A stretch of 36,887 nucleotides of DNA from Bacillota bacterium (GTDB lineage Bacteria; Bacillota_I; Bacilli_A; Acholeplasmatales; Acholeplasmataceae), in the NCBI GenBank assembly GCA_018818645.1, contig JAHIRQ010000162.1:1-36887 (forward strand), given 5' to 3'. Shown here piece by piece: positions 1-36,887 of this stretch. The notes below the pieces were generated by a model. The model saw nothing but the letters and a program-made list of their open reading frames with translations. It made no database searches and was not told the origin of the DNA. How positions within the stretch are numbered: position 1 is the first letter of the stretch; each line of letters starts with the position of its first letter. The translations under genes were made by a program, and so were the position numbers.

Positions 1-177
1 GTGTGATATAACAACAAAATCGATAAATTTTCTTGATGACAAATTATCAATAGAGTTATTTATATATTTTGAATGGCTTACTGATCCACAATCAAAGACA
101 AAATTGTATTTATCATTATCTATATGTCCGGAATAGAATAACCCTTGTCCGATATTATGAAAAGTAAATTTATTCAT
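1..177 (-). CDS. Metallo-beta-lactamase-fold hydrolase, N-terminal fragment (runs off left edge)
   Basis: Only the first 59 codons are in the window; the reading frame is open to base 1. The protein begins MNKFTFHNIGQGLFYSG, continues with a FVFDCGS strand about residues 26-32, and ends FVVISH exactly at the edge. This is the usual start of ComEC-type metallo-beta-lactamase-fold proteins: the first strand, the DCGS turn, then the strand leading into the HxHxDH metal site, whose first His is the last codon visible. The ATG at 177 is preceded by GGGGG with suitable spacing. Substrate and role cannot be told from this fragment. Standalone proteins of this type are common in defence islands, but that link is inference. 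Confidence 0.7.
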   Translation of the reverse strand, partial: MNKFTFHNIGQGLFYSGHIDNDKYNFVFDCGSVSHSKYINNSIDNLSSRKFIDFVVISH

Positions 178-372
178 AAATCCCCCATTTTTGATTAGAA
201 ATATGCTTTTCTTGGCCTATTTCATATATTTCACTAATATGATAACTCTATTTCCTTGTTCTGAACAGGGCGTATATGTCCTATTTTTTAGGAAAATGTA
301 ATTAATAATCAAAACTTCTTTATTTGATTAAAAAATGAGTTCAATTTCACCTATAATCTGTTTTAAGGGATT
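178..372 (-). promoter_or_regulatory. Upstream region of the metallo-beta-lactamase gene, with a spaced inverted repeat
   Basis: This stretch lies between the start of the edge gene and the terminator of the gene before it. It holds no ORF. At 254-270 there is an inverted repeat of the form CCTTGTTC-T-GAACAGG. On the minus strand a TATCAT-like hexamer follows at a distance compatible with a weak promoter. The repeat may be an operator. No clear consensus promoter is seen. Confidence 0.3.
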
Positions 373-397
373 AAAAAAACCATTTTTTCAAATGGTT
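373..397 (-). terminator. Rho-independent terminator after the EVE-like gene
   Basis: On the minus strand AACCATTT, a four-base loop and AAATGGTT form a perfect 8-bp stem followed by a run of seven T. It lies 41 bases beyond the stop of the gene ending at 438, and closes the NERD/macro/EVE-like gene group. Confidence 0.8.
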
Positions 398-437
398 GTT
401 AGAGGATAAAATATATTTTAAAAATCCTAGGTCATCA

Positions 438-1052
438 TTATTGTTTAGATTTGACAAATGCGTATAATTCATTAATGTATTTTAATATCGTTTCCCTATA
501 CTCATCATTCTGATCAGCATACCACATGTTAGATTGTCCAAATCCACCAATGACTTTTTTTCCATTCTCAATTTGATAAGTTCTTAGATGCCTTGGAAGT
601 AATAGAGAGTTTTCAACTTTCGCGATTACATTAAAGCTAGCATATTGGTCATATTTATGAATATAGCGTTGTGCATTTTTTATGGATATTGGTTTCTCAT
701 ATACTCTTGCATGAGCATAAAAGCCACAAATATATCTCCCTGTTTGATATGAACCTCCAGTTGTTGTAAAAACGACTGTGACATCATTAATAAATCTTCT
801 TCCTTTGCTATCTCGTTGTATATTGTCTTTGTTAAGCTTATCTAAATTTATCTTTGCATAGGGTGGGGTATAACCATAATATTGCCCATCCATAGGTCTA
901 AAGTTAAACTGTTCATACTTCTTGTCATCTGTGTAACTTCCACCACCACTAGCATAGTCATCAATTTGATTACCTTTTTCATCATAAATACCATTATATC
1001 TTTCCATATCTAGGACTTGAACAAATATAACTCGATTACTATCTATGCTCAT
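438..1052 (-). CDS. Hypothetical protein resembling small EVE/PUA-like domains found beside HNH and DUF3883 nucleases
   Basis: 204 aa. The start is placed at 1052 because GAGG lies about 9 bases upstream; the upstream ATG at 1067 has no ribosome binding site and would add five residues. Visible pattern: a first strand RVIFVQVLDMERYNG, a Gly-rich SGGGSYTD segment (about 37-44), NFRPMDGQYYGYTPP (about 50-64), VTVVFTTTGG (about 92-101), then YICGFYAHARVYEKP (about 107-121). The order NF-P-GxxYGY ... VVF ... I-G-Y--A-VY is one I associate with an N-terminal domain found fused to HNH or DUF3883 nucleases, plausibly a modified-base reader of the EVE/PUA kind. That assignment is from memory of the pattern and is inference. 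It is last in a same-strand group with the macro and NERD genes and is followed by a terminator. Confidence 0.5.
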   Translation of the reverse strand: MSIDSNRVIFVQVLDMERYNGIYDEKGNQIDDYASGGGSYTDDKKYEQFNFRPMDGQYYGYTPPYAKINLDKLNKDNIQRDSKGRRFINDVTVVFTTTGGSYQTGRYICGFYAHARVYEKPISIKNAQRYIHKYDQYASFNVIAKVENSLLLPRHLRTYQIENGKKVIGGFGQSNMWYADQNDEYRETILKYINELYAFVKSKQ

Positions 1053-1121
1053 AAAATGAAACCTCATATATTCTAAGTTTTTTGAATTTGTATGCTGTAG
1101 AACTAAGAATTATAAAGAAAA

Positions 1122-2114
1122 TTAATTTACAGCTCCTAATAAGACTTGATCATATTCAAATAATATCATATTGACTTGAAAGATATCATAAATCTTGTTT
1201 TTAATGCAATACTCAATGATAACATCAAAGTAATTACTATTGGATAGAGCATAACCTGCTCTACCAATTAAGTCCTTTGTTTCGTCTAAACTTAATTCTA
1301 AAGCAATCGCTAGAGCGACTGCAGTTTTCTTGCTTGGATGATAATCACTTTTTCTTATTTTAGAGAAATGCTTTCTATCTATATTTGCTTTATTATAGAT
1401 AGCTGAATCTGATTCACCTTTTCGATCGATAAGTTTTAAGAGTGATTCAGAAAATGTTTCGTCTAGCTCATCCATTAAATCATCTAATGATCTTTCACTT
1501 ATTCTAGAAACTTTTTTAATACTTCTAGGAACCTCAAATGCATCAAGGACATTATTTGAACTATATTTTATAGTTTCTTCATTAACATCAAAATAGGTAT
1601 GATCGATATAGGTATTGACAGAGTCTACAATATCTTTAGATAAACTATAGGACTCTCTATCATAAACAACAAGGTAAACCATCATTTCATGAGTAGATAG
1701 AAATGACTTGATTGAGGAGGTTGCTATGGCAAGTGCTTGATCTTTAGGAAACCCGAATACACCTGTAGAAATTAATGGAAATGCTATGGATTCACATTGA
1801 TTATCAAATGCTAGTTTTAAAGAGTTTAGATAGCAGGTTTCCAAAAGTTTATATTCGTTTCGATCTCCACCATACCAAACAGGTCCTACTGTATGGATGA
1901 CATAGGTAGCATTAAGGTTAAAAGCGCTAGAAATATATGCTTCTCCAGTTTTTATTTCACCAATCTTTTTTCTATCTTCAAATAGAAGAGGACCAGCAGC
2001 ATCATGGATGGCTTTGTCAACACCTAATCCAATGAATACTTTAGGATCAGCTGAGTTGACAATAGCATCCGCTTTGACATTTATAATATTATTTCGAATA
2101 ATTTGAAAAGGCAT
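1122..2114 (-). CDS. Macro domain protein with C-terminal helix-turn-helix-like region
   Basis: 330 aa in two parts. Residues about 1-165 are a macro domain: NVKADAIVNSADP (the ADP-ribose pocket Asn/Asp, about 13-25), a GLGVDKAIHDAAG loop (29-41), VIHTVGPVW (72-80) and FPLISTGVFGFP (112-123), all characteristic. Macro domains bind ADP-ribose or O-acetyl-ADP-ribose, and some remove ADP-ribose from proteins or DNA. Residues about 205-330 form a second, largely helical region (YNKANIDRKHFSKIR then PSKKTAVALAIALEL) that reads like the XRE-type C-terminal half often fused to macro domains in Firmicutes. AAGGGG precedes the ATG. The gene is 43 bases behind the NERD gene and probably co-transcribed. 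No DarT-like partner is seen nearby, so a DarTG system is not supported. Confidence 0.85.
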   Translation of the reverse strand: MPFQIIRNNIINVKADAIVNSADPKVFIGLGVDKAIHDAAGPLLFEDRKKIGEIKTGEAYISSAFNLNATYVIHTVGPVWYGGDRNEYKLLETCYLNSLKLAFDNQCESIAFPLISTGVFGFPKDQALAIATSSIKSFLSTHEMMVYLVVYDRESYSLSKDIVDSVNTYIDHTYFDVNEETIKYSSNNVLDAFEVPRSIKKVSRISERSLDDLMDELDETFSESLLKLIDRKGESDSAIYNKANIDRKHFSKIRKSDYHPSKKTAVALAIALELSLDETKDLIGRAGYALSNSNYFDVIIEYCIKNKIYDIFQVNMILFEYDQVLLGAVN

Positions 2115-2157
2115 AGTTACCCCTTAATCATCTATATGTTTTACCAAACAAATAGTT

Positions 2158-2916
2158 CTATTTACTACTACTTAATTGGCTTTCAACAAACTCTTTAATA
2201 TTTTCAATATGCTTAGCCTTAACTTCAGCTGACATATTGCATTTTTCAATTAGTTTAACTAAATACTCCTCTTTATCATCAGGACTTATAAGGTTTACAG
2301 CAGTTTTTTCAAACTTCTTAATAAATTTTATAGTGTTTTTATATTGAAATACATGTTGGTTGATATTGATGTTGATTTTGTTTAATTTACTTCTGTTCGA
2401 AAACACTACGATTGGAATGACCAATCCTTTATTTAACTCTAGATAGTTTTCAATAGCTTTTGTATGAGCATAGTTTTGCTTCAAAGGATTATAGAACTGG
2501 AACTTAGAACGCTTGTGGAAAACTTGTGTCCAATATTGATCATTTTCTGATCCATATATATAACCAGCATAATTCTTCATTTCAAATACATAAATCCCAT
2601 TTTTTGTAATAGCTAATATATCAACTTCTGTAGTTTCGGTATTCTTATTATCCAGGTATATGTTTGTTAAGACTGATGGTTTACCGAATAATCGAATAAG
2701 CTTTCTATATAGATGAAATTCTCCATAATTCCCCTTATTGAAATATGTTTTAAAAAAACTATTTCCAGACTTTTCTTTATAACTAGATGTATGGAAGGTA
2801 ACTACATCGTATGAAAAGATAATCAGTCTTACTAAAACAATAATTATAGTTTGTACAAAAATCACCAAGAGAATTGTTAAAGATTCTAGTGGACTACTTT
2901 TCTTTCTTCTTGCCAT
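2158..2916 (-). CDS. NERD (nuclease-related) domain membrane-anchored protein
   Basis: 252 aa. A basic start (MARRKK) is followed by one hydrophobic segment, about residues 11-35, which should anchor the N terminus in the membrane. About residues 60-170 match the NERD pattern: GNYGEFHLYRKL, then TTEVDILAITKNGIYVFEMKNYAG, in which D(98)...E(112)xK(114) fits the D-ExK core of PD-(D/E)xK-like folds, followed by W/F-rich strands and NPLKQNYAHTKAI. NERD proteins are presumed nucleases or nucleic-acid binders; activity here is inference. AAGGAG precedes the ATG. A small inverted repeat (2929-2945) sits just before the ribosome binding site. First gene of the group with the macro-domain and EVE-like genes. 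Confidence 0.85.
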   Translation of the reverse strand: MARRKKSSPLESLTILLVIFVQTIIIVLVRLIIFSYDVVTFHTSSYKEKSGNSFFKTYFNKGNYGEFHLYRKLIRLFGKPSVLTNIYLDNKNTETTEVDILAITKNGIYVFEMKNYAGYIYGSENDQYWTQVFHKRSKFQFYNPLKQNYAHTKAIENYLELNKGLVIPIVVFSNRSKLNKINININQHVFQYKNTIKFIKKFEKTAVNLISPDDKEEYLVKLIEKCNMSAEVKAKHIENIKEFVESQLSSSK

Positions 2917-3068
2917 GAGGTCTCCTTGGATAGTTCTTCACTATCATATTTGTATTTTTTGATTATGCATTAATGATAATAAAACTAACCATTTACGTGT
3001 ATTTCCATCTTATCATACTATCGATCAAAATATTAAGCGTATTTCTCTTCATATCTTATAATCGATGC

Positions 3069-3177
3069 CATATGTGCAACACAATGCTGGTTGATTAAAA
3101 ATAGCAGCACAATGCTCATAAAATCCATATTGGAGACAAACAGTGACATTCTGGGATTTGAATAGAAAAGTGAGTAA
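3069..3177. repeat. Intergenic repeat, copy 1 (20-mer plus downstream 30-mer)
   Basis: The stretch 2917-3399 between the NERD start and the abiEii stop has no gene. It contains CATATGTGCAACACAATGCT at 3069-3088 and, 59 bases on, a 30-base block (3148-3177) beginning ATTCTGGGATTTG. Both blocks recur in the same order and at similar spacing at 5584-5603 and 5674-5703, with 2 mismatches in the 30-mer. A degenerate second copy of the core (GCAGCACAATGCT) lies at about 3104. Possibly the remnant of a small mobile element; no transposase is visible. Confidence 0.6.
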
Positions 3178-3220
3178 TAGTTTCTTGCCAAATAACAATT
3201 AAAAAAACATCAAGATTGGA

Positions 3221-3270
3221 TTAATATAAAACGGCAAATGCGTATATTTCATTTTATTTGCATTTGCCGC
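3221..3270 (-). terminator. Rho-independent terminator of the AbiE operon
   Basis: A perfect 10-bp stem (CGGCAAATGC / GCATTTGCCG at 3232-3241 and 3260-3269) with an 18-base loop. On the minus strand it is followed by TTTTATATT. It lies about 130 bases beyond the abiEii stop. Confidence 0.65.
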
Positions 3271-3399
3271 TTGTTCTATATGATAAATAAATTGCAATGA
3301 TGGTTGTAATCATAGAATACCAATCTGATCTCTGGTTGCTGTCCGCTATAGAATGTATAGGCTTTAGTTTTATTCATTTTTTACTGAATTATTTCTGGT

Positions 3400-4449
3400 T
3401 CAAATAACCATCCTAATCGCTGTTGCAACTACATTAAATATCTCTGTATCTAGTTTTCTAAGTTGATTAATCGATCTATACTCTCGCTCATTGAATAGAG
3501 GTTGTTCTGTTATATTAACATCATATGAACCTTTTAATAGTTTTGCTACTAACATCAAAATAGGTGCTGCATATCTATACGCCACTTCCCCATTAATCTC
3601 AAAACCAAATATATGATTTTGAATCTTTCTGATGCCCTTAATTAAATATGAATAGTCATCTTTATTTATATTTCCTCGAGTTAAAATCGATAGTGTCGTT
3701 TTGAATGTATCCATTAAACAATCATCAGGAGTAACTACTATTCCTCTATAATTTATTTCATTTTGAACCACACGATCATAAGTTTTTCTTACAGACTCTA
3801 TATTGCTTGCCTCCTGGATTAATTTAGAAACATCTAAAAATTGTTTGATAACCTCTAACGTTTTTTCTATTTTAATGCCCTTGCTATTGATGTACTCATA
3901 TTCAATACCTGTTGTATGAGGAGCAAATGCAGTAAGTTTGTCACCAAGTATAGATTCTATTGAAGGTAACTGCACGCTATAATTATCTCCATTTGTAAGT
4001 AGAAATTCGTTTTGTATTTCCCTAGATATGATGTTCTCATAACTATTTTTCTCAAACAAGATATCAAGCAATATCGGAATCTCTATTTCTGATGTTGGTG
4101 ATTTATAGTAGTACTTAAAATGCTTTTTAATAATCTCATTTTTACCCATTCTTACATGCTCTTCCACATGTAAAAAAGGATAAATTTCAGCGGCTTGTTT
4201 TAAATATTGTTCAACATCACATAAGGGATCAACAATTATATCGATATCTGTTGAAAGGCGAAAGGGGTTCTCTAGTAACAGCATCAAAGCAGTACCACCT
4301 TTAAAAACAAAGGGCATTTTCACTTTCACAAGTGATTCTAATAGCCCTAATGCAAAAATTGAACGTTCTATTAACTGTTTGTCTAGCATTGGATATTTAG
4401 ATTTTATGACACTAATGTGTTCCATTGTGAAGCTTTCTTTTAAGATCAC
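3400..4449 (-). CDS. abiEii: AbiEii/AbiGii-family nucleotidyltransferase toxin
   Basis: 349 aa. The N-terminal nucleotidyltransferase core is clear: FVFKGGTALMLLL (about 48-60) followed by RLSTDIDIIVD (64-74), the GGTxL and DxD motifs that hold NTP and metal in the AbiEii/DUF1814 family. These proteins are the toxin half of type IV toxin-antitoxin and abortive phage-infection systems; studied members transfer nucleotides onto RNA such as tRNA acceptor ends, but the target of this one is unknown. The start is a GTG at 4449: GGAGG lies 6 bases upstream and the GTGA overlaps the stop of the antitoxin gene, indicating translational coupling. An internal ATG at 4425 is a weaker alternative. Confidence 0.88.
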   Translation of the reverse strand: MILKESFTMEHISVIKSKYPMLDKQLIERSIFALGLLESLVKVKMPFVFKGGTALMLLLENPFRLSTDIDIIVDPLCDVEQYLKQAAEIYPFLHVEEHVRMGKNEIIKKHFKYYYKSPTSEIEIPILLDILFEKNSYENIISREIQNEFLLTNGDNYSVQLPSIESILGDKLTAFAPHTTGIEYEYINSKGIKIEKTLEVIKQFLDVSKLIQEASNIESVRKTYDRVVQNEINYRGIVVTPDDCLMDTFKTTLSILTRGNINKDDYSYLIKGIRKIQNHIFGFEINGEVAYRYAAPILMLVAKLLKGSYDVNITEQPLFNEREYRSINQLRKLDTEIFNVVATAIRMVI

Positions 4450-5165
4450 GTCAATCCTCCATGTTCAATACTTGACAGTATTTTCTTCATTAAGTCAGTG
4501 TTATTTCGTCTTTTCGCATAAGCATATATTGATTTTAAGTTAACTGTATATGCTTTAAATATGTCTTCAATAACTTTTTCTTTTTCATCATCATTGACAA
4601 ACTCGTTAATCAAGTCTTTCGTGTATAAATCTACGATGAGTTTTTCTATTTTAATGTCTTTAGTTTTAAGATTAATGGGAGCTTGAGTTATGAGTTGTGT
4701 CACTATGATGAGTTCCCCCTGATACAGATACAGTTCATCTTTATCGGGATTGAGCATTACTCTTGTCCGAAAATGATTATAAATAGATCTAAAAACATCG
4801 TTCATAAAATACTTTTCAACTTCAATAAATATAATTTTTCTGGCTATTTGGTGATTTACCCATTCGTTTAAAAGAGTTGACTCATAAACAACGATTTTAA
4901 TATTAGGAAATTTTTCTTCTAAAAAACTAACAATTTTTAGTCTCTCATCACTTGAATTCTTTTGACTAAAGATGTTTGATTTCCCAATCACATATTTTTT
5001 TTGTGATATCTTACTAATCATTCCTTTTTTGACTAAATCATATATAACCCATCTTATGGAAGTGTCTTTATATTTTGGATGAGTTTCTCTAATAAGTTGA
5101 TACAAGCTGTCTCTATCTAAAATTTGATTATTTTCAAACTGTAATAATTTATCTTCTATGGTCAT
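4446..5165 (-). CDS. AbiEi-type antitoxin, winged-helix regulator
   Basis: 239 aa from the ATG at 5165, chosen over a GTG at 5177 because AGGTGG lies 8 bases upstream and the promoter TATAAT is only 22 bases away. Residues about 1-65 look like a winged helix (DSLYQLIRE...TSIRWVIYDLVKKGMISKISQKKYVIG), as in AbiEi and DUF6577-type antitoxins. The rest is a mixed alpha/beta domain (KIVVYESTLLNEW, IIFIEVEK), also typical of that group. By analogy with AbiE it should neutralise AbiEii and repress its own promoter. It overlaps the toxin start by 4 bases. I am confident in the pairing, less so in the exact antitoxin subfamily. Confidence 0.75.
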   Translation of the reverse strand: MTIEDKLLQFENNQILDRDSLYQLIRETHPKYKDTSIRWVIYDLVKKGMISKISQKKYVIGKSNIFSQKNSSDERLKIVSFLEEKFPNIKIVVYESTLLNEWVNHQIARKIIFIEVEKYFMNDVFRSIYNHFRTRVMLNPDKDELYLYQGELIIVTQLITQAPINLKTKDIKIEKLIVDLYTKDLINEFVNDDEKEKVIEDIFKAYTVNLKSIYAYAKRRNNTDLMKKILSSIEHGGLT

Positions 5166-5187
5166 CTTGATCACCACCTATAATCAC

Positions 5188-5216
5188 ATTATATCTTTTA
5201 TATACTTCTTTTTCAA
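5188..5216 (-). promoter_or_regulatory. Sigma-A promoter of the AbiE operon with operator-like repeats
   Basis: Minus-strand TTGAAA (5211-5216), a 17-base spacer and TATAAT (5188-5193), close to consensus. The -10 lies inside a perfect inverted repeat TATAAT-GTG-ATTATA. Just upstream of the -35 is a second repeat, TCACAA (5224-5229) with TTGTGA (5242-5247). Both are good candidate sites for antitoxin autorepression. The leader before the antitoxin ATG is only about 15-20 bases. Confidence 0.75.
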
Positions 5217-5338
5217 TGCGTTTTCACAATATTTCATTTTTTTGTGATTTTGCATAATTTCTTTCGAGAATTAATACTTCATAATATCGTAAGTATAAGT
5301 GCTTTAGGAAACACAAAATGATATGTAAGATGAAATGG

Positions 5339-5375
5339 ATTAAACCGTCATTGTTTTATTAGATGTCGGTTTAAT
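5339..5375. repeat. Inverted repeat upstream of the AbiE operon
   Basis: ATTAAACCG (5339-5347) and CGGTTTAAT (5367-5375) form a 9-bp stem with a 19-base loop. It lies in the gene-free stretch 5217-5958, about 120 bases upstream of the AbiE promoter. There is no T-tract strong enough to call a terminator; function unknown. Confidence 0.4.
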
Positions 5376-5583
5376 TGTCAGTTTAGTTCAATATCCTAAA
5401 CCTAGACTAGACATCCATATAAATTAATGATTGCTAGTATTGTGTTGCATTCAAGTATCCTTATGATTAAGATAACGAGTAAAAATGGTAATGATTTTGG
5501 TTAGTTAAATATCAAGCTATAGAGGTATATCGGGTACTTTGATGGCTTTTTGTGGACATTTTTTCACATAAGTTCAAATTTGC

Positions 5584-5733
5584 CATATGTGCAACACAAT
5601 GCTAGGTGGGAAAAGAATGCAACACTTTGCACAAAAATAACCCACTAGTAGACGAACGGGCTTAAATGGGGATATTCTGGGATTTGTATAGAAAAGTGCG
5701 TAACTAGGCAGTTTTCTGCTTGGTACGCACTTT
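5584..5733. repeat. Intergenic repeat, copy 2, ending in a strong hairpin
   Basis: The 20-mer CATATGTGCAACACAATGCT (5584-5603) is followed by a second core at 5615-5632 (GAATGCAACACTTTGCAC) and the 30-mer at 5674-5703, as in copy 1. Here the 30-mer runs into a long stem: AAAGTGCGTA (5693-5702) pairs with TACGCACTTT (5724-5733), with GGCAG/CTGC pairing inside. Copy 1 lacks this hairpin. The structure suggests a MITE-like or recombination-related element. Together with copy 1 it brackets the AbiE cassette. Confidence 0.6.
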
Positions 5734-5816
5734 ATTTTATCATTCGATTTTAATTTAATTGATAATGTCTGAATTACATTATTTTCATACTAATGAAAAA
5801 CTCGAGAATTGAATCG

Positions 5817-5836
5817 CATATGTGCAACACTTTGCA
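5817..5836. repeat. Intergenic repeat, copy 3 (20-mer)
   Basis: CATATGTGCAACACTTTGCA, identical over 20 bases to copy 4 at 11811-11830 and in the same orientation. It lies just beyond the terminator of the viperin operon. It is preceded by a 15-mer AAAAACTCGAGAATT (5796-5810) that also occurs at 17621-17635. Confidence 0.7.
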
Positions 5837-5920
5837 ATCATAAAATTAAGTGGATAATTCAAAGTAAGAGATTCTCCATAACGTGTCCACTTTATTGACT
5901 ATAAATCAAAGTTTCGATTC

Positions 5921-5948
5921 AAAAAAAGAACAAGGCATCCCTTGTCCT
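5921..5948 (-). terminator. Rho-independent terminator of the viperin operon
   Basis: On the minus strand GGACAAGG, GAT and GCCTTGTTC form an almost perfect stem-loop directly followed by seven T. It begins about 11 bases after the stop of the last gene, and ends the four-gene operon that starts at 11246. Confidence 0.9.
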
Positions 5949-5958
5949 AATTTGAGGA

Positions 5959-7386
5959 TTAGTTTTGTTCTTCTTGCAACCTGTTATACACTATTTTATA
6001 CTCTTCGTAAAGTTTTTCAGCTTGCTTTTCAAATTGCTTTAATTCATTTAAATCCATTTTGTCTATATCTCTCTTAAAATGTCCTTGTATATTGTTAGCG
6101 GATTTTCTAAATTTCTTTGTTGCTTCATCCATAACCATTGACTTCTCATTTTCTCTAGAACCGGATAGAACAACTCTCCCCACTATATCTCTTACTCTTT
6201 TCTTTATTGCTTCACAATCACTAAAATATTCTCTCGTTTGGTTCAAATGTTCATCTGTAAGAATAGTCTTGTCCGATTTGTAAATATCTAATATATCATT
6301 TAGTGCAAACCCCATATTGGGATTAACTTTGTATAGCATTATAAGTTGATTGATATTTTCTTTAAACTTATAAAAGGATTTCATTGCATCCTCAGACCAA
6401 TTTTTTTCATAACCTTTGCTAATTAGTATGAGTCCAACCTTCGCAATTTCTTTGGATTCTTTTCGTTTCAAAATATAATTTACTATTTCTTGTTGCTTAT
6501 CTCTACTAATATTCTTCAAGATATCTAAGATTGTTTTAGTTTTAAATTCGTTAATTCTTCCTGACTGTAATAATACTTCAGCAATATTTTCACACATTTT
6601 TTGATTAGCAGAATCCTGGTACAAATATGTTTTTTCTTTTACCCAATACAATCCCCAACTATACGCAAAACTTGATCTTTTCGCATTATCATTATAAATC
6701 GCTATATGGTCTCCATTATCATAATAGAAATCTTTCGTACTAGCTATGTTGTTAAATGTAGATCTGCTTAGTTGAATCCACCCATTTCCTTGTAAAGATT
6801 GGCTGAGATTACCTTGGAAACTAGTGAAATCAATGTCATCTTTGATTATGCTACTTACAAAATCTTCATTAGAAATTCTATAAAAATCTTTATTGAATCC
6901 AATTTCAATTATTTCATTACTCAGATTAACTTCATAATAATCAGGCTTTGACACTGGTTCTTTTATATCAAAGTTGTGACTAATATACGTTCCTCCTTTT
7001 TCAACTAGTTGTTGAGCAAAGAATTTAGTTTCAGCAATATTTCCTATAAATACATTTCCTCCAAAAATCGAAATATTGACCATAGGTATATATGCATAAG
7101 TGAACTCTTCGATTTTTTGAATAGGATATAAGGAATCTTTTAGAATCGACTCAATTTCATTTAGTGATAATTCAATCATTTCAGCATATACTTTTTTAAA
7201 GTGATCATTAAGGCTTCCATTACCCGTCATCTCGTCAATCAATTCAAATGCTTTAGATTGAGTCTTTGTATTAGAAATTAATGAAGCAATAAAATACTTA
7301 TCGTATGACACTTTTTCGAATGTGTTATAACGTACTGTTAATTTATTAATTGCCTTAGGCAAATTTAGACGTATTGATACTCTCAT
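5959..7386 (-). CDS. Unknown 475-aa protein, last gene of the viperin operon
   Basis: I do not recognise a family. The N-terminal half (about 1-230) looks mixed alpha/beta (MRVSIRLNLPKAINKLTVRY; YIPMVNISIFGGNVFIGNIAETKFFAQQL; DYYEVNLSNEIIEIGF), with many aromatics around 195-250 (GNGWIQLSRSTF, YSWGLYWVKEKTYLY). The C-terminal half is helical and highly charged, and ends in a probable coiled coil (about 440-475, DLNELKQFEKQAEKLYEEY). There is no signal peptide, membrane segment or clear nucleotide-binding motif. GGGGAGG lies 9 bases before the ATG, and the gene overlaps the helicase gene by 32 bases, so the two are translationally coupled. An adaptor or effector partner of the helicase is possible but is inference. 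Confidence 0.7.
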   Translation of the reverse strand: MRVSIRLNLPKAINKLTVRYNTFEKVSYDKYFIASLISNTKTQSKAFELIDEMTGNGSLNDHFKKVYAEMIELSLNEIESILKDSLYPIQKIEEFTYAYIPMVNISIFGGNVFIGNIAETKFFAQQLVEKGGTYISHNFDIKEPVSKPDYYEVNLSNEIIEIGFNKDFYRISNEDFVSSIIKDDIDFTSFQGNLSQSLQGNGWIQLSRSTFNNIASTKDFYYDNGDHIAIYNDNAKRSSFAYSWGLYWVKEKTYLYQDSANQKMCENIAEVLLQSGRINEFKTKTILDILKNISRDKQQEIVNYILKRKESKEIAKVGLILISKGYEKNWSEDAMKSFYKFKENINQLIMLYKVNPNMGFALNDILDIYKSDKTILTDEHLNQTREYFSDCEAIKKRVRDIVGRVVLSGSRENEKSMVMDEATKKFRKSANNIQGHFKRDIDKMDLNELKQFEKQAEKLYEEYKIVYNRLQEEQN

Positions 7387-9931
7387 TTTTTATTACCTCC
7401 CCTTTTTGATCTATTATAATAAATTCACCATTCTTTCGAATACCGTCAATTATTCCTCTGAAATATTGTCTTGTACCACCTTCACGTGTTTCCATTTCAA
7501 GCTTTTCGAGATTTCTTGAACCAAATACAATCAGTTTATCTCTTGCTCTAGACATAGAAACATTAATTCTTCTAAAATCTCTTAAAAAACTTAGTTTATC
7601 TAACCTTGTGACAACTGTATTTACTAATACAATATCTGTTTCTCTTCCTTGAAATGCATCAACTGTATCAAGTTCAAAACTTTTTAGCATTTTTTTAGCT
7701 TTATTGATTAAATCTTTATAATTTTTGGTGAAGTAGCTAATTTGTGCAGCATATGGGAATATAGCAGACGCTGTTACTGTTTGGGGTTCTATTAGAGTAT
7801 TCAATATATCCTCAAGTACTAAAGCTGTTGCTTGAGCTTCTTGAACATTAAATCTCGAATGTGATTTGGTGTCATCTTGCTCTGTTCCGCCTAAGACCTC
7901 TACAAAATACACATGCTTGTCATTAGATAGGATTGCTTTTTTATTGAATTGTACTATTTTAGGGTTAACAATTTCTCTCATGTTTTTTAGAGTCCCATCA
8001 TAGAAAATATTATAGGCATCTAATACAGGTTTAAGTGATCTATAGTTTTCATCAAGCAATATGAGTCTTCCGGATTTTTCAGCTTTCTCAATTGTTTTTG
8101 AAAAGACTGACTGTTCATAAATAGTTTCTAGTTTCTCAAACATATCTTCGTCGTATGATGGTAAATGCTTTACATCTTCTTTAGAAAACTCAAGCAATGG
8201 GGATAACTGATAATCATCACCCACTAGGATTATTTTCTCTACATATGGAAGATATCTCAAAACTTCAGTTATTGGTGATTTCGATACCTCATCAATGATA
8301 AGCCATTTATAGTCTTTCAATAATTCAAGTCCTTTTTTGCCTGAAATTACGCTTGTTGTTGTTGTTGCTCCAATAACTTGAAAGTTCTCTTTCATATTCT
8401 TTGAATACTGAATTTCACCGAGACCATTAAAATTAGATAAGTCTTCAATAATCTTTTGGGCTAGTCTTTTACTTGTTGATTCCATTAAGTGGCTATTCAG
8501 TTTAGATCCCCACGTCTTAAATAAAGTCTTATCAATTTCTTGATTGCTATATTTGTTTCTACGATTTGTAATTCTATTAGGAATAACCAAATCATAGTTT
8601 TCCATGAGTTTATCTAAAACATTATCAATTGCAACATGGGTTTGAGAAGAAATAACAACTTTTTCTTTTAGTTCTTTAGTAATATATTGAGTTATTGCAT
8701 CTATAACGTGAGTTTTTCCTGTTCCAGGAGGCCCTTTAATTAGTGTCACTGGAGACCCATCAACTGATTTGATAAAAGCTAATTTTTGAGATGTATTGAG
8801 TTTTTTTAAGTACTTAGACCTTGCATCGTTCAAAGAAACAACAGACTCGATATAACTTAATGAACTCTGATGTTTTGTTAGATTTTTAGTATTGCTTGGC
8901 ATTTCTTCATCACCTATTAAATACTCAATCATTTTCATAGATGCACCAGTTGTTCCTTGATTGATGAGTTTTAATGAGTTCTCGATTGATTCGATCTTGA
9001 TCTTTTGTCCCATATCGTATAAATTTAGAAACTGTTCATCAATCTCATTATTTTCAATCGCACTTATAATTAACATATCTTTGTCTTTAGTGATATTTAT
9101 TAGTTCTATTTCGTGGATTTTTTTAATGTTTTGCTCATTGATTATTCGAAAATTACTGACAAATAAATTATCTGACATTTTTTGGATTTTTCTTTGAACA
9201 CCTTCTAAATTATATATATAAATATCTACTATACTCAATGTTTTATCTTTTAAATTATTATCGAATCTATCATAAATATAACCTGGAACTTTATACCCTT
9301 TAATTATTTGTTCTCCATCGTAAATATTTTCTAAATTGGAGTAACTGGAGAGTAGATCACCCGTCTCATTATATAGTTCTTTAACATCAACTGGTAGATA
9401 GTAATATGGTTTATTTGTTTTTGCGATTTCATAGGTTGCACTATTATTAATTTCATCAGATATTTTTTTATAAAACATGAAAACTTCCATAAATTCATCA
9501 AATTGACCAATATTGAACACAAAATCACTATTGGAAGAAATTCCTTCTAAGAGACTAAACATCAAACTATTATCGATTGGATTATTGTTATCCACTTTAA
9601 AATTAAATTTAACCCCACCTAATAATGCGAAATTACCATTTGGTATTTCTCTAAAATCTATGATATAAAATTCGCCTCCAAAAGGTCTATTGAAGGAGCA
9701 TCCAAGATGCCCCTTTAATATTAAATAACCCTCTTTAAGTGCTATTGCAATTTCTACTTTTCTCAAAGATTTAATAAATCTATTATCTTTTTTGTCTCTT
9801 TCAATCTCTAAACTTTTAGTTGAAATTTTTGCATCAATCCAGTTAGATTTTGATACTAGGCTTTCATACCATTCTCTTAATCCGTTGGATTCCTTTGTTT
9901 GATTGTAGGATAATTTAACTTGTATATTCAT
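7355..9931 (-). CDS. SF1 (UPF1/DNA2-like) helicase coupled to the viperin gene
   Basis: 858 aa. Residues about 1-370 are an N-terminal domain I cannot assign. The helicase core is complete: Q-type motif LNTSQKLAFIKS (378-389), Walker A GPPGTGKTH (400-408), motif Ia VVISSQTHVAIDNVL (425-439), Walker B LIIDEVSKSP (544-553), motif III LVGDDYQLSPLL (569-580), motif IV-like LLDENYRS, motif V DTVDAFQGRETDIVLVN, and motif VI RRINVSMSRARDKLIVFGS near the C terminus. This order is that of the AAA_11/AAA_12 (UPF1-like) SF1B group, which move 5'-3' on RNA or DNA. AAGGAG precedes the ATG, and the start overlaps the viperin stop (ATGA). Substrate unknown. Confidence 0.9.
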   Translation of the reverse strand: MNIQVKLSYNQTKESNGLREWYESLVSKSNWIDAKISTKSLEIERDKKDNRFIKSLRKVEIAIALKEGYLILKGHLGCSFNRPFGGEFYIIDFREIPNGNFALLGGVKFNFKVDNNNPIDNSLMFSLLEGISSNSDFVFNIGQFDEFMEVFMFYKKISDEINNSATYEIAKTNKPYYYLPVDVKELYNETGDLLSSYSNLENIYDGEQIIKGYKVPGYIYDRFDNNLKDKTLSIVDIYIYNLEGVQRKIQKMSDNLFVSNFRIINEQNIKKIHEIELINITKDKDMLIISAIENNEIDEQFLNLYDMGQKIKIESIENSLKLINQGTTGASMKMIEYLIGDEEMPSNTKNLTKHQSSLSYIESVVSLNDARSKYLKKLNTSQKLAFIKSVDGSPVTLIKGPPGTGKTHVIDAITQYITKELKEKVVISSQTHVAIDNVLDKLMENYDLVIPNRITNRRNKYSNQEIDKTLFKTWGSKLNSHLMESTSKRLAQKIIEDLSNFNGLGEIQYSKNMKENFQVIGATTTTSVISGKKGLELLKDYKWLIIDEVSKSPITEVLRYLPYVEKIILVGDDYQLSPLLEFSKEDVKHLPSYDEDMFEKLETIYEQSVFSKTIEKAEKSGRLILLDENYRSLKPVLDAYNIFYDGTLKNMREIVNPKIVQFNKKAILSNDKHVYFVEVLGGTEQDDTKSHSRFNVQEAQATALVLEDILNTLIEPQTVTASAIFPYAAQISYFTKNYKDLINKAKKMLKSFELDTVDAFQGRETDIVLVNTVVTRLDKLSFLRDFRRINVSMSRARDKLIVFGSRNLEKLEMETREGGTRQYFRGIIDGIRKNGEFIIIDQKGEVIKNESINTSKFA

Positions 9932-10782
9932 CGATTTACTCCTTTTTCAGTTTGGTATCTTTTCATGAAAGTTTTATAATTAATCTCCGCTATAGCGATT
10001 AGTTCTTCTAAGTTTGTTTCAAAGACTGAACCAATTTTCTTATGTATATTCCCTTTGTTTGATATTAAATTTCCTTTTGGATCAATAATCACATATGAGC
10101 ACTCCATCATATCTTCTGATTCAATTATAATGCCATCATATGATTTTAGTTGACTCGAATATTCATTAAATTCATTTGAACTAATCCCATAATTTATTGC
10201 CGATTCGTTGCAATCATTATTAAACCTAACTTGGAGCAACTTAATTCTATCAAATCTAATTTGCTTATATAAACTTGATATATCTTCATGCAAATTGAAT
10301 TTTGAAACAACGGTGTTAATCTTGATTTTAATATTGTTCTCTTTTGCGATATTCAATATTTCAAGCAAATCACTAATTTCGATAGTTTTTCCATTGCTAT
10401 GTCTACCTATTAGAAGATTAGTTTCTCTATTTAAAGAATCGATGCTGATTCCTATAGTGTCAACCTTTCCGATCCAAGCTCGGATTTTTTCTTTTGTTAA
10501 TAAAGAGATATTAGTAATGATTGATACTTTTATATCTAATGAATTTATGTAATCAATAAGTTCATCAAGATAGTTTACAACTAACGGTTCACCACCAGCA
10601 AGATTAATACGGCCATTAAGAATAGCATTTTTCTTAAAATACTCATTGACTATATCAACTGTTTTGATCCATTCCTCCACGGTAAATTCTTGTTCGTTGT
10701 TGAATTTTGCAAAACAGTAGGCACACATATAATTACACTTTTCCGTAAGATGGAAATTAATAACATCCACTGTATTATTCAT
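9928..10782 (-). CDS. Prokaryotic viperin (pVip), radical SAM ddh-nucleotide synthase
   Basis: 284 aa. The radical SAM cluster motif is C16-x3-C20-x2-C23 within INFHLTEKCNYMCAYCFAKF, the CNYxCxxCFA form typical of viperins. Further landmarks follow in order: LAGGEP (61-66), VSIITNISLL (86-95), GISIDSLNRETNLLIGR (111-127; human viperin has a CDSF...NVLIGR counterpart), IKINTVVSKFNLHEDI (153-168; compare FKINSVINRFNVEEDM in human viperin), and ESEDMMECSYVIIDPKG (221-237), matching the ESNQKMKDSYLILDE region. Viperins use SAM to dehydrate an NTP to its 3'-deoxy-3',4'-didehydro form, a chain terminator of viral RNA synthesis; which NTP is used here is unknown. AGGTGG precedes the ATG; 8 bases after the 151-aa gene and 4 bases overlapping the helicase. 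Confidence 0.9.
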   Translation of the reverse strand: MNNTVDVINFHLTEKCNYMCAYCFAKFNNEQEFTVEEWIKTVDIVNEYFKKNAILNGRINLAGGEPLVVNYLDELIDYINSLDIKVSIITNISLLTKEKIRAWIGKVDTIGISIDSLNRETNLLIGRHSNGKTIEISDLLEILNIAKENNIKIKINTVVSKFNLHEDISSLYKQIRFDRIKLLQVRFNNDCNESAINYGISSNEFNEYSSQLKSYDGIIIESEDMMECSYVIIDPKGNLISNKGNIHKKIGSVFETNLEELIAIAEINYKTFMKRYQTEKGVNR

Positions 10783-10790
10783 ATATCCAC

Positions 10791-11246
10791 CTATACCCTA
10801 CTATATCCGTTATGGTAACCGGTTATCTCATTAAATTGGTATTTAGATAGTGATTCAATAATCACTTTTTCTTTCTTTCGCTTAAAATCAACAAGTGCTG
10901 TATCACGAAATTTAGAATAGGATTTAGTATTTGTCTTGATGCCATTGATTCTACTGTAGTTAGGCTCATCTACTAGTCTTTCATTAAACAAGTATAGTCT
11001 TGATCTGCTATGTTTTTCAAAGTAAACATCATTTCTGTATGCTTCTCTAGCTATTTCAAAACTCTCATAGTCAACTTCATAAGGCCCTTCTAGACACCAG
11101 TCTTTATGATCTCTTTTAACACCACCAATGTATTTGGCTCTATTACTTGCTTCTTTTGCAGACTCAGCAACCAATGCGATTATTAATGGAAGATATTTGT
11201 CTCTACCAACGTGTCCGAACTTGCATTTCACTAAATAATAACTCAT
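10791..11246 (-). CDS. Unknown 151-aa protein, first gene of the viperin operon
   Basis: The N-terminal half, SYYLVKCKFGHVGRDKYLPLIIALVAESAKEASNRAKYIGGVKRDHKDW, has a small alpha/beta look with GHVGRxKYLP and VKRDHKDW motifs. I recall similar short uncharacterised proteins in Firmicutes with this GHVGR/KxDHKD pattern, but no function. The C-terminal half is basic and rich in Tyr and Arg (YFEKHSRSRLYLF; KFRDTALVDFKRKKEK), which would suit nucleic-acid binding (inference). There is no membrane segment or signal peptide. AAGGAG lies 7 bases before the ATG; the next gene, viperin, starts 8 bases after its stop. It may be a regulator, sensor or accessory factor. Confidence 0.7.
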   Translation of the reverse strand: MSYYLVKCKFGHVGRDKYLPLIIALVAESAKEASNRAKYIGGVKRDHKDWCLEGPYEVDYESFEIAREAYRNDVYFEKHSRSRLYLFNERLVDEPNYSRINGIKTNTKSYSKFRDTALVDFKRKKEKVIIESLSKYQFNEITGYHNGYSRV

Positions 11247-11259
11247 TTTCTTTCTCCTT

Positions 11260-11475
11260 ATTTTTTAGTATGCAGCAAATTGTTTGTTTGTGTTTTTATT
11301 TTTAGGCCCTCCTATGCAAAAATACAAACACTTATAGCTCTGCAATTCACCGCTGTTCTTTCACATATCTAAATGTGAGTCTATAGGTATACCTTCCTAC
11401 TCAGATTATTTTTCTAGAATAAATAACCTTTTTGGGTGTTCGCTCTTTTATAACGATGAGCGCCTTCGTCCGCAA
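11260..11475 (-). ncRNA. Hairpin-rich ~230-nt leader of the viperin operon (candidate structured RNA)
   Basis: From the predicted start site (about 11473) to the first ATG (11246) there is no convincing ORF but several successive stems on the minus strand: CGCTC/GAGCG (12-base loop), AGATTATTT...AATAAATAAC around TTCTAGAA, the palindrome GGTATACC, TCACAT/ATGTGA, and a stem pairing GTGTTT-ATTTTT with AAAAAT-AAACAC whose loop carries GGAGGGCC. I match no known riboswitch class. The last stem could trap a GGAGG sequence, but the actual ribosome binding site lies outside it. Confidence 0.4.
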
Positions 11476-11479
11476 CTTC

Positions 11480-11535
11480 ATTTTATCACAAAAAATAAAA
11501 AGGTCAAACAAAAAATGAAAAATTTGTTTAACCTT
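11480..11535 (-). promoter_or_regulatory. Promoter of the viperin operon with operator-like inverted repeat
   Basis: Minus-strand TTGACC (11502-11507), a 16-base spacer and TAAAAT (11480-11485) with the extended -10 TG. The -35 sits inside one arm of a long inverted repeat: AAGGTCAAACAAA (11500-11512) with TTTGTTTAACCTT (11523-11535), 12 of 13 paired, placed as an operator would be. The sequence right after the -10 (TTGCGGACGAAGG) is repeated upstream. Confidence 0.65.
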
Positions 11536-11547
11536 GAAAAATCAGGC

Positions 11548-11619
11548 AGGTGTACACCTATAGTTTGCGGACGAAGGAGTACACCCATGTTGTTTACGTC
11601 CGCAAATGTATTTTATCAC
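11548..11619 (-). promoter_or_regulatory. Second promoter-like copy and hairpin upstream of the viperin promoter
   Basis: The block GTGATAAAAT, four bases, TTGCGGACG occurs twice on the minus strand: here (11597-11619) and at the main promoter (about 11467-11489). Here it has only a weak -35 (TGACTT). Between them TTTGCGGACG and CGTCCGCAAA form a 10-bp stem, and a perfect 12-bp palindrome AGGTGTACACCT lies at 11548-11559. A transcript from this upstream site would fold into the hairpin. A regulatory switch or dual promoter is possible. Confidence 0.45.
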
Positions 11620-11810
11620 TTATTAAGTTGAAAGTCATCTTCTTTTATAAAAATATTCGCATTTTATTACTTGAAATAAATGAGTCGATTCTTTAAATTT
11701 AATGGGAAAACAACTACTTATTATTGATATGTTACTGGTGGTAAAGTATAAGAATAAACAGACTCTGTCTCATAAATGACTCGCTAAGTTAACTAACCTA
11801 AAGTCATGTG

Positions 11811-11830
11811 CATATGTGCAACACTTTGCA
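11811..11830. repeat. Intergenic repeat, copy 4 (20-mer)
   Basis: CATATGTGCAACACTTTGCA, identical to copy 3 (5817-5836). The core TGCAA-CACT-TTGCA is itself an inverted repeat. It lies 40 bases beyond the stop of the sacsin-like gene, at the far side of the viperin operon from copy 3. The rest of the gene-free stretch 11620-11870 shows no ORF or clear terminator. Confidence 0.7.
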
Positions 11831-11870
11831 AACTGGTGCGTTATAAGATTATTACAATACACTTGTTTTC

Positions 11871-14800
11871 TCAATCTATGATTTCTAAATAGATTTCAAA
11901 GCCGCTTGGTATTGCTACATACCCTTTACCTTCTATTTTTTTTGTAAATTCACTACTATCAAAAATATTACCTATGTTTTGGATTTTAGGCTTTTTTTCA
12001 GTAGCTCCATTGCAAATAAAGATTTGATAAGTATCATGATGTCTTTGTGCAAATTTAATTTCATTCTTAGAAAAATTCAATTGCAACTTATTCCCGAATA
12101 TCTTTGTCCCTTTGATTTCTATAAAATAATTAATTCCATTTTTTTTATATTTTATATCATATCCTAGACCTGCTCTACCATTCGGATTAATAGCAGGATC
12201 TGCATTCTCTGAGTCCCATCTAACTTCAGTAACTGACTCCGCCTTCTCGGTTAAGTATTTATACACAATCTTTTCAGCCAATAATCCAGTATATGACTTG
12301 CTGTTCCCGGTTTTTTGAATGTCCATTTTTGTTCCAGTAGAATCTGTGTTGTTTTCTCTTATTTCAACCTTGCCAGTATCTACTGAACTAAAACTAATAT
12401 TATTAATATCTGGTAATACCATTTTTTCTTCTTCGTTTTTTATGCTGATGAAAGACTTGTATCGTTTCAATAATTCATCTAATTCGCCAAGATACATCAG
12501 ACTTTTTTGTGAAGGATAATTGAGCATGCTGTTCAAGGAACTGTCACTGATAGTTAACTCTTTTAACTTGAACTTGAACAACTCCAAATTTTTATTGTAC
12601 TCGTTGGCTATATTGACTTGTACCTCTTGAGGATCAAATTGTAGGAAATCAATCGACTTATAATAAGATGTATGGTCGAAATCAATATCTAAGTTATTCT
12701 CAATCTCTGCCAAATCAAATTCAAATTGATGATATCTAATCAAATCTTCACTAAACTTTAATTTATTGCTCATTAAAACCTCTGATTTGTACTTGTGGTA
12801 TAGCGATGATATCCACAAATCCTCATTGGTTGAAACCATTTGCTTAAGTATCATTTCAAAATAGTTCTTCTTGTCAAATTTGAGTTCAGAATGTTCATTG
12901 AATTGATTTATTGTCTTGTTTGATTTTTGTAATATCTCGAATAATATCTTTTGATTTGTGAGATTATTGAAGAAGTGATAATCCATTGATTCAAGTTGAC
13001 TTTTTTGTGTTTCGGTCAATGTAACTAATAACTTATCTTCAAATATTTGATACAAATACTCGACCTTTAACTGAGCGATTCTTTCTTGTTTCTTTTTATC
13101 ATCCAATAAAGCTAACGCTTCTCGCACTTCATCTACTGATCTTGAACTAGTCAATTCGACTTTATCTTTAGTAGTTTGCGATAAATTGCTTGTATCCTCT
13201 ATTGGTTTGAAGTTTAGATATCTTTCAAGTTCATTATTTGCTGCATTGTACTCGTTTCTAAATTCATTTTTGCTAATATCAGACGTTTTGTATACGTTAT
13301 CTCCTATGTGAGTCCAAGCATTGTTAATTAACTGTTCAACAAACTCTGATGGGAAAGAACCTCTTGCAACTTCATTTACGTGCTTAAAATAAATTTCATA
13401 AGTTGATGTGAAGTATTTGTTGGGTATATTCACAAGATAATTCCAAAATTGTTTTGATGATTCTTTTACCAGGTTTGATAAAGCTATTGAAAGAAAATCT
13501 AAGTTATAGTCAACAAACGAATGTGTTTTTTGAGTTGATATTTCATATTTCGGAAAATTATTACTTACTTGATTAGTTACTTTATGTGGAATAAAGTAAT
13601 GGTAAGATTTTTCAGTTGGAATTATTTTTAAAAAAGAATTTATTCCTAGTTTAACAATCAGCTCGTGAAACCAAGTATTAATTTCATATATTTGTTGAGT
13701 TTTAGAAAGTATTAAATGGGCATTTGAATTTTTTAAAATATCTCGCAAAAATTCAGTGTTAAGATAAATGTCTTTGGGTTTAAGAAACGATATGACATTT
13801 GTTCCCGCCTTCGTACAAGGGAAAAACTCTATGTCTTTTAATTCTTTGATGATTAATTCTTTTTGCTCGTTTTGACAACCATTAATGATGTTAAGTATTT
13901 CTTCAATTGATTCCGTTAATTCACTTTCATCTGTTAGGGATTTTAACACCGGTATCCATTCTTCCTTGATTAAATCAAGAGCGTTTGCTTCTTTTATCCC
14001 CAGCTTTTTGAAAAAACTCATTGATGTTTCATCACTAAGAAAAGTTTTCTTGATTGCTTTATCATTACTTTTGACAAATTCAGATGGCAAGAATACATCG
14101 GGGATATTCTTTATCAAAGGGTTTCTCATTTTATTGTTAATGTTTCTAATTATTGGTTTTGGATTATTTCTGATGTTATTAACATTCAAAAGACAAATAT
14201 CGTAAAACTTCATAAGCCATTCATCAGTTTTATCGTCAAAAAAACTGGTGGTTATTCTAGAATTAAATGTATTAAATTCAACGTCAGTTATGTCTAACCC
14301 ATCTGTTAAAAATTTACGCAATTCGTCGTTTCTACTCGATTTGATTCCTGTACCATCAATCCATTTATATCTACCATCAAACATAGTTTTTAGATCGTTT
14401 TCAGATAATATTTCCATGAACAATTTGTTATCTCTACAAAGAAGAGCAATTGAAGCCTTTATATATATTCCATCATTACTTAAAAGTAACTCGTTATTTT
14501 CAAACGTTTCTATGGTTTTATTATAGAATTCTGAATAGATATAGTCTTGATTTGGTCTTGGTGAATTAGCTAGAAAATATATTAAATCTATAGTCAGCAA
14601 ATTGTGCTTTTTTAAAGTCAATATTGAATTTTCATACAAATTCAGGGATTCCTTCAGAATTATTTCATTAAATTCATTGTTACTAAAAGAGACCTGCTCC
14701 CTTGTATATGAGGTGTTAAAGGGGGCATCAATTTTAAATCTTAGATGTGTATCAACTTCTGTAGGAAATAAAACCGATAATTTATTCGTGCTAATTTGCT

Positions 14801-15611
14801 TATCCTCAATATCAAATTTAGGATTTAAATATGCAATCGAAATATTTCTTTTTAATTCTTTTTTCTTGTATTCATCGTAATATGAGATTTCTCTCTGGAA
14901 TAACAAAAAATGTTGTTCTTTTTGCTTGTTATTAACTACAAGATCAATAAAAGATGTTTTATCAATTTCGTCAATCACATCCTTGACAATTGATATTTCG
15001 TTGAACTTCTTTCCATCAATAAATATTTCTATATTTTTTATATAGTCAGAAAACATAATAGAATCTTCATTAAGTAGTTTTAATCCATTTTCAACAATTT
15101 TATAAGTTTTAGTTATATTAATGTCTGCATCAAAATCTAAAACGAACTTAGTCCCAATATTAAGACTATTATCTGAATCAATTCTTATCGGCACATTGTA
15201 ATCTTCTATACGAAAAGATGGATAGTTCACATCGTATGAATAAATATATGGTGTTTCTGTAATTTTGTATACAGATTTAAATCCTATTCCAAATTTCCCT
15301 CTTGTGTCTTCTTGATTAACATTTCCAGCTTGACAAATTCGTTTAATGTCATTTAGTGAGAATGCCGTTCCGTTATGTGTGAAAATTAATTTATCACTTT
15401 CTAAATAAATCGTAACCTTACTTGCTAAGACATTTTCAGCATTTTGTAATAACTCAAAAATGAAATGTGATGGTTCTTTATACATGTCGCTCAACACACG
15501 TTTAACACTATCCCATCCAGCATTTTTTAGTTGCAGGTTAAGGGATCTTTCAATTTCGGCAATTTCCTCTATCGATTTGGCATTCTCTATTGTTTTATTC
15601 TCAATTTCCAT
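11871..15611 (-). CDS. Sacsin-type GHKL ATPase with C-terminal DUF3883 domain
   Basis: 1246 aa. The N terminus carries a GHKL (Hsp90/MutL-like) ATP site: N-box ELLQNAEN (53-60), LIFTHNGTAF (75-84) in place of the usual DxGxG loop, and GKFGIGFKSVYKIT (105-118). This is the sacsin/MORC-like form in which HNG replaces DNG. A long, largely helical middle follows. The C terminus (about 1115-1215) has GLLAEKIVYKYL, GYDIKYKKNGINYFIEIKGT and NEIKFAQRHHDTYQIFICNG, the DUF3883 pattern; D...ExK resembles a PD-(D/E)xK nuclease core. Such ATPase-plus-DUF3883 proteins recur in defence islands, so an ATP-gated nucleic-acid sensor or nuclease is likely (inference). GGAG lies 8 bases before the ATG. Apparently a single-gene unit. 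Confidence 0.85.
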   Translation of the reverse strand: MEIENKTIENAKSIEEIAEIERSLNLQLKNAGWDSVKRVLSDMYKEPSHFIFELLQNAENVLASKVTIYLESDKLIFTHNGTAFSLNDIKRICQAGNVNQEDTRGKFGIGFKSVYKITETPYIYSYDVNYPSFRIEDYNVPIRIDSDNSLNIGTKFVLDFDADINITKTYKIVENGLKLLNEDSIMFSDYIKNIEIFIDGKKFNEISIVKDVIDEIDKTSFIDLVVNNKQKEQHFLLFQREISYYDEYKKKELKRNISIAYLNPKFDIEDKQISTNKLSVLFPTEVDTHLRFKIDAPFNTSYTREQVSFSNNEFNEIILKESLNLYENSILTLKKHNLLTIDLIYFLANSPRPNQDYIYSEFYNKTIETFENNELLLSNDGIYIKASIALLCRDNKLFMEILSENDLKTMFDGRYKWIDGTGIKSSRNDELRKFLTDGLDITDVEFNTFNSRITTSFFDDKTDEWLMKFYDICLLNVNNIRNNPKPIIRNINNKMRNPLIKNIPDVFLPSEFVKSNDKAIKKTFLSDETSMSFFKKLGIKEANALDLIKEEWIPVLKSLTDESELTESIEEILNIINGCQNEQKELIIKELKDIEFFPCTKAGTNVISFLKPKDIYLNTEFLRDILKNSNAHLILSKTQQIYEINTWFHELIVKLGINSFLKIIPTEKSYHYFIPHKVTNQVSNNFPKYEISTQKTHSFVDYNLDFLSIALSNLVKESSKQFWNYLVNIPNKYFTSTYEIYFKHVNEVARGSFPSEFVEQLINNAWTHIGDNVYKTSDISKNEFRNEYNAANNELERYLNFKPIEDTSNLSQTTKDKVELTSSRSVDEVREALALLDDKKKQERIAQLKVEYLYQIFEDKLLVTLTETQKSQLESMDYHFFNNLTNQKILFEILQKSNKTINQFNEHSELKFDKKNYFEMILKQMVSTNEDLWISSLYHKYKSEVLMSNKLKFSEDLIRYHQFEFDLAEIENNLDIDFDHTSYYKSIDFLQFDPQEVQVNIANEYNKNLELFKFKLKELTISDSSLNSMLNYPSQKSLMYLGELDELLKRYKSFISIKNEEEKMVLPDINNISFSSVDTGKVEIRENNTDSTGTKMDIQKTGNSKSYTGLLAEKIVYKYLTEKAESVTEVRWDSENADPAINPNGRAGLGYDIKYKKNGINYFIEIKGTKIFGNKLQLNFSKNEIKFAQRHHDTYQIFICNGATEKKPKIQNIGNIFDSSEFTKKIEGKGYVAIPSGFEIYLEIID

Positions 15612-15846
15612 AACATTCTCCAGTTATCTCAAGGTATGTTTTTTCTGTGCAATCTTGAATCACGCGCGTGTAGGGGGTGAAAGTGTTTGATATTAAAATT
15701 CTCTCTTTTTGGCTTAATTGCGATATTTACTATAAATATCAGTTTCAAAATCATGATTTTCAAAAACTGGTGCCACGTATTTAAGATGTGGGGCTTGCGG
15801 TCGTGATATTTTTATAAATATAAACTGACCGGGGGGGTATCAAACA
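15612..15846. other. Gene-free spacer with four successive inverted repeats
   Basis: It holds no ORF. Inverted repeats in order: GATATTTA-CTA-TAAATATC (15722-15740, perfect 8 bp, 3-base loop), CAGTTT...AAACTG enclosing AAAATCATGATTTT (15740-15769), CCAC/GTGG (15773-15791), and CGGTC/GACCG enclosing an AT-rich inner stem (15798-15831). It separates the 222-aa gene from the sacsin-like gene on the minus strand, so it could be the former's 3' end or the latter's leader. There is no T-run and no convincing promoter. Confidence 0.45.
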
Positions 15847-16515
15847 TTAATTAATTGGTTTATGAATTTCTTCATAAAGTTCTCTAGTCTCTATAGGTGT
15901 ATGGCCATTGTTCTCATACATCCTGGTATTATTATGAAGAATCATGGTGAGTCCAACAAAAAGTTTTAATTGAACTTCATCTTTAAACTGATAACCTCTT
16001 TTGTTAATATAGCCCATATAATCAGAAGGCTTTCCGCCCATAATGATTTGATCATGTATTTCTAGCACATCATAGCGTATATCATCTTGTTTCTTAATCG
16101 CTACCAATTTATTCGCTATGATGAACTTCTCTAGGTCTAATAAAGGTTTCATCGGTTCAACGTATTCATCATCTTCATATTTAAGAAACTCTTCCTTAGA
16201 GGGTAAATAACGTGGTTTATTGGACTGTGCTAAAAGCAAGTCTTTAGCCACTCTAACATCTTTAGTGTCATTTATATAGAAATAACCATTAGCAAGTATT
16301 CCTTGTTTAAAGGATAAGTCAATCTCATCGATACTTGATAAAAGTTCAAGTAAATGGATTGCTTCTTCTTTGGACAAGGATTCTTTTTCATAATGATTAA
16401 AGACAGAAATGAAATCTTCTAGTTTAATCACACCATAAAGATTGATAGCTGCAAAAGCATATCTTTTAATAAGGATAAGTCGATTAGGTTTTTGATTGGT
16501 TGATTTATTTGCCAT
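15847..16515 (-). CDS. Hypothetical 222-aa protein resembling the N-terminal part of SEC-C-associated proteins
   Basis: Largely helical and acidic. Recognisable stretches are RYAFAAINLYGVIKLEDFISVFNHYE (about 19-44), KPRYLPSKEEFLKYEDDEYVEPM (about 94-116), and the end LFVGLTMILHNNTRMYENNGHTPIE (about 184-208). I associate the NNTRxxxNNGHTPxE ending with proteins that carry a SEC-C metal-binding tail; here the protein stops without one. Function unknown. The ribosome binding site is weak (AGAAGAGA). A second, broken copy of its 5' end lies at 17370-17489, on the other side of the cyclase-like gene. Confidence 0.65.
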   Translation of the reverse strand: MANKSTNQKPNRLILIKRYAFAAINLYGVIKLEDFISVFNHYEKESLSKEEAIHLLELLSSIDEIDLSFKQGILANGYFYINDTKDVRVAKDLLLAQSNKPRYLPSKEEFLKYEDDEYVEPMKPLLDLEKFIIANKLVAIKKQDDIRYDVLEIHDQIIMGGKPSDYMGYINKRGYQFKDEVQLKLFVGLTMILHNNTRMYENNGHTPIETRELYEEIHKPIN

Positions 16516-16590
16516 TTAACATTCTCTTCTTTCTAATTTTAAAAATATATAAACGGCTGGATAACCAAAACTACTTTATTATCGACTTCG

Positions 16591-17322
16591 CTATTTATAG
16601 TATTTTAATACTTCTTGTTTTTCCAAAACATATCTATTAAATTTATCTACCCATAAAATTTTTTTGTGTGTTCTATTCTTAAAAATGCATCTACCTTTTG
16701 TCTGCAATAAATTTGATTGAACATATTTGTATATTTCGCTAAGTTGATTTTCTCTTGATTTATCAATTAGAGTCTCAGCAAAGTAAAAATGTAGATAGTT
16801 AACAATTTTATAATTATCATCAAACATACATATTCTATGATTTGAAGTGCTAACATATTTTTCATCATAAAGACTCTTATCAATTATAATCCTAGGTACT
16901 TTACTAAACATAGACTCTAATTCAAAAGCTTTTACAAGTGCATCACCATAGACAATGTCTTCATCAATATACAGAGATCCCCTACATATAGATCCTCGCA
17001 TAAAAAAACCAAAATGAAACATCGCCATTGACTGCAATCTAGAAGCAAAATTAATCAACCTCTCTAATGATTTGTTTTCATTTTGCTTAATACAAATTAA
17101 TACGTTATCGGAGAACATTTTGTACTTAAATGCATTTAGAGTATAACTATCAACATGCTCTTTAATAATTACAGACATAAGATATTTCATTTTGACTAAA
17201 AAATCCTTATCTTTCTTTAATAATTTTTTGTATCCCAGTACATCTATATATAAAACAAAGTAGTCTCCTAACTGTAGTTTAGTCTGCCATTCTTTTTGAT
17301 AAACCAAATAGTTATTAAACAT
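16591..17322 (-). CDS. Class III nucleotidyl cyclase-like protein (putative signalling enzyme)
   Basis: 243 aa from the ATG at 17322, which has GGGGGAG directly upstream; an ATG at 17343 lacks a site. The pattern follows the adenylate/guanylate cyclase fold: FVLYIDVLGYKKLL with the first metal Asp (about residue 27), KYKMFSDNVLICI with the second Asp (about 72), then FFMRGSICRGSLYIDEDIVYGDALVKAFELE (about 107-137) and VPRIIIDKSLYD, matching the GI--G--------G-A---A--LE segment and following strand. It differs from the known Pycsar cyclases I can recall (which read FVDIRDSS). No effector with a cyclic-nucleotide-binding domain sits next to it. Whether it makes a cyclic nucleotide is inference. 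Flanked by intact and broken copies of the 222-aa gene. Confidence 0.6.
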   Translation of the reverse strand: MFNNYLVYQKEWQTKLQLGDYFVLYIDVLGYKKLLKKDKDFLVKMKYLMSVIIKEHVDSYTLNAFKYKMFSDNVLICIKQNENKSLERLINFASRLQSMAMFHFGFFMRGSICRGSLYIDEDIVYGDALVKAFELESMFSKVPRIIIDKSLYDEKYVSTSNHRICMFDDNYKIVNYLHFYFAETLIDKSRENQLSEIYKYVQSNLLQTKGRCIFKNRTHKKILWVDKFNRYVLEKQEVLKYYK

Positions 17323-17369
17323 ATTACTCCCCCTAGATTTCATTCATCTAATTTGGAACTGATATTAAG

Positions 17370-17489
17370 ACATCAAGTTTGATGGCTCCATACAGATTTA
17401 TAGCTGCATAAACATTTTTTTAATGAGTATTAATCGATAAGGTTTTTCTTGGTTGGTTTTTTTGCCATTAGACATTCTCTTCTTTCTAT
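17370..17489 (-). pseudogene. Fossil 5' fragment of a paralogue of the 222-aa gene
   Basis: About 120 bases align with 16421-16537, roughly four bases in five identical by eye, including the sequence just upstream of the ATG (GACATTCTCTTCTTTCTA here, AACATTCTCTTCTTTCTA at the intact gene). From the matching ATG at 17468 the frame reads MAKKPTKKNLID then stop. Past a frameshift, the codons for AAINLYGVIK are recognisable as decayed sequence. It covers only about the first 30 codons. Confidence 0.75.
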
Positions 17490-17490
17490 T

Positions 17491-17602
17491 GCCGTTCACT
17501 GTGGTTTTTGCCATGTGAACGGCATAACGCTTTTTTGTCCTATAAAGGGTATATAAAAGGTAGTCTGTGTCCTTCAAAAGGTATGTTTGTGTTGCCGTTC
17601 AC
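17491..17602. repeat. Cluster of short repeats downstream of the DUF2075 pseudogene
   Basis: GCCGTTCAC occurs at 17491-17499 and 17594-17602, with its inverse GTGAACGGC at 17515-17523; the first and inverse copies form a 9-bp stem with a 15-base loop. Between them, two similar 17-mers (TGTCCTATAAAGGGTAT at 17536 and TGTCCTTCAAAAGGTAT at 17568) repeat with a 32-base period. No ORF. May be scars of an insertion. Confidence 0.5.
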
Positions 17603-17634
17603 ATACATTATCGGAATATCAAAAACTCGAGAAT

Positions 17635-19498
17635 TTAATTGGACTGATTTTTCTTGATTCTTGTTTTAACAAAGTTCTCTGTATTTTTATCCATGAAGTA
17701 TACAAAGCAACCTTTCATGCCCCTTGATAACAAGACTCGATATATATTTTTCACTATACTTTGATATTTTTCATCAAGCATTCCTTTGAGTTTTACTTGA
17801 CTAATCATATTTCCTTTATGGTTGCTTTTCATAGATAACCAAGATTGTGTATTTAGATTATAAATGATATCATTGCCTATAATCAAACTCAAATCCTTGA
17901 GCACTGTAAACACAGCCAACTTGACCAAACCCTTTTTCATTATATGCCCATAGATTAGATGCGGGATTTCCATCTCTTGCTTCTCTTAAGTTCCATGGTC
18001 TTTGATAGTTACCAATAGAGACATCTAGGGCTCCAACTTCTTTTGACCATGGGAAACAAAATCCAGAAACCATTCTGCCTGTATTGCCTTGAACTATTTT
18101 CTTTTTGAGTTCATCTTCAATACTTTCAGGATTATCAAATATCATAAACTCAAATGAATCAGATAGTTCTAGCATGACGTTGGCAGTTTCTCTAATTGCT
18201 AATGTATTTTCAACCCATTTAATGAATCCATCATTACCAGCACATCTAAATTGAACTCTAAGTTCTTCTTCCCAAACATCGCACTCAAGGCTTTCAGCAT
18301 GTTCTTTAATGTATCCTGAGTTCCCAACTTCATCCGGTAAAACAACTTGATCATCATCGATGAAGAAAACAGCTATATTACATGCTTCAATAATTTCTTC
18401 AATTTGAAGTTTTCCACTATAGATTTTGGACATATATGATCCATAAGGGGCTTTTTCTCTGATACGATGCGCTTCATCAATAATTAAACAGTCTCGTTTT
18501 TGATTTTGGGTATTTACATAGCTGTTTGTATATTTGAACAAACTACTCGCTCCGCTACCAATAGCTTTTTTATAGCTTTGTGTGAATGCAGCACTACCAG
18601 TAACATACTCAGCCCATTTACCTAATTTACTGAGTTCTGCTAGAAGGTTGATTGCAATTAAACTTTTTCCAGTACCTGGTCCACCTTTGATAATGAGGAC
18701 TTGCTTCTTATTATCATGCAAGCCATTCTTAATGATTGCCATGACATGGTCAAAAACTATTTTTTGTTCTTCTAATAAAACATATGAATTATTGTTTTTA
18801 ATGATATTACTTGCTTCATCCAGTAACTTTTTAGATGGTCTAATATTAGATTTATTAATTTTCTCTAAAACTTGTTCACCACTTCCATTACCAAGTTTGG
18901 CTTTCAGATAATCAGCTAGTGAATTTCTATCATTCTTAGAATAAATTGGTGACCTTGTTAGATAATTTGCAAATTTCGAATCAAGAATGGGATCATCAAT
19001 ATCAAACACATAATTATGCAAGTATACACAACTATCCAATTTGATATTTCCTAATTTTTGATAAAAAACTTCCAAAAATCCTTGGAGATAACTCCTATAG
19101 GCATCTACTTGCACACTTGGGTGTAATATATCTCTTAATCCACCACCAACCGCTGTTTTAACCTCGTTTTCCATTAGAGAAGGCTTTGATGATTGCCATT
19201 GCTTTAACTCGATTAAAACGGCTTGTTCTTCATCATTATTATTGATACCTGTCAAAAGAACATCGATTCTTAGACTAGAAAGTGGAATGAAATATTCAAG
19301 CTTTATTCCTTGACTAGTAAAATCAACAGTCTTAAGCAAGTTGCCAAGCTCTTTTAGGGAATTCTGCCAGCTCATAACCTCATTATGTGAGGGGCGATAA
19401 CCATAATAATGAGCGAATTCATTTGATAACATCATTGATATACTATTTTGAGTTGATTGTCGAATAAAATCATTACACAAGCCTTGATAAAGTTCCAT
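17635..19498 (-). pseudogene. DUF2075 family nuclease-helicase, broken by a frameshift near its 3' end
   Basis: The first frame (17870-19498, 542 aa) has an N-terminal D79...E97-x-K99 nuclease-like core (LRIDVLLTG, AVLIELKQW), Walker A KGGPGTGKSLIA (271-282) and Walker B CLIIDEAHR, and ends at GCVYSAQGFEFDY then two wrong residues and TGA. The expected continuation (IIGNDIIYNLNTQSW ... NIYRVLLSRGMKGCFVYFMDKN) is present in another frame and ends at 17635. The joined protein would be about 620 aa, normal for the family. The helicase is a putative SF1 member found in many defence islands. GGGAGG precedes the ATG. Without the last motifs (YRVLLSRGMKG) ATPase function is probably lost, unless frameshifting or a sequencing error is involved. 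Confidence 0.85.
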
Positions 19499-19570
19499 GT
19501 TTTCCTCCCTGATTGATAGGATTTTCGAAAAATCACAATTTACAATCGTTGTAATCTTACATTTCTGATA

Positions 19571-19608
19571 TTTTTATAAAAATATGAAGTAAAAAAATTA
19601 CATGTACT
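19571..19608 (-). other. Inverted repeats between DUF2971 gene and DUF2075 gene
   Basis: In the 110-base spacer, a perfect AT palindrome ATATTTTTATAAAAATAT and a GAAGTA/TACTTC pair sit just after the DUF2971 stop, and TTACAA-TCG-TTGTAA follows nearer the DUF2075 start. They could be a weak terminator plus an operator; not decisive. Confidence 0.3.
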
Positions 19609-20394
19609 TCAAAAATTCAGAACAAATATTTCTATTCCATTTTGATTACAAAAACTTGTTATTTCATCCAAAAAAGGATTTTCATTTTTCACATAGACCT
19701 TTAAGGTATTTATATCAGTTTCCATATAAATATACTTTTTTGGTGGTGAGTAATAGATTTGGCCTCTCAATGTGAGCTTTGTTCCCATACCTTTCGGTAA
19801 TATTGAAACTCTAATCCTAAATTCTTGCTCAAACTTAAATAATCTAGATTCTTTTACATAACCTTGAAATGGATGATTATAAAAACCATCTCTATCATTC
19901 ACATCTTGGACACCTTTAAAAAAATCGATTAGCTCATGATTAGGTATAGCCAAATACTCTGGATCATTTAAGTATAATACTTTTAAACCCGAAACACTAT
20001 GTATTCTATAATCAGTTGTTTGATTATAAGATGAATAGGTCATATCCACCTCAGGTATTCTTTTATACTCATTGTTTTCTTCATCATAAAATTTTAGACC
20101 GAATGTATCAATTTTCCCGAAATCGATGCACACACCGGTATTGCTTTTTGTATAATGTTGCCACATTAACTCATTAACATTACTATTTGTAAAACATCCA
20201 ATATAGGTTCTTGCTTTCCATATTCTATCTATATAATTAACTTCAAGATTATCGCTAATATGGTCAATTCTTGTCAGTCTAAATCTTTTACTAATGATAA
20301 TTTTCATCAGTCCATCAAATGTTGTGTAATGATATAGATTTGATTCATTGTTAAAAGCTGATATTGAGTCTGCATATATTTCGTCTTTATTCAC
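19609..20394 (-). CDS. DUF2971 domain protein appended to the BREX operon
   Basis: 261 aa starting at a GTG with GGGAGG 6 bases upstream. The DUF2971 signature is clear: NLYHYTTFDGLMKIIISKRFRLTRIDHISDNLE (about 19-51), YIGCFTNSNVNELMWQHYTKSNTGVCIDF (about 64-92), and later EFRIRV. The HYT...CF...LMWxxY...GVCI order is diagnostic. These proteins are uncharacterised but frequent in defence islands, and the fold has been suggested to resemble ADP-ribosyltransferases (HYT start); I treat that as unproven. It lies 43 bases behind brxL on the same strand with no terminator between, so it is probably transcribed with BREX. Confidence 0.85.
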   Translation of the reverse strand: MNKDEIYADSISAFNNESNLYHYTTFDGLMKIIISKRFRLTRIDHISDNLEVNYIDRIWKARTYIGCFTNSNVNELMWQHYTKSNTGVCIDFGKIDTFGLKFYDEENNEYKRIPEVDMTYSSYNQTTDYRIHSVSGLKVLYLNDPEYLAIPNHELIDFFKGVQDVNDRDGFYNHPFQGYVKESRLFKFEQEFRIRVSILPKGMGTKLTLRGQIYYSPPKKYIYMETDINTLKVYVKNENPFLDEITSFCNQNGIEIFVLNF

Positions 20395-20437
20395 ATAATC
20401 CTCCCAAAATTCATTTATCGTTTAGGTCCAATAGGAC

Positions 20438-22459
20438 TTACTCAATTCCTAAAGACTTAATAACAGCATCTTCTGGACTGCTATAAAAAGACGTTTGGAA
20501 TTTAGCAAATAAATCTGATGGTACTGCTGGTATATCTGCGGCTGATGAAATTGGTAAAAGAATTTTTTTTGCACCAGCATCATGACACACTTGTAAAGAT
20601 GATGCTAGATTCTCGATTTTTTGTATTGTTCCACCAATTGTAAAGGAACCTAACACGCAAAATTGTGACAACACTGGTTTATCTAAAGATGAACTACAAT
20701 ATGCCACTAGAGCTGCTATAGATATACTTGAGACCAAACCAACCCCCTGTACATCTTGAATGTGAAGTACATAGTCTTTGGTGTCAACCATAATGCTTGG
20801 GCTAATGGACTTTGAATTTGCTTTAAAGAAGCGTTCTGCAGTGACAATTGATTCTTTAGGTTCTTTCCCGGTATTAAGTCCACTAACGGAAAATTTCCCA
20901 TTCCCAGATGAAATCTGTGTCTCAAGTTTAAAGATGCCCAACATCCCATTTGATCCTTGACCTATTGTATGAATATGTCCCGCTTTCATTTGTCCTTCAG
21001 GGATAATTTTTCCACCACCTTGTTCTAAAACCGGTACATATATTTCATCCATCGTTGATAATCTAATATAAGAGAATTGAGTATCATAGAATTCCATACC
21101 ACCAATCTTCTTTAATTGTTCTTTCACTCTTCTTCTACCTTCTAGTGCATACTTAAGGATTTCTTCGATTTCTTCTTCTGTATAAACACCATCAGGGTAA
21201 ATTATTTTGACTAACCCCGATACGATTTTCCTTACGGCAATCGTGTCTCTTTGATTAAGACATTTCCCAAGTTTAAAGTATTTATCAAATGCATCTGTTT
21301 GTGGCGTCTTCCTTAATGTTCTTAACACTTCAGCAAAATAGTCTGTAATAAATCCATAATTTTCGGTGAAATGCTCTGGTTTCATCTTTGGCATTTCCCA
21401 ACCTGGAATGTAATTATGCATACGATCAAAGAATGCGCTATCAATCATTGCCTCTGGGAATGGCTCAAATAAATGCGAAGTTTTTAATAGTGACTCAACT
21501 GATTGGTTGATGTTGCCAACAAATACCATAGAAGCATTTGCAGGAATCATTTCCTTACCTCTTGCAAATGATCCCGATGCCATATAGTCTTTCATGATTT
21601 GAATTCCACCTTTATCTTTAAATGAAATTCCAGCAACTTCATCGAATGCAACTGTATCCCACATACTTACAAGTCCTGGTGTTCTTCTAGCTAAATTAAA
21701 AAATAGATTGGCTACTGTTGTTTGCCCACCACTAATTAATATAGAGTTAGGCGATATTTCTTTATAGATGTGCGACTTACCTGTTCCTCTAGGCCCTAGT
21801 TCACACAAGTTTACATTATTTTCAACAAGTGGAATAAGACGTGCTAATAGATGCCACTTAACACGAGGTTTAAATTGAGTAGGTTCCATACCAGTTGAAC
21901 GTAGGACTAAATCAATCCATTCATCTTTTGTAAATTGCTTTCTCCGATCTTTAATCTCATTGATATCGATATTTGGCATTTGAATGGGTGTGAGTTCTTC
22001 AAGTCTAAATGGAGAACCTCCTTCATCTTCATCATAAAAGTAATTAAGCGTAACAATACACCAAATACCATCACTCAGTAACTTTTCGATATCCCTAATA
22101 TATCTATCTGGTACCTTGACTGTAACATTTAGATTATGTAGTCTCCCTAAATAAAGGTTTCTTTTTTCATCGAGTCGTGCAGAAACCACATCAATGACTG
22201 TATAGGTTTGTAATTCCCTTACTTTAGATTTAACAAGTTCTGCTTCATCTGCTCGAACATAGTTTTCTTGGAGGATTTTTTTGACTTGAACAATGCCCTT
22301 TTCAATTTCAGCATCATCATCAGATGTACAATATGTGCCTAAAAGATATTCCAAAACATACGTTGGAACATTTGCGCTATTTTTAATCTTCTTGGTTGCC
22401 CCTTTTTTTACAACACGACCACTAAATTGTTCATAAACTTTTACATCAAGACTGTCCAT
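20438..22459 (-). CDS. brxL: BREX AAA+ ATPase with Lon-like C-terminal domain
   Basis: 673 aa, the usual BrxL length. N-terminal domain about 1-200; AAA+ core with Walker A LGPRGTGKSHIY (221-232), Walker B VAFDEVAGI (about 269-277) and sensor-1-like VFVGNINQS; C-terminal Lon-like domain (about 570-673). In that domain the segment QGVGLVSSISIAALVAY aligns with the Lon catalytic-Ser loop and keeps Ser. The segment TIGGTIQKIENLASSL aligns with PIGGLKEK but has no Lys at the expected place, so peptidase activity is doubtful. BrxL is needed for BREX phage exclusion but not for host methylation in studied type 1 systems. AGGAGG precedes the ATG. Last core gene of the operon. Confidence 0.93.
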   Translation of the reverse strand: MDSLDVKVYEQFSGRVVKKGATKKIKNSANVPTYVLEYLLGTYCTSDDDAEIEKGIVQVKKILQENYVRADEAELVKSKVRELQTYTVIDVVSARLDEKRNLYLGRLHNLNVTVKVPDRYIRDIEKLLSDGIWCIVTLNYFYDEDEGGSPFRLEELTPIQMPNIDINEIKDRRKQFTKDEWIDLVLRSTGMEPTQFKPRVKWHLLARLIPLVENNVNLCELGPRGTGKSHIYKEISPNSILISGGQTTVANLFFNLARRTPGLVSMWDTVAFDEVAGISFKDKGGIQIMKDYMASGSFARGKEMIPANASMVFVGNINQSVESLLKTSHLFEPFPEAMIDSAFFDRMHNYIPGWEMPKMKPEHFTENYGFITDYFAEVLRTLRKTPQTDAFDKYFKLGKCLNQRDTIAVRKIVSGLVKIIYPDGVYTEEEIEEILKYALEGRRRVKEQLKKIGGMEFYDTQFSYIRLSTMDEIYVPVLEQGGGKIIPEGQMKAGHIHTIGQGSNGMLGIFKLETQISSGNGKFSVSGLNTGKEPKESIVTAERFFKANSKSISPSIMVDTKDYVLHIQDVQGVGLVSSISIAALVAYCSSSLDKPVLSQFCVLGSFTIGGTIQKIENLASSLQVCHDAGAKKILLPISSAADIPAVPSDLFAKFQTSFYSSPEDAVIKSLGIE

Positions 22460-22470
22460 GCGTTTACCTC

Positions 22471-24993
22471 CTAGAAAATGGCTTTGAAGCCAAGTATATC
22501 GATTTTAAATACTTCTTTTTCTAAGTATTCACTCTCGTTTTGGTTATCATCTCTTAATATAAGCATATATCTTCTATCGCGATTAAATTCAATGTTGTTT
22601 AGTGTGACTCTAATTCTAGTAATTCTTTGACTTAAGTCATCTGATTCAGAGTTTGCAATAAATGTGTATCTGCCAGAAACATCATTTCCCTGATCATCAA
22701 GGAAATAGATAATGAGCTTTCTTTCAATCTTTTTATCCGCAACTTTCTCAAATTGCTCAAAATCTACAATAAAGCTTCTTTGTGTAATTGTCCGATTTAA
22801 ACTCTTAATTCTCACTCCGACAGGACCTATGTTTTCTTTGAGAGCACCGCTTCTTAGTTCGCTGATTTTTAATAAGGGAACAATAATTTCTTGTAGAGAT
22901 GCTCCACCATGGACATACTGGATGCCGCCCGGTGATTTAAAGTAATCATAACTATAAGGTAAAATGACACTTTGAGTATTATTTCCCATATAATCCAGTT
23001 TAAATTTGAGTGTATAAGGTACTGAAGTATCATCATTTACAATGGCAAATCTTCTTGAAAGTTCAAGTGGTTTAATTTTGCTTACATCATTATATTTCAA
23101 CGATTCATCTACTTTTACTTCACGGTATAAGAAACCGTGATCTGAAGTTACAATGAAATTCGAAATCTGCAATGTATTATACAATTTCTTAATCAGTGCA
23201 AGAATTTCTTCAATCGCAACATTAGCAGCACCAAAAACTTTTGTTTCCTGATGCTCACCCGCGTTATCGATTGCATTATGATAAATATAAACTAATGACT
23301 TATCCTTCATATATTCTCTAATATCCGATCGATTCATCTTTGATATTTCCTCGTATCGAATCGCAGCATATGTTAAGTTACGTGCTTTTAAAATTTTGTT
23401 TCTATTTTCTGTTGTTGCTGTACCAAGGCCGTCAACTAGAATGTCGTTCCCATATTGGATATCTTTATTTGGTAATAATGATGCCATTCCAACTTTGGTT
23501 ATGCTTGGTACTGGTGCTATCATGTTCATCAACTCTGTTTTGCCTTTTAGGACAGAGTCAGATAATATATTATCATATAGTTCTGAAGCAACCTCGTAAC
23601 GTAAAGCATCAGAGATAATAACAAACATTTTTTTAAATGATATTCTTTGTAGCTCAAAATAGAACTGATTTAATGGTGTTTCGCCAATAAATGACCAATC
23701 GTTCTTTTTCTCAAGTGATTTTGAGAAATAACTACCTAGCTTGTCTAGATGCATTTCGTACTGGTTGTTAATATTGATTTTCAATATTTCAATATATTCC
23801 TCAAAGTTATCTATTTGGTTTAATAGAAAAACAACATGTCTATGATGTAAATCAATTTTAAATAGGTTATTTTTATAGAGTTTGATGTATTCTTCACTGG
23901 TGAGATTATCATAAATTTTTGTATCAAGAGATTTTTTTAAGTTAATAATCTCTACAATAGCTTCGTATTCAATTTGATGCGTAGTGTACCAACAGGAATT
24001 GATTCTGTTGTTTTTAATGATATTTTCAAAGAAATCATAATCTAAGCTCCCATTGCTAAGACTTTCAAAAATAGACTTTATAATGAAAGAATCAAAGACT
24101 TCAAATACATCTGAGTTGCCTAAATCATTTAACCCTCTATTTTGAATCAATTCTTCAACACGTAATAAATTTGATATGTATTCCTGTAAATCGTAGTATC
24201 TAGCATCGATTTTTATGTTATCAACCAATAAAAGTGCATCATTAGATGCTTGATTTGATGCTTCAATGATGAATTGTTTATAAAATGGAGAATTAGTTTC
24301 TATTCTAGATGTTTTTACAAGTGCGGTCATCATATACTGCTTGACTAGCGTTAGAATTGATTGCTGTCCAGAATAATTAGTGTATGCATTGATTTGATTC
24401 CAAAGATAATCTTCTAGTCCATAGTTGATGATTTCCTGATATTTAGTTCCTGTTTCAACATCAAAAATCAACTCTGTTAAGAGAGCATCGGTTTTAATAG
24501 ACTTTGCTTTCACTAAAACAGCAATCATGCCATTCATAAGATCAGTTTCTAAAATACTGTCATTCACTGTAACTTGTCTTCTCAAATCACTTATTCTAGC
24601 TTCACTTTTAAAAAACTTAGCATATTTATCCATTACTTTTCTCAAGTATGGATTTGTAAGTTCAAGTTTTCGCATCGTTAAAGCAACTTGGTCAGCGTAA
24701 TATTCAACACTATACAAGAGAATGTCTAGCAACCAATTTTCTTTATCTTGTTGTCTAGCACAAGGAAAATACACTAAATAATTGGATTCCAAATCCTCTA
24801 CTTCTAGTAAGTGTTTAATTGCAAACTCATTATTATCATATATAATCGTTTTAGCTTTCTCAAAGGTATCTCTCTTTACATCATCTAGAAAACTCTTTGT
24901 TTCATCATACCAAAACACAAAGATTCGATGATCATATTCATTAAACTTAGATTCAATTTCTTTTTTTGCTAGTTCGTAATCAATGTTACTCAT
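22471..24993 (-). CDS. pglZ: BREX-1 phosphatase-fold protein PglZ
   Basis: 840 aa from the ATG at 24993 (GAGGTG 7 bases upstream); an ATG at 25005 overlapping pglX lacks a site. The PglZ domain of the alkaline-phosphatase superfamily occupies about 440-700: KKMFVIISDALRYEVASEL (first metal Asp), VPSITKVGMASLLP (nucleophile region), VYIYHNAIDNAGE and IVTSDHGFLYRE (metal-binding DH), then GGIQYVHGGASLQEIIVPLL. The N-terminal half (FVFWYDETKSFLDDV; SNYLVYFPCARQQDKENWLLDILLY) is the usual helical BREX extension. Required for BREX methylation and defence in model systems. It starts 8 bases after the pglX stop. Confidence 0.95.
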   Translation of the reverse strand: MSNIDYELAKKEIESKFNEYDHRIFVFWYDETKSFLDDVKRDTFEKAKTIIYDNNEFAIKHLLEVEDLESNYLVYFPCARQQDKENWLLDILLYSVEYYADQVALTMRKLELTNPYLRKVMDKYAKFFKSEARISDLRRQVTVNDSILETDLMNGMIAVLVKAKSIKTDALLTELIFDVETGTKYQEIINYGLEDYLWNQINAYTNYSGQQSILTLVKQYMMTALVKTSRIETNSPFYKQFIIEASNQASNDALLLVDNIKIDARYYDLQEYISNLLRVEELIQNRGLNDLGNSDVFEVFDSFIIKSIFESLSNGSLDYDFFENIIKNNRINSCWYTTHQIEYEAIVEIINLKKSLDTKIYDNLTSEEYIKLYKNNLFKIDLHHRHVVFLLNQIDNFEEYIEILKININNQYEMHLDKLGSYFSKSLEKKNDWSFIGETPLNQFYFELQRISFKKMFVIISDALRYEVASELYDNILSDSVLKGKTELMNMIAPVPSITKVGMASLLPNKDIQYGNDILVDGLGTATTENRNKILKARNLTYAAIRYEEISKMNRSDIREYMKDKSLVYIYHNAIDNAGEHQETKVFGAANVAIEEILALIKKLYNTLQISNFIVTSDHGFLYREVKVDESLKYNDVSKIKPLELSRRFAIVNDDTSVPYTLKFKLDYMGNNTQSVILPYSYDYFKSPGGIQYVHGGASLQEIIVPLLKISELRSGALKENIGPVGVRIKSLNRTITQRSFIVDFEQFEKVADKKIERKLIIYFLDDQGNDVSGRYTFIANSESDDLSQRITRIRVTLNNIEFNRDRRYMLILRDDNQNESEYLEKEVFKIDILGFKAIF

Positions 24994-25001
24994 AAAGCAC
25001 C

Positions 25002-28000
25002 TCACTTAATTGGAACTAAAAGATCTTTCTTGACCTTTCCATTACTTGTTGATATTTCTATTCCTTGGAACTTTGCATAATTTACTTTAACACCGTCGTC
25101 TAAATTGATTGAGATGTATTTGTTTGCCATATAGTCCAATACTTGACCATATTCAATTGCTTCAGTTAATTGCTCGATTATAATAAACCTTTTCCGTTCA
25201 AGTTGAATTTTATCTTTGTCTAGAGCGGACCCAATAATTTGATCTAACTCATTTATCTTTGTTCGAAGTATTGTGGTTGCTGGTTGAAAATAGTTGGCAT
25301 TTATCTTTGCAAGAGTATCATCTTTATACTTGTGCATATAAACTAAACACTTAAATCCGTTTTGTTTACCACTTGAAAACATCCAATAAATTGGTCGTTT
25401 CTGATAATTCTTTAAATGATCAAAATAAAACTCATCATTTAAATATCTATTTAGAGTTTCTTCGTTTGTTTCATTACTTTTTTTGCCAATAGATTCAGCA
25501 ACGAATTCGATATTATTTCTATAACAATCAACGCCAAAAAATCTCTTTATTAGCCTAATTATTTCTTGAGTTAACCCTTTTTCATTGCTCACATCATCAA
25601 ATAAAGTATATATCCCATTACTGTTGATATCATAATAAACAGCTCCTTTTGATCTCTTATGGCTAAACCCGTTATTTTCATTACTACTCTCTGGAAATCT
25701 ATTCATTAATATACCTACAAGATATGAAATTAAAGACTTTACTTCTAGGTTTTTTTGTGGCAATGTAATAGTTATATCATTATTACTAATATCGAAATCT
25801 AATATATCGTTGAATCCGTAAGTATTTATGAACATTTTGTTTAACTCAATTTCGTTTCTTTTTAATGTTTCAAATCTTTCATTACACAGATTGTAGTATT
25901 TTTCATAATTATCCCTTAATCTTCCAGGAATGTATAAACTATGACATATGAAACCCATAGAGGTCTCATAAGAATTCCAGTCTTGTCTTGATAACTCGAT
26001 ATTTTCTTTAACAAAGTAATTAACTCTTTCCAATAAATTATTATCAACTATCGTGGGAATTAATGCCAAACTTCCCCAATTATAGTGAAGACCAGGACAC
26101 AAGAATTGTGCGTACAATTGAAAAACTTTACTGTTTGCAATACCTAAGTAATAGTAGATATATTTTTCATTGTACACTTCCAACATAGGACCAGATGAAT
26201 CGCTTATAGATCCCTCTGGCAATAAACGAAATGAAATATTACCAGTTGAAACATCGGTATATGTTATACCACTTTTAAAATAATAGTTTTCATTACTCTT
26301 TTGATACTTTGGACTATCTTTTAGTTCTATGCCATTATTTTCATAATTTATTACTAAATTTAAATTCCCATACCATCTTCTAAATAAACCCCCTTTATTA
26401 AATATAAACCATTTTGTTGTTAATACTTTGTTAAAATCAACTTCATGCCAATATCTGACAAATCTATCATTATCACCAGTAGAAATTCTAACCCTTTGTT
26501 GTACATGATCAGAAAATTTGGATTTAGAGAATAAATCAATCGCAATGTCGCTAATCCAATAACCAAATACACTATCCGGAATTTTAGATAATAATGTTGC
26601 CGTTTTGATAAAAATATTATTAGAACTTTGATTATTGGCTTCTAAAAAAATCAATTCTTTATTAACTTGTTCAGTTAGTCGTACGAATTTGATTCTAGCT
26701 AAAGGCATCTTGCAATTTCTAATCACTGTAGTAACTGTTTGTACAACCTCTCCAGATATTTCCTCGAAAGCTCTACTTCCTAGATGAATAAAACTTTCCA
26801 TTTTATAATTGCTGAGAATACTAGTTCTCAAGTTTCTATATGTGGGTTGGTATATCCATGCTTGCATGTTAATTATGGCTGTGAATCCATTTTTACTTAC
26901 GAATCCGGTTTCCATAAACATAGCGAACATATCTGATTTGCTCGAAGGATAATAATCAGAGAAATACTTTTTCGGTTTTAGTTCTAATCCTGTTGAACCA
27001 ATATAGGGTGGATTCGTAATCATGACATCATACTTTGATGCAAGAAAAAATGAAGCTCTTAAAATTTCGAGAACTTCTTTAAACTCTCGACTAAAGAAAG
27101 TAGAAGTGAAAATATCGGGTTGGGTATTCTCTTTTTCATTGATAGATAGTTTTTTTCTAATAGACAAGTATTTTGCTGGTTTTACTTTTAATAATGAGCC
27201 AATAACCTTTGCATCATCAAATAAGTCTACGACATATTCAATCGACTTAATCTCATCATCAGATAATTGATTTTCGCCAATCCATTGCTTAGAGTTGTAC
27301 TCTTTAATTATTTCGAGATATTTTTTCCCGTTATAATTTGCATTCAAGATGGCTTTAGAATCGATAATTTCAAAAACCTTTGGTCTTACATATCTGTTTT
27401 CATCAAAAAATTTATTGTCAATCGATCTAGCTCTCATAACTAATGCAAAAGAAGCTATTTGGGTAGCTCTTTGGTCAATATCTAATCCTACAAGATTATT
27501 CTTAAAAACATGTTGTGGAATATCTCTTTTTGTATATCCTTTTTCGACATACATCTTAACCAACAAATCGAAGCAATACACTAATATATGCCCAGAACCA
27601 CTACAAGGTTCGATAATCTTGATATCTTCAGGATTAACATCTTTATATTTAATCGCTTTTAATTTCTCCTCAACTTCTGGCTCTTGTTCTACTTCTTCCA
27701 CGTAATATTTCATATCTGTCTTAATTGGGGAATTAGGATAACTTTCTAACCATATTCTACCTATTGAGTTCTCAGCCATATATTTAACAATCCAATCAGG
27801 TGTAAAAAGTTGTGTTACTGCTGGTAGTGTATCTTTCGTTACTATATTCTTCGCAGCAAATACTTCAGCCTTTTTATTAGCAATGTAAAACTGATATAGC
27901 CATCCAAGGATTTCTACATCTTCTTTAAAATCATTTTTATCAATTTCAATCAATTTATTGATAATTGTTTCTCCAAATAACAATGGTGCAGGTATGAAAT

Positions 28001-28535
28001 ATTCAAGATAACTCATACCCACTGAAAAAAGCATTGGCAGTGGTTTTGCTAATTCATTACATTGTTGAAAAAGAACATACCGGTATAACTCTTCATTATG
28101 ATTTCCTGAACTCAATAGTTGATTGCAATAAACCATGTCAAGTTTTAATTCGTCAGAAACTAAGGATAATTTGGATAAAATTTCAGGTAGTGTGTTAGAT
28201 TCAGTTGGAAATAGTTTGAACCCATGATCCAAATAATTATGAACTTCCATAAATCTTAAAGCGACAATACGATTGAACCATGTTGATGCAAATTGTTCAA
28301 TGGTATGACTAAAACCATCAGATTTGATTCTATTAACGATGTCTTCTCTTAGAGATTGAAATCCCTTTTTGAAAGTTGTTTCAATACCGTCAATGACAGT
28401 AATATCACCTTGAACTCTCGAACGTTTAATATCTGTTTCTGAATTAATGCCTATTTTCTTTAACGATATTTCGATTTGCTTTTCAAGGTTTAGTTTTGCC
28501 CAAGTGGCAAACTCTTGTAATTTTTTTTTATTCAT
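25002..28535 (-). CDS. pglX: BREX-1 adenine-specific DNA methyltransferase PglX
   Basis: 1177 aa, full length for the family. SAM-binding motif I is IIEPCSGSGHILVYCFD (307-323), followed by LVGLDIDQRATQIASFALVMRA (348-369). The catalytic N6-adenine motif IV is ITNPPYIGSTG (506-516). A long C-terminal target-recognition region follows (WHEVDFNKVLTTKWFIFNKGGLFRRWYGN, TYTDVSTGNISFRLLPEG, GLHYNWGSLALIP). PglX marks host DNA at an asymmetric hexamer, with the sequence set by the C-terminal region. AAGGGGG precedes the ATG. It ends in TGA. No poly-tract suggesting phase variation was seen. Essential for self/non-self discrimination in BREX. Confidence 0.96.
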   Translation of the reverse strand: MNKKKLQEFATWAKLNLEKQIEISLKKIGINSETDIKRSRVQGDITVIDGIETTFKKGFQSLREDIVNRIKSDGFSHTIEQFASTWFNRIVALRFMEVHNYLDHGFKLFPTESNTLPEILSKLSLVSDELKLDMVYCNQLLSSGNHNEELYRYVLFQQCNELAKPLPMLFSVGMSYLEYFIPAPLLFGETIINKLIEIDKNDFKEDVEILGWLYQFYIANKKAEVFAAKNIVTKDTLPAVTQLFTPDWIVKYMAENSIGRIWLESYPNSPIKTDMKYYVEEVEQEPEVEEKLKAIKYKDVNPEDIKIIEPCSGSGHILVYCFDLLVKMYVEKGYTKRDIPQHVFKNNLVGLDIDQRATQIASFALVMRARSIDNKFFDENRYVRPKVFEIIDSKAILNANYNGKKYLEIIKEYNSKQWIGENQLSDDEIKSIEYVVDLFDDAKVIGSLLKVKPAKYLSIRKKLSINEKENTQPDIFTSTFFSREFKEVLEILRASFFLASKYDVMITNPPYIGSTGLELKPKKYFSDYYPSSKSDMFAMFMETGFVSKNGFTAIINMQAWIYQPTYRNLRTSILSNYKMESFIHLGSRAFEEISGEVVQTVTTVIRNCKMPLARIKFVRLTEQVNKELIFLEANNQSSNNIFIKTATLLSKIPDSVFGYWISDIAIDLFSKSKFSDHVQQRVRISTGDNDRFVRYWHEVDFNKVLTTKWFIFNKGGLFRRWYGNLNLVINYENNGIELKDSPKYQKSNENYYFKSGITYTDVSTGNISFRLLPEGSISDSSGPMLEVYNEKYIYYYLGIANSKVFQLYAQFLCPGLHYNWGSLALIPTIVDNNLLERVNYFVKENIELSRQDWNSYETSMGFICHSLYIPGRLRDNYEKYYNLCNERFETLKRNEIELNKMFINTYGFNDILDFDISNNDITITLPQKNLEVKSLISYLVGILMNRFPESSNENNGFSHKRSKGAVYYDINSNGIYTLFDDVSNEKGLTQEIIRLIKRFFGVDCYRNNIEFVAESIGKKSNETNEETLNRYLNDEFYFDHLKNYQKRPIYWMFSSGKQNGFKCLVYMHKYKDDTLAKINANYFQPATTILRTKINELDQIIGSALDKDKIQLERKRFIIIEQLTEAIEYGQVLDYMANKYISINLDDGVKVNYAKFQGIEISTSNGKVKKDLLVPIK

Positions 28536-28546
28536 TATGAGCCCCC

Positions 28547-31500
28547 TTAGTCAATACTAATTTCATCGGTATCATCAAGTTCTTCTAGTAAACGCTTCTT
28601 GATTTCCTCAACAACTTTGTCTATATCTTCTTTAGATGCAATTTTTTTATTAGCGATTGTTACGAGTGAAGAAAGTCGAATATGTTTTGTCTTTCTTCCT
28701 GTCTCGGCTTTAACAAACAACGTTTGAATGAGTCTTCTAAATCCTTCTAAGTTACCACTCGATGACGTGATATATTGATCAAGGTTTTTAGCATCATTAA
28801 GTGTGTTAAAAAGACTAGTGTATCTAGTTTCTAGGTCTGAAAGCGTGTCTTCTACTAAATCAATCTTTTCTTGCTCTAATAATTTTGCTTTTGCTTCAAC
28901 TGCTTCATGTCTAATGGTGCTTAAGTCTTTTTCAAGTTTTTCTGTGGCTTTCTTTATTTTATCTTTACGAATTGCATCTTTAATCTGCTTGGTTTTTAGA
29001 ACAAGTTGACCTAAAATAACCATCTTACCAAATGGGTGGTCATCAGATAGAATGCTCATCATTTGACCCATAAAATCATTAACTTGTGACAAATCCTCTA
29101 ATAATCTGTTTTGTTGGTACCAAGAGTACATTTCTGAGGCATCATTATAGTTTTGCAGTTGAGCGCTACCTTGTTGATAAAAACTAAGAATTTCATCAAG
29201 ATGATCGGCATTATCCTCAAGGAATGTTCTTTTGGAGATAATTTGAGAAAATACATAGCTAGAATCATCGTTCTTTATAATTGAAGATAGTTCTCGATGT
29301 ATTTCAAAAATTCTATTTTTCCCAGGATAAGACTTACCTTCATATTTTATTTGAATATTTTTTAGTGCTTCAACTTTTATTGTCAGAATTTCAAGAATTC
29401 CTTTTCTTATTTTTTCTTCATTTAAAGGATATGTCTCGTTAAAAATAGATTTAACAATTTTTTTAACTTCATTCAGTGTTTCTTCATCTATTTTCTCTTG
29501 TAACTTAATAGATATAGAATCTACTTTATTACCACGAGCAAACTCATATTTATCTGAAGTGTTTGTAATAGATAGAACTTTTCCATGAATATCTAGTTTA
29601 ATCGCATTATGCTTCCATAAGACGCCAATCAAACCTTTAACATCCAGTTCTTTCCATCCATAAGGAGCTTTGCCAAAATAATCAATTAATGACTTAACTG
29701 TACTGCTCCTTGAATTACTCTTATCCGTTTTTAGTTTGGATTTTATTTCTTCATATGCATCTTTGTTGTCATCCAAAGTTTGCCAATCAGATAGCATACC
29801 CTCATCAGAATTAAGTTCATCGAGAATCGAATTAATTGATTCAAAAAGAGATTTCACTTTGCTTAATGCATAATATTTAGACTCAACCATCTTCTTTAAA
29901 GCATCAAAAACTCGCTCTTTACCGTCTTTAGAACCTAGTTCAAGTATAGTTCCATTTGAGTAGATATTTGCTGTTTTAATGGCTAATTTGATTGAATCTT
30001 CAGCTCTTTTTCTTCTGTGAGAAAGCTCTAAGGATTTCTTCTCAAGAATAGTTGCGATTGACGGCGACATGGTCGCTAGATGGTTTTGTTTGAAAACTGC
30101 AATCTTACTGGCATATATAAGTTCACTTATGTAGTTGCCATTTTGTAGGTCTATTATTAATACGTCTTGACCTGATGAATCCATTGCAAGTTGATAGGGA
30201 TCTGATATGCCATAAAAGCCTGTAACTACTTTACAAGTGATATTATTAGGATTATTTTGACCAATATTATGTGAATCAATGAAACGATTAAATGCGAACT
30301 CATACTTGCCATATTTTATCTTCTGATCAACTAAAATAAGTTCATAAAATAACTGTGAGATCGTACGAATGATTTCGCCTTCATCTTGTGCTGTATTATT
30401 TATTTGTCTGTTCACATCTTGCTCTTCATTAGTTAAAAAGTCATAAACATCGCCATTTTTTTGGATGAGTGTTTCTTCCTCTAGAGCTTTAAGTGATGTT
30501 TCAATCTTAATCTTAAGAGCAATTTTATCTTCGCTAATACTTGTAACCATCATCGTTGCAAGTCTGTCGAGATTTGCTGGCATTTCTTTGACATATTTGA
30601 TCATAAATAGCAGTTTTAATACACGTAAATCAAATTCGTTCAAACTTGGTTTTTGTGCTGCGTTTGTAAACACGGTCTTCACATCATAGTCGATAAAGTT
30701 ATCGACAGTTTGGTAAAAATCATCAAATGGCACCAAAACACCTAGTTCTCTATTTGCATACGATTTACTTGATTCTTGGAATGCATTAAGGAGTGATCTT
30801 TCGTTTTGTGATAAGTGCTTACCTTCAGTCATGCCATGGTCTCTAATCGCATTAAAGACTTTTTGAAGTAGTTCAAACTGGTATGAGACAAAGGGGTATA
30901 CATTTTTAAAATCATCTTTGCTGTGATAACCATTCCAAGTTGGTTTCGCATCAAAAATAATGAGATTTGCTAATCTTGCATCGTTTGTTTCGTAGAGAGC
31001 TTCTAATGTCGGCTTAACTTCATCTTTTTTATCAAGAATTCTCTTTTTGATAACTTCATCTGCGTTTGCTCCACTTAATAAAATGCGTGTGTCAAAACGA
31101 CCTTGAATTTTAGAAAAATTATCCCTTATTCCCATTCCACTATCAATCATTGATTTTAAATCTTGCTGGGATGTAACAACTACCCATGCTTTTCCGTTAC
31201 AGTACTTTCCTAAATCTTCAACACAGGTTTGAAGATTAAGCATGAGTTCTGTATTAGACCCTACAAATTGACCGACTTCATCCATTAAAAAAGCAACTCT
31301 AGTTTTATTGGTTTTACAATATTCATCAACAATTTTAGCGAATCTTTCAGTGGTCATTGAAAAGTTATTGACTTGGTCATCAAAATACTTTCTTGCTGAC
31401 TCCTCATCCATATCTCTCACATTAATAAGTGATTTAATAATATGATTTCTATTTAAAAATGCCTGGTTTCTACCATCTTTTTTCCAGTCTTTATTTGAGA

Positions 31501-32068
31501 ATTTATGGAAAACATTCATGAACTCTTCATATTTTGCTTCTTTAATTAGTTCTCTTTCCATATCTGCAACCCAAGGTGTAGTTGCGCTTAGCCCAACTGC
31601 TTCATTGAATGTGCGTAACATGACATCCATAATAGCTTGAGGTTTTGTTTTTGCTGTTGAGCCAGCCTTTGAATCTATGTTAAATATGACTACTTTTGTA
31701 TTTGAGTTTGCTGCCATGTTCATATCAGCAATGATGGTTTCATCTTTAATCTTATCGACAAAAAACTCAGATGCTGTTAATCCTGCAACTGATTTATTTT
31801 CTAATAAGTAGCCAAGCATCTTTAAGAAGTGTGATTTACCCGATCCGAAGAAACCTGTAATCCAAACACCCATTTTACTTGTTGGTGAATTGATAGATTC
31901 GCGGTATTTTTTAAAGAATACTCTGAAATGTTTTACAATTTCATTTGTTACAACATATTCATCAAGTTCTTGAAAAACCTTCTCATCAATCTCGTTTCCA
32001 ATGGTGACAACACCTTCAATGTTTCTATCAATGGATTTTTTAAATAAGTCTTTAATCTTCATATTCAT
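28547..32068 (-). CDS. brxC: BREX ATPase BrxC (PglY-like)
   Basis: 1173 aa from the ATG at 32068, chosen because GGGGAGAGG lies about 9 bases upstream and the start then follows the brxB stop by 4 bases; the longer frame from 32125 would run through brxB without a site. P-loop GVWITGFFGSGKSHFLKMLG (about 67-86) and Walker B RVAFLMDEVGQFVG (about 265-280) place it in the DUF6079 AAA+ group. The long C terminus has helical and coiled-coil stretches (KKATEKLEKDLSTIRHEA, EAKAKLLEQEKIDLVE). BrxC is a large ATPase needed for both BREX methylation and defence. Confidence 0.95.
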   Translation of the reverse strand: MNMKIKDLFKKSIDRNIEGVVTIGNEIDEKVFQELDEYVVTNEIVKHFRVFFKKYRESINSPTSKMGVWITGFFGSGKSHFLKMLGYLLENKSVAGLTASEFFVDKIKDETIIADMNMAANSNTKVVIFNIDSKAGSTAKTKPQAIMDVMLRTFNEAVGLSATTPWVADMERELIKEAKYEEFMNVFHKFSNKDWKKDGRNQAFLNRNHIIKSLINVRDMDEESARKYFDDQVNNFSMTTERFAKIVDEYCKTNKTRVAFLMDEVGQFVGSNTELMLNLQTCVEDLGKYCNGKAWVVVTSQQDLKSMIDSGMGIRDNFSKIQGRFDTRILLSGANADEVIKKRILDKKDEVKPTLEALYETNDARLANLIIFDAKPTWNGYHSKDDFKNVYPFVSYQFELLQKVFNAIRDHGMTEGKHLSQNERSLLNAFQESSKSYANRELGVLVPFDDFYQTVDNFIDYDVKTVFTNAAQKPSLNEFDLRVLKLLFMIKYVKEMPANLDRLATMMVTSISEDKIALKIKIETSLKALEEETLIQKNGDVYDFLTNEEQDVNRQINNTAQDEGEIIRTISQLFYELILVDQKIKYGKYEFAFNRFIDSHNIGQNNPNNITCKVVTGFYGISDPYQLAMDSSGQDVLIIDLQNGNYISELIYASKIAVFKQNHLATMSPSIATILEKKSLELSHRRKRAEDSIKLAIKTANIYSNGTILELGSKDGKERVFDALKKMVESKYYALSKVKSLFESINSILDELNSDEGMLSDWQTLDDNKDAYEEIKSKLKTDKSNSRSSTVKSLIDYFGKAPYGWKELDVKGLIGVLWKHNAIKLDIHGKVLSITNTSDKYEFARGNKVDSISIKLQEKIDEETLNEVKKIVKSIFNETYPLNEEKIRKGILEILTIKVEALKNIQIKYEGKSYPGKNRIFEIHRELSSIIKNDDSSYVFSQIISKRTFLEDNADHLDEILSFYQQGSAQLQNYNDASEMYSWYQQNRLLEDLSQVNDFMGQMMSILSDDHPFGKMVILGQLVLKTKQIKDAIRKDKIKKATEKLEKDLSTIRHEAVEAKAKLLEQEKIDLVEDTLSDLETRYTSLFNTLNDAKNLDQYITSSSGNLEGFRRLIQTLFVKAETGRKTKHIRLSSLVTIANKKIASKEDIDKVVEEIKKRLLEELDDTDEISID

Positions 32069-32072
32069 AGTA

Positions 32073-32663
32073 TTATTCCTCTCCCCTATCAATAATTGGA
32101 AATGCTCTATAGTAGTTATCATCATCTAATCGATCAAACAGTTTTAGATGACCTTTTCTAACAGAAAATCTGCCCGGATACATCATCACAACTGGATTCA
32201 TCTTAAATATGCTTTGTAGATTATTTAGTATGGTATGACTTCTGATGACTGGAAATGATTTTCCAACCCCTGTGATTAAAACAATATGTTTACCATCATC
32301 TGGAACTGTATCACTAAAATTTTGTAAAATTGCGTTACCGGTTTGTTCTAGGGCTAGCATAGGTTGAAATACCTCGTGTAACAGCAGTGACTTATCATAA
32401 TCTTTTTCCATATTCTTAATGGTATCAAAATAACCATTTTGTTTAATAACATCAATCATCATTTCATATAGATCAAATGCCACTATCTCTGGATTGTTCT
32501 TTACGGCTTTATGCACATCATCTCTGACTCTCATCTCATCTTTTGGGTCATAATCAAAAATGAAGAATTTCATATCACCAGCAGTTTTATTCTTATTCAG
32601 ATTCTTAACACTACTCATTTGACTTCTAAATTCATTTAGTCTTTGCCCGATAGTAAGTTTCAT
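32073..32663 (-). CDS. brxB: BREX protein BrxB (DUF1788)
   Basis: 196 aa. Matches the DUF1788 pattern: LNEFRSQMSS...KFFIFDYDPKDEMRVRDDVHKAV (about 9-53), DDGKHIVLITGVGKSFPVIRSHTILNNLQ (about 121-149), then VVMMYPGRFS. These proteins look like a degenerate P-loop or SIR2-like alpha/beta fold; the role is structural or regulatory within BREX and not defined. The ATG directly abuts the brxA stop (TAAATG), and GGGGGAACG lies just upstream inside brxA. Confidence 0.94.
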   Translation of the reverse strand: MKLTIGQRLNEFRSQMSSVKNLNKNKTAGDMKFFIFDYDPKDEMRVRDDVHKAVKNNPEIVAFDLYEMMIDVIKQNGYFDTIKNMEKDYDKSLLLHEVFQPMLALEQTGNAILQNFSDTVPDDGKHIVLITGVGKSFPVIRSHTILNNLQSIFKMNPVVMMYPGRFSVRKGHLKLFDRLDDDNYYRAFPIIDRGEE

Positions 32664-33266
32664 TTAACGTTCCCCCGATATGGCTTTCAGGTATTTATAA
32701 TCGCCAATCTGTTTAATATGTTTGGTTATATCTGGATGAATGATTAACTGCTTAACAAATATGTTTTTAATTTTCCTAATCCCTAGTGTTGAATCAACCA
32801 ACATTTTCCTGTACGCTTTCCCAAGTAATTCAACAGTAGTATTGCTCCATTTATTAACTACTAAATTATTTTCTCTCCTTGAAATGAAAAAATTATCGAA
32901 ATCATCCATAGAAATATACTTCTTATCACTTAAGAGTGCATCTCTATAAACTTCCGATAAAAATTCAGTAAAAAGAATGTCGTGTTTTGCTACTGCATAC
33001 ACAAGGATATATTTAGACGTAATAATGTCGGATTCAATGAATGATTTAAGCAAAAATTGATCGAGCTGAACCAGCCTTTGATAAAGGTGGTTTGTTATTT
33101 CTTTTCTTCTGCCTGGAGATTTTATTTGAAGTTTATTCTCAATAATACATTTTTGATAAACTTGATGCTTATCATTACCTTCAACAATCCACTTAGCAAT
33201 CAATTTCGATTTATTATAATGAAAAGGAACTTTCTTTATTTGTGACGTGATTTTTCGTTGACTCAT
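32664..33266 (-). CDS. brxA: BREX protein BrxA (DUF1819)
   Basis: 200 aa from the ATG at 33266; AAAGGGG lies upstream at good spacing, while the longer frame from 33314 would start inside the promoter. DUF1819 pattern: ETxxVA-type helical start with YNKSKLIAKWIVEG (about 16-29), SPGRRKEITNHLYQRL (about 51-66), YAVAKHDILFTEFLSEVYRDA (about 88-108), and DDFDNFF then WSNTTVELLGKAYRKML. BrxA is a small helical, DNA-binding protein of BREX. First gene of the operon, transcribed from the promoter at 33292-33320. Confidence 0.94.
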   Translation of the reverse strand: MSQRKITSQIKKVPFHYNKSKLIAKWIVEGNDKHQVYQKCIIENKLQIKSPGRRKEITNHLYQRLVQLDQFLLKSFIESDIITSKYILVYAVAKHDILFTEFLSEVYRDALLSDKKYISMDDFDNFFISRRENNLVVNKWSNTTVELLGKAYRKMLVDSTLGIRKIKNIFVKQLIIHPDITKHIKQIGDYKYLKAISGER

Positions 33267-33291
33267 CGCTAAAACCCCTTTCTTAATTAGA

Positions 33292-33320
33292 ATTATACCA
33301 TGATAAATCACCAATTGAAA
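33292..33320 (-). promoter_or_regulatory. Promoter of the BREX operon
   Basis: Minus-strand TATAAT (33292-33297) with extended TGG before it, a 17-base spacer and TTTCAA (33315-33320), a poor -35. The expected start is about 20 bases before the brxA ATG. A tandem pair of 10-mers (TTTAGGTTAG, TTTAGATTAG; 33345-33364) lies just upstream, overlapping the stop of the preceding gene, and may bind a regulator. No BrxR/WYL regulator gene is present in the window. Confidence 0.65.
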
Positions 33321-33354
33321 TAAAAATCGTTCCTTTTTTGATGTCTAATCTAAA

Positions 33355-34227
33355 CTAACCTAAATTTTGATTGCTAATAGCTTTTTTACCCTCTTTGATA
33401 GAAGCTACAAAATATGCATATTTGTTCTCTATTTTCTCATTTACTGTAGGTGTCGATTCTCTCATGCTACCATCAGGCATTGAATAGGTCTTGACCTTCA
33501 TTCTCTCATGGTAGTGGTAAAGGAAATACTGAACCATGATTTTGATATCATTATGAGTCCAACCTTCGTTTTCTGTCATCTTCTGAAATAATCGATCATA
33601 CTTAAAGAACTCTCTTTTATCCAGCTGAGTTAAGTACTTATCGTTAATCAAATATCTTGTGAAGATATGATTTTTAACGACTTCATTTTCATGAATAGAA
33701 TTGTCACTAGATAAAGGTGAATATATATCTTTATCTTTTTTATCATTTCTATTTCTTTTATCTGCTACATCCTTGGATATAGGCTTTGATATAAACCCTT
33801 TAATATCAGATATATTATTGTGTCCGATTTTCGTACCACTCCCGTCCGTTTTTCGGACCCCCTCTTGTTCGATAGTCAAACTGGGGGAGTCCGGTTTTCG
33901 GACGGGGTGTTCGATTTCACTATACATGAATTCATTGGGTATTACTTTGTATTGAATCATCTTCTGATTATTAAGATAGGTTTCATTCTTTTCAATGAGA
34001 TTTTTCTTAATCAAGCTTTTTAAAATCTCAAAGACAGTAGACCTTGCCTTAATTGATAACCTTTCTTGAATATAGCTAATTGCTCCATAATAACTACCTT
34101 GTCCATCTTGTGAATAAGAATATATCAGTGCATATACTCTCATCTCATTTGTTGTCAAACCCAGTTTAGTCATCCAGTAAAACTCAATAATATAATGATA
34201 ATCTGCAATCTCATTCACTAGAATCAC
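33355..34227 (-). CDS. Winged-HTH replication-initiator-like protein of the mobile element
   Basis: About 290 aa. The start is uncertain: a GTG at 34227 follows AAGGAAAGG; a TTG at 34251 and a GTG at 34218 are alternatives. Residues about 15-95 form a winged helix: FYWMTKLGLTTNEMRVYALIYSYSQDGQGSYYGAISYIQERLSIKARSTVFEILKSLIKKNLIEK, as in phage replisome-organiser and plasmid RepA-like proteins of Firmicutes. A variable linker (VRKPDSPSL, GVRKTDGSG) is followed by a helical C-terminal domain. It overlaps the excisionase-like gene upstream. This is standard cargo of integrative elements that carry large serine recombinases. DNA replication or transfer control is likely (inference). The linker DNA can form a long imperfect hairpin (33842-33905). 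Confidence 0.6.
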   Translation of the reverse strand: MILVNEIADYHYIIEFYWMTKLGLTTNEMRVYALIYSYSQDGQGSYYGAISYIQERLSIKARSTVFEILKSLIKKNLIEKNETYLNNQKMIQYKVIPNEFMYSEIEHPVRKPDSPSLTIEQEGVRKTDGSGTKIGHNNISDIKGFISKPISKDVADKRNRNDKKDKDIYSPLSSDNSIHENEVVKNHIFTRYLINDKYLTQLDKREFFKYDRLFQKMTENEGWTHNDIKIMVQYFLYHYHERMKVKTYSMPDGSMRESTPTVNEKIENKYAYFVASIKEGKKAISNQNLG

Positions 34228-34399
34228 TGCCTTTCCTTGTTGTCTTATCAATCAGTTTATTTAAGCTTGATTCAAAGACTCTGCATTGAGTCCCAATACA
34301 AAATGCTTTAAGTTTACCTGCTTTTATATACCGAGAGACTGTTTTTGTTGATACCTTAAGACGTTTTGCTACTTCGTTTACTTTCAAAAATTCATCCAT
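34211..34399 (-). CDS. Excisionase-like small HTH protein
   Basis: 62 aa. MDEFLKVNEVAKRLKVSTKTVSRYIKAGKLKAFCIGTQCRVFESSLNKLI is a MerR-like/excisionase-family helix-turn-helix (HTH_17 type). An AAGGATG site precedes the ATG. It overlaps the next gene by about 17 bases and is divergent from the recombinase. Such proteins steer excision of integrated elements or regulate them. Confidence 0.8.
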   Translation of the reverse strand: MDEFLKVNEVAKRLKVSTKTVSRYIKAGKLKAFCIGTQCRVFESSLNKLIDKTTRKGSDSSE

Positions 34400-34456
34400 G
34401 TTTTTATCATCCTTTCGAGTTGCTTTATTGCTATTGTACTCGGATGATTTGTTTTA

Positions 34457-34529
34457 TTTGGGGGTCAAACTGAAGACTCGTACACTTTTTTACGCATTTG
34501 TTTCATAAGTCTTCAGTTTGACCCCCAAA
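34457..34529. repeat. Perfect 22-bp inverted repeat between the divergent recombinase and excisionase genes
   Basis: The left arm (34457-34478) begins TTTGGGGGTCAAACTGAAG; the right arm (34508-34529) is its exact reverse complement; the loop is 29 bases. It is upstream of both flanking genes, so it is not their terminator. It may be an operator, a recombinase recognition site, or a transfer/replication structure. Confidence 0.85.
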
Positions 34530-34633
34530 GTATTCAATTGTCTCATGTAAAATGAAGATTAAATCAAGTTATGCAATACAAAGCATGAACTTTAAGGTAT
34601 ATAACAAACAACACTATTTGAGGAGGATTTACC

Positions 34634-36250
34634 ATGAGAACCGTTGAAGTCATTAAACCAAGTAATAAATACATTAACCAGGTAACAAAAGAGGTCATCA
34701 AGAAAAGAGTTTGTGCGTATGCTAGAGTATCTACAGATGATGAAGACCAGTTGAATTCGTATAAAGCACAAATTGATGAATACACAACCCGTATTCAAGA
34801 GAATGATGATTGGATATTTATAGGGATGTTTGCTGATCAGGGCATCAGTGGTACCCAAACCAAGAAGAGACCAGAGTTCTTAAAGATGATTGCTCTTGCT
34901 AGACTAAATGAAGTTGATTTGATACTTGTCAAATCGATTTCACGTTTCGCAAGAAACACAGTCGATGTCTTATCACTCGTTAGAGAACTCAGACAAATCG
35001 GAGTCATCATCTATTTCGAAAAGGAAAACTTATATTCTGATGATCCAAAGATAGATTTCACTTTAGCGATACTTTCTTCTATCGCTCAAGAGGAATCTAG
35101 TAGTATATCAACCAATGTAAAGTGGTCCATAGAAAAGAGATTTAAAGCAGGTATCGTTCATATACCAAAGATTTATGGCTATATCAAAATGGAGGATGGT
35201 AGTTTTATAATTAATGAGACTCAAGCTGAAGTCGTTAAACTCATCTACTCTTTATTTATCGAAGGCTATAACATCAATGACATTAGAAAGATCCTTGAAG
35301 AAAAAGGAATCCCTGCAACATCAAGACCCTTATGGAGTTATTCCAGTGTAAGAAGCATTTTAACCAATGAGAAATACACTGGTAACATCATCATGCAAAA
35401 AACGGTTACTCTTGATTATTTAACCCATAAACAAGTTATCAATGATAACATCGCAGATAAGTACTATTTAAAGAATGCACATCCAGTGATTATTCATTCT
35501 GCAGTCTATGAGATTGCTCAAACCATTTATAACGATAAAGTCCGTTATTCAAAGAATCTTGTAACCAAATATCCATTAACCAATCTCATTTACTGTAAGA
35601 ACTGTGGTAGAACCTTAAGACGTCATCATTTAGGTGAAGTTAAACAGCTGAGAAAAATCTGTTTAGATTGTAGACATACCACAATGGATACAAAACCTTG
35701 TGATGCATCCTGGGTGGAAGAAACCCTGGTTAATGACACAATGGATCAAGCAATCAAGGATATCTTATCAAAGAAGAAAGCCTATCAAAGAGTCCTTGAC
35801 TACTATGCATCTAATTACACGTTAAATAGCCTCTATAAGCGATTTGAGGACTTAAGTGAGGAACTCATTGAAGTAAACAATATCAAGGCTAATGCCGAGG
35901 GAAATGAACTCAAAGGGATTCATAAAGAAGAAACAATTATTAAAACTAAGATTCAAAAAATTAGAAAAGATATGATGCATCTTCAAAGAAACGCATCGAC
36001 TATTAAAACACTTAAAAATCTGTATGACAATCCAAATCAAGAGATTCCTACACTTTTCTATAAACACTTCTTTGGCATCATCATTCATCAATCTGGTGAA
36101 CTCATTTTAGTGTTATCTAAATCCCATGAAACCCATGAACTACTTCCGCTCATAAATCAACTTGTAAAATATCCTATATTACTAGAAAACCTACATATCG
36201 ATTATGAACTCAAAAAAGGATTAAATTACAAGGTGATTCTTCATGAATAA
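34634..36250 (+). CDS. Large serine recombinase, first of a tandem pair
   Basis: 538 aa. The resolvase-type catalytic domain begins KRVCAYARVSTDDEDQLNSY with the nucleophile at Ser33, then GMFADQGISGTQTKKRPEF and LILVKSISRFARNTVD. The recombinase domain (about 160-270) has IPKIYGY and IRKILEEKGIPATSRPLWSYSSVRSILTNEKYTGN. The zinc ribbon is YCKNCGRTLRR...CLDCRH...CDASW, and a coiled coil follows (YKRFEDLSEELIEVNNIKANAEG and KIRKDMMHLQRN). GAGGAGG lies 7 bases before the ATG. These enzymes integrate or excise elements at att sites. It overlaps the next recombinase by 8 bases (ATGAATAA), so the pair is translated together. Confidence 0.93.
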   Translation: MRTVEVIKPSNKYINQVTKEVIKKRVCAYARVSTDDEDQLNSYKAQIDEYTTRIQENDDWIFIGMFADQGISGTQTKKRPEFLKMIALARLNEVDLILVKSISRFARNTVDVLSLVRELRQIGVIIYFEKENLYSDDPKIDFTLAILSSIAQEESSSISTNVKWSIEKRFKAGIVHIPKIYGYIKMEDGSFIINETQAEVVKLIYSLFIEGYNINDIRKILEEKGIPATSRPLWSYSSVRSILTNEKYTGNIIMQKTVTLDYLTHKQVINDNIADKYYLKNAHPVIIHSAVYEIAQTIYNDKVRYSKNLVTKYPLTNLIYCKNCGRTLRRHHLGEVKQLRKICLDCRHTTMDTKPCDASWVEETLVNDTMDQAIKDILSKKKAYQRVLDYYASNYTLNSLYKRFEDLSEELIEVNNIKANAEGNELKGIHKEETIIKTKIQKIRKDMMHLQRNASTIKTLKNLYDNPNQEIPTLFYKHFFGIIIHQSGELILVLSKSHETHELLPLINQLVKYPILLENLHIDYELKKGLNYKVILHE

Positions 36251-36887
36251 TGTCATTACCATACCTGTTGTTCAAGGCGTTAAGAAAACAAAAAGAGTAG
36301 CTATCTATGCTAGAGTATCCACACTCGAAGGACACCAGGATTCTAGTTATCAACTCCAGGTTGGAGAACTCTCTAAAAGTATCTTTAAAAACCCCGATTA
36401 CGAGCTTATCTGCATCTATGCGGATAAAGAGTCAGGGAAGACTAATAAACGCTCCTCGTTTCAAAAAATGATGGATTTGGCACGTGCAGGAGGTATTGAT
36501 TTAATCGTGACTAAATCCATCTCAAGATTTGGTAGAAATACGATTAATGTCATCGGAGCAATTCAAGAATTAAGAAAGATTGGAGTTGAAATCTATTTTG
36601 AAAAGGAAAACATGTCGACATTAGATCCAACGATTGATTTCATGTTAACGGTACTCGCTGCATATGCTGAAGAGGAATCAAATCAAATATCAACCAATAC
36701 CAAATGGTCCATCATGAAAAAGATGAAACGTGGTGGAAACACCACCACCAAGCTCTATGGTTATCATATTGAGAAGGAAACATTTACCATCAAAGAGGAT
36801 GAAGCAAGGATTGTATCATTTATCTTTGATAGTTATCTTCAAGGGATAAAATATAAAGTAATTATTGAGCTTCTTAAAGAAAGAAAA
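36243..36887 (+). CDS. Second large serine recombinase, N-terminal part (cut by right edge)
   Basis: The frame is open from the ATG at 36243 to the window end (215 codons). KRVAIYARVSTLEGHQDSSYQLQ places the catalytic Ser at residue 26. It continues with YADKESGKTNKRSSFQKMMDLARAGGIDLIVTKSISRFGRNTINV and EIYFEKENMSTLDPTIDFMLTVLAAYAEEESNQIS, a complete catalytic domain, then the start of the recombinase domain (LYGYHIEKETFTI). It is similar to the preceding protein but clearly divergent, so the two may act together, as with paired Ccr-type recombinases (inference). Confidence 0.92.
   Translation, partial: MNNVITIPVVQGVKKTKRVAIYARVSTLEGHQDSSYQLQVGELSKSIFKNPDYELICIYADKESGKTNKRSSFQKMMDLARAGGIDLIVTKSISRFGRNTINVIGAIQELRKIGVEIYFEKENMSTLDPTIDFMLTVLAAYAEEESNQISTNTKWSIMKKMKRGGNTTTKLYGYHIEKETFTIKEDEARIVSFIFDSYLQGIKYKVIIELLKERK

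Follow-up and report, generated by a model that had tools for sequence, protein, structure and literature searches.

A Predicted Small RNA and the Leader of a Viperin-Encoding Helicase Operon Covary in Their Mutual Pairing

Introduction

The silencing and triggering of bacterial immune operons are understood mainly through protein regulators. CARF domains are ligand-sensing. WYL proteins are known regulators of defense systems (PMC9122601, PMC9122588, PMC9122589). In type I toxin-antitoxin systems a small terminated RNA with its own promoter is encoded beside its target, antisense to it or divergently, and can pair over a long stretch with the 5' region of the mRNA of a small hydrophobic toxin. 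The type III RNAs ToxI and AvcI, which are characterized by a pseudoknot and by tandem repeats of an RNA motif, and the AbiF RNA RCd22 (PMC12373285) are linked to phage-defense genes and act by binding protein. For the type III system AvcID, loss of the RNA antitoxin on transcription shut-off was described as a trigger (PMC10511110).

Here we describe a predicted sRNA and an operon leader encoded in a stretch of 36,887 nucleotides from an Acholeplasmataceae bacterium, the whole of which is referred to as the window. As in type I systems, the predicted terminated RNA lies beside its target, is complementary to the 5' part of the mRNA over a long distance and is probably co-inherited with it. 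In contrast to type I RNAs, it is located on the same strand directly upstream of its target, its 5' end copies that of the mRNA, the leader keeps a complex conserved structure, and the target is a multi-gene defense operon instead of a small hydrophobic toxin. With the type III RNAs and RCd22 it shares the linkage to a phage-defense gene, and with the type III RNAs the pseudoknot, which is predicted here for the sRNA. However, its conserved partner is another RNA, the operon leader, and the sRNA has no Rfam match. Tandem repeats are absent, since each locus has a single sRNA unit; of the three genomic copies of the motif, two are the 5' arms of different predicted transcripts. In our reading the RNA pair is a probable case of antisense-type RNA control outside the type I and type III toxin-antitoxin families. 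As in other prokaryotic viperin loci the operon encodes a pVip, but the pVip is optional here and the RNA pair goes with a core of a helicase and a 475-aa protein, mostly without viperin. WYL (BrxR/CapW-like) and CARF regulators occupy the same place in related helicase+475-aa operons and hence probably do the same job, but they are proteins.

In the mainly open-access full texts that were searched, neither the RNA pair nor the helicase+475-aa pair was found to be described. A conserved RNA pair where related operons have CARF or WYL genes offers a directly testable RNA route to immune control. The pair forms a family absent from Rfam and marks a so far unnamed candidate defense system; it can be studied in Mycoplasma testudinis ATCC 43263, a named type strain that carries one member.

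Results and Discussion

Two Promoter-Like Units Upstream of the Operon

On the minus strand, positions 11619-11247 contain two promoter-like units in tandem. The block GTGATAAAAT-N4-TTGCGGACG, which the original prediction had reported to occur twice, is indeed present in two exact copies on this strand (11619-11597 and 11489-11467), compared with a chance expectation of 0.01 matches in the window when up to three mismatches are allowed. The sequence TTGCGGACGNA was found only three times in the 2.23-Mb genome, in both block copies and once inverted at 11565-11575. This inverted copy, CCTTCGTCCGCAA (11577-11565), had been overlooked before and is the key to the region: its 13 nt are the perfect complement of the start of the second unit (11475-11463). 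The inverted repeat AAGGTTAAACAAA/TTTGTTTGACCTT (11535-11500), followed by TTTTATTTTTT, does overlap the -35 element of the operon promoter as originally stated; however, with its 13-bp stem and the T tract extending to 11490 it is built like an intrinsic terminator rather than an operator. A perfect palindrome had also been noted; AGGTGTACACCT is present at 11548-11559, but the palindrome itself is not conserved, since several relatives carry AGGCATACACCC or AGGAATACACCC at the same position. Given the tandem units, the inverted complement and the terminator-like hairpin in between, the first unit looks like an sRNA gene of ~110 nt and the second like the promoter and leader of the operon. 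The first unit comprises the following elements.

11610-11619, minus strand: P1, extended -10-like element GTGATAAAAT of the predicted sRNA promoter (first block copy, putative start site downstream)
11490-11606, minus strand: predicted sRNA of ~110 nt, structured, with the same architecture in 10 other loci
11597-11605, minus strand: 5' arm of the sRNA, TTGCGGACG, with the final 9 nt of B' as its intramolecular partner
11582-11586, minus strand: A', GGGTG, with D' within the sRNA or leader element A (CACCC) as alternative partners
11565-11577, minus strand: B', CCTTCGTCCGCAA, complementary over all of its 13 nt to the leader 5' end, covarying with leader element B
11552-11563, minus strand: C', CTATAGGTGTAC, complement of leader element C; together with the following ACCT it contains the palindrome AGGTGTACACCT
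11548-11552, minus strand: D', CACCT, closing the predicted sRNA pseudoknot with A'
11490-11535, minus strand: predicted intrinsic terminator of the sRNA, 13-bp stem (11535-11500) and T tract, overlapping the -35 element of P2

The predicted fold of the sRNA unit is more stable than that of shuffled sequences (z -3.6), none of 200 shuffles being as strong. In the predicted pseudoknot the helix 5' arm:B' crosses A':D', and both helices covary. Over 11 loci these self-helices are paired in 98.1% of the cells, with two-sided changes at 11 of 14 pairs; for 5' arm:B' this holds for all nine pairs.

The second unit contains P2 and the leader.

11480-11507, minus strand: P2, predicted operon promoter, TTGACC - 16 - TAAAAT with TG extension, 10 of 12 consensus matches
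11381-11476, minus strand: conserved leader RNA, 69 bits with covariance model R1, 12 loci
11463-11475, minus strand: B, TTGCGGACGAAGG, leader 5' end and target of B' (13-nt complement, covariation)
11440-11462, minus strand: hairpin H1, which sets B and A side by side (covariation)
11434-11438, minus strand: A, CACCC, target of A' (covariation)
11396-11433, minus strand: AAAAAGG - hairpin H2 - CTGAGTAGG, the most strongly conserved unpaired letters of the leader
11381-11392, minus strand: C, GTATACCTATAG, target of C' (covariation)

A leader of ~230 nt with five stems had been proposed. The leader does fold better than shuffled sequences (z -2.6), but conservation is limited to the first ~96 nt (11476-11381). 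Conserved structure does exist among homologous leaders, so that the lack of it, which the original prediction had named as a refutation, was not observed. All four tested pairs of H1 showed two-sided changes and the hairpin was paired in 100% of the cells. AAAAAGG (11427-11433) and CTGAGTAGG (11396-11404) are near-invariant in nine loci, while H2 is partly covarying. This conservation exceeds what plain antisense control requires and suggests a bound protein or a tertiary fold. Both motifs flank H2 in a manner that resembles a protein- or ligand-binding internal loop. A TTGACA within the terminator hairpin is also found in L045, L046 and L051.

Covariation of the sRNA with the Leader

Three stretches of the predicted sRNA are complementary to the leader: 11577-11565/11475-11463, 11586-11582/11438-11434 and 11563-11552/11392-11381. 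The elements are arranged in the order A' (GGGTG), B' (CCTTCGTNNNGCA type), C' (CTATAGGNNTAC type) in the sRNA and B, H1, A, C in the leader. The complementarity to the mRNA of 13 + 5 + 12 nt, which corresponds to that of type I antitoxins, covaries over 11 loci. Element B differs among loci (TTGCGGACGAAGG, TGCACAACGAAGG, TTGCGAACGAAGG, TTGTACGAAAGGG), yet every sRNA fits its own leader.

Covariation was counted in ungapped blocks from 11 loci, cut by hand with constant spacers to keep the register. The intermolecular structure was paired in 95.5% of the cells compared to 75.6 ± 1.4 in shuffles, and 29 of its 38 pairs had changed on both sides (11 of 13 for B:B' and 10 of 12 for C:C'; L049 is without C:C'). 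A', which also showed two-sided changes, was paired with either D' or leader A in 98% of the cells. The covariation score was 0.595 versus 0.196 ± 0.021 for shuffles, and sliding the register by one to three columns gave at most 0.123. In a test that uses no blocks, the duplex energies of the cognate sRNA-leader pairs summed to -378.7 kcal/mol, whereas permuted partners gave a mean of -310.0 kcal/mol (sd 12.8); none of 200,000 permutations was as good as the cognate assignment. The computed optimal assignment (-381.5 kcal/mol) differed from the cognate one solely by a swap of L051 and L067. When only the first eight loci were considered, the cognate assignment ranked best of all 40,320. The idea of an RNA-based switch is therefore well supported, and in a stronger form than first proposed, with two RNAs that covary in their mutual pairing. 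That this pairing is a selected trait is well supported by the sequence comparison.

Masking of B, A and C hardly altered the predicted accessibility of the ribosome-binding site, and no conserved terminator was found downstream of C. Consequently, no simple readout is visible. Models in which the sRNA occludes ribosome binding or brings about termination were rejected, as no consistent effect was predicted. The leader was also considered as a small coding frame; this was dropped on inspection because the frames differ among loci and the lengths are not multiples of three.

Distribution of the RNA Pair

The leader was detected in 12 loci. In 11 of these, which belong to distant genomes and include the one of Mycoplasma testudinis, the elements follow the order sRNA-terminator-P2-leader. 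The leader motif TCTGAGTAGG is located ahead of the first gene in L045, L046, L047, L049 and L051, and the leader is also present in L053 (Mycoplasma testudinis) and L054 (upstream DNA read by eye). The covariance model R1, built on nine leaders, was run over 392 genomes of the phylum and matched in six of them, in five cases ahead of a helicase+475-aa operon. These true matches are the window genome, G085 (identical with the L051 stretch), L066, L067 and L068. The last three stem from genomes of one mycoplasma-like genus reading UGA as Trp, in which 3 of 20 genomes carry the leader. A match of 27.9 bits in G611 lies inside a coding gene and was dropped as chance.

All 12 leader loci precede a gene pair for a UPF1-like helicase and the 475-aa protein. 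In 11 of them (all but that of genome G086) one sRNA unit is found 116-168 nt upstream with the same internal order; an AT-rich, predicted -10-like element ahead of the sRNA and a terminator-like hairpin at the corresponding place occur in 11/11 loci. G086 (L012/L040) contains the same four genes as the window and a leader with 79% identity over 146 nt. There, leader and terminator are kept without a detectable sRNA, indicating that the sRNA can be lost. Neither a complement of the leader start nor a trans-encoded sRNA was found elsewhere in the G086 genome (82% complete). Element C of this locus has drifted to CCTATTG, as if its pairing were freed from selection.

Two exact leader patterns were not found in viral contigs, and no DNA similarity to plasmids or phages was detected.

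The Operon and Its Helicase+475-aa Core

The operon downstream of the leader consists of four genes.

10791-11246, minus strand: first operon gene, encoding a 151-aa protein of the KCxFGHVGR family with relatives in 27 of 395 genomes within the class
9928-10782, minus strand: prokaryotic viperin (pVip), NF038283 241.4 bits (cut-off 180), PADLOC pVip 232 bits
7355-9931, minus strand: UPF1-like SF1 helicase of 858 aa, Pfam AAA_11/AAA_12
5959-7386, minus strand: 475-aa protein, constant partner of the helicase, adjoining it in all loci whose contig extends far enough

Judged by these profile scores, the operon encodes a genuine pVip, as the designation viperin operon had implied. However, only 2 of the 12 RNA-type operons include viperin, and among the 19 loci obtained with a helicase scan of GTDB genomes, G086 was the only one that also had viperin inside the operon. 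Since helicase and 475-aa protein are constant and viperin is rare, the operon is better described as a helicase+475-aa core with optional additions. In RNA-type operons the first gene codes for the 151-aa KCxFGHVGR protein, for a protein of 109 or 461 aa, or for the ~840-aa helicase.

The best solved relatives of the helicase are UPF1/NAM7 (E 4e-23). The Mokosh MkoA profile matched it in the helicase part only (604-1099 of 1112) instead of over the full length, and no other Mokosh profile was found in the operon. No Pfam, NCBIfam or PADLOC family was found for the 475-aa protein. Its AlphaFold model (pLDDT 91) had no match below E 0.3 in the PDB using Foldseek, and VIA-align gave only middling matches to the C-terminal helices. 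Among these was RnlA (Z 4.4, rmsd 3.7, 79 aligned), a likeness too weak to use. The 151-aa protein, for which the same three collections contained no family either, is part of a wider KCGHVGR family, and the model of the protein resembles ribosomal protein LX/L18a only weakly (E 0.15). A link of the leader to the 151-aa gene was rejected, because the other relatives of this gene lack the leader by sequence or model and the gene is missing in 5 of 12 RNA-type operons. Protein scans of viral contigs revealed no relatives of the 151-aa protein or the helicase, and none of the 475-aa protein were found in plasmids and phages.

CARF and WYL Genes in Place of the RNA Pair

Among 23 operons with the helicase+475-aa core, 12 carry the RNA (11 pairs and one leader only), eight a CARF gene and two a WYL gene; in the remaining one (L055), located at a contig edge, none of these modules was seen. 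No operon combines two module kinds. Fisher's test, with the loci treated as independent, gives 1e-5, but independent module swaps are few: about three (at least three) changes are seen on the helicase tree, for example between the sister operons L050 (WYL) and L051 (RNA). The CARF gene ahead of the helicase was recognized by PADLOC PDLC01820 with about 244-262 bits in seven scanned proteins, and in L043 by 96% identity. Because WYL proteins regulate defense, CARF domains sense ligands and both occur in related operons where the RNA pair is absent, the RNA pair is most likely a regulatory or sensor module.

The CARF proteins are accompanied by a partner of 292-295 aa, which in L048 belongs to no Pfam or PADLOC family. 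CARF-type loci (L041-L044, L048, L052, L057, L058) share a conserved arrangement of four to five genes, usually with a ~110-aa protein first, followed by CARF, the ~295-aa partner, the helicase and the 475-aa protein. Upstream of the first gene of L041, L042, L048, L052 and L057, AAAGTGTTAAGT is followed by TATATAATG about 20-25 nt further on, an arrangement suggestive of a special type of promoter or of an activator site.

Proposed Mechanism and Alternatives

In our view the region is quite probably a two-RNA switch, in which the predicted sRNA from P1 and the leader from P2 exchange helices and control the operon. Two separate transcripts are to be expected from the terminator-like hairpin in all loci and the good P2 in the window. 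P1 would produce a short terminated sRNA folding into a pseudoknot. P2 would produce the operon mRNA, the first ~96 nt of which would comprise B (the 5' end, which recurs unchanged at the start of the sRNA), H1, A and C. The sRNA could either keep its own helices 5' arm:B' and A':D' or trade both for the leader. The exchange product would consist of B:B' (13 bp), A:A' (5 bp, beside B since H1 folds out) and C:C' (up to 12 bp). For B' as well as for A', one conserved partner lies within the sRNA and a second in the leader, as a strand-exchange switch requires. With H1 folded out in between, B and A are both able to contact the A'-B' stretch of the sRNA.

Control of the operon by this pairing is suggested by the position of the region and by its replacement with CARF or WYL genes in related operons. 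In the direction that we prefer, the sRNA would hold the operon low in the healthy cell. If the unstable sRNA were lost, for instance when a phage stops host transcription, the helicase, 475-aa and viperin genes would be released. Release on infection is suggested by the fate of the RNA antitoxin AvcI at the phage-induced transcription stop and by the expected need for silent defense genes. More tentatively, the RNA pair itself might be the infection sensor of the operon, its strand exchange reading the host transcription state or a competing phage RNA and switching on a helicase-based defense; this seems possible but doubtful. If true, RNA would do the job of the CARF or WYL proteins of the sister operons.

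The near-invariant AAAAAGG and CTGAGTAGG, with the bound protein or tertiary fold that they suggest, leave as the main rival an unlikely one: the sRNA:leader complex could be a structural RNA part of the effector, bound by the helicase and/or the 475-aa protein as a ribonucleoprotein, with regulation being secondary. UPF1-type helicases act on RNA, and each RNA pair found is linked to the helicase+475-aa genes. Nevertheless, 11 of the 23 helicase+475-aa operons are without the RNA, 10 of these carrying a CARF or WYL gene, and L040 has lost its sRNA; a structural part should be less replaceable. We also judge it improbable that the pairing occurs in cis only, B' of a P1 read-through transcript choosing between its own 5' arm and leader B as an attenuator of the long transcript. 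In all loci both parts are encoded on a single strand, their 5' ends being separated by 116-168 nt, and the sRNA arm duplicates leader B, but a terminator-like hairpin separates them in every locus and in the window a good -35/-10 of P2 follows the terminator.

A ligand-binding riboswitch that the P1 unit only modulates would explain the invariant internal-loop-like letters around H2. Outside the H2 loop, however, the most conserved letters are those that pair with the sRNA. At the gathering score Rfam, whose families include riboswitches, T-box and abiF RNAs, gave no match in the window and only tRNAs in ten relatives, and relaxed thresholds yielded nothing above chance. Such a riboswitch is thus very improbable. 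An operator function of the repeats, with a repressor binding to the DNA, was also considered in the original prediction, and direct and inverted TTGCGGACG copies and a perfect palindrome do occur within the promoter region. This reading can hardly be maintained, since the repeat sequence varies among loci while the complementarity stays, the palindrome is not conserved and no regulator gene was found in RNA-type operons; by sequence, the repeats are the matching 5' ends of two predicted transcripts and their complement.

Genomic Neighborhood and Further Observations

The window is a defense island. It contains AbiEi/AbiEii, a TmtA-like sacsin/NOV protein, a Schlafen-group-3 helicase, a type 1 BREX cluster (PglX, BrxL, etc.) and a serine recombinase at its edge.

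3400-5177, 11871-15611, 17870-19498, 20438-33314 and 34634-36250: defense-island neighbors of the operon

In L066, L067 and L068 the 151-aa gene seems to start at ATC, ATA or ATT instead of ATG, with a good Shine-Dalgarno sequence ahead. Rare initiation codons like these, of the infC type, could add another level of control. Downstream of the helicase operon in L068 (positions 7865-11074 of the reverse complement) there is a gene that appears Cas9-like, an assignment based solely on its start sequence.

Follow-up and report, generated by a model that had tools for sequence, protein, structure and literature searches.

The window examined here, that is, the whole 36,887-nt stretch of DNA that was analysed (contig C55 of genome G000, a member of the Acholeplasmataceae), carries two divergent gene units near its right-hand end. 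The left unit, on the minus strand, starts with the gene for a 62-aa HTH_17/excisionase-like (AlpA-like) protein (34211..34399), which matched Pfam HTH_17 (4.8e-12) and the PHROG family "excisionase and transcriptional regulator" (7.9e-11; the PHROG scan covered two window proteins). It is followed by the gene for a 298-aa replication-initiator/DnaD-like protein (Rep; 33355..34251, minus strand; HTH_36 and DnaD_N). The right unit, on the plus strand, codes for a large serine recombinase of 538 aa (recombinase 1, 34634..36250; Resolvase 2.6e-30, Recombinase 1.8e-19) and for a second serine recombinase that is cut by the contig end (recombinase 2, 36243..36887). The Pfam and PHROG matches agree with the initial annotation, which had placed the feature studied here between divergent excisionase-like and recombinase genes. 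Three 15-bp iteron-like repeats of the sequence GTCCGtTTTTCGGAC lie inside the Rep gene (33822-33836, 33844-33858 and 33889-33903) as a candidate replication origin. Related mobile elements also have three repeats in the Rep gene, of a different sequence (GTGACA-TGTCAC type in G014 and CGCAAAATGCG type in G019), and this arrangement suggests an origin inside the initiator gene.

Beyond Rep, positions 1-33314 hold a dense defence cargo on one strand. A BREX cluster, BrxA-BrxB-BrxC-PglX-PglZ-BrxL, occupies 20438..33314 (minus strand), and homologues of TmtA-like and MkoA-like proteins, prokaryotic viperin and AbiEii were found on the same strand among the ten window proteins that were scanned. 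By eye, brxA is preceded by a TATAAT with its own leader, a site that the promoter scan does not list.

The region between the two units contains a perfect inverted repeat. Its arms, 34457-34478 (read as TTTGGGGGTCAAACTGAAGACT) and 34508-34529 (read as AGTCTTCAGTTTGACCCCCAAA), are complementary at 22 of 22 positions and enclose a 29-nt spacer (34479..34507, no strand), so that the repeat stands exactly as first described in position, arm length and loop. A search of the 36,887 bases with a 14-nt seed gave three inverted pairs of at least 18 nt, of which only this one was fully complementary. The 19-nt core was found twice in the window (up to 3 mismatches), compared with a mean of 0.01 in 100 shuffles, which upholds the earlier view that the repeat is not due to chance.

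Each arm reads as a directional element of the form AGTC[AT]TCAGTTTGACC[CA]C[CT]AAA. The two copies face away from each other, and in both a TANAAT −10 box follows GACC at a distance of exactly 24 nt. The left arm carries AGTCTTCAGTTTGACCCCCAAA on the minus strand and points towards the HTH_17/Rep unit; 24 nt after its TTTGACC stands TACAAT (34433..34438, minus strand). The right arm is the same element on the plus strand, directed towards the serine recombinase pair, with TAAAAT 24 nt after its TTTGACC (34548..34553). These two boxes were recognised as sequence patterns and would act as the −10 boxes of putative promoters.

The arm pattern was searched for without its −10 box and gave 13 sites in 6 of 101 genomes, compared with none for a reversed-pattern control; TANAAT was intact exactly 24 nt after GACC in all 13. 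When the −10 box was included and the search was run on 160 genomes of the order, 15 matches were obtained (reversed-pattern control 0). These comprised all 13 earlier sites, the second arm of the G019 locus and a 3-mismatch match at G014:C56, downstream of which no gene was shown. Counted by stretches, the pattern without −10 occurred 8 times in viral contigs and 13 times in species genomes; four more sites (L092, L093 twice and L094) came from two further viral scans, the patterns of which already required the −10. Over all collections there were 28 distinct copies of the core, GTC[AT]TCAGTTTGACC with 0 mismatches, a definition that leaves out the G014:C56 match; a copy needed at least 85 nt of context to be counted, and each site was entered once even if delivered repeatedly. 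In 25 of the 28, 24 nt was the one spacing in the range 0-49 nt at which TANAAT occurred, and most of these 25 sites fall within a few phage and island lineages and do not represent 25 independent events. The background frequency of TANAAT was 0.0027 per position in eight fetched sequences. The three copies lacking the box come from records of unrelated bacteria, one each from Clostridia, Bacteroidales and Desulfobulbaceae. Among the copies, the arm and its −10 were nearly invariant. Among the papers listed in searches of the open-licence PMC literature, none reported the element.

At the −35 position these sites show a C[CT]AAA-like hexamer, and no −35 box is recognisable. When the stretch 15-19 nt ahead of the −10 was compared with TTGACA, none of the 25 sites did better than 2-3 of 6 positions; of TANAAT sites overall, roughly one in four has at least 4 of 6. 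Neither proposed promoter appears in the output of a consensus promoter scan, which depends on a −35 and would be expected to miss them; over 33200-34700 the scan returned 11 promoters against 7.4 in shuffles (sd 2.6), which is not clearly above the background. By standard numbering from the −10, with start sites placed on that basis, the element spans approximately −52 to −30 and is centred at about −41. Class II activators sit centred near −41.5. The loci thus combine what a class II promoter would be expected to show: TANAAT at a fixed distance (25 of 28 copies), a poor −35 and a site centred near −41. The fixed distance and the missing −35 argue for activation, as both are expected of it and neither is needed for repression. 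The λ CII protein offers a likeness, since its site at pI and pRE lies across the −35 region of the integrase promoter and several promoters share one site. The CII site consists of TTGC direct repeats, whereas the island element has a different sequence and also serves late-region genes. The long-spacer promoters of MerR type were also considered; they have a gap of 19-20 nt between −35 and −10, compared with 24 nt from TTGACC to TANAAT here, and this class was rejected.

Inspection of the genes within 1,000 nt downstream of the 25 copies with a −10 box revealed a serine recombinase at 8, an excisionase-like HTH_17 gene at 4 and a phage late-region gene at 13 (prohead protease 6, DUF3846 4, TerS-like 3). 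None of these gene types was found within 1,000 nt downstream of the three copies without −10. On contig C31 of G014, the genes after DUF3846 code for a small phage protein, the large subunit of terminase and the portal protein; a capsid protein gene comes after the prohead protease gene. The element therefore marks three late-region units of the phage as well as the phage recombinase, and we infer that the three units would form one late regulon. The phages carry single arms; among the genomes with the element, this single form occurs four times in G014 and once each in G017 and G064. In L018, the TerS-like gene opens a phage unit that includes a gene (15608-16819) that by eye resembles an S-adenosylmethionine synthetase gene, the product of which matches PHROG 1569 (function unassigned) at 1.1e-119.

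The inverted-repeat form itself was also present at G000:C56, G002:C34 and G019:C292, and an HTH_17 gene stands just downstream of one arm at all four loci. The C56 repeat is the second one in the genome of the window and is likewise located between HTH_17 and serine recombinase genes; L005 (G000:C56, 1-10558) represents a second island head with its own inverted repeat and a different cargo. The spacers are 29 nt long in the window, G002 and G019 and 30 nt in C56. Their sequences are nearly identical between the window and G002, and those of C56 and G019 differ from these. The arms of G019 measure 24 nt with one mismatch. The view in the initial annotation of the repeat as part of a control region between divergent genes is supported, and the same arms were found again beside related recombinases. 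The initial annotation had also named the absence of the repeat from otherwise similar recombinase modules as evidence against it, and this holds in part: the modules of phages have one arm and no inverted repeat. Within each repeat the two arms are more alike than the phage sites are among themselves. The GTCATC shared by both G019 arms was examined as possible compensatory covariation; this idea was weakened by the phage IMGVR 3300005326, whose three late sites read GTCATC and whose recombinase site reads GTCTTC, so that the position is tolerant. A distance of 51-52 bp, close to five helix turns, separates the centres of the two sites, so contact between proteins bound at both sites is possible.

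Based on these observations, we consider it highly probable that the repeat consists of two back-to-back copies of one promoter control element, which would give a pair of divergent activator-dependent promoters. We predict that one transcription activator binds each arm, at a position centred near −41, and would thereby fire a promoter that has a TANAAT −10 and no usable −35. The left copy would drive HTH_17 and the replication initiator, the right copy the two serine recombinases, and one signal would then turn on island excision and replication together. As the same element precedes three late-region units and the recombinases of related phages, that signal may be of the phage late or lytic type. 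This proposal takes the element to be a promoter, the factor to be an activator and all copies to be bound by one factor. The close likeness of the two arms is a point against it, since separate activator sites do not by themselves demand such likeness.

The initial annotation had offered other roles for the repeat, as a recombinase or excisionase binding site, an att core or an origin-of-transfer hairpin. Its place between excisionase-like and recombinase genes would suit a recombination site or att core; however, single arms with the fixed −10 spacing precede prohead protease, TerS-like and DUF3846 genes, and two phage copies, those of G017 and IMGVR_UViG_3300005326_000711, have the end of their phage sequence 3.6 kb away from the element. 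The two match each other past the end of recombinase 2 and diverge at TATGGTGC; in G017 a tRNA-Leu gene (L020:6795-6881) has its 3′ end there. The ~60 bases that follow in the viral contig look by eye like part of another tRNA gene, and ARAGORN reports no tRNA gene at this end, where the sequence stops with the contig. A serine-integrase att site would hold the crossover, and in these two copies the junction lies at that distance instead. Together with the single arms before head and packaging genes, this speaks against an att core. Recombinase binding is unlikely too, as the phages keep a lone arm and yet the arm and its −10 are nearly invariant, and overall we regard a site for recombinase, excisionase or att function as very improbable. 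The part of the claim that concerns the excisionase fared better in one respect: HTH_17 could still bind the arms, although its similarity between elements does not follow the promoter element. An RNA or single-stranded DNA hairpin, acting as attenuator, oriT or replication signal, would be consistent with a perfect 22-bp stem and with the folding of 34440-34633 as RNA (z = −5.4 against 200 shuffles). An intrinsic terminator has a short loop and a T run; here the loop is 29 nt, no T run follows and the scan found no terminator-like sites in 33200-34700, in agreement with the earlier statement that the repeat is not placed as a terminator. No Rfam family reached its gathering score in the window. 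Transcription predicted from the −10 boxes would start beyond the repeat on either side, which would leave the repeat out of both transcripts. The phages, moreover, keep one arm without its partner at the same −10 spacing, and this near invariance of arm and box disfavours an oriT hairpin in particular; we judge any hairpin role to be improbable in the extreme. A similarity search of 34380-34760 in named phages matched the coding part of the recombinase only, in 3 records.

A second element that resembles the first in layout was identified as GTATGCT[GC]TGAGCCA-N24-TANAAT. In G072 (0 mismatches) and in G258 (3 mismatches) it stands before the related recombinase. A copy with one mismatch precedes a 73-aa TerS-like remnant in G070, which is 36% identical over 69 aa to the phage TerS-like protein and matches the PHROG terminase small subunit at 1.8e-5. 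When the two elements are lined up on the −10, 8 of 15 positions agree by our count. The search gave matches in 4 of 10 genomes, including one at G000:C177 (3 mismatches) before unrelated-looking ORFs, and the reversed pattern, used as control, matched once, in G072. By eye, G102 has a sequence of this kind too, with 25 nt to the −10 and not 24. The only match in the viral scan lies inside a coding region and was taken as chance. From these few sites, the second element looks like an independent case of a link between recombinase and packaging genes.

The activator that would act on the two promoters may quite possibly be phage-encoded, although we hold this short of probable. Several proteins were examined as candidates for a factor common to phages and islands. 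The CI-like phage repressor was rejected, with no match in G000 at E 1e-5. A second RpoD-like sigma factor, encoded at L142 4197-5117 on the phage-bearing contig of G014, has close relatives (at least 68%) only in G014, G003 and G060 of 18 genomes, its other matches (29-46%) presumably including main sigma factors, and was rejected as well. The same applied to a small XRE protein, with close matches (84-100%) only in G014 and G017; its other matches reach 25-32%, among them one of 29% in G000, on another contig (C189). Complete modules contain HTH_17, Rep and two recombinases. Rep is encoded in 5 of 5 same-genus genomes with the element and in 0 of 5 same-genus genomes without it, and is absent from G064, which has one single site. 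As the binder of the arms Rep was rejected, because the repeats in the Rep gene differ between mobile elements while the promoter element does not. The HTH_17 and initiator proteins of the island fit poorly as activator, and the CI-like, sigma and XRE candidates are without close relatives in G000; an island factor is accordingly no more likely than one that a phage or the host supplies in trans.

The same promoter pair could instead be served by the HTH_17 protein of the island, turning on its own gene and the recombinases in an AlpA-like positive feedback. The constant place of its gene just downstream of one arm would fit, HTH_17 genes are present in the G014, G017 and IMGVR 3300005326 phages as well, and a passage of PMC11773190 describes AlpA of Gram-negative PICIs as raising its own expression. 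We nevertheless consider this rather unlikely. Phage and island HTH_17 proteins with the element in common are 36-46% identical, compared with 47-52% between island proteins and that of the G072 phage, which has the other element, and HTH_17 relatives occur in 22 of 160 genomes against 6 for the element. This reading would further require HTH_17 to drive late genes in the phages, and in the portion of PMC10803314 that describes it, alpA expression of PICMI115 left satellite gene expression unchanged. A host protein that senses stress or DNA damage, its site borrowed by phages and islands, would account for an element that stayed nearly invariant while the adjacent HTH_17 and Rep genes diverged, as expected if the factor is conserved elsewhere, and the poor prospects of the CI-like repressor and second sigma factor as shared factors also favour it. 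Such a regulator would be expected to control host genes too, yet with the exception of the 3-mismatch match at G014:C56 the genes that follow the sites all belong to phages or islands, and the sites occur in 6 of the 160 genomes from this order; we find this alternative similarly doubtful.

Under the preferred reading, a pair of activator-dependent promoters, the mobility genes of the defence island may be tied to a phage-type gene switch, as the same element precedes late genes of related bacteriophages. An unexplained hairpin becomes a defined regulatory element that can be searched for by sequence and that links the mobility of a defence island to phage late-region genes in Acholeplasmataceae. 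We tentatively put forward, as one possibility, that the island is a phage-inducible defence carrier, in which the late activator of an infecting phage would switch on excision and replication. If so, the block mobilised by the phage would hold BREX, viperin, AbiE and other defence genes, and the perfect inverted repeat would be a two-sided sensor of phage infection. Should the factor be phage-encoded, the repeat would provide a large defence island with a transcriptional infection sensor. The element also offers a route to the late activator of these phages.

Known systems share parts of this arrangement. The P2 activator Ogr also serves the late genes of P2 itself, and its sites lie near −55. 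Phage P2 offers a parallel, since its Ogr trans-activates the satellite P4, leading to excision and replication, in the passage on this pair in PMC7552001, much as we propose for the island and a phage late activator. The island differs in that its element lies at approximately −52 to −30 and the site is doubled back to back. In PICIs and PICMIs, expression of alpA rises with the helper phage, according to passages in PMC11773190 and PMC10803314. The island resembles them in its core of integrase, AlpA-like small HTH protein and replication gene, which by family matches are present together as in satellites, and differs in its large serine recombinase pair, its large defence cargo and an activator-type element common to phage late genes. 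A helper link is suggested by the shared element alone, and we do not file the island as a phage satellite. The PLE of Vibrio cholerae is described in part of PMC6002521 as an anti-phage island with a large serine recombinase, the excision of which phage infection triggers; in PLE the recombination directionality factor is a phage protein, whereas the link proposed for the island is transcriptional.

Several other repeats were noted in the course of this work. In G052, G253 and G335 a different hairpin of 14-15 bp, followed by T's, lies upstream of the recombinase, with a similar one by eye in G006; these were set aside as not being the same feature as the inverted repeat. The hairpin in the G052 stretch (L070) is not listed by the terminator scan, its loop being longer than the scan allows. 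This hairpin and T arrangement upstream of serine recombinases (L069-L071, and L068 by eye) looks like attenuation control. Just past recombinase 2, three phage copies (L039 13170-13235, L020 and L019) carry GTTCGGAACCACATTACCCC twice, ~40 nt apart, and these pairs are possible recombination-related repeats. Finally, four copies of a 22-nt repeat of CATATGTGCAACAC type, two of them identical, lie between defence ORFs of the window (3068-3089, 5583-5604, 5816-5837 and 11810-11831).
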